Assembly: GCA_949317995.1 (NCBI GenBank)
Contig: OX439041.1
Span: forward strand, 9,064,001-9,128,000
DNA from: Acholoe squamosa
Taxonomy: Eukaryota; Annelida; Polychaeta; Phyllodocida; Polynoidae
Length of the DNA stretch: 64,000 nt
Direction of reading: 5' to 3'
Of the stretch, positions 1-64,000 are shown in pieces (position 1 is the first letter of the stretch; every line of letters begins with the position of its first letter). The notes beneath the pieces were generated by a model, which was given only the letters and a program-made list of their open reading frames with translations, had not been told where the DNA came from and did not search any database. The translations under genes were made by a program, and so were the position numbers.

Positions 1-2030
1 TTCCTTTTCCCTCCTTTCCTTTTCTCTAGCCTCCTTCTCCTCGTCCCTCTCCTTCCTCTCTCTCTCTTTCTTCTCCTTGGCCGCTCTTTCTTCCTCTCTC
101 TCCCTCCTCTCCCTTTCTTTGCTGCCCTTCCTCGCCTTCTCCTCCTCCCTCCCTTTTCTGTCCCGCTCTTTCCTGTCCTTGGTGGCCGTCTCCCCCTCTC
201 TCTCTCTCTTATCTCTGGGCGCCTTCACTTCCTCTCCTCCCTTCCTCTCCCTTTCTCCTGCTCCCTGACTAGCGGCCACGGGTAGCGGCGCGCCCCCCAT
301 CGTGACCGTGCGGGTCTCGGCCTCGGCCTCAGGCGCTGGGCTGTCCTCGCGGTCCAGCCCAGTAAGGGTGATTACCCGCCTGTCGACCGCCTCCCCCGGA
401 GATGCCGCCTCCTCGTCGTAGTCCGTAGTCAGGGGCACGCTACGGTAAGCCACCGCCTCTAGACTAGGCTCCTCCTCCTCCCAGTCGAGCTCCTCCTCCT
501 CCTGGCTGTCGTCTACCACTCGGGTGGCGATGAGGCCCTCCAGGTGGCTCTCCGGAGCCGGGGTGTTGTTGTCCGAGGTGTGGGGCTGAACGGGGGGCGG
601 CGTGGTCTGTAAGATGCGCCGCACCTGCTCCGGCGGTAGGCCCTGGCGGGGGGACCCCCCAGCGACTGATTTGCTCCCCCCCTCTTCTGTGTCCACCCTG
701 GCAGGCGAGGGGCGGTCCAGCGACACCACCTCACCTTCGGGAGTTCGCCACTGCCGACGTTGCAGGGCCTCCGCCAGGAACTGCCGCTGGTACCGCCTCG
801 CCATCTCCTGGGCCAGCTGGCCTGTATGTCGGAGGAGACCCTCTCCGACCCAGGCTGGGGCTGGGTCGCCCCCCTCGCTCCGCAGCAGCGACCGCAGCAG
901 GAGCGGGTCGCCCTCTCCCCTGGCGGAGGGGGCCTCCAGAACCTTGTCTAGGGTCCACCAGGACCCTGGCGGCCTCCCGGTCCTCCGCTGAGTGGTGACG
1001 GGACCGGCCCTGCTCCGTCGCGCCCTGGGCCTGGTCGCCCCCGGCTCCCGTCCGGGCCACCTTGCTGGGTGTGGCCGCCTCCTCATCTCCCTCCCCCAAC
1101 TCGATCCGGGGTGGATGGGCGTCCCACGCCTCCGCGGTCCCCCTCGACTCCGACTTTCGCTTTCGATCCCTCTGCGGCGAGCGGCTGTGCTCTCTCGGCT
1201 GCGGAGCCGGGCAGACCACACTGCGCAGCCACCGGGGCGATCGACGCGGGCTTGCGGCCACGGGAGTCCTTTCTGTGGTCAGGCGGGCCGCCCTTCGAGT
1301 GCCACTGCGGGAGCGAGGCCTTGGAGAGTCCCGAGCGCTGGCGGGGCTGGCCGCCGGGCTGTCCCCACCACTCTCGGTGGCCCTCTCCACGGTGGTTGCC
1401 TCCTCGGCGGTCTTCCCCCCGTGGTCGGTGGCCTCTTCCACACGGTCGGTGGCCGTCTCCGAGGCGTGGCCCTCCTCTCCTTCGGGATCCGCGCTAGCGC
1501 CCTCCTCGGATGGCGATGGCTCCTCCCCGGTGGCGGTGGTCACCGCTCCGGTGGCGGCCCCCCTATACCGTATGGTATATAACGGTGGCCGCTCGGCCTT
1601 GGACATGCTCAGCCACGGGTGGCCCGGATGCTGTGCCGCCATGTGGGTCATCAGGTCGTCCCACCAACCCTCTTTTGCCTGCGCCTGGCATTTTTTTTCC
1701 TGGGCAGTTCCACCCCGGCCCCTTCTCTGCATGGACAGCCTTGACGTGACGCGTAAACTTACGGCCACAAATGGAACAGGGGAGGGGCAACGACAACTTC
1801 TTCATGATGTAGGATTCGGTGTCGGTGTCTCTGTGGGGCCACGCCGCGCCTCGTTCTCGCCTTTCTAGGTCGGCGGTCCTAACAAGGTCGCGGTGTAGTT
1901 CCCGATCGCTACACCAGGCGGCCTCCGCGTCAGCGGTCGGTTGGTGTGGCCGTGGCCACCTCCATTTCCCGCCTCTGCCATTCCTCCCACCGCCGATTCT
2001 TGGCCGTAAAAATTGCGACCACCTTCTCAC
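1..2030 (-). pseudogene. Element Z third ORF: paired zinc fingers, S/R/P/E-rich middle, charged coiled-coil-like tail (partial)
   Basis: Placed after pol. Around 1680-1780 two adjacent zinc fingers are readable. The first is CSICGRKFTRHVKAVH (C-x2-C-x6-H-x4-H). The second is of C-x4-C-x14-H-x4-H type, ending THMAAQH, and is split between two frames at a run of eight A (minus strand, about 1690-1697). The 1768-731 frame then gives an acidic T/E/A-rich part and a basic stretch (HSRSPQRDRKRKSESR). Another shift near 731-745 leads to an open frame to position 1: a Pro-rich part, an acidic EEEE block, then a long Lys/Arg/Glu-rich tail encoded by the purine-rich minus strand of 1-270. No membrane segment is visible. 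Function unknown. The same layout occurs in elements A, B and C. Confidence 0.65.
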
Positions 2031-4091
2031 TCATCTCTCGCGCCGGATTCGCCCCTTTTTTGTTGAGTCAATTTCACCCGCCCCACCACTCTCTCAGTGC
2101 TAATTTCCTTTCTTTCTTTTTCAGGACGCCAACCCCCACCGTGGCCAGCCGGTGGCCGAAGGATGAATTCTGCTGTCCCGGGCTTGGGGACCCTCACACC
2201 ACGCCTCCCAGCCTCTCTCCGGACTCCCTCCCTCTCAGGTAAGTCACCCCCGCCTTTTTCCTGCCCTTTTACGAGGTACCAGTGCCAATATGACGCGCAC
2301 AAGCGCCCTCCTCTTCTAGTCACCGCACCCATGGGAGCCGCCGAGTTGCCGGTGTCCCTGTGGTCGGCAGGAGTCGCCTTGGTTACCGCCGTAACACCCG
2401 GATGTGGCCCGCCTTCCGCCGACCACACTAGGTGGCGCCCCGGTGGCTTTACCCCCGCGGCCGCTCCAGAGGGCACCACCGGTGGCCACTCCCCACCGGC
2501 GGCCGACCCCGCCCACCGTACCACCTCCGCAGGTTCCTCCCGCGGGACCTGGGTCTTTTTCAGTAAGTCATAGTGAACCACCCGGATCTTCCGGCCCTTT
2601 TTGATCTCCCAAACCGGGCCCCTCAAACTCCGGGTGATCGTCAAGGGGCCCAACCATGGCCGCATGAACTTGGGACACTTGCCTCACACGGGTGGAATAA
2701 TTCCTCTCCTGGCGGCGGACCGCTTCCCCCATGTGCTTTAAAGCATAAGCGTGGCCCTTCGCCATCCGGACTTGCAGTTTTACGGCGAACCCCTCCCCGC
2801 CCCCGGCTCCCTCCGGGTGGCCACCTTCCGGCTGGGGGTAGATGAGGCTCCCAGGTAACAGCGTCTCCCTCCCCATCATCATGAAGTTGGGGGCCTGATT
2901 GGTCGACGCCTGCACCGACGACCGATAAGCGGCCATGACGAACGGTAGCTGTAAGTCCCAGTCAGCCTGGTTCTCGTCCACCGTCATGGCGAGCATGGCC
3001 TCCACGGTGCGGTTGCACCTCTCCACCAATCCATCCGACTTCAGATTGTAGGGACAGGTACGGGTCTGTGCCACCCCCAAGAGACGGTGCACCTCCCGTC
3101 GATGCGGCGCCAGTCGTCGGGGAGCCATTTTAATAGGGGCCGCCACCCCCATCTCTATGGTGTGTGAGACCAAGTCAGTATGTCCCAGGTCCTCATCGCC
3201 CTCCTGGAATGCTGCCTTATTTCGGGCAATGAGCTGGATCCACTCCTGATCATCCTCGACCTGGGTTCCCCCCAAAAGCTGCTCTACAAGCGTCCGGGAC
3301 CCCTTGCGTGGCCCCTCGGTCACCATACAGCACTCCTCCCCCCGGAGCTCCTCCTCCCCCACAGCCTCGGCCACAGCCACGTGCATCCCCTTGTAAAGGA
3401 CCACCAGATTAGGGCCCGGATTACAGACCAGGACCGGCACCTCCCCCCTCTCGGGCATCACCAATGCCCTGCCTATCCGAATCCCCCTCGCCATCTCCAC
3501 CTTCTCCACTCCTTCCACCAGCATGTCCGTCTGCCCGGCCGATTCCGGCACACGCGCCTGTATGACCCTCTCCGTGCGACCCCTCACCCATTCCGTCCGC
3601 GAGCTCACCAGTCGGCAGGGCTGAGTCCCGTGCTCCTCTTCCGGCCACACCAGCCTCTCCCCGGCCATGTCGATTGTCGCCCGCGTCTGCCTCAAGAAAT
3701 CTGCACCCAGCAGGCCCGTCACCCGACCCTCCACCGGCAGCGGCTTCCCATCCGCCTTATGGAATGCTGTTATCACCGGTCTCAGTTCCCCAGGGGACCC
3801 CTCCGCCTTCCACCATGCTGTGGAGAGCAAGTTGCTGGTGGCCCCCGTGTCCACCACTAAGTGGATGTCCTTACCCCATAACTTCCTTCCGACCTCCAGG
3901 CCGTTCCCCTTCTTTTCCTTCCGACCCAGCCATTCTCTCCTCCTTTTCTCTCCATGGGTCTCCTCCCGGCTGGAAGAGGGGACCCCGTCTAGTTGTCCGA
4001 AGCCTTCTTCGTCGCCTCTCTCTTCCGAGCGGCCTCGACCCGCTTCCTCCAGGCAGGGCAGTTGCGCTTGAAGTGATCTGGCGCCCCGCAC
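2027..4091 (-). pseudogene. pol: Element Z pol: protease joined to the integrase C-terminal half by a large internal deletion
   Basis: An open frame of 507 codons (4091-2568) holds an aspartic protease with VDTGATSNLLS (about 3860) and the typical GLLGADFLR. It continues into the first residues of a reverse transcriptase (APRRLAPHRR), then jumps near 3070 directly to the end of the integrase core (CPYNLKSDGLVERCNRT). RT, RNase H, the integrase zinc domain and the first two catalytic Asp are missing, but the frame stayed open across the join. A frameshift near 2665 moves the integrase C-terminal domain (WLGPLTITRSL, then VVHYDLLK) into the 2665-2027 frame. The remainder of that frame is Gly/Pro/Arg-rich and reaches the third ORF. 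Confidence 0.85.
2125..2238 (+). other. Possible antisense exon across element Z (strong splice signals on the plus strand)
   Basis: On the strand opposite to Z, a pyrimidine tract ending TTTCTTTTTCAG is followed by 114 nt and then CAGGTAAGT, an almost ideal acceptor and donor pair. The enclosed 114 nt are a multiple of three and one frame is open throughout. Nothing shows it is transcribed; GC-rich pyrimidine-strand sequence can produce such sites by chance. Confidence 0.25.
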
Positions 4092-5431
4092 TCGAAGCAG
4101 CCCCCTCCCCTACTTGCCCCCTCCCCCTCTGCGGTTACAGGGGCCGATCGGGCCAGGGACTCCTTCATCTGGGTGACCGCCACCCGCAGCTCCCCCATCT
4201 CTTCCGCCATTGACTTCGTGGCGGACCTGACCTTCACCGCCTTCGCCCGTTCCTCCTTAAGGTAAGTTTCTGCCCGTATACCCTTTTCCACCGCCCGTAG
4301 GAGAGTCGGGATCTCGCCCTGGTATATCCACTGTCAGAGCTCCGTATCCTCCAGACATTCGACAAACCTATCCTTAGCCATGCCATCTACCATCTGGGCG
4401 TCCGCATTGGGGTAGGACAGCCGCACCAGTCACAGGATCTCCTCCGAGAGGGTTTGTAACTCCTCCCCCGGCTTCCGCACCCGGGTGCGGAGCAGAGCCT
4501 TATACGATTCCACCTGACTCTTCGGCTGGAATCTATTTACTAGTGCGTCCCGCAACTTCTTATATCCCCCAGGAGCCGCCGGCCGCTCTGACGCCAACAG
4601 CCGCCGGGCGACCCCCGACAGGCTTATTCCCAGAAACGTCCCCGACTCCCTTTCCGTCCATCCGTTAGCCATGACGCAGAGGTCGAAGTGTGATAAAAAC
4701 TCCTCCAGATCGCTCGACCCGTCATACTTGCCCGGCATCACAATTGGCTTCCGGGTGGCCCCCTCGCCCCCGGGCCCCGGCCTGCCCGGGCGTATCCCGC
4801 CACCTGGCGCCATCATTCCCTGCGTCTGCTCCATCCCCAGGGGCGTGGAGCTCCTGGCCCCCTCCACACTCTCCGTCCTAGAGCTACTTCTGGGGCTGCC
4901 CTGCCTCAGCCATTCCGCCAACAGGTCTGTCCCCTCCCTTCCAATCGTTTCGCGGCCCTCTCTGACCTCCCCGTGGGCCCTGTCAGGGCCCCAGTCTCGC
5001 GTCAGCTCCTCCCTCCGGTGACCCTCCTTATCATTCCCCGCTCCACCGAACACCGGGCCACCGAACTGGCCACCCACCGAACCGCCGCCCGTTCCACCGA
5101 CCTGGCCACCGAACTCAGTCGGGCCCATTTCACTGTCCACTTTAGCGGCCGCACCAAGAGGTGCCCGGTGACTAGCCACGCCACCCTTTACTCCCACTTT
5201 CTCCCCAGGTGATGCTTCCTCTGCCCTCCTGTCCGGCCGTTCCTCCATCACCCACTTCCTGTCGTCTGCTCCGGTGGCGTCGATGGCGCCGGCCGCCGCA
5301 GCCACTGGCCCTTTTACTTTAACAGAGACCTCCTCATCCACAACCTGGATCAGCTCTCCTCGCCTACCCGCCCCTAACTGCTCCTCCAGGGCTGCACTCT
5401 CCTCCTCCATCTTTAATTCGCTATCTGCCAT
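3989..5431 (-). pseudogene. gag: Element Z gag (capsid and CCHC nucleocapsid), two nonsense codons
   Basis: Starts at the ATG at 5431 shortly after the primer site. The first ~200 residues are acidic and Gly-rich. A Ty3-type capsid region follows (around residues 215-330: MPGKYDGSSDLEEFLSHFDL, then GYKKLRDALVNRFQP). One CCHC zinc knuckle (CFECGAPDHFKRNC) lies near the end, about 4055-4100. Two in-frame TGA codons, at 4430-4432 and 4334-4336, interrupt an otherwise open frame; both could be CGA-to-TGA changes. The gag end overlaps the pol frame by about 100 nt (3989-4091) in the -1 frame, as expected for frameshift expression of pol. The particle-forming function is family knowledge. Confidence 0.85.
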
Positions 5432-5474
5432 GCCTGTGTTTCTACTCTGGTACGCCCAGGTTCGTTAATGTAAA

Positions 5475-5492
5475 CAACCACCGCTGTCACCA
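5475..5492 (-). promoter_or_regulatory. Candidate tRNA primer-binding site of element Z
   Basis: The minus strand directly after the LTR end reads TTGGTGACAGCGGTGG. It starts with the TGG expected as complement of a tRNA CCA end, one base after the LTR. The sequence most resembles primer sites for tRNA-Leu; that assignment is from memory of tRNA 3' ends and is tentative. Confidence 0.6.
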
Positions 5493-5493
5493 A

Positions 5494-5900
5494 TGTAATA
5501 ACCAGAGTCAACACCGTGTATAAAGAATGGAATATAAAGTTACAGCCGTTGTTGTTGTTTTATTTCTTAGGAGCCTTAAGGACTAACAGTCACTGGTCAT
5601 CAGTTACTTGCTTATACTGATACTTGTACTTATACTGATTCTTTGCTTAGAGACGCCACTCTGTTCGTGAACTAGGACTAGCCACCGAACTCCCTTAAGA
5701 TAGCTTACACGTAGGCCACCTGAGTGTCTGATCGCGTCTGCTCTAAAACCACCGGACACCGCGTTTTATAGCCCCCGGCCGCATACGGTGACGTCACAAG
5801 GCTGTGACGTCACCGCCGACGCGTCACCTAGCAGTCACCGCGGGAACCGGCCACCGAGCCTCGGTGGCTGCCGCCGAGCCGCCGGCCAATGTTTATTACA
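5494..5900 (-). repeat. 5' LTR of element Z
   Basis: The boundaries are inverted ends TGTAATAA (5494) and TTATTACA (5900), the TG...CA form expected of an LTR, giving 407 bp. On the minus strand there is a TATA box (CTATAAAA, about 5762-5771) and a polyadenylation signal (AATAAA, about 5556-5561). It sits directly in front of the primer-binding site and gag. The partner LTR is not in the window, so the ends are inferred from the terminal inverted repeats alone. Confidence 0.8.
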
Positions 5901-7476
5901 ATACGAACGGTCAGTTATGTTGTGATAAGGCCAACTATGAAGCTGACATAAGTCAGTATCAAAGTGAATTAGAAAAATTGAAATTCAGTGTAATAAGCAA
6001 GCTGAAGACAATGAGACAATCTGGACGGGTATTATAGCATATGATAAACAACTGGAGGAAGATAGACAGAAACTCACAACTGACTATAGGCAATATAGAT
6101 CCGAATGTGGTATCTACAATGTTGGCAAATACAGTCCAAGACGTAACGCCCACCAGATACAATCCATTTGTAACTGATGGGGCGGATAAAAATGTAGATT
6201 CGCGTATCTACAAGAAACCAGATCATTCCACAGCCAGTCGAGTGGGTGTTCTGACCAGTACAACAGTACTAATCGGCACAAATCAAGGATCTACCAGTAG
6301 TGGGCCTACACCTCATGTTCCTAAACATGATCCGGTTGTAGGTCCGGCACTGGCGATACCAGATCTGAGTCATAAGATTAATCCGACTCAAGTTAATACA
6401 GCAGCAGGTGGACCAAACACAACTCCACCACCCCAACCTCGTGTATCGGGACCAGTAAGAAATTTACTTACGCCACCTTCATATTTTTCTCAACCCGGAC
6501 ATAGCACTCCAGCAGGACTGAGATTGCCTAACCGAAACACAGGCTCAAGCAATGCATCTAATAGTGGACAAGTTCCAAGGCCAAACCCACCGCAACCGAA
6601 TGTGGTAGGGGGCAAGTACTTACCTAGACCAACTCCTCAAGGATATAATTATAATAACTATAATCCTGGAGGAGGGGGGAATTCCTATTCAGGAAGTTCA
6701 TACAACCAGGGAGGGAATCAAAATTATTCCTACCCTAGGTATGCTCCTTCCGGAACACCTGGAAATACTGGCTACAGCGGAGGCTACCATAGTGGTTCCT
6801 CTGGAAACTACTCTAACAATGGACCCCTAGGAGGTAACCCTGGAGGTGGGCCCGGTGGACCTGGATCCGGAGGATCAGGATCGGGAGGAGATGGCAGGAA
6901 ACCAAATCGGAGGACATCCATGCCAACAGGGATGCAAAACATCTTTGATAGAAGCCAATGTATCCAGAATTTGGGCATTGACTGCAGATGGCAAGGAGGT
7001 CATTAACTGGAGCATGCGAGAGGCAGATAGACTATGAGGATGTAATAATCCGGCTCGTAGACAGGCAAGAATACCCCCTACTTATGATTCGAATGATCCA
7101 TGGAAGGACAGGTATCAGGCTTTTGTCGATGAACTGTAGCGGTTGGACAAAAGAAGAAGCTCTGCCTTATCTCATCTGTTGGTTAAATAAGGGCGGAAAA
7201 GTAGCCCTCAACCAGTGGAGAGCAGCGTACAGAATATACGGTATCTACGACTAACAACTACAACTGTCCCTACCATAGCAGATGCTGCTGGTCCTAACCA
7301 ACCTGGTGGAGACAGCAAGATTAACTGATGCTCTGAGAAGGCCCCGAGTGGATAAATCCCAAAGGAGGTGCTTTAGATGTCAGAAATGAGGACACTATGC
7401 AGCCAAATGTACAGCTTATAAGCTTGTCCCTCGAGAACAGGAAGGTATCTCTGGAGTAACCACAGAGGAAAACTGA
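5901..7476 (+). pseudogene. gag: Element A gag, 5'-truncated, with a deleted capsid C-terminus
   Basis: Begins at the junction with Z. A charged segment (YEADISQYQSELEKLKF) is followed, after a TAG at 6035-6037, by a long Pro/Thr/Asn-rich then Gly/Tyr/Asn-rich region (6041-6900, many GGN and YNN groups). It then shows the capsid motif CSGWTKEEALPYLICWLNKGG (about 7134-7196, shared with element C), and a CCHC knuckle (CFRCQK, then HYAAKC, about 7370-7410) carrying an in-frame TGA. Compared with C, the capsid C-terminal half between 7255 and 7320 is missing. The Gly/Asn/Tyr-rich front is unusual for Ty3 gag and may be a disordered assembly domain (inference). Confidence 0.75.
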
Positions 7477-10400
7477 GGAGGGGTCCCTCGATGGGCAGAT
7501 AAGGGGATCCTGATGACAAATCTTGCCATGATATCATCATTCGTGACGATAGTTCGCATGCAGTAGCAAATTCGCCTAGCACCAGAGTGGTTGTAGACAC
7601 CCGGAAGGTTAGGCAGGCCGATACAACAGGTGCCCAGGGAGAACAGGGGAAACCCAGTACCGGTAACGAGGTAGGCGCCTATTTTTTAGCCAGGGTTTGT
7701 AGTGCCCACCTACCCCCGGGTCATCCTTGTGTGGAATTCCTAAAAGGATGTGGATTGACTCCAGGTGTGAACAATGACGTCCCGATTCTCACGGACATGC
7801 CCTCCGTTCTCAACAGAAGGCGGTGGTATGTTTGCCTCACTGTTAATGGAAGATCCGCTGAATTTTTTATGGATAAGGGTGCTAGGCACTCCTGTATCTC
7901 TAAGAGGTTCTACGATCTTATACTGAATGACGATGATACTCTCATGTCGGGAGGGAATGCTCAGACGGCCGATGGCAGTACTATGCAAACGTATGGTAGA
8001 ACTTGTGTGAAATTGCAATTGGATGGAATACATGACTATGTCATGAGTGCCACCGTTGCGGATATAGCAGATGAAGGGATACTCGGGTTGGATCTCGCAT
8101 CCCTGTATGGTGTGGTCTTTGAGCCACAATCAGGAGTGTTGAGTGTGAAATACCCATATCCTGTAAAGGTTAGATGTGTACTGAGACAAGTAAGCAGTAT
8201 GGCAAGTGTAGCATACACTGTCCGAATTTCGGCAGGTGTAGCCTGCGATGTGCTCTTAAGGAGCGATCCTGTGATATGCAATAAGCCTGCAGTGATAGAA
8301 CCGGATGTAGCTACTTTATCAATTATTAGACTAATTTCCATAGATACTATAGTAGCGAATGCATCCTGGACGGTAGTACTGGTTTCCAACACTGGGAATG
8401 CTACTATCTACCTGAAAAAAGGACAGGTCTTTGGAAATGTTACACTTTCGGAAACAGTAACCGATAGTAACTTGAAGTTACCCAAGGTAACGGATGACGA
8501 TGATATTTCGGATGACTTATTAAAGTTGTATAAAGAAACTTCATTAGAGAATCCGGAACATTGGAAAGAGTTTTATGATTTGCTCCATCAGTATAGAACT
8601 GCCTTTGCCAAACCCGGTAAAAAATTGGGTACCGCAACTAAGGTAGTACATAAAATAGATACTGGAGAAGCAGAACCATTTAAGATACCGTATAGACGGT
8701 TACCTTTAGCAATGAAAAGAGTAGCTGAAGAGGAAATAAATAAGATGTAGGAACAAGACGTAATAGTCCCATCCAATAGTCCATGGAGTAGTCCCGTATG
8801 TATGGTAACTAAGAAAGATGGTACCATACGCTTCTGTATAGACTACAGAAATTTGAATGGAGTAACGAAAAAGAATTTGTATCCATTACCGAGAACAGAT
8901 GAAATCCTTAGGAGGCAACAGTTGGTTTTGTACCCTAGACTTGCAATCCGGATATTGGCAAGTGGGAATGAATCCATCCGATATGGAGAAAATAGCATTA
9001 TCAAGTTATATTGGATTATTCGAATATAACGTAATGCCTTTTGGCTTGTGCAATGCACCAGCTACATTTGAAGCAATGATGGAAACTCTTTTGAGTGACC
9101 TGTTGTGGAAAAATGCTTAGTGTACCTTGATGACGGAAGAGTCTTCGGAAAGACATTTGAAGAATGTTCTAACAATCTCAAATTAGTATTAGAACGTATT
9201 ATTTCTAATGGTCTCAAATTAAAACCTAAGAAATGTCATATGTTCAGAAAGTCCATAAACTATTTGGGCCATATCATTTCAGATGAGGGAATAAAAGCTG
9301 ACCCAGAGAAAATCGAATCAGTTACGAATTGGAGTAGACCTAACTCACCTAAAGAAGTGAGATCATTTTTAGGCTTCTGTTCCTATTACAGGGAATTCAT
9401 TCCAAATTATTCTAGAGTCAGTTACCCATTACAAATAATAGCCAACTGGACCCCAGGATGTACCAAGGAAAATTTTCCTTGGAAGCATGAACAGGAATCG
9501 GCTTTTCTAAAGCTATAGAATCTGTTCACAAGTACTCCTGTATTGCAATATCTGAATGAGACGGATCATTTCATACTGGATACAGATGCTAGTAATGACA
9601 GCATTGGTGCCACCCTTTCGCAAGTCCAAATTGGAAGAGAGGTACCCATTGCTTTTGCTAGCAATACACTGAGTAAAACTCAACGCAATTACTTTAGTTA
9701 CAATACACTTCTTATGGGGGACTGACTTTACTCTACGTATGGATCATTCCTCTTTAAGATGGTTATTGAACTTCCGAGATGCTGAAGGTATGTTGGGTCA
9801 ATGGTTAGCCCATTTATCCGAATACGGGCTAGAACATCGCCAGATTCAGCATAGACCCAGAGTGAAGCGTTTAAATCCTGATGCCTTGTCTCGAATACCA
9901 ATCCTGAAATGTGATAATCCGATTGTACTGAATGTGGGGCTCACAGAGCAGGGATTCGGAGATCTTTCGAACCCCTAGTCGCCAGTCTATGGATCACATA
10001 CGACGGTTTCAGGAAGCTGACTCAATAGCTGCACAGCTACTGCAATTGGTACCTAGGGGTATACGTCCAGTCAGACCACAGGTCCCTCTGGAAAATCGAG
10101 AAATAAGAAGGTTTCTTGCTCAATGGACTGAGCTTGAAGTCCGGAAAGGCGTGTTATACCATTGGAAGCCATGAAATAATGGTGAGAAACTCATACAAGT
10201 GGTCATACCACATGCAATGAGGCATGACATTATGTATTATTGTCATGGACATCGGACCAGTGGTCATTTCGGATGGGTAACCACCTGTCCGAACTGTTGT
10301 AATAACAAACCCGGACCCGGGATGGGCAAACTTCCCCTATTGCAGGAACTTTTCGGAGTTAGATTTGAGAGAATCGGGGTAGATATCATTAGTGGATTTA

Positions 10401-11179
10401 ACACAAACGCTAATGATAATACCTGTATGATAGTAGTGTTTGATTACTATACAAAGTATACCAAAGTTTTCCCACTACCGGATCACAAAGCAGTTACTTG
10501 TGCCGAAGCCTTTGTAAAAGGTTGGGTACTGACTTTCGGTGTGCCACTTATACTACACAGTGACAAAGGTAGAGAATTCGAGTCAATTCTCTGGCAAGGG
10601 ATGTGCGAATACTTAGCTATTTGCAAAACTAGAACCAATCCGTATAGGCCACAGAGTAACAGATTGGTCAAAAGGTTCAATAGAACCCTTATTCAGGTCC
10701 TAAAGTCACTTGTGAATGAAAACATGGATGATTGGGACGAGCAATGTCATTTTGTAACACATGCTTACAACAGTACGGTACATTCAAGTACCAACTGTAC
10801 TCCGAATCTTCTAGTTTTCGGAGAGGATTTAATAATGCCTGCAGACTTGGTATTTGGAGTCGTAGGTATGGACCCGGAGCTACCTTGTCACATAGTTTTC
10901 GTTGAATGTTTAAGGGACAGATTCAAAAAAGCATATGAATCTGTCCGAATTGATTTAGAGAAAAGTGCCAAATGGCAGAAAGTTGGATATGATACCGATC
11001 TAAAGCATCAGAAATTCAAATCCGGAGATAGAGTGCTAAGACTGCACGAACCACTTAGACATGTAAAATTAGCGTCTAATTGGGATGGTCCTTTTACAAT
11101 AACCCAGGTTATTAGTGATTGTACTGTAATCATCTTCGAACTGTCAGGTCTCAAAAGGAACTATCCGAAGAGGGGATAG
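7477..11179 (+). pseudogene. pol: Element A pol: protease, RT, RNase H, integrase; catalytically damaged
   Basis: Protease around 7800-7930 reads MDKGARHS where element C has MDTGASHS, so the catalytic DTG is DKG (7872-7880). RT follows with a stop at 8748-8750, the segment [19 protein letters not shown], a frameshift near 8920, MPFGLCNAPATFEAMM and YLDD at about 9124. RNase H has DTDASNDSIGA, but the TKREL-containing stretch is deleted near 9700. Integrase has H...H (CHGHRTSGHFG) and TCPNCC with the intervening ~25 residues deleted, then the core with DIISGF and LHSDKGREF. The third catalytic position is Lys in SNRLVKRFNRT (AAA at 10670-10672), where element B has Glu. A basic GPF-type C-terminal domain ends at 11179. 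Confidence 0.9.
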
Positions 11180-11734
11180 TCGTCTGTCGCAGCCCTTGAC
11201 TTGCCCAGAGGACTGCAGTGACCTAACCTGTATACACAACGAGTGTTATGTTTACATTTAGGGGAACGAATAACAACTGACCAGAAAGGCCTAATTGTCG
11301 TCACTGTATGATGTACCAGTGGGTAGTGGATGGATAATCCAGTGGTTTTGCTTAAGCTTTCCATAAACTCCACTTAATTCCCTAGACGAGTCGACAGCAT
11401 GAGCGATAATACCTAAAAACATTCAGTTTGTTTATGTTCCACCCGTAGCATGTGCGTTGCCGCATGACGTCATCGTGTCCAGTCTTGGCTGACCTCTCGT
11501 GACCCTGCTTGCAAGCGTGGAAATGATGTCACGGAAGCTGGTGCATCGACATATTGGTTTTTTGGTGAGGATCGAGGCGGACGAGTGATCGTCCGTCTGC
11601 TGATTTATCACCTTTTAACAATCTAGCACCACCCACAGAGTCGATTCTCAGGAAGGCGGCTCCGATATCTGTCGGCCCCGACGCCGTTAAAGTCAGGAAA
11701 AGGAGGGTTGAACTCCCGTGAGGTTCCTTCAGTC
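11180..11734 (+). other. Spacer between pol and third ORF of element A
   Basis: 555 bp without a supported ORF. It carries GC-richer stretches just before the third ORF. In element C the matching region is lost through a deletion, and in element B (20246-20804) it is equally non-coding. A splice acceptor or internal promoter for the third ORF would be expected here, but none stands out. Confidence 0.4.
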
Positions 11735-14624
11735 ATGGCTGAGGAATCCGTAACCGTAGCCAAGCTATCCGGTGACCCGGATAAGCTGACTCCGTCCACA
11801 GATGCTTTCCCGGAAGCATTGTCACCTGTTACACAGGCAGATAATGAGCTGATGGAAGTGGAGAAATCCACCGATTGTCATTCAAGGAGAAGCTGGTTTC
11901 ATTTTCTTTGATGAGCCAGAAAAACCAGTATCACCACTTCCTTCCGAAGGATCTGGAGACGCTTCAAACCCAGAAGAACAGCTAGGTGCTACCGGATCCG
12001 ACACTGACCAGGTAGAGGGATCGAAGGACCAGTGGAAACCAGTTGAGGATGACCCGTTTCCAGATGCGTACGATGGAAGGTACCTGTACGTCCACCAGGA
12101 CTTGCAGGCACAGATTGTATGTCCAGATGGTACTCCATTTAAACTGGACCCGAAAGTGAGGCTCGCGATTGAGGATGTGATGCACCTGGTCCAACTCGAG
12201 AGGATGCCACTGGAGTGGCTTAGAGATTGGACATGGTTCAAACGAAGACTTATGGTGGACATTGTCTTCTGACAGTCCATATACGAGACTAACAGAGCCT
12301 TCGTGTTGGTAGGATATCCCAAGCCTGATAGGTCTCAGTGGAATGTTACAAAAGATAACATCAATTGGGTAGGTTGTGCAGCGGAACCTGTTGGCCAGAC
12401 AAACCCCCACCCAAACACTGTCCAACAGGACTTACGTACTATTATGGAGTACCGTGAAGCAGCTTCCAACTTTGAACAGTGCAACACCGGTTATTACATA
12501 GCGGAAGCTGAGATTACCCATGTCAGGAACTCCTCTCTCCTGGGAATGGACCGTAATGCAGCTCTCCATATGATCATCCACCGTTGTATGGCAGCAGAAA
12601 AAGAAGCCTGTGAAAAGGCCCAAATTGAGGAAGCGAAACCCGCTCCCCCGATTCCTGACCTGAAATTAGACACTAGAGGCTCGGATGCTCCTAAATCAGC
12701 TTCTAGCAGCTCTACCGGTAAGTCTGTGGATCTGGCAGTCCCAAGTACCTCGGCTGAGGCTGGAAAGCCTGAACCCTGAACCAAAGATCCCGATCCGGAA
12801 GATTGGAAAGTTACCAAGAACAGGAGGTCTGCTGCTTGGCGGCTAAAGAATCTGCCTGATTCTGGCAGAGCCAATCTGAAAGCCAGCACCTCAGGCAGAA
12901 GCAGTTTGAGTACCGCCATGGATGTGGTTTCAACGGACGATGATTCTTGAGATGAGTCCTCAGTAGGGTATGATGAGAAAGTTATCCCATCTACTCAGAC
13001 TGAAGCCGAACGTTGTCTAACGCCAAATCCGGGTATAAGACCAGGATCTCGATGTGTTTCCAAGATTGTGCTTACAGAGTAAAGAAAGACGGTTCTACTC
13101 TGTATCTACTCAGACTGAGGCCGAACGTTGGGCTAACGCCAAATCTGGGTATAAGACCCCGATCTCTACATGTTTCCAAGATTGTGCTTACGGAGTGAAG
13201 AAAGATGGTTCTACTCTGTATGCCTGCCCCGATCCGGTCAACAGAAACAGGGAATTAGATGACGAAGATTGGATGCATCTTACTGACGAGGATCCCAATC
13301 CGAGCAAGGCCTATCGTAAGATGTGGCTTATGCTTAACCACACTGAAGGGTATTATACCTATACCAAGAGGCGGAAGCTGCGCTGGGAACTTGAGAAGTG
13401 GTACGGTGACGACCAAAAGTCCTGTTCCTTCTCGATTTGCCAGGATGCTAGTGATGTTTTGGTCTGTACCTGGAGTACTTCAGCCCAGTTCCAGAGCTAT
13501 CTTGTAGAACCCCACTTCCACCATCACCCGGTCTACATCTGTGACCCGAGTTATGGTAAGAAGGGCAAGAATTGTACTACAAAGGTCACATATAACCGGC
13601 ATAGTGATCTGGCAAGACACTAGAAGAAAGGCCATACTAAAGGTCAAGAACAGCCCGTAAGAAGGTTATGGATCTGCATCAGGAACTCATGAAGGAGTTT
13701 GATAGCTTAAGCGAGGATGCTTGGTTGAAGATTGGACCAGGGGACCAAGTCCTCTGCGAAGTTCCGAAAACCAAGGATTCCAAACTTCACGCTAAGATCA
13801 TCCTTACTCCTGGAAAAGGAAAGTTGGACATGCATGAGACTCTTTGGCAGAAATGCCAGGAGTCTGGAAAGGAAGGCAAGCAAGCTCAAGACAGAGTTAG
13901 AAGAGACCAGAGCCGGGGCAGATCCAGTAATGGTCAGACTAAAACCAGCACCCAATCCAGGGAGGATGATCGTTCCAGATCCCCCCTGGCACGTCACCCA
14001 CACGAGCAGATCCAGGGTACTCCTGTTTTCAAGAGACCCAGACCTGCTGGATATGCTCATGCAGCATCTAAGCCAGGGAAATTGGATACAGGGAATTTCC
14101 CGTCAATGTCACAAGGCCCTGGACCTGAGAGCCAGACCTTGGTGATTGGAAAAGGGGGTCGCCTTGTACCTAAAAAGGCCCCAGCACCTGCCGCTGCTGG
14201 ATCCGCAAGTGCCGCATCTGCTCAGCAGGTAACGTTCACCCCTTAACAGGTACAGATGTACATGGAAATGGGGTTGAAACAGAGTCAACCACCCACTTAC
14301 TGTGTCCCAGTGGCACCTGCAGGATTGTCTGGAAGTCCCACATTCGGAAATGTCATTCCGGTAGTGTCAACACCTCCCAAGAGTGTTGCATTGCCTGTCA
14401 AACCGAAAGACACGATTACCATTAAAACCTGTAGCGCAGAAATTTGGTTCGAGAGGCTCACCATGGGGAGGCGGATGTCCAGAAGGCCATCTACACCCAC
14501 TGGGAGAAATGCGTTAAAGAGACTTGAGCCTATTCTATGTGTTCCGGGTTCCTTTATAACCAGGAGTAGACTGATCAGAATACGATTTTACTGTTATCTC
14601 CTGATATTTCTATTCAGATTATGA
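11735..14624 (+). pseudogene. Element A third ORF: acidic N-terminus, W-rich domain, zinc-finger pair, basic S/P-rich tail
   Basis: Starts at the ATG at 11735 (MAEESVTVAKLSGDPDK). An acidic part leads to a domain shared with C: DGRYLYVHQDLQ, then LDPKVRLAIEDVM, EWLRDWTWFKR and YPKPDRSQWNV, about 12070-12345. Next come NFEQCNTGYYIAEAEI, then the KSGYKT...FQDCAYGVKKDGS segment duplicated by 115 bp, DEDWMHLTDEDPNPSKAYRK, and the finger pair at 13423-13620. The first finger is CSFSIC...YLVEPH; the first His of H-x4-H is Tyr here. The second is YIC...C...LARH, ending in a TAG at 13621-13623. A basic Q/S/P-rich part follows. The end, matching a coiled coil in C, is lost near 14515. Function unknown. 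Confidence 0.8.
12991..13220 (+). repeat. 115-bp tandem duplication inside the third ORF of A
   Basis: The stretch starting CTACTCAGACTG at 12991 is repeated from 13106, ending before TGCCTGCCC. The period is 115 bp, not a multiple of three, so the duplication itself shifts the frame. Element C has a single copy, showing the duplication is private to A. Confidence 0.85.
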
Positions 14625-15110
14625 ACTTCCTATAAATCTGAATAGCAGTTGTGCTGCTAGAAGATACCACCGGATGCTAATACGTTTACCTGATGCCTAC
14701 TGTTACCTGTTTCCTGATTACCCTACCGGACGGACTTACCACTGTGTCGTATTCCTGCCTTATGTACCGAATTACCACTATCGACCTACTTCCGAATCAA
14801 CTATTTTGGACTACACCACTGTCAATATATTACTAAAGGACTATTATCACCACATGTTGACAACTGGATTATTTATTAACACCATACGGATTATTACAAC
14901 AGACATTACCACTTCTAGAGGATTGTGGGTAGCTGCCCCTATTCAAATACTGTGTTTCTTTATGTCATCTCATCTGGATTACTATAGACTCTAGCATGTC
15001 CTTCCTTTGGTAAGCTGACCACACTTCCTATCTACATCACATCTGGAACACTTCTAGACTACACACTATGCTCATCATATTTTTGTGTATATATATATAT
15101 ATATATATAT
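14625..15110 (+). other. 3' non-coding region of element A with a (TA)n tract
   Basis: No ORF is supported. Blocks match the 3' non-coding region of element C in order, for example TTCTAGAGGATTGTGGGTAG and the preceding TTCCGAATCAACTATTTTGG part, so this sequence is element-derived. A TA microsatellite at about 15085-15110 lies directly before the LTR start, where a polypurine tract would be expected; the tract is not recognisable. Confidence 0.65.
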
Positions 15111-15268
15111 TGTCATGATCATTACCTTACTTACTATTCAAATGACCATAACTCTCATTTGTATACCTGTAATCACGTAATATTATAATTGTCTTACGGG
15201 TTCATAACATACATACGGATCTATTGTAACTTGTCATATAACTTAACATGATCCGATACATATTATAC
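15111..15268 (+). repeat. Left piece of the 3' LTR of element A
   Basis: Begins TGTCATG, the same start as the LTR of element C read on its strand (41655 downward). It aligns with the first part of that LTR (shared TACGGATCT block) and stops where element B begins. The rest is at 26546-27474; joined length is about 1087 bp. Confidence 0.8.
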
Positions 15269-15713
15269 TGTAGGGGCACGGTTTATAATAAGCGTCACAT
15301 AGGTATGAGTTGGGCAGTTCCCTAGTGGGGTGTACACTCGGGTCTGGGAAGGGTATGCTGGGGCGAGCGGTGGCAGCACTGCTCTCCGAGCTTCCTGCCT
15401 TAGACTCATGAGGTCACCACCCAACCTTCGGCTATATAAGGCCAGGTCAGTAGCTGCTGGAAAGAGAACCCTCACGGGCTCTGTACGATCAGTAAGCACT
15501 TCCCTCATCTGGTTACGAGAACTTACCTAGTACCTCATTGTCTGATTGTCTTAATACCCTGATATGAATACACTTGAACTCGGGAGCCCTTAGTTGGATT
15601 GTAAGCAGGATTCTGAATAAACCTTGTTGCCTCTTCTGTACCAGAGATTGTCGTTTGGTAGTTCTTTCTGGATTAGACATACAAACCCTAAGTCAGAATA
15701 CTTGACCATTACA
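15269..15713 (+). repeat. 5' LTR of element B
   Basis: TGTAGGGG...CCATTACA, 445 bp. A TATA box (CTATATAAG, 15432-15440) and a polyadenylation signal (AATAAA, 15616-15621) give a normal U3-R-U5 order. The last 224 bp are repeated at 26360-26545. It lacks the long AT-rich U3 seen in the A and C LTRs. Confidence 0.85.
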
Positions 15714-15745
15714 CTGGTGCTTTGACCAGTGTAATGGTCAAGTAT
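15698..15745. repeat. Perfect palindrome at the LTR/internal junction of B
   Basis: Arms 15698-15718 and 15725-15745 are perfect inverted copies (21 bp each) around the 6-nt loop GCTTTG. The left arm contains the LTR end and the start of a TGGTGC primer-site-like sequence. The right arm replaces the 5' leader and gag N-terminus, since gag homology resumes right after it. Confidence 0.9.
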
Positions 15746-16542
15746 GATGTCTTAAGAAGGGGCCAGGAAGAATTGCTGTTGACCAATGGAGGGTCCAGTA
15801 TCAAGGAGATGGGACGTATGCCCAGTTGGTAGAGTTATGTAGTGGATACTTAGGAGGTATAGTGTCTGAAGACCCCATGACTCAGTATAAGAAAAGAATT
15901 CAGAAAGCAGGGGAATCGGTAAGAGTAGACAGACTGGAACTTCAGATCCTGTTAAGGAAGGCTAGGCCTAACATAACCCTGAATTATGACTACACGAATA
16001 GTGAGATGATCTCTCATTTCATTAAGGGGTTGAGAGAGAAGGATCATCAGGATTGTGCGTATAGGGCTTGGAAGCATGGAGCCAGTATGAATACTCTGTT
16101 TGACGTGATTGAGGATTTGAATCTGAAAAGGACATTCCTTACCGGATATATAACTCAGAAAAGTAGCAGTTCCATAATGCCTACTTTGAAGCCAGTAGCG
16201 AAGGTTGCGGCTGCCCCTGTGTCTGAGGTAGAAAATGAATATGAGGTCATTGAGTTTGAGGAGGAAGATGGCAGCATCTCTGCTGTTAGATTACCTAAGG
16301 GAAATGGTAAGAAGTTTGTTTCTCGGCGTAGCTTTACTACCCAGCCTAAGAAGGGAGAGTCGGAAGACAATAGGGAGGAGTTAGAGAGTCACAGGTGGGG
16401 AAGAACTCGGTTTGACAAATCTAGGGTAAGATGTTATAGGTGCCAGAAGATGGGGCATATCGCCTATGATTGCCGAGCGTCCAAACCTGTGTCTCGAAGC
16501 TTTTCAGGAATTGAAGAAGTAATTGAGAATTCGGAAAATTAG
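15746..16542 (+). pseudogene. gag: Element B gag, 5'-truncated, with CCHC knuckle
   Basis: Homology to A and C starts mid-capsid, at the position of their VALNQWR motif (here AVDQWRVQYQGDGTY, about 15780-15820). The frame from 15826 gives a capsid C-terminal region (QILLRKARPNITLNYDYTNS, then MISHFIKGLREKDHQDC) and an acidic linker. It ends with a clear CCHC knuckle, CYRCQKMGHIAYDC, at about 16432-16473. The open frame ends with TAG at 16540-16542. The Gly/Asn/Tyr-rich gag front of A and C is absent, lost with the sequence replaced by the adjacent palindrome. Confidence 0.85.
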
Positions 16543-19500
16543 AGAGGTTCGAGATTGTGGCTTTAGACTCAACCCGTAGAAGTAATGTAAGCCAAAGTAC
16601 TGTCAACAGTGAGTCGTCGCAAGAATCCGAAATGAGTACGTCTGGCAGGGCAAGTGAAGAGGCTAATCACCTCTCCCTTCCCAGGCCAGGGAACCTAGTG
16701 AGTCAGGTAATTAGAGGATTGGGAGTGTACCAATTACCACTAGCGAAGAGGAAGGGCTGTGGGTTTCTGAACTCACTCGTGTATGTATGGCATACCTTCC
16801 CCCAGATCATCCTTGTTTGAGACATATAAGACAACAAGGGTTGGATCTTGGCATTTCGGAGATTTTGATCAGTTGACTGGGAACTCATCTCCATTCGGAG
16901 GTAGGAGATGGTATGTGCCTGTTATTCAGGGTAGGACTGGAGAATTCTTGGTCGATACGGGGGCTAGTCACTCATTGGTTTCCAAGCGATTCCTCAGCCA
17001 GTTGCCGAATAAGACTGAGAACCTCATAACGGGGGTAAAGGCTTGCATGGCCGACGGATCAGATATGCAGGTCGTTGGTAAGGCATGCATTGGAAATCGG
17101 AGAATAAGAATTCGTTATATTTCCAATTATAGCAGAGGTTAGGGATGATGGTATACTCAGATTGGATTTTGCTAGTCTCTTCAAGGCTGAATTGAACCCA
17201 AGTCAGGGTATTTTGAGTATCAGGAAACCATATGACATCTAGGTTTTATGTCTGCTCTGACAGATCAGTTCAGTGGCTAGTGTAGTAGACACAGTTAAGA
17301 TTCCTCCGGGTGTCTCCTGTGATGTGTTATGTACCACTGAAAGGGCTCTGAAGGGACAGGAGAGTTTTTTTTAACCGGATACTGCCCACCTGGCGAGTAT
17401 TGGATTGGAATCTGTAGATACTTTGGTAGGGAATCCGTTCTGGAATGTGCTACCCATGATGAATCGGGGAGGTGAAACTATATATCTCAAGAAAGGTTCT
17501 GAAATAGGAGCATTAACTCTGGTAAACGCGGTAAAGGATTCGGTTAGTAAGCCTGATGAGGAAATGATTCCATCAGGGAAGGTGAAACTGAATGAACAGC
17601 TGGATAAGATTATTGAGGATTCTTCTTTGGAAAATGGTTATCAGAAAATGGAAGTACGGAATCTGTTACAAAAGTATGGGGAGGCATTTGGTTACTCAGG
17701 TGAACTCCTAGGTCGGAACGATAAGGTCTTGGTGATCTGTTATGGAAGAAAAGTTTGGTGTATTTGAATGACGTAATTGTGTTTGGTAAGACGTTCCGTC
17801 AATGTTTGAATAACTTGGAAGTAGTAATAAAGAGACTTGTTTCCAATGGCTAAGAAGTGTGAATTGTTTAAGAAATCTATTATGTACTTGGGAAGGATAA
17901 TATCCCCAAAGGGCATTGAAGCTGATCCTGAAAAGGTGGAGAGTGTGCAGAATTTGGAAAGACCAGTGACTGCTAAGCAGATCAGGTCGTTCCTAGGATT
18001 TTGCAGCCAATATAGGGATTTCATTCCGGGTTACTTACGAGTGAGTTTTCCCCTACAAAGTATTGCGCATTGGACACCTGGAATGCAACTAATGCAACGG
18101 GGCACTTTATTTTAGATACGGATGCTAGCAACGACAGCATTGGAGCAGCACTTTCTCAGGTCCAGGATGGTATGGAAGTTCCAATCGTGTTTGCTAGCAA
18201 TACTCTGAATAAAGCTCAGAAAAATTATTGCACCACAAAGAGGGAACTTTTAGCTGTTGTGGTTTATACGAAGAAATTTATACATTTTTTGTGGGGTACA
18301 GATTTTACATTTAGGACCGATCATTCATCACTCCGTTGGTTACTTAATTTTAAAGACGCTGAAAGAATGATGGGAAGATGGTTGGCCTACCTTTCAGAAT
18401 TCGGATTGGAGAATAGTCAGGTACAGCATAGGTCAGGAAATAAGCACACTAATGCGGATGCTCTCTCCAGGAGACCAATTAAGAAGTGCAATCGGGAGGA
18501 TTGTGATGATTGTGGACAACATAATGCAGTCAGTGCGAATGTATGAATGCCGTATAGGGATCATCCTGAAACCCTAATTGAATGGTCACCAGAGACTATT
18601 TGTCAGTTTCAGAATAAAGATTCCGCAACTAGGAAACTCCTGGAAACAGTTCCACTTGGAATAAAACCCATGAGACCTCCTATCAGTATGGAGAATAGGG
18701 AGATGAGAAGATTTCTAGCTCAGTGGACCGAGTTAGAAGTTAGAGATGGAATTTTATGTAGGTGGAAAATAAGTCCAACTAATAAGATTCTTCAGATTGT
18801 CATTCCGAGTGCTATGCATCGGGATATTATGTATTATTGCCATGGCCATGTGACAAGTGGTCATTTGGGAAGAATAGATCTCTGGAAAGATTTTCCCGGA
18901 GATACTATTGGCCGGGGATGAGTTGGGATCTACTTAGATGGATTGCCACTTGTCCTGATTGTTGTAAGAATAAACCTGGTGAAGGAATAGGAAAAGATCT
19001 CTTAATTCAGGAGTTGTTTGGAGTGAGATTTGCCAGAATTGCAATTGATATTGTTAGTGGGTTCACTACAACCCCTAGGGATAACACTTGTATGATGGTA
19101 GTTTGTGATTATTATACGAAGTATACAAAGGTGTTCCCTTTGAAAAATCATAAGGCTGTTACTTGTGCAGAAGCATTTGTAAGAGGCTGGGTGTTGCAGT
19201 TTAGGGTACCCCTTATGCTTCACAGTGATCAGGGAAGGGAGTTTGAATCGGAATTGTTTCAGGAAATGTGTAATTACCTGGCTATCTGTAAGACACATAC
19301 TAATCCGTATCGTCCTCAGTCAGATGGCTTGGTAGAGAGGTTCAACAGGACCTTGTTGCAAGTTCTGAAACCATTGGTAAATAATTATCAGGATGATTGG
19401 GATGTTCAGTGTGATTTTGTAGTGGATGCATACAATAGTACCGTGCATGCTTCTACTAATTGCACGCCAAATATGTTGGTTTATGGTGACGATATTATCA

Positions 19501-20245
19501 TGCCAGCAGACTTGGTATTTGGTGTGATCGGAATAAGTCCTGAAACTCCATATTCTATAATGTTTGTGGAGTCACTGAGGGATAACTTTAGAAGGGCTTA
19601 TAAACTCTTTCGGAATCAGTTGGAGAAATCAGCAAAATGGCAGAAGGTGGGCTACAACACTGGGTTGAAACCTAATTTTTCAGGGTAGGTGATAGAGTCT
19701 TACGATTCTATAAACCCCTTGATAATCTGAAAGTGGTTTTCAGTTGGGATGGCCCACATGTCATAACGCAGATTATTTCTGAAACTAGCTGTTTTATGAA
19801 AGATCTGAACGGTCATGTGAGAAGGTGTCATGTGGAAGTATTAAGACCCTATAGGGGTAGAAAATTAGCGGAAGAAGTTTATGGACTAGGTCCAAATGTT
19901 ATGGAATTACCTGGGATTGTAGACTTACCTGAATTGGGTGAGGATGAAGGCTAGGGAACGGTCCCGGATGAGAAGGTGATATCTGAAAAGATGAAGAAGA
20001 AACCACGGAAGTTGCCTATGATAGGTAATCGGAAAAGAAGAAGGAGGAAGAAGAATGAGGTGAAAGTGATTGAGAAGGGTGTTAAGAATAAAAAAGTCTC
20101 GGCAGGAGTTGGAAAGACAAAGCAATCCGGGAACAGAGGGACTAGATCATCTCCCGGGAACGAAGCCGCGTGTCCCAATACTAGGATTAAAACTGAGAAG
20201 GAGGGTGTGCCCTTAGTGCTAGGATCACACAGAGAAGCGGTGTAA
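16543..20245 (+). pseudogene. pol: Element B pol: protease, RT remnant, RNase H, integrase with basic tail
   Basis: Protease has an intact LVDTGASHSLVS (16948-16983). RT is mostly deleted: near 17740 the protease-RT linker runs straight into the ...VYL part of the YxDD region, which reads YLND (17761-17772) instead of YLDD. RNase H at 18100-18480 is complete and shows DTDASNDS, TKRELLAVV, RTDHSSLRWLL and NADALSRR. Integrase (18837-19688) has YYWPGMSWD, TCPDCC and all three acidic motifs (DIVSGF, LHSDQGREFES, SDGLVERFNRT). After one frameshift it gives a WDGPHVITQI C-terminal domain. A TAG at 19952-19954 separates this from a very basic tail (KKKPRKL, then NRKRRRRKK) to 20245, a likely nuclear-import signal. 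Confidence 0.9.
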
Positions 20246-21149
20246 CCTAATGAAGCCTTATCTGAATTTCTAGGAAGTGTTGACTCTTGTACACAACGAT
20301 GTATTGTCCTGTACGATGTCCATATGTTTATATGTATGTATTGTTACGTGTTATGACAGTAGCGGTGTCAACTGGGTTGACAGCGTATTCAGAATGCGAA
20401 CACGAGTAGGAGGAATTGCTCTAACCTGCTCTATTGTCTGCAACTTGATTGTTCCCGTGGGTGATGGAAGGAAGTATCTGACGTATCAGTATAATACTAT
20501 ACATAGTCTCCATAGATACTACTGAAGAGATTAAGTTGAGAAGTGATGATACGACTTTGATAGGGTGTTTTGTTTATGAGGGTGCCAGCACGTGTCGTGT
20601 GACCTCATTTATGAAACGAGGCCAAGACACCTTTGACCCCGATTAGGGTTCTTGCGGGAAGACCCGCCATCTTGTCGAATCAGGCGTGGTGACCGGTAAC
20701 GGCTGCACGCTTTGGCGACTTGGGAAGCGAATTTATGCGGAGAAAGGCAATCAGGAAGTACAAAAATCTGTCCATTTGGTTAATGAGATTGTTAAGAAGC
20801 AAAAATGTCGTACCTTTGGGTATTGTGGGTTCTGGTTTTGGTCGGAATGACTCAGAATATGTTGTGTGAAGACGTTAAGATGGAGGTTGAGAAGCAGGTC
20901 AGTCCGGTCAACTCTGAAAACGAACGCTTGCTGGAAGATATGTCTGCGGCTAGCAATTTGGTTAAGAATATAAGTTCAAATGACGTTAAGATGGAAACTG
21001 ACATGGAAACCAAGGAGAATCCCATTTCTGCAGAAAGTGTGGTTCCAGTAGAGTCGAATCGGGAAAGGGATACTCAGGAACCCATTCCGGATGTCACACT
21101 TGGTAGCGAAGATGGTGCGGAAGCATCGCGGTCGGAAGAGGATGGCCTC

Positions 21150-22479
21150 CTCTGTACTTTGGATGCACAGGAAAGCCGGGGTGTGGTCAACTATGAGACG
21201 GGGATCATATGTTGGCCTAGCAATGACACTATTATCATATACCTTTTTATTATTCCATAAATTGTGACATATTACTGTATAAATCAAAGAATACATAAGA
21301 AATTAATACATGGATTGGCTATAAGAGCGCTCAAACATTCTATAAGAGCGTTCATGCTCCACTGCACACCAGCTAGGGGAAGGATACATAGGTTACAACA
21401 TCAAAGAGTCCGACCTCATGGTCCACTGCAGAATATAATGCTTTTAAGAGTCTAAGAGAACGACCTCATGGTTCAGTGCACAAATTAATAACTTGTAAGT
21501 GAATGCAAACGGCCTGGCCTGGCCACCGCTGACGCCGTCATGGGTTTCTGAGCACCCCAACACTGAACAATAGGTTACATAAGTAACGACACCATACCCT
21601 TCAGGTCAAATATGAAAAGGCCATAATTAGACGCTCGAAATGAGCCCAAGATCAAGGTGTAACTCTCATTATTAAGGAAGTTATGCCACCGAGACTGTTT
21701 CAACCTCTGAATGCGCTATAGACGAACCAACGCAAGTTACGAGCCCAGGAAGCCGGAGTTGGTAACTTGACATATTCAAGTGAAGGCTGTAGCTGCGTAA
21801 ACGACCGAGATATGAGGGTCTGAACATGCCAAACTGACCAAGACAATGGGGGACATGGAGGCGTCCATGGGGGTCCTTTGTGCACCCAGTGACACATGAA
21901 AGACTCCCCTCAAACAATTGCAGAGTTAGGCAGATGCCACTGGCTCCACTCAGTCTGAGGAGCCAAGCCAGGAAATGGTACAAATACCACTGGCTGCTCC
22001 TCCTAGAAAGCAGAATCACCTGAACCACCCTTGAGGTAACATCTCCAGTCAACACTCCTGCTACCTGCTATAGCTCTACACTATGCTGGGTTAGACTATG
22101 CCAGACAGGCATAGGACTGAACCACTAGTGGCCAGAGACTACCTGCTACAAGACACCTACCAGAGGGTAAAGTTAAACATTCATATATTATCCCTCTAAG
22201 CAGCAGGTCAGGAGCTAGGTGTGGGAACCCACCTAGGACCATACTGGACATTGTATTATTATTATTATCTCACAGGTGGAGTGGAACAGAACATTATACT
22301 TTATAAACAATTGTATATTTACTGTGTGTGGAAATTACCTGCATATTAACATGTATGTAACTGATATTCTTACATGTTTGCCTAAAGCTGAATAAACCAG
22401 TGATAACTGGAAATAACACATTATAAGAGCTTGATGTACTTACACTATATACCACTAGTCATATGATATTTCTCATATG
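21150..22479. other. Unidentified ~1.3-kb insertion or replacement within B's third ORF
   Basis: Coding similarity stops near 21150 and resumes at 22520. The interval has no supported ORF. It contains an AATAAA near 22391, several ATG-poor AT-rich stretches, and short CATATG palindromes at both ends (21204-21211; 22459-22481). It could be a solo LTR or a non-autonomous element, but I recognise no family and see no clean target duplication. Confidence 0.5.
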
Positions 22480-22519
22480 ACAAAGTCTGACCTGGATCGG
22501 GATCCAGGTCAGACTTTGT
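22480..22519. repeat. Perfect palindrome at the right end of the insertion in B
   Basis: Arms 22480-22498 and 22501-22519 (19 bp each) are perfect inverted copies separated by GG. Directly to the left, 22459-22481 forms a second small stem (GTCATATGA / TCATATGAC). Confidence 0.9.
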
Positions 22520-24766
22520 TCCAGTTTGGTGGAAATCCATGGGTTAAGGAGACTCCAAAGACCTTGGACAAATTAGTTGAGCAGGATATGGCCCATTCCG
22601 GAAGCATGACAATTAGGTCTGCATCCCAGGTCATTAATCCCTCATTCGGTAACTTGGAAGAACAAGAGTTGGTTAAGGAGGAGACTAGGATTCAAAATGA
22701 GGCTTTCAGGGATGAGGAGTTAATCAGAAAACAGGAGGAGCAAGATCAGATTATCCTGAAACAGAAATCGGAATTGGCTGCCATACAAATGGATGAGGCA
22801 AATAAGGCAGACATGGCCCGTCTTAAAGTTGCTCAGACTCTGACAACACATGGAGCAAGTAAAAACGCTACCAAAGAAGGGTTTGGGACTAAAATCACAA
22901 AGAGAGCTCGGGATATGCTTAAGAAGAGAATGAAGGTAGAAAATAAGGAAAAAGAAAGATCAGTAGGGAAACCTGTGACTGAAGATGATAGCTCAGAAAT
23001 AAGTACATCAGTAGGTCATAAATCTGAAGACACTGAATCAATTAAGGATGACACTGACAGTACCAGAGTGAGTGGGACTGGTCAGTTGACATCGATCATC
23101 TGGAAATGTACGATGATGATGACAAGATGACTCCAGATGAGAAGAAAATCCAAGCTAATGTCAGAAGTGGATTTAAGATGTTCATACCTAAGTATATGAT
23201 GGAGTGCAAGCAGAATAAAAAATATTTCAGTTGCCCTCCGCTCATTGATATGAATGGTGAGACGGATTTGGAAGAATGGATGCGGGCTACTAGGAAGGAC
23301 AAACCTTTCTACATGTTCTATGTTAAGTGGGTTGAGGAGACATTGGATAATCGGATTGAAGAATACTATGATTTTGATGCGTACAGTAAGATTAAATGGG
23401 CAATTGACTCATGAAGTGAGAAGGAGAATAAGTTGTGTCCATTCACTATCTGTAAGGACACCCCGATCAGATATTCCAGCCATATCCGTATCATCAGGCA
23501 TATCGTGGAAGAACATATGCATCACCTTCCAGAATACATATGCTATATGGATGTCGGTAGGACTGGACGTTTCTGTGAAGGTCTGAAAACATGTCGGATG
23601 GGGGAGTTGGTGAGACATCTGAAGGATGATCATCAGATGGGAGTGTTTGTAGCAGTGGATAAGGTATTAGATTTGCATCAGATGTTGTTGGCTGAGTGGG
23701 ATCGGTACAAAGTTAAGAATTTCGGTAGTCTGACAGCCAAGGTGCCCAAGTTCTGTCAGGTATCTAAGGTTGAAGCCAGATTTGAACTAAGAATGACGAC
23801 AGGAAGACTATGGATCGAGTCAGAACACTTTGAGAAGATGAGGAAATACTGGGGCGATGAAGCCTACAGGGATTCAAAGGGAGCCAGTAATGCAAAGCAA
23901 TCTAGGGTTTACCTGCAAGGAATGTACCTATTCCATGGGATTCAACGTCCGACTCCAGTAAGAATATCTGGAACGAGTTTGGAAGGAGGACGCTGTGACA
24001 GGTACCATCCAAGAGCGTCTAGTTCAGGTCAGGAGCAAGGTCGGAAGAATTTGAATTCCGGTATGGAACAGAGATCACCATTTGGATCTCTGCAGGGTGC
24101 AGCCCCACCCAGATTGTATTAGAAAACTAGGAAGGACTTTCCAACTCTAGGGACACCGGGAAAGGAAAGTCAGTGTCTGGACAGGTATGGTAAAACTAAG
24201 AAATCAGCCCCAGTGGCTGGTCCTTATAATGAGTTTAAGGTTCCCCAAGATGTCAGATATAGGGATATGGCACAATCTGGATCGTTAAGTTCTTCTGCTG
24301 ATTCAGGTTCAAGGAGGCGGAAACACGTTTCTGAATCCTCACGGTCTGAATCGGAGGGAGAACCAACACCAGTCAGAAGACCACCTACTAGGGATGCTGT
24401 TTTGTACCCCTTTGAGCGGATGAGTGATGAATTATTCAATGTAAGGAGGATGCAGTTAGGGAGTGGCAGAAGACACATGAGGAGATGGCAGTTTCGTATC
24501 TGAATAATGTGGTGCACTCAGTTGTACAACTGACGCAGAATGTTCAGAGTTTGGAAATAACCAGAATGGAGAGGGATAAGAAGGAAGAATTTGATCGTAA
24601 GTTGAAGGAAATGTTAAATAAGGAGAAAAAGGCAAATAAGAACAATGATTTTTGGAAGATGGAGGTAGCCAGAGCTAGGTCAGAAACTGATAAACAGATT
24701 GCTGAGAATGGTCTGGAAACAGAACCAGAAAAGCCTTATTCAGATGAAGAGGGTATTGAAGATTAG

Positions 24767-26359
24767 GTTATGAGTTAAGAAACAGTAAGAAATGTTAAGA
24801 TGTATGAATTCAGTACCTACCTAGAGGAGACGAGACGTATTCCCAAGCATGCTGATGCCGAGTAACTCTATCCTGAATAGAATTACTCCTAAATCTTGAT
24901 CATCGACGATGGATTTTGTGACCGTGGGATCTGTGGTAGCTGATTCAATGTGTAGTGACTATGTGTGATATGATGATATACTGATACATCAATCCACATA
25001 TGTTTGAACTTTTTGCTAAAGCACAGGATATGAGTGCTAAAGCATACATGACTACTAATGGATACTTTATTAACAATCAGGACACCAGGTGTGTATAACC
25101 AGCAGTGATTACGAATGCTGGAATATGAACAATAACTACAAAGTGAACTGTTCTATACGTGCAAGTTGAGTCTTGCTAATAGGATTACGTAAATGAACAT
25201 TACAACTTCAGTTCAGTTCAGAGACAGTATTGGATTATATGATTACACAGCTACCCTGCTACCACCGTAGGGAGGAAGACTTAGAACACCACATCGGGAT
25301 ATAGACTCTATGAACAATTTGCATATTGTTCTAATATATACAAAGCCTATATTATTTTAGTGATATTTGTACGGTATTCTACTACCCTGGTAGTTTACCA
25401 ATAGATAGGTATATCTGGCAAATGTTAAGACCAGATTCAGGTGTAATGGTTTGTATCGACTTAAATGTTGGGTGGCTTGTTGGCTCGCTTATCACTAAAG
25501 ACACCAACACAACACGAGTAGTTCGGGTTGGGCTAAGCCCCAGACTCCCCTACCGCTCAGGTAGGAATTTATTATGTTCTCTCTGTTATAGAACATACGT
25601 CTGGACTGGACTATGTCCAGTCTCCTTCTGCGGATCGTCCGGCTTCTTAGTAGAAGCTGGACGCAAGGTATGGTGCTGCCCCCTCTTGTACCAAACGGGT
25701 ATCGCGAAGCGACACCTGCTGGGCATAGAAGGAACGAGCACCACATGAGCGCGTCTCTCGGATGAAGCGCACTAATATATATACAACGATGCCGGCCCCT
25801 ACACAGGTTATTATACCGTGTGTGTTCATATTTTTTTCTTTCCGGTTAAGTAAGAAAATAATTAAGGATCTTGCAGGTATTCATATATATAATGTATAGG
25901 ATATGTACTATAGTCTGTACAGTAAATTATTTTTTCATAAAAAAAAAAAAAAAAAAAAAGCCATAAGGTCTAGAGGTAACACAATTATCAGGTTCTCAAA
26001 TCACTACTATAACTAGTAATATGTATTTGAAATTATGCGGTGCCAATGTAAAGATATTGATATTGATTTAGAATACTTCTAAGTATCTTTCAAGGTTGTT
26101 ATGTAAAATAACCTTAATTTCTTTATTCCCGAATGTTGTTGTTGGGTTTAATGTGTCCTAGGAAAACACTATTTGTGTGTCGGATATATGACTATTTATT
26201 ATCTGGTTGGATCGATGTAACACCATTACTATGATAATTCGGTATTATGTTTGTATACATCTAATATAATTATTACCAGATTAGTAAGCAGGCGACTCGT
26301 ATGCTAGCCATGTGCCCTAGTTGGTATAATTGTGTTAATACTATAACTTAGTTACTACC
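24767..26359 (+). other. 3' non-coding region of element B
   Basis: No ORF is supported. Contents: AT-rich sequence to about 25440, a run of stem-loops at 25573-25712, a poly(A) tract of about 20 at 25939-25959, and AT-rich sequence to 26359. The U3 of B's right LTR should lie at the end of this interval, but it does not match the U3 of the left LTR. Either the right LTR was rearranged or another piece of DNA is included. Confidence 0.45.
25573..25712. repeat. Four consecutive stem-loops
   Basis: Inverted repeats in a row: TATGTTCT/AGAACATA (25573-25597), GACTGGAC/GTCCAGTC (25604-25622), an 11-bp stem with one G-T pair and loop TAGT (25637-25662), and GGTATCGC/GCGACACC with one mismatch and loop GAA (about 25698-25716). 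Their spacing suggests a structured RNA element, but no known family is recognised. Confidence 0.5.
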
Positions 26360-26545
26360 CAGTAAGCACTTCCCTCCTCTGGTTACGAGAACTTACCTCG
26401 TAACTCATTGTCTGATTGTCTGAATACCCTGATATGAATACACTTGAACTTGGGAGCCCTTAGTTGGATTGTAAGCAGGATTCTGAAAAAAACCTTGTTG
26501 CCTCTTAGACATACAAACCCTAAGTCAGAATACTTGACCATTACA
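26360..26545 (+). repeat. Truncated 3' LTR copy of element B
   Basis: Matches 15490-15713 closely (CAGTAAGCACTTCCCTC... to ...CCATTACA), with an internal deletion of about 38 bp between CCTCTT and AGACATAC. Sequence upstream of 26360 does not match the left LTR, so U3 is missing or replaced. Confidence 0.85.
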
Positions 26546-27474
26546 ATTCTACACCAGATTGTCATAATTATCTTATATGACATTGCTTTGTATAATATTA
26601 ATTATCTGGTGCTATGATGGTTGCTTAAATGCATGATGATGTAATATATGTTTCTTTGTTCTTTTTCAAGTGTATAAAACAAAACGGTGACATATCAAAT
26701 GGTTTATAACATAGAACCTCTAAAGGATTAACTGGTTTAAACTAAAATGTCTCATTAGATAGTATGGTTACTTTTATAGTCTTTATCAAGAATAGGTACT
26801 TATCATGTTTTTAATAATAACAAACTCACTAGGATATTAATATGTGGTTTATTTAAAAATTTAATAGATCCGTTACACATATCTGTTATCCATCCACATT
26901 GTCGAATTGTATTGTCGTTCCTATTGTTTAATCGTGACTATTAATACTATCGAGTACGTTAATTACCTCTCATATGATACTCATATGAAAATGTTGTTGT
27001 TACATCTATCGTTATACCTCTTTTTTTAGGGTAAGACATAATGTAATGTTATCCCTATATAATAATATAATAGTTATAACTCCTGCCTAATGTCTGGGGG
27101 AGTAGTGTAGAGGTATTACATTATAACAATATGTACGGGTACCATCTGGCGTGGAGGGTGAGTCCAGTGGCTGGGTTTTCCTCAGTTTCCGGATAGGTGG
27201 CAGCACCGATCCGGGCCTGTGGGTACATCTGGTGACAAACACCAAGGTCCGTATATGAAGACCGGGGCTCAGCCGCTATGTCAGAGGCTCTCCAGGCCTC
27301 CAAGCATATAGAACTAGATGTCCATCAATATTAGCTGCCCCATCACAACCTTCCGGGTAGCCGCTAAGTGTCCTATAAATAAAATCCGTTGGTATACACT
27401 TGAATTACCGCCTTACTCTTTCTTCCCTAATCCGTAAGGCCTGAACCACCAAACTGGTAATACAAAAGATTACA
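26546..27474 (+). repeat. Right piece of the 3' LTR of element A
   Basis: Aligns along its length with the inverted LTR of element C (40420-41655). Shared blocks include TCATTAGATAGTATGGTTAC, AATGTCTGGGGGAGTAGTG, CCGGATAGGTGGCAGCACCG and the end ...ATTACA. A polyadenylation signal lies in TATAAATAAAATCC near 27370. This is the continuation of 15111-15268 across element B. Confidence 0.85.
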
Positions 27475-29295
27475 CTTTTTTTGATAGATGTATTGTAACT
27501 TTAATTCAGCCTGTGATATTCGTGATTTGTACATAGATTAACCATCCACACTTGATGTAGCCTGTGGCATTAAAATACTTGTATTTTAACATGATTTGTA
27601 CATGTAGTAAACCTCCAAATGTCCCATAGCCTATGACATTGAAATACTGGTATGTAACTCTTAATAATGTAGGTTTATCAACCCTTCAAACTCTAAATAG
27701 CATACATAGATTCAATAACCCCCCCCCCTATCTCCTGTACATGCATGCATAACATGGAGACAGAGTGATTATACATCACCTAGCTGAGGTATCAAAACAT
27801 GCTCATAAAACTTATGTACAAGGTGTATCCTGTGTATAAAGAATACCAGCCCGGGCTTGATTTCTGTAAGTTTTGTACTATTTAAATGTAGATGTACGCC
27901 ACCTGTAAAAGATGCCCTGACTTTCAATTAATGATCATCCATTCAACAAAAAAAACTCATTATATGTTGCACCTATCATAGCCAAATGCTATTTAAAGGT
28001 AAAAATATTATTTTCACATAAAATAACATATTTGTGTTAGCTGGGCATTCAATAAGGGATAGCAGGCCTTTGGCTGGCGACCTGCCTCTATGTTGGGGAC
28101 ATCATATAAGTTACCAGTCAATCATCCCCTGTTTTAACCCTTACTCACAAGAGGGCACAGAATGGATATAGTTTGTGATTGGAGAATAGAAATACTCCCA
28201 TCTAGTGGAGACCAAAAGTACTTCTCCCCATCATCTGGGGAGAGTGTCATCAGACATGGCCAGCGGGTATCTAGCCCTCAAATACCTGCAGGGACCAGCG
28301 TAAGCAGGCCTTTACCTCTACAGTAGATATTTTAGACGAGTGTGGTATCTATAGCTCTGTGTTCTGTCCAAGCTTAATTAGATAGATGTAAATCCCTGTC
28401 ATCAATAAACATTTAGAATTGCATTAAAAAAAGTTTCTGTCCTGTGCTTTTTTTTCACTTTTTACACCACTGAACAGGGAAATGTATTATATTATGGATG
28501 CAGGTAACTGTTGTTTGCCTAGGGACTCCCTGAGTCAAGGCTGCCGATTAGGCAGTGCCAACCAGACCTGACCAGATCTGACCTGCTCCAAATGGTACAT
28601 TTCATCACCCTGTGAGCTGCTCACATAGGTATATAAGACCCAGTGAGCAGCTCCCAGTCATCTATTCTACTTTCTCTTTATTCTACACACAGCCTCCCTA
28701 GCATCTAGAACCTACGACAGGTTGAGCCACAAGCTTAGGGGCAGAGCCTGCATGCTGGCGAGTGTATCATTGTTACCACCTATATGTACACTCTGTCATC
28801 ACGCAACAAACAAGGATCAAAGAACTTCTCTGGATTCAGTGTTCATCACAACATCGACTTGTAAGGGTTCATTGACATATACATGATTTATTAAACAAAG
28901 GGCCTAACTATGTAAAGAACTCTGAAAGACTGACTTCTATGTTACATACATGTATACTAGTAGCCCTAACTTTAAAGTCGAAGCGTTGGAACAGAACCAA
29001 CCTTGATATGTTCTCCTTCTCTTCTGGTCGGGTAGAGAAGACGGCTCAAGAACTCGATGGCCCGCTGATCGCCGATGTGTCACTCCTGCTACAGACCCTT
29101 CCCCTGTTTCTGCAGATGCACCTCCTGTTCCTCACGGAGGGCAGCTGACTCTATGTTCAGCTGTTTTTTACGCTCCCATTCATCTGACCCTTTCACCGGA
29201 AGGTGTTGCTGAAAAAGAAAAGCCCTGTTAAACTAACATAACTCTTTACTGGAGGTTCATGCTGACCCTCTGGGGGAGTACCTATCATATTCGTT
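27475..29295. other. Non-coding interval
   Basis: 1.8 kb with no supported gene. Visible: a C8 run near 27720, a TATATAAG near 28629 followed by unremarkable sequence, and at 29080-29213 (minus) a short stretch that could be an exon (TTTTTCAG acceptor, then QHLPVKGSDEWERKKQLN), with no partner exon found. Confidence 0.4.
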
Positions 29296-29440
29296 CTATT
29301 AAGCGCACCTGCTCTAATAAGCACACCCCTATCTTTTTACACCCAACAATGGTGTCAAATCAATGAAATGAAGTGTAAATATTAAGATTTTTAGGGGAGA
29401 AAAGAATGATTCTAGGCTTTTGGGGTGCGCTTTTTAGAAT
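29296..29440. repeat. Short inverted-repeat element (MITE-like)
   Basis: Left end has CTATTAAGCGCACC and CTAATAAGCACACCCCT (29296-29330). Right end has GGGGTGCGCTTTTTAG (29422-29437), its near-perfect inverted copy. The ~145-bp size and AT-rich centre fit a non-autonomous DNA element or fold-back; no coding capacity. Confidence 0.5.
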
Positions 29441-29599
29441 AATGCTCAAAAAAAAAGGTTTTGAGCATCTAACAATTAATTTTTTCACACATTTGCGCTT
29501 ATTACAAGGAATATGGTATATATTGGCACTACAGCGTCAGCATGTTGGGTGAATGCGGCCATGGGAAGTAACTTAATTCTGGGATTCACCCCTCTTTTT

Positions 29600-31480
29600 A
29601 AGGCCGGTAAGAAACCTTCTGGTCAGAAAACCAACAAACTCAGAATTACACCACACTGGTATATTAGGCCTCAAAGAATTAGTTGTGTTCAGGTAAAGCT
29701 ACCTACCCTAGTATATTGGCCCTACCCTACCTTTCTTATGAAGGTTTTAGGGCAAAATAAGATATTTCGGCTCTTATCGAGAGATGGAAGAATCTTGCCT
29801 TGCATTGGTGCAAAATATTTAGAACTGGCCTGAAAATAGCATTTCGACCCTCTTAAGTGAACACAACAATTTTTTTAGGCAATATAAGCAAAGAACTAAA
29901 CTTTTCATAGAAACAGAAGTCTAACTTGTGCTCTCTCCCTTACTGTTGTCTTTTGGTCGCCGCTTTTTCTTCGTCAGGACATGTAACTCCTCGGTTATAA
30001 GTCTTGCGATTCTTGAGAGAACTGCCGGTCCTTTGGTACACCCTGTTATCTTCCTTGTTCATTAGGTGCAGATATGGGGCCCACTGATCGACTGTTCTTT
30101 TCAGCTCTGGGAATGGGATCCGAGGCCTCTGACTCACCAAAGGGACAGGAAAAGGGAAAAGGCTCTGATTAGATTCCATCGTGTACATAGTGAAAATAAA
30201 GAAAATACCTGTACATGGAGCGAGAGAGATAAGACACCGTATTCAACAGAATACAGAGACTGTAATTGAAATATTGCATGGGGGGAAAAAAATTTCCTGC
30301 GCATACGGGAGTGCTCAGTGGGGTTGAGGGGGGTGGCATAAAAATTTGGGGCACTTCCCGAGGACGGGGGAAAATATTTTTCCCTCCCACCTACGACCGA
30401 GCTCCCTTAACCAAAAGTAACAAAAAACAGAGGACTACCATCTCGTATGAGAAGGGAACACTACCCGGTCAGAAACCTCAAATGTCAGGAGACTCCTACT
30501 ACATGTGGCTTCCCCTCAAACCAAGGAAGAGAGGGCAAAGAAGAAAGGAAAAAAAAGGGAAATAAAGGTGTCCATGTAAAGGAAGGGGGGGGAAGAGGCT
30601 CAGGGTCAAGGTAAGTTCCACACTGGCCTGTGTTCTTTGTCAAGACAAAATGAGAGGAGGAGGGGAAACGCTGAGTTTAAAACAACTAAGAAAACTTTCC
30701 AAGCAAGGACAACCCTAATACTACATGGACGATGGACCCCCCTACCTCTATCCCCAATGTGAGTCTGTTTTTGAGCGGTTTACAGCCTTAAGTTAGAGGA
30801 AATTTGGCTTCGTCAAGCAGAAAAGATGAGAAACATGACATAACTTACCGCCAAAAGTTGACCAATGAACAGGAAAAGGTTAGGCCTGGTGCTGGTGAGC
30901 GGCGAGTGGGGAGGTAGTACAATAAGAGACTGTAGGGGCGGTTTCGCCTGCTTTCTGCCCGAGCAGAAACCTCGTTGTAAAAGGATTCGTGGAAGAAGGG
31001 GGGGCAGGGGGAAGGGAGGGAGGGAGAAAAATTATCTCTTCAGGTAGAAGGAAGGGGAAAACATGGACTTCCTACAGGACCCCTGCAACAGAGTTAAATA
31101 CTGGAATGGAATATGCAAAGGTAAGGAGAAGGAGGGGATTTGGCCCGGTCAGAAAACTCTTTTCTCTTTTAGTGTCTTTCTTAGTCTGGAAAGGATTAAA
31201 ATGAAGAGGGAACAGAAGCAAAAAGATGGGCCCATGTTTTCTGAGTGAAAACCAGTGAAAGAAGGAACAGAACAGCCCAGTGAAGCATCACGGAGATGAC
31301 CGGTCAGAAACATTGATGCCATAAAGAAGGGGGAAAAAGGGGGGAAAAGAGAGAAAAAGGGGGAGGGGATAAAAGTGTCTCTGTCTCACTAATGTGAGGC
31401 AACTCTGTCCGGGAGGTTTTTGACCAAGGTTTCTGACCAAGGTTTCTGACCAAGGTTTCTGACCAAGGTTTCTGACCGAC
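29600..31480. repeat. Left cluster of the GGTCAGAAACC motif, with a 13-bp tandem array
   Basis: Dispersed copies of GGTCAGAAACC or close variants lie near 29619, 30465, 30962, 31146 and 31301. At 31414-31480 the reverse form occurs as about five tandem copies of a 13-bp unit (CTGACCAAGGTTT). The surrounding sequence is purine-rich and non-coding. The same motif recurs at 62.6-63.7 kb and was not noticed in between. Confidence 0.65.
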
Positions 31481-31840
31481 CCTTACAGAATGTTATTTTA
31501 GCCTCTAGTTTAAATTTGGTCACAGGAAGGTACTTTTTTTTTCTCTTCCTCCGTTCTTTTGGCAGCACAGGGGGTCCTTTGTTTTTGTCCCTATGCCATT
31601 GTTTTTGTCTCTCCTCTCTAGACTATCCTAGCTGTGTACCCTATCATTTTCACTGCATTTTTCCTCCTGCTGACAGAGAGAAAATGTTTCTCCTGACGTG
31701 TGTCCTACAATTCCCAGACCACTTAGTAGGTCACATTAAGCTATGGATGCCAGTATTTATCCTTGTTCCCAGTTCTCTACAGTTTTGGCTAAGGCTGTAT
31801 CTCTTCCACAGCATGATGGCAGGTCCAGAGCCTTTGACAT

Positions 31841-32772
31841 GTGTTGCCATCAGTGTAGAATTGAGAGTAGGGCATGAATTGTTTAGCTTCACTTAGTTAT
31901 AAAGTGATGGATTCACGGACATCCCCTCCCTACTATACATTATCAATGAATAGGGAATAGATATATCGAAGGAACAAGGCAGTTCACAAAAATAATAGTG
32001 ATATATCCAGAGAGAGATCTGATTTCAGACTTCTCAAATCTTGCAGAGTGGCTCCCCATAGTACTGTATACTGGTCACTTTCGACTCTCCTCTGTCTATG
32101 AATATGAAGTACGGAAATTGTATAGTCATTCTGTCAGCTGTATCATGTGGCTCTGATGACCATGAAAGATGTAGCCTAAACCTTGCCTACCCTCATTTTT
32201 GCTGAACTGGTGGCATCCATTATCTATTAGCTCCACACTAGCACCCTATTGTGTTAAATTATAAAAGTTGTGTGATAAATCTGGTGCTGAGTATGAAGCA
32301 GACCCTGCACTGTAGCTGTGTCAGAGACCTTGTCACAGCCATATATCAACCACATGATATTGTGTAGGGGCTGCTGAAAGTAGTCCGATCCTTTTACTAG
32401 TATACATACAGGTGCTTCTAGCTTGAGGCACTGATCTCATTTGCAATACTATCGCTATGGCACTGATCCCGATGCCAGAGGCAAGTGATTTGTGTTCACA
32501 GGGCTGTCCTAATCTGACGGCACACTTTTCTTTAGCACACTTTTCTATGTGTGTGTTGCCATCAGTGTAGAAGTGAGAGTAGGGCATGAATTGTTTAGCT
32601 TCACTTAGTTATAATCTGATGGATTCACGGACGTTCACTCCCTACTATACATTATCAAGGAATAGGGAATAGATATATCAAAGGAACAAGGCAGTTCACA
32701 GAAATAATAGTGATTTATCCAGAGAGAGATCTGATTTCAGACTTCTCAAATGTTGCAGAGTGGCTCCCCATA
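31841..32772 (+). repeat. Direct repeat pair of about 220 bp
   Basis: 31841-32060 and 32553-32772 are near-identical (starting GTGTTGCCATCAGTGTAGAA, ending GTGGCTCCCCATA), 712 bp apart. The second copy ends where the Ngaro-like element begins, so the element inserted into an already duplicated region. Confidence 0.85.
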
Positions 32773-32773
32773 T

Positions 32774-33073
32774 TGATCCTAGCGAGGGAAAAACAGGGAC
32801 AAGATAGCCACTTGGGCCTGCGCGAATACGCCGGCCTATTTATTAACAACTTAAAACAAAACAAGACTGGACTGAACTGTCTGGGCCTGTCTGTGCAGGT
32901 GAGTGGAGTGCAGGTGAGAGGTGAGTGACAGGTAGGGCACTGGGTCACACAGGTGGGAGGCCCCCTGGGTACCAATACCCCAAACAGGGTATGACAGCTG
33001 TTCGATACCATTGATCCTAGCGAGGGAGAAACAGGGACAAGATAGCCACTTGGGCCTGCGCGAATATGCCGGC
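32774..33073 (-). repeat. B1-A2-B2 terminal repeats of the Ngaro-like element
   Basis: B copies (TGATCCTAGCGAGGG...GCCGG) at 32774-32835 and 33012-33073 flank an A copy at about 32869-33011 that matches 37422-37565. About 33 bp between B2 and A2 (32836-32868) are unmatched. Confidence 0.9.
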
Positions 33074-33104
33074 AACTCCCAAACTAGGAGTAATTGTTCA
33101 TAAT

Positions 33105-33804
33105 TGTAGATTGGTACTTAGGCACTTAGACACAATCAGGTCCGTGTCCATGCGGAGGTGATAAGGTTTTGTGAGATAGATTAGGGCAGCCATACTTTTC
33201 CAGTTCCCCGCTTGACGGATGTCCTCCAGGGTGAGACCAATGCTATACATATAAAGTGCCCCTGAAGATAATGACCCACCGGGTTTGATGCCGAATCAGG
33301 GACGATGTTTGATTTCCGTAGCAGGGCCCGAAACGATACCACTACACTAGTCCATAGAACCCTCTCCTCCACCCGATCCAAGTTAAAACAGTCTGATAAC
33401 AATAATAAGTCCCGAAGAGTGAAAGACGGACGAGTCGGTTCCAGGTCACGAAGCCTACTGTGTATACCAGCTAGGGTGGCAATCAACTCAAACTCTGATC
33501 TAACATTTTTAATGTCGTAACCGGAATAATTGTTCAGAGATATCACTGCACTGATATAGTTCTGGATTGATCTATATTTCAGATCTGGAACCAAACTGAC
33601 TGCGTAGCGACACATAAGGGTTGTGTCTGTGGGTACTGCTGGGCATCGAATTGATGCACAGAACTTGATATATTTGCGCCACTGAGATGCTTTAGTCTTC
33701 CAGGTACTCGGCGCCCACGCCTGACTGCGAAGCTCCGCTGCGAGGTAGTCCAGTTCCCGGATTCGCTGACGGGCTTCTGCAACACAAAAAGACCGGTAAC
33801 TCAT
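33105..33804 (-). pseudogene. Tyrosine recombinase of the Ngaro-like element, internally deleted
   Basis: The 33804-33181 frame gives an N-terminal core-binding region (SQAWAPSTWKTKASQWRKYI) and the first catalytic Arg box (VSFRALLRKSNIVPD). Near 33230 the frame breaks. The final box is found in another frame (EDIRQAGNWKSMAALIYLT, the region with the catalytic Tyr in this family). The piece with the HxxR box is missing, so an internal deletion plus frameshift inactivated it. In the family this enzyme integrates a circular DNA copy by site-specific recombination. Confidence 0.8.
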
Positions 33805-35463
33805 TGATGAGGGTAGCTCTGGAGAGAGTATCCGCTACCAGGTTGTCCTTGCCCGGTAGATACACACCCACCAGATGGCAGTTGAACATCACTGTCAACC
33901 AAAATATTGAGCGGAGGAGATGCATTGAAGCTGAATTTCTGCTCTTACCAGTGTTTATAGCCGCCTCCACTTGCGTATTGTCTGTGACGCATTCTACCCG
34001 GTGGTCCACCCACATGTGGCCCCATCTAGTGAGGGCCTCCAGAATAGGGTACAGTTCTCTGACATTAATATTACAGGGTACATCATGGACCGGTTTGGGG
34101 ACACAGTGGTTGTGGCGGTCTCCCTTCATCTCGAAGTCCTCCTGCCACCTACCGCACAACCAATCCATGCCAGAGTAAGCACCGAAACCAGTACCAGATG
34201 CATCCGTGCACACCATAGAAGTATTAAGTGGAGGCTGGATTATTTTCGCTGTGCCGTTGAACCAAGCAGCGAAGTCTCCCCACCAGGCTAGATCTAGGTG
34301 AAAGGACTTGGACAATGTGATGTACCTTTTCCTGGGGGTGAAACAACTTAACATTGCGATAACGCGATGAGAGAACCAAAGTTGCGCAATGTGCCAGAAC
34401 TCCGCATAATTTTTGAAGTTGCTTTTTCGTCGTCCTGCGACGACCACTGAAAAAATCCAACTCCATCTGAAGTTTGCGCAATTTGTCTGCGGGTAGTCTC
34501 AGTTGCATATTTACTGAATCAATTTCCACTCCCAGATAAGTCTGAATCCAACTGGGGGAGCGCACTTTAGTGTAGGAAATGTAGAAACCTAAGGAGTGCA
34601 GTGTTTTGTGGAGGAAGAGCTGAGCTTCCTGACAGGCTTCAAAGCTATCCGCCATAACCAACATGTCGTCTAAGTAATTGACACAGAAAATACCGTGTGC
34701 CATGAGGTACCGCGCTACCGAGTCTGTAATACTGTGTACCCGCGTTGCACGTACGGTGCAACGCGGGTACCGAAAGACAAGAAGTTGTCATGAATAAACC
34801 TAGACTCCCAAGACAGGCCCTGCCTAGCTCTGTCGCACTCCCGGACCATGATTGAGCAGTAAGCTGCCGTGACGTCAGTCCCTGCCATATACGAGCCGGG
34901 TTTTACATGGTCCGATACAGTATCTACAGATTTGTAACTAAACGACAGATGGTTTGACTCATGTGGCAGTTGATTGAGCACGAGTCTGGACGGCTAGCAT
35001 CGGTTTTTGGCCTGGTGCCTCCTGATGGTTTTTTAACTGCGCCCAAGGCGTGAATGCACTGAGGCTGGACACTCACTCCCGTTAGCTTACCCGAGGCTAA
35101 CTCCTCTGAGATGATGTCACTGATATCCTGGTAGGCTGTAACTGTGGCTGAGTCATAGTTTTTACACCAGTAACCTTCTATATGCACACCTGGGTCCGTC
35201 AGTTTAAACCTGTGGCTGATACCATCTAGAAGGAAGTGGGCGTTAGGGTCCCAATTGCCTTTGCCGTATACTTGACTGTGGCCCCCTGAAAGCATGTTCC
35301 TCCAGCCTGCTAAGTTCATTTGAGATCTGACCCCACATAGAAAATGAGTTGAATTAACGTCCCATAAAGGAGCATAGTCTTTGTACATATAAAGAAATTC
35401 ATTTAAATCATCACAACAACAAATGTCATCAAAGGTTAATGGAAAGAGACCACTAAGTTTCAT
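33692..35463 (-). pseudogene. Reverse transcriptase/RNase H of the Ngaro-like element
   Basis: 35463-34924 holds an N-terminal part and the first RT motif (ALGAVKKPSGGTRPKTDASRP). 34981-34715 continues with MAGTDVTAAYCSIMV and FLSFGTR, then runs into a palindrome that destroys the frame. 34703-34224 has VNYLDDMLVMADS (intact catalytic YLDD) and YLGVEID. 34447-33692 gives a DIRS-type RNase H with VCTDASGTGFGAYS, NINVRELYPILEAL, CVTDNTQVEAAINTG and KDNLVADTLSR. The recombinase frame overlaps its end, as is usual in this group. Confidence 0.85.
34736..34770. repeat. Perfect palindrome inside the RT gene of the Ngaro-like element
   Basis: Arms 34736-34750 and 34756-34770 (15 bp, GTACCCGCGTTGCAC and its inverse) surround GTACG. 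RT reading frame is lost exactly here, between the FLSFGTR motif and the segment leading to YLDD. Confidence 0.9.
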
Positions 35464-35508
35464 ATCATAAGTGCTATTACAGCTGAACTCCGGGACAGTC
35501 TTAATTTG

Positions 35509-37346
35509 TCATGCCTGACTTTGGTTACCACCCTGATTGGCTGACTGGTAGTTGCGGTCTAGACTACAATTTTTTCCCTTGTGGGAACCCCTGCAGTGTT
35601 TGCAAATGTGTTTGCGGGGGCATTCGTCATTAGAACAGGCAGTGAAATTCCAAATAATACATACATCCCTATATTCCCATTTCTTTTCTTCGTACCAGGC
35701 CCCCCTACCGTGGTTGGGTCTACGGTTACCCTGATTTGCTGTAGGAAATGGTTTTGGGTCATAAACACAGGACATATGTTCTGCACTGAGACAGGCTTGG
35801 GTGGATATTTCGTCCCCTGGGACGAAGAATGGGATTTTTTGTTCGAGGACCCTGGTAACTACCTTGTAATCATATTTGGCTAACTGTTTGGCTGAGAAAG
35901 AGCCTCCCTGCGCCTTCAGTTTCACAAATCTCATGTGTTCGAGATAAGCTGATGCTGGAAGTTCAGGCAAATTCTTTTGGTTAAGGACCTCGTAGACCCC
36001 CTGCATGCCATACAATAATTCCGTAACAGACATCTCTTCATACTTTTTATCTAATTCAATATGAAAATCTGGACGCAGCCAGTTTGTAGAGTGTTTACAT
36101 TCACTAGCCTCCGAAAACAAATTCATATTTTTGAGAAATGGGTCATCAATACCTGAAACACCCTCCTGATTTGAGAAAAAACTGTTCAGGTTTCCGTCGA
36201 TAAGACCTAGTGATGATGCTGTCAGGCCTGCTGATGTCAAGCGTGATTGAAGGTATGGGGATTTCACTTCCGCAGAAAAAAGGGGGGCCGGATTGCCCCG
36301 GTGATGCTGATTGGTAGCACCGATATTGCCTGCGGGACGGGTCTGATACTGAAGCTGTAATTGTTGCAGCTGTTGTTGCATAGCCTGAAGTTGCTGCTGC
36401 TGAGCTGTGTTAACATGATGCAAGGGATCTGCCCCCTGCAGGGGGCTGGACTGACTGCTGTTGTTGGGATAGTAAATGGGTTTCTACAGGGGGGGGGGAG
36501 TTAGGTAACAGTCCACCCCAAGCCCTGTATGACTGTTGTTGCTGTTGAACCCACCTCAAGTAAGCAGAGTAAGAAGTGACCAAAATGGTCGTATGCGCCG
36601 ACTGGGTTGTACCGGGTACCCCGTGGCCACTGCTCGGTACCGCGTGGGTTCCAGAACTAAAAATTGTTGCCCAATTTTTGTGAACTAACACTGTTCATAC
36701 CTGTTATGAGCTGCTGGGGGCCTGTAGGGGCCTGTGAGAGGCCAATATCTCCTGATCTTGTCCATACATTGGCTGTATCATTGTCAACAGGAAGGCCCGG
36801 TCGGCCATCTTGGATGTTGTGGTTTCCTGGTGCATTCGGGTCCCCACCTCAGTCCTTTACCGAAAGTTTTCCGGATTGATCCCCAGTTACCAGTGGATAT
36901 TTGTGTGGTATTGCACTGGGATCAGAGTAATCAAAGGCTGCCATAAGGCCACTCCATGCTTTCTCACCTTGGGCAATATCCTTCAGGGTATGTGTATTTT
37001 GAGCGCGAATAGATGCCAACTCCAGCTCTAACTCCCTTTGCCTGCCTGACCGTTGTATCTGCTTCTCCTTGGCCTTTTCTGCTTCAATTTGTGCCTGCAA
37101 ATCATTCAGCTTCGCGTCAAAGGCATCCTCCGTGGCCACGGCATCCTGCCCGGGAATCCCGGCATCCTGCACGGCCACTGGGTGGCCATGACTGGGTGAC
37201 TCCACTGTAGCCGGTGGTCCTCCATGGCTCTTTTGGTCCAATAACTGGTTCTGTGGGTCCCATTTGGGGTTAGGATGTTTACAACCTGGACACAGTCTTG
37301 AATTCCCATGGTATTGTGCCTGACAGGAGTCACAAGTCACTCCCAT
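35509..37346 (-). pseudogene. Gag-like ORF1 of the Ngaro-like element: zinc ribbon, coiled coil, Q-rich part, Cys/His cluster
   Basis: The ATG at 37346 starts MGVTCDSCQAQYHG, a CxxC...CxxC zinc ribbon (CDSC, CPGC). A helical charged segment follows (AKLNDLQAQIEAEKAKEKQ), then after a shift near 36850-36690 a Gln-rich part. The 36423-35509 frame has more Gln repeats, a folded region (YEEMSVTELLYGMQGVYEVL), and a terminal Cys/His cluster (VCIIWNFTACSNDEC, then KHICKHCRGSHKGKNC) typical of DIRS-group gag proteins. Two frameshifts separate three frames. In the family this protein forms the particle or RNP. Confidence 0.8.
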
Positions 37347-37421
37347 GGTGAAAAAACAAACAGACAGAGGTGAACTGAACTGGAATGTCTGTGCCTGCCT
37401 GTGCAGGTTAGTGGAGTGACT

Positions 37422-37561
37422 GGACTGAACTGTCTGGGCCTGCCTGTGCAGGTGAGTGGAGTGCAGGTGACAGGTGAGTGACAGGTAGGGCACTGGGTCA
37501 CACAGGTGGGAGGCCCCCCTAGGTACCAATACCCTGAACAGGGTATGACAGCTGTTCGATA

Positions 37562-37565
<4 letters not shown>
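37422..37565 (-). repeat. A1 terminal repeat of the Ngaro-like element
   Basis: Matches 32869-33011 in the same orientation, ending at GTTCGATACCAT. An (AT)n microsatellite (to about 37611) starts at the very boundary. Confidence 0.9.

Positions 37566-37611
<46 letters not shown>
37563..37611. repeat. (AT)n microsatellite
   Basis: About 24 uninterrupted AT units directly flanking the Ngaro-like element. Confidence 0.95.
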
Positions 37612-37613
<2 letters not shown>

Positions 37614-37865
37614 TTCTACACAGGGGGGACTGGGGACTGTTATAAACTCTTTCATACCATGATTCTGTTACTTTCAGTGCTGATTGAACAATTTTCCTCA
37701 TGCATTATCAGAGCACATAGGCACTGTTTTAGCATTTTGGATTCTTTGTGGATTTTTCAATATAAATGTTCAAGGTCAGGTTGCACTCAGTAATTTTTTG
37801 GGAATTGGCTTGCAGATATATCAAGTCTCGCCATGTTTCCCATATTAAAATCATTCAGATCTTTT

Positions 37866-37929
37866 GGAGATGCGAACCCTGGCCATGCTGGTGGAAGGAT
37901 AGAATCATAGCCACTACACCACCAAGCCG
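37866..37929 (-). pseudogene. tRNA-Gly(UCC)-like relic or SINE head
   Basis: The minus strand reads GGCTTGGTGGTGTAGTGGC (A-box-like), then a CCTTCCAC anticodon-loop-like segment, then GGTTCGCATCTCC (B-box-like). Layout and spacing follow tRNA-Gly with anticodon TCC, but stems are imperfect and the acceptor end is not complementary. A functional tRNA is unlikely; a tRNA-derived SINE is possible. Confidence 0.5.
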
Positions 37930-39104
37930 TTAGAAGAACCCAATGTCAATGATGGTTTTGACTCACCTGACAGCGGTACCTCCATATTTTGACTAAAAAA
38001 AATTGTTATATTAACAACGGGGTACTTTCACTTTGAAAGTCTGACCAGTCAATGTAGTATCGCGGTTAAGGCCTCGTTCATTGTCTCTAGTGGCTAAAAC
38101 TGACGAGTGCATCAATAATGCTTACATATGCTCTTTATACCATGGTTTCAACCTCTATATTAAGTATTTACCTTGTAAATCAATGAAGTTTGATGCGAGT
38201 CTAGGCGGACAAGGAGGAAGGCATTCTGCCATATTGGATTTCTTGTTTGTCAATAAGCTGTGCAGTCCACCAACAATAACATTTAATTTCCACCATGTAT
38301 AAAGAATATGCTACCTCCTCTGTTTCACACAACATAGATTAGGCCTTCTCATTACTGTTCAAATGTTTCAATGAATTGTTTTAAGGCTATATTCCCTTAA
38401 AATGGGGAGAATATGATGCGCTTAGTGTCCACTTTCTGAGAAGAAAGGTAGTACAACCTCTATACACCAGATGGGGGGACTGCACTGTCTGCTATGGTAA
38501 AGGATACGAGTCAGCATGCTGTCATGGTATGTTTTGGTTTAGATTCAACTACTATTTATTCTAGCCGTGGTTAATCAAACCATTTTTATGATTAAACTTG
38601 AATGCTAAAATATGCAAATCAGCTATAACCACGGTATGATCACGAGGTAGTAGATACAGTATATGATGGACGGTCAAAGAACTAAGTGTGTAGAGGGAAG
38701 AGCCAGGAGAGCCAGTGTGAGTAGAATCGCTGGAACCTTTGGTTAAATATTGTCTCGGTCACGTGGTATCTAAATTCCACTTGACTGGTCAGTGTTGAGC
38801 ACATATTATGTGCGGAATATCTTTTGCATTTACATCAACATAAAGCAGGGAAGAGTCCCTTTAGCAACAGAGTAAATTGATACTGATAATGCACTGTCCT
38901 TAATTGCTTCTAAACTCCAGTATTTAAACAGCAATATACTACTCAACCTGGAACTACAGACCAAACAGGATACCTTCTACTCAATGTTATTTTAGCAGCA
39001 AACCCGTAAAATTGAATCCTTCATAAATTTACAAAACTGATAAAGACACCCTACTGGACTCGCTTAACTTTTCTTTTGTCACATCAAGTTTATAGGTATG
39101 TAAA

Positions 39105-39360
39105 TTGAACCAAGAAAGTGTGTGTTAGAGGCTTTACTGAGAGGCCTCCCCACCGGTTCTTTTTACTGATTATCTATGTTGGTTGTTGTTCTTCCACCTA
39201 TATAAAGATCCAGAAACGTGTGTGTTAGAGGGGACTATTGAGAAGCCTCCCCAGCTATTCTCATGACTGATTTCTCTATGTTAATGGATGTTGTACTGCC
39301 TACATAGACCCAGAAAAAGTGTGTGTTAGAAGGCTCCCTACTTCTGACTACTCTATTGCC
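39105..39360 (+). repeat. Three degenerate ~100-bp tandem repeats
   Basis: The core GTGTGTGTTAGAG... recurs at about 39116, 39216 and 39317, each followed by a CTCCC stretch and CTGATT...CTATGTT-like sequence. Confidence 0.7.
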
Positions 39361-39966
39361 TATAGACATATGGATGCCTGATTGTCTGTATATGGGCCCC
39401 AAGTATACTAGTTGTAGCCTAGTTTTGACTGAAGTATACAGTTGATCTATTATCAGTGTCATTTTCAGAAATAAAGGTTTTAATATTAAAGTCTCTGTCA
39501 GTCAATCTTGCCTAGTTCTGGAGATCTTACCTGGTTTCCTCTATGAGAATAACCTCTATACTGGCCAACATTTTCTGCTTTTGAATCCCATCACCTGTGT
39601 AAGTGTTCACTATAGGTTATGTGCTACAGAGAAAAGTGAAATGATGGAAGGTAAGCTCCTTCAAAATTTAATTCCCATGAGACAATAGAACTGGGCCTCG
39701 GTAATCTGTCAGACACACTTCATAATGTCCACAAGGGAGCCGTGATTCTAAGCACACTGGGAGAATCAAAACAAACTTGACACCACTGTACCCATATCAG
39801 TAGGACTAGGGGGGAAACACCTACTATATTTATAGTAGAACAGAGGTGTTTTTTATTCCCCTTTGACAGCATCAACATCAACTCTACAGGGTATACACTG
39901 CTACAGGCAGAACCCACTTGTATAGCCATGTCAAAACAACTAGATTTGAGTCCTTATCAAACCTAC

Positions 39967-40299
39967 CATAGATAGTAAGCTGTACACCCTCTATATATCT
40001 ACTGAAGGCATCTCTGTTTGTGCAGATATATAATGTGCTATCAGAGACTTGAGTGTTAACAATGTCTAATGAGAAGGTGGAGTTGTCCAGCAAAATGTTT
40101 GGTTGTGATGTAGGATGACCTTCATAGATGACACCGTTATGGCGATATTGGAGGTACAAAACATCTCTGTTAGCCCGCTGCCATGTACTGGTGTAAGGTT
40201 CGCTATGGCCGGTGTAATTGACAGATTGGTTGGTGAGTTCCCGCACCTTATCACATGGTAGTGTGACAGATTCACCCTCCTCAGCCTCCACTTCAACAC
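39967..40299 (-). CDS. Isolated V-set immunoglobulin domain exon
   Basis: The acceptor TTTTTCTACTCCAG precedes GTGTTGAAG and the donor is CTATG/GTAGGT, giving a 333-nt exon with phase-1 borders on both sides, typical of Ig-domain exons. Sequence: EEGESVTLPC (first Cys), a Trp in STWQRANRDVLYLQY (second strand region), a strand-rich middle (STFSLDIVNTQ), then VSDSTLYIC (second Cys in a D-x-x-x-Y-x-C-like motif) and VQLTIYG (G strand). One domain of about 111 residues. Likely part of a membrane receptor or secreted Ig protein (inference); flanking exons not found. The LTR of element C begins only 120 bp upstream, so the retrotransposon sits in the preceding intron. Confidence 0.7.
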
Positions 40300-40419
40300 C
40301 TGGAGTAGAAAAACACAGTATATATGGTAATGAACAGCATGTTTCGGCAGACAGCGCTATTAGTTCTGTACCCATACTGGTGCTTTTAATCGAACATCAC
40401 TGACTGAAAAGCTTTGTAT

Positions 40420-41655
40420 TGTAATGATTTTGGTCTTACGGACCTGGGGGTTTGGGTCTTACTATTCGGGAAAGAAAGAGTAAGACAGTGATTCAAGTGT
40501 ATGCCAACGGATAGTCTTTATTAAATACACACTCACGGCTACCCGATAGTTGGTAATAGGGCAGCTAACAGATATTAAGAGATGGTCCTACATGATTGGA
40601 GGCCAGGAGGGCCTCTGGCGTAGCGGCTGAGCCCTGGGCTTTATATAAGAACCCAGGTGTTCATCGTCAGATGTCCCCACAGACCCGGATCGGTGCTGCC
40701 ACCTATCCGGAACCTGAGGAACGTCCGACGACTCGACTCACCCGCCATGTCAGACGGTACCCAACACTATGGTTATATACAACACGTACCTCTACACCAC
40801 TCCCCCAGACATTTAGGAAGGAGTTATAGCTATTGTATTATTATAGGGATAACATTACTATATGTCTAAACCCTAATAATAGAGGTACAACCATAGATAT
40901 AACATTAACATCATGTATAGTATGATTTGAATGTCAATTTCATATATTTGATAGTGTATATAGCTACAGAATAACAAACCGGATGTTGTAATACAATGCA
41001 AATTTGTCGAATGAATAACAGTTATGTGTAACGGAACTGTTAATTAACATTTTATACCATATATTAACAATCTATGTTTACGGTATAATTATTAGGATAA
41101 GTATCATAATTCGCATATGCGTGATAATAACAGTTGTATGTAACGGAACTGTTAATATTGAATAAATCACATGATAACATCCTCATGGGTTTGTAATTAT
41201 TAATATCACAAATGATTATCTAGTCTTGAGAAAGACTTTTAAAGTAACCACACTATCTAATGACATTTTATATGTTACGACCAATGAATCTGTTAAGGGT
41301 TTTGTGAGTTTTAGGAATAGGACCGTTATGAACTATACACTTGAAAAGAAAAAAAATTACAGTGGAATAATGTATATGACACTATATGTGATACCACCAT
41401 GTACCAAATAACCATTATAGCACCAGATGAATATATTTATACAAGAATATGCCTCGCAGGACAATAATCTGAATAATCTGGTGAATATACACTATGAAGT
41501 TTACCAGATCTTATTAAATAATATGAACAGTAACCAGAGATCCGTATTAATATATATACCCGTATCAAAATATACAGTAATTTATCATCACAGTGTAACT
41601 ATGCACATACAAATAATATTTAGAAAAATAGTTATATGATATTATATACATGACA
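40420..41655 (-). repeat. 3' LTR of element C
   Basis: On the minus strand it starts TGTCATG (41655) and ends CATTACA (40420), 1236 bp. A TATA box (TTATATAAAG) at about 40640-40650 and an AATAAAG signal near 40517 lie in the order expected for U3, R and U5. Aligns with the two pieces of A's LTR. Confidence 0.85.
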
Positions 41656-42340
41656 AATAATAAATGCTGCTGGAGTCTTGCGCCGCAGTCTGCCGGATGC
41701 CAGAAGGTAGGTAGGGTGGTCAGCTAACCACGGGATGGACGTGTTAAAGTCTTTTTATAATCCAGGGTAATAAATGTAGACATGGTAGATGAATTTGGGG
41801 CAGCTACCCACAATCCTCTAGAAGTGCTATTGTTCATAGGTATATCTGAATGGTGTAGAATAATAGTAGAATAATAGTCCGGTAGTCAACAAGTAGAAAC
41901 GTAATCCTTTTTGGTATGGTTGACATAAATGTGAGTCCAAAATAGGTTGATCCGGAAGAAATAGTATGTAGTAGTATGTAGTTTAATCCATTCGGAAGTA
42001 GAGGTAGTATAGAATCGTATAGTCCATCCTTATATAGTGGTCAGCAACAGGTAACAGCAAGAGTCAGGAACCAGCATCCGGATACATATGACAGCAGCAA
42101 ATCTACTATCGGATTTTTTATAAGTATAGTTCCTAATCCGAATAGGCTATTCAGGATATAATAAAGAGTTATATGTCCTGAATCATACAATTAGCTGGTT
42201 TTAAAAGGAACCCGGAAGACATAGAGTACAGGTGTTCATATTCTAATAAAAGACATTCGCAGATGTGTAGTGTTCCGCAAAGACTAAATCTGGTTATTAT
42301 GGGAAAAGGAAGGAATATAGAAGAATAACCTGTAGCATGC
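41656..42340 (-). other. 3' non-coding region of element C
   Basis: Shares ordered blocks with the 3' region of A, including TTCTAGAGGATTGTGGGTAG. No ORF. Confidence 0.6.
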
Positions 42341-45236
42341 TTAGGTGGATTTCTTAGCATGCTTCTTCCTAAGAAGATCTAGAGCCGATTCGGGAGTGCC
42401 GTCCCACTCGTCGATATCGACTCCGAATACCCTCATAAACTTAGTGTTTAAGTTGGTATTCCGGGTAATCTCCTCCTTAACACGTTTCTCCAGAACGTGT
42501 ACGTCCATAGCTGCCTGTTCTTTGGCAGCTAAGGCTTCATCCTCCCGGGCTTTGACATCGTCCCGGATGACGGTCTCGAGACGCTGTCTTTCGGCGTCCG
42601 CCACCTCCTTCATACACAACAGGGTATCATTAAGGAGACCCTGATGGAAGTTAGTCACTCTGTCGCGGACACATTTCTCCCAGTGGGTGTAGATGGCCTT
42701 CTGGACATCCGCTTCCCCCTGGCGAGACTTCTCAAACCAAATTTCTGCGTTACCGGTTTTAATGGTAATCGCATCCTTTGGTTTCTCAGGTGGTGCAACA
42801 ACCTTGGGGGTGTCGACACTGCCTGAGGGCCACTTCCGGATGTAGGGCTTCCGGATACTCCTGCTGTTGGTAGACAGTAGGTGGGAGGTGCTGGATTCTG
42901 CTTCAGCCCCATCTGCATGTACAGTTGTACCTGCTCTGGGTGAAGTTGGCTGGTAGGGCAGGCTGCAGCAGCTGCGGATCCGGCGGCAGCAGGTGCTGAA
43001 GTCTTCTTGGGGACAAGTCGACCTCCCTTTCCAACGACCAGGGTCTGGCTCTCAGGTCCAGGTCCCTGGGTCATAGACGGAAAGTTACGGGTGTTAACTT
43101 TCCCCGGCTTCGATACAGCAGCTGCGTATCCTGCAGATTCAGGTCTCTTAAAGACAGGAGTACCCTGAACCTGCTCATGTGGGTGACGTGCCAAGGGAGA
43201 CCTGGAGCGATCTTCTACCCTGGCTTTAGTTGCTGTGGTGGTCTGACCATTGCCGTTACCACCACGGGTCTGGTCCCTTCTGCTCCTCTCATGAGCTCTC
43301 TTTCCCTCCTTTCCGGATTCCTCGGACTTCTGCCAGAGGGACTCGTGCATGTCCAGTTTTCCTTTGCCGGGAGTCAGGACAATCTTGACGCGGAGTTTCG
43401 AATTCTTGGTCTTCGGAACTTCGCAGAGGACTTGGTCCCCTGGTCGGATCTTCGACCAAGCATCTTCTCTCAGGCTATCGAACTCCTTCATGAGTTCCTG
43501 ATGAAGCTCCATGATGCGTTTACGAGCTCCATCTAATCCTTCCACGTGGCACTTTTTCTGGTGTCTAGCCAGATCGCTACGTCTGTTATATTGCACCTTC
43601 ATAGTACATTTCTTCCCCTTCTTACCATAACTCGGATCACAAATGTAAACCGGGTGATGGTGGAAGTGGGCCTCTACAAGATGCTTCTGGAACCGGGCTG
43701 AAGTGCTCCAGGTCCGGACCGAGACATCACTGGCATCCTGGCAGATGGAGAAGGGACAGGACTTTTGATCGTCACCGTACCACTTCTCAAGTGCCCAACG
43801 CAGCTAGCGCCTCTGGGTATAAGTGTAGTACCCTTCGGTGTGGTTTAGCATAAGCCACATCTTCCGATAGGCTTTGCTCGGATTGGGGTCTTCATCCGAG
43901 AGACGCATCCAATCCTCATCATCCGACTCGTTGTTCTTGTTTACAGAGTCCGGGCAGGCGTACAGGGTAGAGCCGTCCTTCTTTACTCCGTAAGCACAGT
44001 CGGAGAAGCACGTTGGGATCCGGGTTTTAAATCCGGATTTGGCGTTAGCCCAACGTTCTGCCTCGGTTTGAGTTGATGGGGTGGCCTTCTCATCATACTC
44101 CACCGAGGACTCGTGCACTGATTCCTCGTCCGAGGAAACAACCTCCATGGCAGTACTACCAGTGGCTGAGGTGCTGGCTTGCGGGTCGGCTCTAACAGAA
44201 TCGGGAAGATTCTTGAGCTTCCGAGCAGCGTACCTCCTGTTCTTACTGACCTTCCAGTCTTCATCCGGGTCCTTGGTTCCGGACACACTGGAGGTCGAGG
44301 CTTCTACCGGACTCGGATCGGTAGTACTGCCGGTGGCTGTTGCAGAACCGGCTGTGCTTCTGGTGGCAAGCTTCAGGTTGGGGATAGGAGGTGCGGGTAC
44401 ATCCGCTTCCCTCTTAGCCTCTTCCAGGGCTTCCTGCTCCGCAGTCATACGACAGACGAGGATCGTCCGAAGGGCTGCGCTCCTGTCCATACCCGTTAGC
44501 GACTTGTTTTGTACGTCGACCAACTCTGCTTCAGTTACGTAATAACCATCGTCCCACTGTTCAAAATTGGCAGCGGCTTCACGGTACTCCTTCATGGTCC
44601 GGTACTGGGGCCGGGTGGCACAAGGACGCGGGTTCCGAGACGCAGCCTACCCAATCAATGTTGGTCTGTTTGACATTCCACAGAGACCTGTCCGGCTTCG
44701 GATACGCTCCGAGCAGGAAGGCTCTGTTTGCCTCATACACTACTTGGCGAAAGGCAGTGTCCACCATGAGTCCTCGTTGGAACCACGGCCAGTCTCGGAG
44801 CCATTCGGGTGGCGTCCTGTCCAGCTGTTCGGGAGCCATGACGCCCTCGATAGCCATTCTCACTTTCGGGTCCAACCTAACAGGTGTACCGTCTGCGTAG
44901 GTTACCTGTACCTGTAGCTCCGGATGAACGTACAGGTACCGACCGCCGTACTCTGCTGGAAACGGGTCAGCCACTGCTGGCTTCCACTGATCCTTCGGGC
45001 CGTCGACTTGTGCAGTCTCGGATCCAGTTGCTGCTGCTTCAGGATTCGCAGCGTCTCCAGATCCCTCGGTCGGAAGTGGTGACAACATCTTCTCGGGCTC
45101 ATTCTCCTTGAACGAGCGATCCGTGGGTTCCTCCACTTCCATCAGCTCGCTCTCCGCCTGTGTTACAGGTGACAAAGCTTCTGGAAAAGCTTCTGCGGAC
45201 GGAGTCAGCTTATCCGGGTCGCCGGATAGCTTGTTG
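42341..45236 (-). pseudogene. Element C third ORF: best-preserved zinc-finger / coiled-coil protein
   Basis: N-terminus fused to integrase near 45236. The acidic part (45175 down) leads to the shared domain GGRYLYVHPELQ, LDPKVRMAIEGVM and EWLRDWPWFQR. A frameshift lies near 44600. Then come NFEQWDDGYYVTEAEL, a Ser/Thr/Asp-rich linker, KSGFKTRIPTCFSDCAYGVK, DEDWMRLSDEDPNPSK, and a TAG at 43804-43806. The finger pair is at about 43545-43765: CPFSIC-x19-HLVEAH and YIC-x10-C-x14-HQKKCH. Next are KRIMELHQELMKEFD, a basic S/R/Q-rich part (RSRSPLARHPHEQ), a Pro/Ala-rich part and, after a shift near 42657, a charged coiled coil of about 100 residues (EVADAERQRLETVIRDD...). Probable nucleic-acid-binding, self-associating protein (inference). 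Confidence 0.85.
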
Positions 45237-48200
45237 TATTCAGTCCACTAATGATATCCACCCCGATTCTTGCGAATCTAACTCCGAAAAGTTCTTGGGA
45301 TAGTGGAAGCTTGCCCATCTCGGGTCCTGGTTTGTTTTTACAACAGTCCGGACAGGTGGTTACCCATCTTTGCAAGTCCCGTGTCATGCCAGGCCAGTAG
45401 TACTTCTTGGAAAGTCGTGCTAATGAGCGTTTCCTCCCGAAATGACCACTGGTCCGATGCCCATGACAGAAGTACATAATGTCATGTCTCATGGCATGTG
45501 GTATTACCCCTTGCATGATTTTCTCACCATTATTACATGGCTTCCAACGGTATAACACGCCTTTCCGGACTTCAAGCTCTGTCCATTGAGCAAGAAACCT
45601 TCTCATTTCTCAGTTTTCCAGAGAGACCTCCAGTCTAACTGGACATATAACCTTTGGTACTAATTGCAGTAGCTGTGCAGTTATCGAGTCAGTTTCCTGG
45701 AAACGTCGTATGTGATCCATAGACCAATCCAGTATACTGGCAACTAGGGGTTCGAATGGTCTTCGAATCCCTGCTAGCACTGCTCTATGAGCTCCACAAT
45801 CAGTACAAGCTGGATTATCACATTTCCGTATTGGTATTCGAGACAAAGCTTCAGCATTTAAATGCTTAACTCCGGGTCTATGCTGAATCTGGTGATGTTC
45901 AAGCCCATACTCGGATAAATGGGCTAGCCATCGACCTAGCATTCCTTCAGCATCTCGGAAGTACAGTAGCCATCTTAAATAGGAGTGATCCGTACGTAAA
46001 GTAAAGTTCGTTCCCCATAAAAAATGTTTGAACTTCTTGGTATATACGACTACTGCTAACAACTCTCTTTTGGTTGTGCAGTAATTGCGCTGAGTTTTAC
46101 TCAGTGTGTTGCTGGCAAAGGCAATAGGTACCTCTCTCCCATTTTGGACTTGCGAGAGAGCTGCACCAATGCTATCATTACTAGCATCAGTATCCAATAT
46201 GAAATGATCCGTTTCATTCGGATATTGTAATACTGGAGTACTCATGAACAGGTCTTTTAGCTTTTGAAAAGCAGATTCCTGTTCATGCGTCCAAGGAAAT
46301 TTTTCCTTGGTACTTCCTGGCGTCCAGTTAGCAATTGCTTGTAATGGGTAACTGACTCTAGAATAATTCGGAATAAATTCCCTATAATAGGAACGGAATC
46401 CTAAAAAGGACCTCACCTCTTTGGGTGTTTTAGGTCTATTCCAATTCGTAAATGATTCGATTTTATCGGGATCAGCTTTTATTCCTTCATCACTAATGAT
46501 GCGGCCCAAATAATTTATGGACTTTCTAAACATGTGGCATTTCTTGGGTTTCAATTTGAGACCATTAGAAATAATACGTTCTAATACCAATTTGAGATTG
46601 TTAGAACATTCTCCGAATGTTTTTCCGAAGCCTATTACATCGTCAAGGTATAGAAGACATCTTTTCCACAATAAGTCACTTAGGATAGTTTCCATCATTG
46701 CTTCAAATGTTGCTGGTGCATTGCACAAACCAAACGGCATTACATTATATTGGAATAATCCAATATGACTCGAAAATGCAGTCTTTTCCATATCTGATGG
46801 ATTCATTCCCACTTGCAAATATCCTGATTGCAAGTCTAAGGTACAAAACCAACTGTTTCCTCATAAGGAGTCAATGGTTTCGTCTATTCTCGGTAATGGA
46901 TACGAATTCTTTTTCGTTATTCCATTCAACTTCCTGTAGTCTATGTAAAAGCGGATAGTACCGTCTTCTTTTAGTTACCATACACACAGGACTACTCCAT
47001 GAACTATTGGATGGGACTATTACGGCCTGTTCAAACACCTTGTTTATTTCCTCTTCAGCTACTCTCTTCTTCGCTAAAGGTAACCGCCTATATGGTATTT
47101 TAAAGGGTTCCGCATCTCCAGTATCTATTTTATGGACTACCTTATTTGTCGTACCTAGTTTTTCACCGGGTTTGGCATAAGGCAGTCTTATACTGACAGA
47201 GCATATCATAGAACTCTTTCCGGTGTTCCGGATCTTCTAATGAAGTTTCTTCATACAACTTGAGTAAGTCATCCGAAATTTCATCATCTTCTGTTACCTT
47301 CTGTAAGTTTAACTTACTATCAGTTACAGTTTCCGAAAGGGTCACGTTACCAAAAACTTGTCCCTTTTTTAAGTAGATAGTAGTGTTTCCAGTGTTAGAG
47401 ACAGGTACTACCGACCAGGATGCATTTGCTACTATAGTGTCTACAGATGTTAATCCGATACTTGACAGAGTAGCTACATCCGGTTCTATCACTGCAGGCT
47501 TATTACGCATTGCAGGATCACTTCTTACAAGCACATCACAGGCTACACCCGGAGGGATCCGCACAGTGTGTGCTACACTAGCCATACTGCTCACTTGTCT
47601 CAGTACACACCTAACCTTTACAGGATACGGGTATTTCACACTCAACTCTCCTGATTGGGGCTCCAACACCACCTCATACAGGGATGCGAAATCCAACCCA
47701 AGTATCCCCTCATCTGCTATATCCGCAACGGTGGCGCTCATGACATAGTCATGTATTCCATCCAATTGCAGCTTCACACAAGTTCCTCCATACGTTTGCA
47801 AGGTACTGCCATCGGCCGTTTGAGCACTTCCTCCCGATTTGAGAGTATCATGTTCATTCGGGATAAGATCATAGAACCTCTTGGAGATACAGGAGTGGCT
47901 AGCACCCGTATCCATAAGAAATTCGGCAGATCTTCCGTTAACAGTGAGGCAAACATACCACCGCCTTCCGTTTAGAACAGAAGGCGTGTCCGTAACGATC
48001 GGAACGTCATTGTTCACACCTGGAGTCAATGCACATCCTTTCAGGTATGCCAGACAAGGATGAATCGGGGGTAGGTAGGCACTACCAACCCTGGCTAACG
48101 CATAGCCGCCTACCTCGTTACTGATATCGGGTTTCCCCTGTGCTCCCTGGGCACCTGTTATATCAGCTTCCCTAACCTTCCGGGTGTCTACAACCACCTC

Positions 48201-48293
48201 GGTGTTAGGCGAGTTTGTTACTACATGCGAACTTTCGTCACGGATGGTGATATCATGGCAAGACTTGTCACTGGGATCCCCTTCTTTGCCCAT
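45237..48293 (-). pseudogene. pol: Element C pol, integrase truncated
   Basis: Frame 48293-47163 starts in the -1 frame relative to gag and carries the protease (FLMDTGASHSCISKRF, about 47890-47920). Frameshifts near 47190 and 46975 disturb the RT N-terminus (IPYRRLPLAKKRVAEEEINK). 46833-45610 gives the rest of RT (MPFGLCNAPATFEAMM, LLYLDDVIGFG), YLGRIISDEGIKADP, RNase H (DTDASNDS, TKRELLAVV, LRTDHSYLRWLL), and the start of integrase, with a TGA at 45610-45612. 45606-45237 has the zinc domain (HGHRTSGHFGRKRSLARL, YYWPGMTRDLQRW, TCPDCC) and stops right after the first catalytic Asp (VDIISGLN), where it is joined to the third ORF. Confidence 0.9.
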
Positions 48294-48307
48294 AGGGGGA
48301 CCCCTCC

Positions 48308-49640
48308 TCAGTTTTCCTCTGTACTTATTCCAGAGACACCTTCCTGTCTGCGAGGGACAGGTTTCTCAGCCATACATTCGGGAGCATAATGTCCTAATTT
48401 CTGGCATCTGAAGCATCTCCTTTGAGATTTATCAACTCTAGGTCTTTTCAGAGCCTCTGTTAATCCGGCTATTAATGTCTCCATCATATTAGTTGGAGTA
48501 GCAGCGGCTACTACGGTAGGAGTGACCGTAGTGGTCGCACTACCCGATTTAATAGGTCCGGAAGCTATTTTACTAGCCACGGCCCCTCCCCTTCCTTTCG
48601 TATGTACCTTCCTATACCGTTTCTGTCGGTAATACTTTCCAGCAACCTGGACTGATCCAATATATTCTCCATTTTCATCAGAGACATATTCATCTTCCTG
48701 ATCAGCCTCCTGTAGATCGACAGGGGCTAATTGGGAAGTTTCATATACCTGAGCAGGGGAACCTCCGTATTGCAATTGAGCTGCTCGGACCGGATTCGGT
48801 CCTAGACCTACCAATCTCTTCTTCATATCATGTCCATCGATTGATATGAATAGGTCACTGAAGGATGTGTCATCCTTCCAAGAATCCCAAACTACTTGTT
48901 TGTGATCCGGATCCCGCAATCCATTGTAGAATTGTGTAAACAATTCCTGCAGATAGCAGTCATCATCATGAGCCCAATTAGGATGTGCTTTTGATAGCAA
49001 GTCCTATAGCTCCAAACTAAAGACTTTATGAGATTCTTTAGGTTTTTGTGTCTTCTTCTTAAAGCTTACCCATGGATCTTCTCTAACGATCGAACCAAAC
49101 AGGTACGCGGCACACTCGACCAATTGATCATATGTGTCGTATATTCCGTACACAGCTCTCCATTGATTGAGGGCTACTTTTCAACCTTTATTTAACCAGC
49201 AGATCAAATAAGGTAAAGCTTCTTCTTTTGTCCAACCACTACAGTTGACTTCATCGACAAAAGCTTGATACCTATCCTTCCAAGGATCATTAGAATCATA
49301 AGGAGGGCCACCCGGGGGATTACCTCCAGGGGGACCACCACTAGGGTAGTTCCCGGAAGCACCACCAGGGTATCCACCTCCATAACTTACATTTCCAGTT
49401 GTTCCGGAAGATGTATACCTGGGGTAGGAATTATTTTGATTCCATCCCTGGTTATATGTATTACCATTTTGGTAATTACTACCTCCTGCCGGATTATAGT
49501 TATACCTATATCCGTAGGGAGTTGTTCTTGGTAGGTACGTACCACCGGTCACATTAGGTTGTGGGGGGTTCGGTCTAGGGAAGCGTCCACCATTCGGAAC
49601 ATTGCTTTGACCAGACCTGGAAGAGGTACTTTGCCAGTTT
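48308..49640 (-). pseudogene. gag: Element C gag
   Basis: A Pro/Asn then Gly/Tyr/Asn-rich front (PNPPQPNVTGGTY; YNQGWNQNNSYPRY) leads to the capsid motif NCSGWTKEEALPYLICWLNK (about 49195-49255). A nonsense codon (TGA) sits at 49181-49183, just before VALNQWR. From 49000 come the capsid C-terminus (ELFTQFYNGLRDPDHKQVV) and an acidic then basic linker. Last is the CCHC knuckle (CFRCQKLGHYAPEC, about 48375-48416), and the frame ends TEEN-stop at 48308. Pol follows in the -1 frame. Confidence 0.85.
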
Positions 49641-49856
49641 GCCGGTGTTCAGTTTCACAGGTCCAAGTCCAGATACTTAGTTACTTGTTCCTATCCTCCT
49701 CGTAAGGATTAATGTTAAGCATCAATGTTGCTCACAAATTTTTTCTTTCATTTATTTGTTTCTATGTTTTTGTTAATAAATAGGCCGGTGTTCAGTTTCA
49801 CAGGTCCAAGTCCAGATACTTAGTTACTTGTTCCTATCCTCCTCGTAAGGATTAAT
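49641..49856 (+). repeat. 73-bp direct repeat at the truncated 5' end of element C
   Basis: 49641-49713 and 49784-49856 are near-identical (GCCGGTGTTCAGTTTCACAG... to ...AAGGATTAAT), with 70 bp of AT-rich sequence between. The first copy abuts the truncated gag. It may be flanking DNA duplicated at the breakpoint, or part of another element. Confidence 0.85.
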
Positions 49857-50128
49857 AGAAAATATATAAACACGGACTGCTAACCCGGAATAAAAAAATT
49901 CCATATTTATTTTTATTGTCAAAGGTGTATAAAATCGCCTAATTATTTCCGTCCGGCTAATATAACATGATTTCTGTCCTGCCCTACTGAAAAAATAGGG
50001 AGAACCCTGCAATCACGCGAGAAAAGAGGGGAATCCCTGCAGGATCTCAGTCCTACGTCATCACCGGAAGGTCTTCCCCGTGTTCGCCATTCGTGTCAAC
50101 TTTTTCAAGTTGTACACCAAGAAAAATC

Positions 50129-53100
50129 ATGAATCATGGAGATAAGAGGGTGAGTAACACAAGCATCAAACAATGAAATGAAAGCCCTGTGTCTGCTGTC
50201 TCTTCCTATGTGTGCATTGTATATGACATGCTTTTTTTTTAATCAGATTTCATACTTAGAAACATCGGTTTTCATGACGCCGGTTAACATCAGTTTACTT
50301 TCTGGCCTGGTAGAGTTGGTGCCCTTTATTTCAAGGTCCTTTTACCCACCCTACCTATTACTGACAATGAACTGAAACAATCAACTTGTAATAACATGGG
50401 ATTGTGATGTGTGAATAGCTGTCAAGTGATTTTTTTGGGGAACAATGAAAAAAGGGGGGGGGCAGAAGGAATCTGCTGAACCAAAAAATTATCGTACGGT
50501 GCCGGGTTAAAAAATGGACTACCCTGACCTTTATTTTTTTAAGCCCTTTTTCAGTATAGACCACTCTTCTTGGCCCTTTTTTGAGCCTCCCCCTCCCCCC
50601 TTGTCATACTTTTCGGCACTTTTGCATGTTACAAGGTAAAAGGAAAAATTGTTCCCTTTCTAAGGGTGTGGGTCTCCAGCAGACAGCCCCTAGCCTCAGA
50701 GAAAAGTAGGCCCTGAAATCTTAGAAATTAATATAAATAAGTTATCTTTGCACTATATTTGACCTCTTTTCCTTATTCATATAAATAAAAATTGTATGTC
50801 CAATTAGTACACTGTAAAAAAATCCAATGCAAGTTATATATTCGTCTTTCTAAGAATACTTTAATAAAAGTGAACTAAACACCGGTTGTTCTTTCTTTTC
50901 ACCTAGTTTGCTGACCCCAATTATGGAGAACCATATGACGAAGAATTCTATGATGACACTCGACCTGAAAATTTCTCTGGTGGCGCAGGGGATCAAGCCA
51001 TCAGTTATATGTCACACCTACACACAATGGAAAGTCAGAGAGCAGATCTGTCGGCACGCCGGCAAAAAGGAATGGCCCCATGTAGAGAACATCAAAGTCA
51101 CTTCCCTCCGCCGGAGAAACGGCGGTACATATACCCAGAGACTCCAGACTGTGAACAAACTGATCCCACATATATATTACCAGAGCCCACTAGAGGAAGT
51201 TCCTCGAGGGGTCGAGGGCGAGGAAGGGGAAGACCTCGTGGGTCTAATTCCTCTTCTTACCGAGGTAAAGGGAAAGGGCGGGCTGCCCCTGCACTAATGT
51301 TCAAAACTTTGAAGGACTAACAGCAGCTGTTAGAGCGCTCACTCAGGTCATTCCACAGTCATCTTCTAACATTCCAGGGCTCACAGAGGCTCTGCAGGCA
51401 GTGTCTTCTGCAGTCAGTGAAGTCCAAGGATCCAGTGCTACCAGTGCTACCAGTGCTGAAACAGTCCCACCTGGTCCTTCCTCGTCCGATCGGTCCCTTA
51501 ATCTGAACAAAAGCATGGTCAGCTTGTCTTTGGACCCAGTCACGGGCGGAGTTATTCTCCCCACTGACCCACAGGCTCTGGCCCAACTAGAGCAGCAGAT
51601 GAAGGGCGTACACTGGAAAGCGAACTAACTGAGGCCTCTCATATTTGGGGCAAACCATCTTAAAGTGGTTTTGAAAGGCCGTTTCAAGCACCCCACTGAC
51701 GGCGCAGTACTCAAGGAATTAGCTTGGAAAGAATTACAAGGTATAAAATATAGTCTCGTTTTCTGTTTTTGTTCATAAATATATTTAACCAATTAAAAAT
51801 GTTTAATATTAGAAACACCTTTTCTCTCTCTCTAGCTTATACCATAATAGAACTTAAAACAGAAAAGTATGTTTCAATCCATATATATATTTTAATGCAT
51901 ATTATCTTGTAAATAATTGTTATGTTCTGTGTCTATGTAACACATGAGATGGATATTCTTTTCATTTCCTACGATGAATTACTTCTTCAGAGTACGTGAT
52001 GGCTAACGGGAAGTGTTACAGATCCATACCTCAGTGCAAGGACAATTTAAATTATTTCGGCCAAGACGCTAGACGCAAGGTAAATGAAATTTTGTTTTTC
52101 TCCACATCCTGAATAAATTATTATTTCATGTACTCTTTTTTGGATTTTCGATATGGGTGGGACATATAGTGGTTTAAATATTAAAATCCATCTGCTTCTT
52201 TTCTGTCAGTCTAAGGCTGTTTAAAATAACTGAAGCACAATTGTACTTACAGAGACAGATGATAGACAACAAATACAAGACCGGCAGCGGTCAGAGGGAC
52301 GCAGAGGACTACCTTGATGAGCTGGAACAGGCGATCTGTGATTACTCCGGTAACAAAGTAATTTTAGGTAAATAAATCTGACCTATATTTACTTGTATTT
52401 TTCCATTCTTTAACTAGGTATTCAAAGATACTTCAGTATATAAGAGGCATTTTTTCAAACTTATAAAATATGGATCATATATAAATGATTTCATAAATAA
52501 CATGTGTTTCACTAACTTTTTCTGCAGGCATACCAGGAATGCAGCCCCCCAACCTGAAGGGCGGAGATCGAAAGGACAGGCCTTGGTCTTGCTATGACCC
52601 GGACAGAGAAGAGCGAGAGGACTATGCAGCCCTTTGTATGCCTTCTAAGGCCCTGGAAGTGGCACTAGATGGTCAATTGGTAGAAAGCCTAGAAGGTGGA
52701 GGTAAGTAAGAACATGGAATCAATTTTTCTATTTACCAAGAATAATTCCTAGCTTTTCCCAAATATGTGCTTCTTTATTGAACAGGTAAAACCGTGAATT
52801 TTTTAAGTTCAGTTTACACTGAAATAACTGTTTTAGGCTTGGATATAATTATGTTATAGTTTTATGCATTGTCACCTATTTTTATTGCAGAGCCCTTTGT
52901 TAATAAAGAGCAAGCGGTTAGGGTGGAAGCAGAAATGGAGAGGAACATGACCCCTGCAGAGCACCGTTCTTACCAAGAGAACTACAACCCTGTCATTTCT
53001 TCCAACTTCCAGGAAGAAGTGAACAGAGAGGATAACATCACACAGACTAACCCAAATTACCTATCCAATGCGACATCACAACAACTTCTTGCGAAGCCCC

Positions 53101-55210
53101 GAGTAAACTCTGGTACTCTTCTTCACATTGTTGACTCTTTCAATACCAGGGTTAAAAAGGCAGAGCAAAAGAAGACCTCAGACACAAGTGTTGTATCCCT
53201 TTTACCTTCAGGCAGAACTAAGGACGACCTTTTGGCTGAGGTGTGCAGGCTTCAGGAGAAAAACCGTGCCAGACTACAAGAAAATAAAAATTCTAACACT
53301 GGGCAAAAAACAAATACAAATATCCAAAGAGTAAACATCAGGCAGGATCAATCTCCAGGTAACATGGGCCCTGAAAATGTATCTTTAATTGGCCTACTTC
53401 CTCGCACCACCAGCAGGCAGGTCCCTCACATGAACAGATGGCACGTCCGTCTTACCAAGAGCCATGTAGTAGCTCACACCAACAGCCGGGTGGTAGCTCA
53501 CACCAACAGCAGGGAGGTCCGTCCTACCAGCAGCCAGGTGGTAGCTCACACCAACAGCAGGGAGGTCCGTCCTACCAGCAGCCAGGTGGTAGCTCACGCC
53601 AACAGCAGGGAGGTCCGTCCTACCAGCAGCCAGGTGGTAGCTCACGCCAACAGCAGGGAGGTCCGTCCTACCAACAGCCAGGTGGTAGCTCACTCCAACA
53701 GCAGGGTAGTAGCTCACACCAACAGCAGGCACGTCCTTTGTACCAACAGCAGGGTGGGAGCTCTCACCAACAGCAGGGAGGTCTTTCGTACCAACAGCAG
53801 GGAGGTCCTTCGTACCAACAGCAGGGAGGTCCTTCGTACCAACAGCAGAGTGGTAACTCACACCAATAGCCGACCCATACTGTACAACAAAAGCAGCCTG
53901 TTGTTAATTACCCTGAACGTTCAGTCCGCAATCAGCCAGAAAATCCTGGAGACATGCTGCAAACCCAGCGTCATGTAAGTCAACAAGAGCAAGCTCCACC
54001 CACACTTGATCAAAATATAAATGAAACAGAAATCCAAGAAATAGAATACTCCATGGAAGATGGGACTGAAATAAATAACGAGGTAAATAAATATGAAATA
54101 AATACTGAACATATATCTGAGTAACCTGCAAAGAGGCCACGCCTTCGCAGATCGGCTTCTTTCTCGAAGATAATAAATGCATCACTGCCAGACCTGGAAG
54201 AGGACGAACCAGAGTTTCCTGAAGGATATAAAGGTTTCAGTACGAGTACTCCTAACCAAAACAAAGAGAAAGAATCTCCAGTTTTCACCTCTCAGGCCAG
54301 AAGAAGGTGCTCTCCACGTTTGGCTGTCAAAGCCAAAGGTACAACTCCTAACAGTCCTGCTTTACAGAAAATAGAGCGTGCTGTTAACCAGAAAACTCAA
54401 TCCAAGAAGGAACTCCTCAGTCAAAAGAAAACTAACACCAAAAAGGGAGAAAAGAACCAAAAGACTGACACCATACAAGAAACTGACACCATACAACAAA
54501 AAGAAGCCCAGGAGAGGAAGGAAGAAATGTTTGCTCTTGTAGATAGCCTAAAAGATGTTGTAAAGGAGACAAACAAAGTAATTGGCGAAGAACAGGAGAA
54601 GCTTGTTCAAAAAATTATGCAGACTCAATGTCAGATAGCAGACTCAACAAAAGACTTGGCTCAGAGTATAACTGAGAGCTTCAACAAAGCTTCTCGTGAA
54701 ATGTCTGCTGCTCTTAAAAAGAATCTAATTGACATGGCCTCAGATAATATGCGAGCCCTGAAGGAAGCATTGAAATCTCACAACGAAAGGATAATGCAAA
54801 TAAAAAATTCCAACATAGATGATTATAAATCGCGCAGGGATACTATGCTTGAGGTAGAGGAGAAATTGGCTGAACGTAGTGTGAAGAAAGAAGTAGAACT
54901 TGCCAAGGGCCTTGAAAATGTGGGAAAACAAATTTTTAAGGCTGCAGGAGACATAGCTGATTCACAACTTCAGGCTGCTGCAGCGGTCAGCAAATCACAT
55001 GATAAAATAAATGCGACTGTTGTGAACCTAAATGACATTGTCACGACATTAAGCCAGAATATGGCAAGCCTCTCTATTTCAGTTGACACGGTCAGGAAGG
55101 AACAAGAACTGTCTCTGTGGGTGGCTGAGAAAACAGACAAGGTATTAGTTGCAGTGACATCAAATTTGTCTCATTTGACAGCGGCGCAAGAAAGAATAAA
55201 CGCATTTTAA
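50129..55210 (+). pseudogene. Spliced gene for a Gly/Arg-, Gln-rich coiled-coil protein, with in-frame stops
   Basis: Six exons with matching phases: 50129-50149 (MNHGDKR, donor AGG/GTGAGT), 50907-51740, 51991-52079, 52253-52367, 52528-52701 and 52891-55210. All introns are GT-AG. Parts in order: acidic N-terminus (FADPNYGEPYDEEFYDD), an RGRGRGRGRPRG box, a Ser/Thr-rich linker, EYVMANGKCYRSIPQC, RQMIDNKYKTGSGQRDAEDY, SWSCYDPDREERED-like charged segments, a 430-nt Gln/Gly repeat (53438-53869), a basic PAKRPRLRR motif (possible nuclear signal), and about 290 residues of helical, heptad-like sequence ending INAF. Frame changes near 51295 and 53372-53410 and stops at 51626 (TAA), 53867 (TAG) and 54122 (TAA) break it. 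I do not recognise the family. Confidence 0.6.
53438..53869 (+). repeat. Tandem repeat encoding GGPSYQQP / GGSSHQQQ units
   Basis: Short units of 24 or 48 nt (for example GGTAGCTCACACCAACAGCA, GGAGGTCCGTCCTACCAGCA) repeat about 14 times. In frame 2 they encode alternating GGSSHQQQ and GGPSYQQP blocks, a low-complexity Gln/Gly/Tyr domain. Both other plus frames and one minus frame are also open by virtue of the repeat and are shadows. Confidence 0.85.
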
Positions 55211-55389
55211 AAAAAGCACATTTAATACGCAAAACACCATTAAAATGTTTATTTAGGTATGCCATCTTGGATGTAAATATATTTTAAAAATGGACATAGA
55301 ATCTTCACCCTTAATGACAGCAATATATCTATTTTGATTGTTCAAGATGTCATGATACACCGGTTTCATTACATTACTTTGGTTTCTAG

Positions 55390-56190
55390 ATGGTCAGCCG
55401 AAGCTCTACCAGACTTGTTCCCCTGAACAGGCCACCGAACAGCCAGATAAAATACTCATTCCAGCAACAGGTCCGTTAAAAAGAAATTTCCATATATTTT
55501 TATTTCTTTTACAAATAGAATTATGAAACAAATTAATGTCATGGAGCTTATTAAAGTGCAAAAGTTGAAAAACTGTCAGTTAAAAATCATTTCTTATGCT
55601 TAATGTTATAAAATATATATAGTCTTTCAATAAAAAAGGAATTTTTTTTTTCAGCGGTCAACCGGCAGTCCAGTCTCGAGCCTGACGCGAGCCAGTTGCC
55701 TTCTTTCTCAGTTATGCCCTCTGCTACGGTTGTCTTAGTCCAGGAAGACACTCCACCTGCCGAAGTAATGGGAACAGAGGGAGTTGACACTGAAGCACAG
55801 GACAGAGTGCAGCCGGAGGTTCAGGTCATTCACAGCCCCCCTCAAATGGAGGTAGTGATACAGAAAAGCCCACAACAGGAAGATGGCATCTAACAGAGCT
55901 CGTCTCAGCAGGACGGACTTACAGACAGCTGTCCATCAAAGGACACAGCTGGTCCACCAAACTCACCGCAGCTGGAAGAAGAGACAGAGGACAATGCACC
56001 ACAGGATGTGAAAATTCAACGGGTACCCATGGCAGAAGCAGTGGCTATATTAGAATCATTGAAGAACGATGGGAGGGAAGGGGGAACCTCGGAAGCAGAC
56101 ACTGAGGGATCTGTCTCAGATAGAGACCACGATAACAGGCCCGTTAAAAGATCCCAGCGCATTAAAATTAAAAGGAAAAACAGAGAATAA
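55390..56190 (+). pseudogene. Alternative 3' exons of the same gene (or of a neighbour)
   Basis: Exon 55390-55470 (TTTCTAG acceptor; GQPKLYQTCSPEQATEQPDK) and exon 55655-56190 (TTTTTTTTTCAG acceptor) are both phase 1, so they could be spliced to the phase-1 donor at 52702 instead of exon 52891-55210. The second exon encodes a Pro/Glu/Gln-rich acidic region with a TAA at 55891-55893, after which the same frame continues (QSSSQQDGL). It ends in a basic tail (RPVKRSQRIKIKRKNRE, stop 56188-56190). This suggests two alternative C-termini; unproven. Confidence 0.5.
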
Positions 56191-56794
56191 GAAACTGTTG
56201 TGTCAAAACGCGAGAAATAACCAAGAAAAGTCTGTCATTGCTAAAAAGAATTATGTACAATTTATTTTTATTTCTTTCTATGATGTAGGTATTAAGGACA
56301 TAGCATGATGAAGCTATAACTTCTTAAGAGAAATAACAGAAAGTTATTTAACTGTATAATGTGCATATCATTGACAGGTACTGAACAATCAGTGGGTGCT
56401 AAGTGTATCAGTATTATGGTGATCATTTCAATACTCAGGTATTACATAATGTGCCTTAGATAAGGAGCATGCTTCCTTTGTCTTATATACATTCATACTA
56501 TTTATGTTTGTTGCTGGTTATCTTGCTTGAGTTATCAGAAAGTACATGTACTTAATGTTTCTGCTCATATATCATGATAAACATAGAGGTAATATGGAGA
56601 AATAATTTGTCTTTTCCATTTTATTTGAAAAAAAATCATTGTCATTGTAAAGGTTTATTCACATATTTACAGTATCCTTGAAATTGATCATAAAGTTTGA
56701 GGCTCCAAATTGGTCGGTGTTTTAACCAAAGTACGATTACAATTAAACATTCTGTGCTATCAAAGTGCTATCATGCCTGTTCACATTGGTTACC
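56191..56794. other. Non-coding interval
   Basis: AT-rich; no ORF or repeat of note. It separates the convergent ends of the spliced gene and the Harbinger-like gene. Confidence 0.5.
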
Positions 56795-58372
56795 CTAGTG
56801 CACTGGCAAGCGCTGCAAAGCCAAACGCTGCAATGCAGCCCTAGCGCGAGCTGGCTCCAATTCCGGCCGGAACCACTCACGGATGAACTCAGCCCGCATG
56901 TTGTGGAACATGACACGAGCTTGTCCTCCCACATTGTCAGGCTGGTTTTTGGGTTCCTGCAGACGTCTGAACTGGTCATGGGCTGGATAATCCCGCAGGA
57001 GTTGACATCTCCCCACCTTAGCGCAATTGTGGAGAGCTACACAGGTCTCTATAATCTGTCCTGCCCTCCTGTCAAAATGTAGTCAGTCAGGACATATCTG
57101 TAGGAAAAAAGATAAAAAAAAATTATTTTTTCTTATCATAACCATTATTTTACATGAAATGCAATTAAACTCATATTAAAGCAAAAGAAAGTAAATGGTC
57201 TAGTAGGCAAATAGATTTTTTTGAAAGGAAAAGAAATATATTTACCCGGAGTCTCCAAGCAAGAAGAGTCCCTTGAAGTCCTGTCTTTCTCCGAGATATT
57301 TTATTTGGGACCCATTCATCACGTATACGTCATTACAGCTACCGGGGTTAGCGGCATTGACATGCATGATAAGACCATCGAAGTCACAGACGATCTGAAA
57401 ATTAAAATTTGTTTTTAAAGATTATTTTTTTTGTTTTTATTCTGATTTTAACATAAATTATTATCAAGCATTTACACGTTATTACCTTTAAAATATTATG
57501 GAGGACAATGGAAAATTGGTTTTATTCCTCAAGAAAATAAAATGACTTACCATAGTGTTTATCGAGTAGAAACCCCGGTAGCAATAGTACTGGTTCTCGT
57601 CTTCTGTTAAACCCCTGGGGCAGTGTATGGCGATATGAGTCCCGTCTACCAGGCCAAAACATCCTGGTTTTTTCTTCTCGTGCAGGAAAACAACAGCTTT
57701 GTTGTTTTTTTTGTGTTTCCAGATCAGGCCAGTGCACGTACTCAGCCAAGTGGTCGTGGAAGTAATCAGACACAGCAGCTACACTGATAGACACCATGCT
57801 CTTAGACACCCCATGGCAGTCTCCTACAGCTGAGTAGTTTGCGCCTGTCGCAAAATATCTCAGGGCTATACAGAACTGCAAGAAGAGAAAGAGAGGAAAG
57901 TCATTTTCTTGTGACAGAAGGAGCACATGAAATATATATATATATATGGGTCATTCCAGGATTTACTAGGTCAGGTGGTTCCTTGGGCATATAATATTTA
58001 TATTTCTTAGTGGGGGGTCATAGCTAAGATTTCCATATGGTTTGGTTGGGTCTTGGGGCATTATTTTTTTTTATACTGGGAAGTGAATGTACTCAAACGT
58101 ATCCTGTGAGGGACTGCATGAATGCCCCTTAGCACCTTCCTCTTTCTTGTGGCCACGAAGTTTTTTATCAGCACACGGACCACTTCTTTGCTGAGCCTGT
58201 ACCGAGCCTGAAACTTCTTGTCAGAAAAGAAGCTCATGGGATCTACCCTCTTCATGTACTGTCTCTTTGCTCGTACAGTGAACCCCATTACTGCTGTTCT
58301 GTGTCTGTCTCTGACCACAATCAAAACAACCGCCCAATGAAGGTCAAGGTCGAGGTCATGACCTCTTTTCAT
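56795..58372 (-). pseudogene. PIF/Harbinger (HARBI1-like) transposase, decayed
   Basis: Exon 1 (58372 to about 58091) has the family N-terminus (PMSFFSDKKFQARYRLSKEVV). Exon 2 (57875-57551; TTCTTGCAG acceptor, ATG/GTAAGT donor) has FCIALRYFATGANYSAVGDCHGVSKS, an A8-run frameshift near 57705, and the first catalytic Asp in GLVDGTHIAIHCP. Exon 3 (57394-57246) has VNAANPGSCNDVYV and the second Asp in LFLLGDSG. Exon 4 (57097-56795) reaches ETCVALHNCAK, but the segment with the catalytic Glu is missing. The donor of exon 1 reads CAG/TATAA, one G short of a GT. The family makes a DDE nuclease or a domesticated protein. No terminal inverted repeats were located. Confidence 0.85.
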
Positions 58373-59095
58373 TTAATTAATTTATATTATAATAAAATAC
58401 GGGGGTGAAAATGGAGGGAAAAGGTCCGCGTTGAGCTGTAATTTGATATATATATTACTTATCCTACCCCCCTACCCCCCCCCGTGTAAAACCCACAGAA
58501 ACCTAAAAAATGGAGCAGGATATTTGCCTCCATGAAATGAGGAAAAACAGGAAAAATCCGTGTTTGAACACTGAGGTCCGTGTTGGAAAGCAGAAGTCCG
58601 TATTGGTAATTATATTTGATCATATATTTGAGCTTAAACACCTAACGCCGCGTTGATTAAATACGGCCCCCGCATATTAAATGCGGACCCTCCGCCGAAT
58701 GAGGAAAAACAGCCCCCAGCGGATAACGACAAATATGCAGCATGCCTATGCTTACATGATGTATGTACCACTAGACCAAATAAAGTTTAAATCTGTTCAA
58801 AAAAAAAAAAAAAATGTGAGGGGCAGAAACTGGTTTTAAAAGAAAACTAGCTCTTCTCTGGCAAGAGGTTGATCAGGCATCTACCGGTCATAAAAGAACA
58901 CTAGCTATACTCTGGAAAGAGATTAATAAAGCACTGACTTGTCATAAAAGAACACTTGCTTCTCTCAGAAAAGACATCTATCAGGCAGATACAGGTCTTC
59001 TTCAACATACCATGGTCCACTGTAACTTAAAATAAGAATACTTTGTCCTTCACTAGTATACAATATCCATGTTACAAGAGATGAAGCCAGGTTTC
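58373..59095. other. Non-coding interval with a retroposed-looking 3' end
   Basis: AATAAA at 58779-58784 is followed 15 nt later by a poly(A) tract (58799-58814), the signature of a copied mRNA or a LINE/SINE tail on the plus strand. Between about 58845 and 58990 a degenerate ~65-bp unit (GGTCATAAAAGAACACTAGC...) repeats about three times. No ORF. Confidence 0.5.
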
Positions 59096-60980
59096 CTAGG
59101 GTCTAACGTCCCAGTTAAATCCCCAGTCGACATATTTCCTAAGGGATATTGTGTCGGTCACAGCCCAGTCATCACTGGATGTCTCACCATCCAACAACTC
59201 GTTGATGAACTGTCCTTGTCGCTGAGTTGCGGCTATTCTGTTCACTGACCAGCGTCGGCTCCTTTCAGCAGCAAGGCGGAGGTTGAAGACATGGCCATCC
59301 AGATGACCATACTCCTCGTCGCTGCTGAAGACTTCCTCTGTAACACTGGGAACAGCTGTGTCCTCCACAATCTCATCTTCTGGCTCAACTTCTGGTTGGA
59401 CAGGAGGGGTCTGGACACAAACCAAGGGCAGCTCTCCTCCTTCCTCTTCTGGTTCCCCAGTCGATTACACTGTGCGCCTTTTCTTCCTCACGGAAGTAGC
59501 CTTAGGTTGTTTCACAGGCTTTGAATCCCAGGGATCACACATGGGCCGCAGTTCACCCTCTGCCATGCAACTCTGCTGGTAGCACAAAGTTCCTCTCAGG
59601 TACAGCTTTTCTGCATACACAGTTGCCTCATGGTAAAAAAGGATGTCCTTGACAGCGGGTGAATTCCAAGACTCTACAACTTTGCTGGCAGATTTGATCT
59701 CAACTGACTTTGTTCAAAGCAGAGAAAGCTTCGCTGTCTCAGGTTGCACCTGCTCAACAAACAGTCTGCACTTTGAATAGAACCTGACTTTTTCACAATT
59801 CGGTCAGCCAACCCTCTTCACTGCTCCTCCAATGCCATCACATGGACCTTTTCCGTGTCCTGCCTGTAGCCAATTCCATGTGATCCGTACACCAAACATC
59901 CCAAATGCTTTGCGCAGCAGCTCACAGGAGTACCGGTTTCTGTACTGAAAGGAAGGGGTGTCGGTAACAAAGTGGATGCACTTCCCTTATCCCTTATCAC
60001 ATTTTTTAGCTTTTCACTCTCGGGACCTCTGTGGTAAACAACCAAAGGGTGCAGAGTGATTTGGTCCTTGGCGAAGAAGGCGGCTGAAATCTCTCTCATG
60101 AAAGATGTCGACAGTTCTCCGCATAGTCCATTTGACATATGACATGGTCTTTAGGACAGGTTTCCTTAAGTGAGCGGATGTTCTCATACTGAGCCTCCAT
60201 GCGGGCTTGGTGTTCCCGGAAAGGTTCCAGCTCAGTCAAGAAGTGGAGCTCAAACTGGTTTTAGGTGAGCTTTTTCTTCACCAGGACGGTGTGGTACAAA
60301 GTCCTCCCTTTGTAATTTCTCTCCTCTGTCTCCCAACGCAAGAAGCTGATAATAGAGGAAGGTATTAACTGCAGACGAGCAGCCACTTTAGCGTCTGTCA
60401 ACTCCAGGAGTTGTGAGGTGTGGTTCGGCAAAGCGTCCACAGCCTTCTGCAGCATCTCCATGTTTGCGTGCGGCTTGCAGAGACAGATGGCCCTCTTGAG
60501 GAACACAGAGGTGTGCACTGTCCTTCTGTCTCGTGCCTTGCAGAAACTAGGGAATGAGACAGTCTCCACGACAAACTTCTTGTGGAGATTCCTGAGAGAG
60601 TCGACAAGAGCTACTACTGGGACAAAGTCTCCTGTTGTTTTGCGGTAGTACTTCTTGTCGGGAAGCACATAACTGTTATCCTCTCGTCGCAGGAACTCAT
60701 TCACTGCCTTCTGCTTAGACTGGGAGATGTCCTTTCTAGATGTAGCCTTTTTGCTGAGCTTTGTAGGGAACACAGAGTTCCGGCAAAGGCAAAGGGCTCT
60801 GGCTATAGCCGATTTCTGTCCGTACCTTTTACTAGAACCACCAGATAGAGCACTGAACACTCTTTTCTTTGTCTCACTATCTGAGTGTTTGAACTGTTCC
60901 TTTATTTCTACCAGGTGAATGACCTTATTCAGTTTGGATTTTTGACTTGCAGCTTGTTCCAATTCCCTCAGTAGATTCAA
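59096..60980 (-). pseudogene. DDE-transposase-like gene of an unnamed metazoan family (QMDYAEN / HGKGPCDGIGG motifs)
   Basis: 60980-60261 has a Lys-rich N-terminal part with a possible HTH (KRYGQKSAIARALCL), KAVNEFLRREDNSYVLPDKK, FVVETVSFPSF and the ICLCKPHANMEMLQ Cys/His box. After a TAA at 60261 the same frame goes on to ICQMDYAENC (about 60130-60165). A frameshift leads to AAFFAKDQITLHPLVVYHRG, then in another frame to GHGKGPCDGIGGAVKR (about 59815-59865). The C-terminal tail is 59425-59096. I know this motif set (CxCxxHxN, QMDFAEN, HGKGxxDGIGG) from many uncharacterised proteins of invertebrates and fish. The spaced acidic motifs suggest an RNase H-fold transposase (inference). At least three frame breaks. 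Confidence 0.65.
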
Positions 60981-62622
60981 GGTCTGGGTGCGGACAGATG
61001 CTTCCAGGGGGTCTAGTTCTACCTGAGAAGATTCAGGATCAGGGGAATTGGGTGGTTGCCGGTGGACACCTGCATGGTGATATCTGACAGAGCCTGTCCT
61101 TCCTCATCTTCCTGGGACTCACCAAAGGCGTGGGTACTGGGATCAACCCAATGGGAACAACCGACAAAGCCTGTCCTTCCTTATCATCCTGGGACTCACC
61201 AGAGGAGTGTGTTCTGATATCAACCTAATGGGGATACTGTTCAACTTCTGAGTGAGGGGTATCAGACGGCTGCTGGTCGTCACTGGGACAAGGTGACGCC
61301 TGGACTGTGTAAATTGACAGAGCATGTCCTTCCTCTTTGTCTAGGGACTCACAAGAGAAGCGTGTTCTGGTATCAACCCAATGGGGAGACTGTTTAACTT
61401 CTGAGTGAGGGGTATTAGAAGGCTGCTGGTCGTCACTGGGACAAGGTGATGCCTACACGGTGTAAATTGACAGAGCATGTCCTTCCTCTTTGTCTAGGGA
61501 CTCACAAGAGGAGCGTGTTCTGGTATCAACCCAATGGGGAGACTGTTCAACTTCTGAGTGAGGGGTATCAGAAGGCTGCTGGTCGTCACTGGGACAAGGT
61601 GATGCCTGCTCGATGTAATCCAAAAGAGCATGTTCTTTGTCATAAGAGTTCTGTGAAGTAATAGAGGGACAGAAGACTGGGTCTTGTGGCAATATCTCTC
61701 CCTCTCCTATGTAAGAGGACCCTTCGCTGTCTGTAGGTAAAAACACAGGGTCTTTGGCAAGCAAACTGTACATGTCAGAATTACAAGAAGAATATGATGT
61801 CTCACTGGGACAGAAGACAGGGTCTTCGGGGAAAAACCCTTCTTGCCAGCTCTACTGTTGTCATGCCTGAGTTTCTTTCTTGTCTGACATGGAATCATAG
61901 TGAGATACATCCACAGGGGGAGACCTGTCAGGTTGTGTCAACAACCGAGGTTCTGAAGCAGGTACATATCCCTCGGTCAAGGTGTCCTGGTCATGGTCAG
62001 TCTTCCTGTCTTTTAGTGAAAGAGAAGAGGCCAGAGGACTATCAGTGTCAACCGAGTACTCTACACAGGTGGTATTAAGAGGTACTGGTTCTCCAACAGG
62101 AGTAGAAGTGAGAGGGCCTCTAAAGGTTACACCCTTTGGAGTACAAGGTGACTTCTCGGGTAGCACAGTGGATTTCTCCGGAGAGACAGAAGGGAGACAA
62201 GGACTGTCGTGTTTCAGAAGAGGACTGTAGAGTGTTCTGTTGAAAGGGACAGCTCTCTGCCTCTTCATCTTTAGGAATGCCATGAAGAAGCATATCTGCA
62301 CTGTCTTTGGGGTCTGCTTCAGCAGGTTGAGCGTCAGAGGCTTCTGCTACTGTATTGCATGGTTGTCCTTTAGGCTCAGATGCATGACCAGCATGTCCAC
62401 ATGCTGCAGGTTTCTTTGGCACGCACCACACCATCCGACCTATGGTAATCACAACTTGGTCTGTGCTCAGACCTTTTGGCACCTCTAGCACAGACACTAC
62501 CGGTTTTGCTTGAATTGCACCGAGGTTTTGGATTTTTGGATGACTTGCCTCGTTCAACTTTAGCCTTCCTTTTGCATGGGATGGATGTCTTTCCTCCACT
62601 CTTTATTTTCAGGATGAGAGGT
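60981..62622 (-). pseudogene. Acidic, repeat-containing N-terminal exon upstream of the transposase-like gene
   Basis: Begins at an acceptor-like TTATTCTGCAG (62622). Minus-strand frames are rich in Ser, Pro, Glu, Asp and Thr (for example SVSPEKSTVLPEKSPCTPKG; PSVTEEVF-like blocks downstream). It contains three tandem 51-codon units at about 61158-61620. Frames change near 62300 and 61860, and a stop lies at 61453. It may be the N-terminal region of the adjacent transposase-like protein, since it ends where that begins and shares the strand. No domain recognised. Confidence 0.4.
61158..61620 (-). repeat. 153-bp tandem repeat (51-codon unit), three copies
   Basis: AAATTGACAG recurs at 61311 and 61464 (period 153), with an older copy before it and a half copy from about 61086. 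Each unit encodes a Ser/Asp/Glu-rich block including ASPCPSDDQQPSDTPHSEVE. The period is a multiple of three, consistent with expansion while coding. Confidence 0.85.
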
Positions 62623-62639
62623 CTGCAGAATAAATAATG

Positions 62640-63720
62640 TCACATATATGAGTTTTCATTGTCAATACCGGTCAGACTAAGAGAAAGACATTTTTTTTCT
62701 ATGTCCAAAGAAAAGGCAGGATGTTATTTTTTAAATTTCCAACCCTTTTTCCACATTTTGAATGCCCGTTACAATCCGCAGTAAGAAACCTCTTTGGACG
62801 ATTAGACCGATTAAATGCTTCATTCACATGTCTGACTGAGATGCAATCGACCTTGTAGTAGACTCTCTCTGTGCATTACTTCCCCTATGTTACTGTTTTG
62901 CCTTTTTCTTCAATTTTACATGTCATATAATCTCTGAAACCAAATCAGAAAGCTGAGCAGAAACCTCATCGGTCAGAAACCTCGTCGGTCAGAAACCTTG
63001 TCGTTCAGAAAACTCCTTTTACTACTTCAAGAGCATATATTTCTCTAGACTTTTCATTAATAGCTTTTCCTTTCTCAGCTTTGCTTGTGTGAGAAGAAAA
63101 AATAAGAGAATAGACGATGCAGGGAGGTAACGCGTTCCTCTTTGAGTTATAAACCCACCTGTCTCGCTCCTGAGATACCACTCAGAAAGTGAAGGTTTCT
63201 GAATGCCCAAAAACTTGCAGAAAACAGTGGAATAGCATAAGAGACTGGCAGAAGAAGTATATCGCCATTTTTCATGCACATGTTTGAGAGGAAAATTTGT
63301 CTCAGATAGCCTCTATTATGCTATAACTTGGTATCTTCTGTGAAAGAGAAGGTTTCTGACCGGAGGTTTCTGACTGTCAGAGTTAAATCTGCACTTCTTT
63401 TGTTTTTTAACTATCCATTGTGACAGTATCAGAAGTAGTTTACTTTTAAATATTATAAAATGACTGAAAACTTGTAACGACATATTTTTTTTAATCAGCA
63501 TGATGGTTAAAGTTAGCCAGTCAGAAACCTCCACTACAGCACAGATTATAGCCAATTGCACCCTCATCAACATTTCGTATAAATTAAACATTCAATTTAA
63601 CTTGCAACATGTGCAGGAATAACTGTTCTATCAGTTCCTTATGGTTTCCACCTTTTGTTTATATATTTCATGGCCAGTCAGACACTGGTAAGAAACCGCC
63701 CAGTCAGAAACCTTCTCTGT
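62640..63720. repeat. Right cluster of the GGTCAGAAACC motif
   Basis: Copies or close variants in both orientations lie near 62666, 62956, 62971, 62986, 63001, 63192, 63351, 63364, 63518 and 63693. Three of them (62971-63012) form a 15-bp-spaced array. The sequence is otherwise non-coding to the window end at 64000. Compare the left cluster at 29.6-31.5 kb. Confidence 0.65.
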
Positions 63721-64000
63721 CAAACTTGAACTGCAGTGGTGAGACATATCCTGAAATTTATAGGCATTGAATCATATCCAATTTTACTTGCCAATGGAGG
63801 ACTGTTAAAACAATGAGCTGCTGCAGGAATTTTGGTAACGGTTACGTGAGCTTCATTTCTTCTTGACTGTAAATGAAGTTTTAATTTTTATCACATTTAT
63901 TCAAGACAACAACAAATATTTTATTCAAGCCTGACTGTTTGATTTTTTGAGGAATGAAATCAATGTCATGAATGGAATCACTCTTTCTTTTTCTTCAAAC

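What the first reader, a model, noticed from the sequence alone, without database searches (positions are those of the whole stretch)
42341..45236. A conserved non-envelope third ORF (paired H-x4-H zinc fingers plus coiled coil) after pol in four Ty3-type elements
Elements C, A, B and Z each carry a long ORF downstream of pol. In C, A and B the residues align across a finger pair, with C-x4-C-x(15-19)-H-x4-H followed by C-x10-C-x(13-14)-H-x4-H, and the flanking KSGF..IP, EDWMR and LHQ.L..E+D motifs. The GC-rich, unrelated-looking Z has C-x2-C-x6-H-x4-H and C-x4-C-x14-H-x4-H in the same place. In C, B and Z the fingers are followed by a basic S/R/P-rich stretch and a charged coiled coil; A keeps the basic stretch but has lost the end. 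Such a post-pol gene is neither envelope nor dUTPase. It may act as a nucleic-acid chaperone, a silencing suppressor or a targeting factor. I do not know a described family with this layout.
Basis: partly seen in the sequence, partly recalled or inferred. Interest (0 to 1): 0.88.

Follow-up and report, generated by a model that had tools for sequence, protein, structure and literature searches.

The report
Extra zinc-finger gene in Ty3 retrotransposons
A group of jumping genes in an animal genome carries an extra, non-envelope gene for a zinc-finger protein of about 980 amino acids that selection has kept intact across several subfamilies and that may be switched on by its own promoter, which makes it a likely regulator of the element.

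The parts
42344..45233 (-). Damaged ORF3 of element C, in pieces: 45233-44606, 44646-43804, 43803-42655 and 42808-42344 (C-terminal end)
   Evidence: translations; tblastn of natural family ORFs against the window
43546..43758 (-). Finger pair of element C: C-x4-C-x19-H-x4-H followed by C-x10-C-x14-H-x4-H
   Evidence: translation; position counted from the translation; same pair in natural ORFs
45233..45234 (.). Junction of the deletion in C that removed integrase, the pol-ORF3 spacer and the ORF3 start codon
   Evidence: C 45368-45234 matches A 10272-10406 and C 45233 onward matches A from 11761; ORF3 ATG of A at 11735
40420..49615 (-). Element C, 5'-truncated, with its 3' LTR end at 40420
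   Evidence: matches to L043/L044, which carry the ends of a family copy
11735..14521 (+). Damaged ORF3 of element A (start codon kept, last ~105 codons lost, internal stops)
11215..11734 (+). pol-ORF3 spacer of element A: candidate internal promoter with one perfect CRE palindrome at about 11465 and TTCCTTCAGTCATGG at the ORF3 start
20805..24763 (+). Damaged ORF3 of element B (start position approximate)
   Evidence: translation; tblastn with B, B2 and D ORFs
20290..20804 (+). pol-ORF3 spacer of element B with CCCGCCATCTTG (YY1-like core at 20666); similar to the D spacer
15490..26545 (+). Element B with a pair of direct terminal repeats (15490-15713 / 26360-26545, about 95%), inserted in the 3' part of element A
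205..2536 (-). [not shown]

Best explanation
ORF3 is a conserved accessory gene of one group of Ty3-type LTR retrotransposons (shown). It encodes a soluble protein of about 980 aa with an acidic N-terminal part, a conserved domain, a pair of C2H2-type fingers, a basic S/R/P-rich stretch and a helix-prone C-terminal end (sequence shown; fold not solved). It is most likely transcribed from its own promoter in the pol-ORF3 spacer, using host CRE-binding and/or YY1-type factors (inferred from conserved non-coding sequence). The protein then most likely enters the nucleus, binds element DNA and raises or protects transcription of the element, in the way foamy-virus Tas, made from a weak internal promoter, turns on the LTR (inferred, not shown).
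For: Gene shared by subfamilies C/A, B, B2 and D at 29-59% protein identity between subfamilies, some copies with a stop-free frame of full length (7 of 109 rows of 980 aa or more, one of them a gag fusion; 8 of 150 rows of exactly 976 aa; L037 and L038 seen directly). Purifying selection: D1/D2 dN/dS 0.128 at dS 0.54 over 976 codons, each of eight regions below 0.26, other sense frames 1.8-2.3; C copies 0.06-0.43 or 0.07-0.59 by reference, A against C 0.15-0.20, pol 0.11-0.43. No membrane-like segment: highest 19-residue Kyte-Doolittle mean 0.63-1.27 in four ORFs. Spacer: 17 of 20 C loci could be read; 14 have two and 3 have one TGACGTCA, all 17 have GCCATATT near -187; 32 of the 34 TGACGTCA in 198 kb of these loci lie in this spacer. 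D and B spacers align (score 102, best of 500 shuffles 41), D and C marginally (34 against 33), A and C strongly (227 against 38). Foamy viruses show the same layout: internal promoter with basal activity, DNA-binding Tas that then activates the LTR (PMC7390438, passages).
Against: No transcript, localisation or binding data. B and C spacers do not align (211 of 500 shuffles as good). Perfect CREs are absent from B and D; the YY1-like site is absent from A; its 8-base core occurs 12 times in the 64 kb window, so a single match is weak. Words shared between LTR and spacer, expected if one protein binds both, are only marginally in excess in C (p about 0.05) and not in B. A splice-acceptor-like CAG at the ORF3 start of C and A suggests a spliced mRNA instead. 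L038 keeps an intact 976-aa ORF3 although gag is joined about 39 nt before its ATG, so it has lost the spacer. The structure model is too poor to use (mean pLDDT 39.6).
Confidence: 0.4

Rival explanations
1. RNA-export or RNA-handling factor: ORF3 protein binds the element's genomic RNA in the nucleus and exports or protects it, as CERV of the C. elegans Ty3-type element Cer1 does, possibly from a spliced mRNA.
For: Same position (between pol and 3' LTR), no envelope features, a finger and helical parts; CERV is nuclear, comes from a spliced mRNA and is needed for gRNA export (PMC10309623, abstract and passages). TTCC(C/T)(C/T)CAG|TC ATGG at the ORF3 start in 17 of 17 readable C loci and in A. 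The 5' leader of one copy is strongly structured (z to -6.2 in 160-nt windows).
Against: CERV's N-terminal half comes from gag exons, whereas ORF3 has its own conserved MAE start in C, A and D, in D1 directly after a stop codon. No acceptor-like site just before the D start. The conserved spacer would be unexplained. No strongly structured window in the 3' UTR part tested (z not below -2.1, one copy). The L038 and L040 gag-ORF3 junctions look like deletions, not splices.
Confidence: 0.25
2. Anti-silencing factor: ORF3 protein binds element chromatin and counters host silencing, as described for VANC proteins of plant DNA transposons (recalled; listing only).
For: DNA-binding type fingers, large size, conserved gene but fast-changing sequence between subfamilies (29-59%) while pol is better conserved.
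Against: No shared domain with any described suppressor found in Pfam; no methylation or small-RNA data.
Confidence: 0.15
3. Integration targeting factor.
For: C-family insertions are clustered (55 pairs closer than 2 Mb, shuffled mean 21.8, maximum 39 of 2000).
Against: D, with the same gene, shows no clustering (4 pairs, null 5.3) and neither does Z (8, null 6.0); older B and B2 copies lean weakly to the C clusters (4 of 43 and 4 of 38, p 0.06 and 0.05), which fits survival of old copies better. Lengths of contigs 13, 17 and 18 were guessed in these tests.
Confidence: 0.07
4. Envelope-like or other membrane protein.
For: Position after pol only.
Against: No hydrophobic segment of membrane type in four ORFs tested; no Pfam envelope match.
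Confidence: 0.03

Closest known systems
Cer1 / CERV of Caenorhabditis (Ty3-type element with a post-pol non-envelope ORF; PMC10309623)
   Same: Position, no envelope features, no relatives outside its own host group, a Cys-rich finger and helical parts
   Different: CERV is 517 aa with gag-derived N-terminal exons, a C4-type finger and a GTPase-like domain; ORF3 is about 980 aa, has its own ATG and an H-x4-H finger pair, and a candidate own promoter
Foamy virus Tas with its internal promoter (PMC7390438 passages; PMC4929722 listing)
   Same: Accessory gene 3' of pol; internal promoter upstream of it (proven there, candidate here); nucleic-acid-binding regulator (proven there, inferred here)
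   Different: Retroviridae with an envelope gene; promoter lies inside env; no detectable sequence relation found in Pfam scans
Plant Grande/Retand additional ORFs (PMC7264820 and PMC11963269, passages)
   Same: Long stretch between pol and 3' LTR; conserved extra gene; Grande's is nuclear and transcribed from its own promoter; TRP28 domain thought to bind DNA
   Different: Antisense orientation in the plant elements; ORF3 here is in sense
Bdelloid rotifer ORF3s (PMC5408684, abstract and section 3.3)
   Same: Non-envelope ORF3 in LTR retrotransposons of an invertebrate
   Different: Those are GDSL esterases, DEDDy exonucleases or env; none is a finger protein

Membership tests
Ty3/Gypsy (Metaviridae) LTR retrotransposon | Aspartic protease, RT, RNase H, then integrase with zinc-binding and core domains | tested here: met
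   Pfam hits for protease, RVT_1, RT_RNaseH, Integrase_H2C2, rve; CCHC knuckle in gag; order in copies; GPF motif seen in the translation
Ty3/Gypsy (Metaviridae) LTR retrotransposon | LTR pair with TG..CA ends and short target duplication | tested here: inconclusive
   376-bp direct repeat, 98.9%, in the L022 copy and 383 bp, 98.2%, in the L027 copy; flanks allow TGTAGAGG..ACA with duplication TCAG in L022 and a 3 of 4 match in L027 (my reading); the L011 5' LTR is cut short
Retroviral or insect envelope | Transmembrane segment | tested here: not met
   Maximum 19-residue hydropathy 0.63-1.27 in four ORFs
dUTPase or other known accessory enzyme | Profile match | tested here: not met
   No such Pfam match at E 1 in the pieces and 10 aligned members scanned
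Pfam C2H2 zinc finger | Profile match | tested here: not met
   No C2H2 match for C, A, B, B2 or D members; Z copy matches below the curated cut-off (22.5 of 25.2 bits)
CERV-type regulator | Spliced mRNA with gag exons | not testable with these tools
   No transcripts; acceptor-like site in C and A only
CERV-type regulator | Nuclear location and need for gRNA export | not testable with these tools
   experiment needed
Tas/internal-promoter system | Working internal promoter before the accessory gene | tested here: inconclusive
   Conserved spacer with CRE and YY1-like sites in C; related spacer in D and B; exceptions stated
Tas/internal-promoter system | Protein binds both promoters and activates them | not testable with these tools
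   Shared words between LTR and spacer only marginal

The most novel reading that the evidence does not exclude
A Ty3 retrotransposon lineage of an animal has a two-promoter circuit like that of foamy viruses: a host-driven internal promoter makes a large two-fingered DNA-binding protein, with no known relatives, that then switches on the LTR. This would be an origin of such a circuit outside Retroviridae.
Probability: 0.27. Interest if true: 0.85.

Novelty: new variant of a known kind. Interest (0 to 1): 0.6.

Why it matters
Most Ty3 elements are treated as gag-pol only. A selected, large third gene kept through several subfamilies shows that this lineage needs a function outside gag and pol. 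If the internal promoter is real, the regulatory logic of a complex retrovirus has a counterpart in a retrotransposon, and the question of why some elements escape silencing becomes testable with one protein and one 500-bp DNA piece.

Tried and rejected
Z as a member: rejected as unproven. Splicing shown by the pol-less L038 copy: rejected; its junction is unique among the 40 places scored, the other 39 match only from about 39 nt before the ATG, and the L040 junction lies inside ORF3 with a 2-nt overlap. LTR of 134 bp with CA..CA ends and no target duplication: my own first reading, withdrawn when two other copies showed 376-383 bp repeats. Targeting by ORF3: disfavoured. Structure: one prediction from four window pieces, mean pLDDT 39.6, not used. 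Relatives elsewhere: protein database, 7994 and 7982 candidates scored, none at E 0.001; viral contigs, none. These negatives are weak: pol RT has relatives at up to 75% identity in the same protein database, but at that distance ORF3 may share too few exact words to be found. Species identity (family PF01303) did not complete. Literature: ten searches; no paper found there describes this ORF, and subscription journals are mostly not held.

Full report
What is there. Element C lies on the minus strand from about 49.6 to 40.4 kb, lacks its 5' end, and has lost integrase, the pol-ORF3 spacer and the ORF3 start. Element A lies on the plus strand from about 5.9 kb and is interrupted by element B (15.49-26.55 kb); its 3' part resumes at about 26.66 kb. 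All three carry ORF3 after pol, all damaged.

Is it more than chance? Yes. Copies of the C finger region are abundant: 40 places scored of 2523 candidates, all at least 93% identical, and 109 matches with the protein (108 places scored of 10,430 candidates). A query from B found three bands of relatives, about 80-94%, 59-68% and 54-56% identical (150 matches, 6838 candidates); I call the last two B2 and D. Only the best candidates are scored, so these are lower bounds and not an unbiased sample. Most copies are broken: none of the 20 C loci has ORF3 in one uninterrupted frame. But 7 of 109 rows report a stop-free frame of 980 aa or more (one is a gag fusion, L040), and 8 of 150 rows report exactly 976 aa. 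L037 and L038 were read directly and are open over 976 codons.

Anatomy. In D: acidic N-terminal part (1-80), conserved domain (81-190), charged linker (191-400), a conserved block with Cys residues (401-505), the finger pair (506-580), a post-finger block (581-690), an R/S/P-rich stretch (691-850) and a helix-prone end (851-976). Boundaries were set by eye on alignment A1. D1-B2 identity is highest in the finger pair (61%) and lowest in the linker (27%). No Pfam family above cut-off, no PDB relative (best profile match E 0.025 in a low-complexity end).

Selection. D1 against D2: dN 0.069, dS 0.538, ratio 0.128; sense frames +1 and +2 give 1.8 and 2.3; one antisense frame gives 0.20 but holds 30 stops. 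C copies against L027: 0.06-0.43 over 19 loci; against L019: 0.07-0.59; A: 0.15 and 0.20; pol control: 0.11-0.43. Ratios among young copies are raised by decay after insertion. Between subfamilies dS is saturated, so no ratio can be given there. B had no DNA-level match to the C ORF3 references and was left out of that table.

Expression. C and A share the pol-ORF3 spacer at about 84% in DNA, more than the N-terminal part of ORF3 (70-72%). It holds perfect CRE palindromes: 14 of 17 readable C loci have two and 3 have one; three of the 20 loci lack the start motif and could not be scored; A has one. GCCATATT lies near -187 in 17 of 17; GCCATCTT at -180 in D1 and at 20666 in B, about 139 nt before the presumed B start; A has none. 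D-B spacers are clearly related, D-C marginally, B-C not. CRE and YY1 as names for these motifs are recalled, not from a call. Against this stands an acceptor-like CAG two nt before the ATG in C and A, not seen in D.

How it works. The steps shown are: conserved gene, selection, no membrane features, conserved spacer. The steps inferred are: internal promoter, nuclear location, nucleic-acid binding, regulation of the LTR. Foamy viruses offer a tested model of this logic, Cer1 a tested model for a post-pol Ty3-type protein acting on RNA. I favour the first (0.4) over the second (0.25) because of the spacer, while the acceptor-like site and the spacer-less but ORF3-intact L038 copy count against it.

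Z. The window copy belongs to another, GC-rich family whose fingers lie in the C-terminal extension of one long reading frame; the L045 copy shows a canonical first finger (zf-C2H2, E 1.5e-4, below cut-off). The profile match to C/B/D covers just the two fingers. It could be common descent of an old domain or the general likeness of C2H2 fingers.

Verdict. A real, selected accessory gene of a new protein family inside a known kind (additional ORFs of LTR retrotransposons), with a possible second promoter as the most interesting feature. Whether it occurs outside this genome is unknown.

Noticed in passing
L040 630-5093 (+): C-family copy in which gag is joined in frame to the inside of ORF3 (1488-aa open frame), pol absent; 2-nt overlap at the junction.
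   Followed up: partly
L038, about 39 nt before the ORF3 ATG (minus strand): D copy with gag joined just before an intact 976-aa ORF3, pol and spacer absent; junction unique among 40 places scored.
   Followed up: partly
host genome, C-family places: C insertions are clustered, several clusters near mid-chromosome; D and Z are not. Could mark low-recombination regions; lengths of three contigs were guessed.
   Followed up: partly
window 15690-15745: In B the LTR end and the primer-site region form an 18-base inverted repeat around a 6-base loop.
   Followed up: no
L010 3177-4994 (+): Integrase tail of the C family has an AT-hook-like KRGRGRPKK stretch and a basic end (motif name recalled).
   Followed up: no
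host genome, Z-family places; L045: About 40 of 150 rows report the same 2505-aa open frame: a young family with a C2H2 pair after integrase; several copies stand about 2.3 kb apart on contig 12 near 50.24-50.25 Mb.
   Followed up: partly
L043 1661-1900: The leader just after the 5' LTR of a C copy is strongly structured (z about -6).
   Followed up: no
window 13017-13221: 89-base direct duplication, 116 bases apart, inside ORF3 of element A.
   Followed up: no
window 33181-36483 (-): Reading frames look like a DIRS-type element with a tyrosine recombinase (my reading; no profile was run).
   Followed up: no
window 53334-53909: Array of 24-base repeats inside a reading frame.
   Followed up: no
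P0009-P0014: RT relatives at 57-75% identity, all six from ENA records, in a database with no ORF3 match found.
   Followed up: partly
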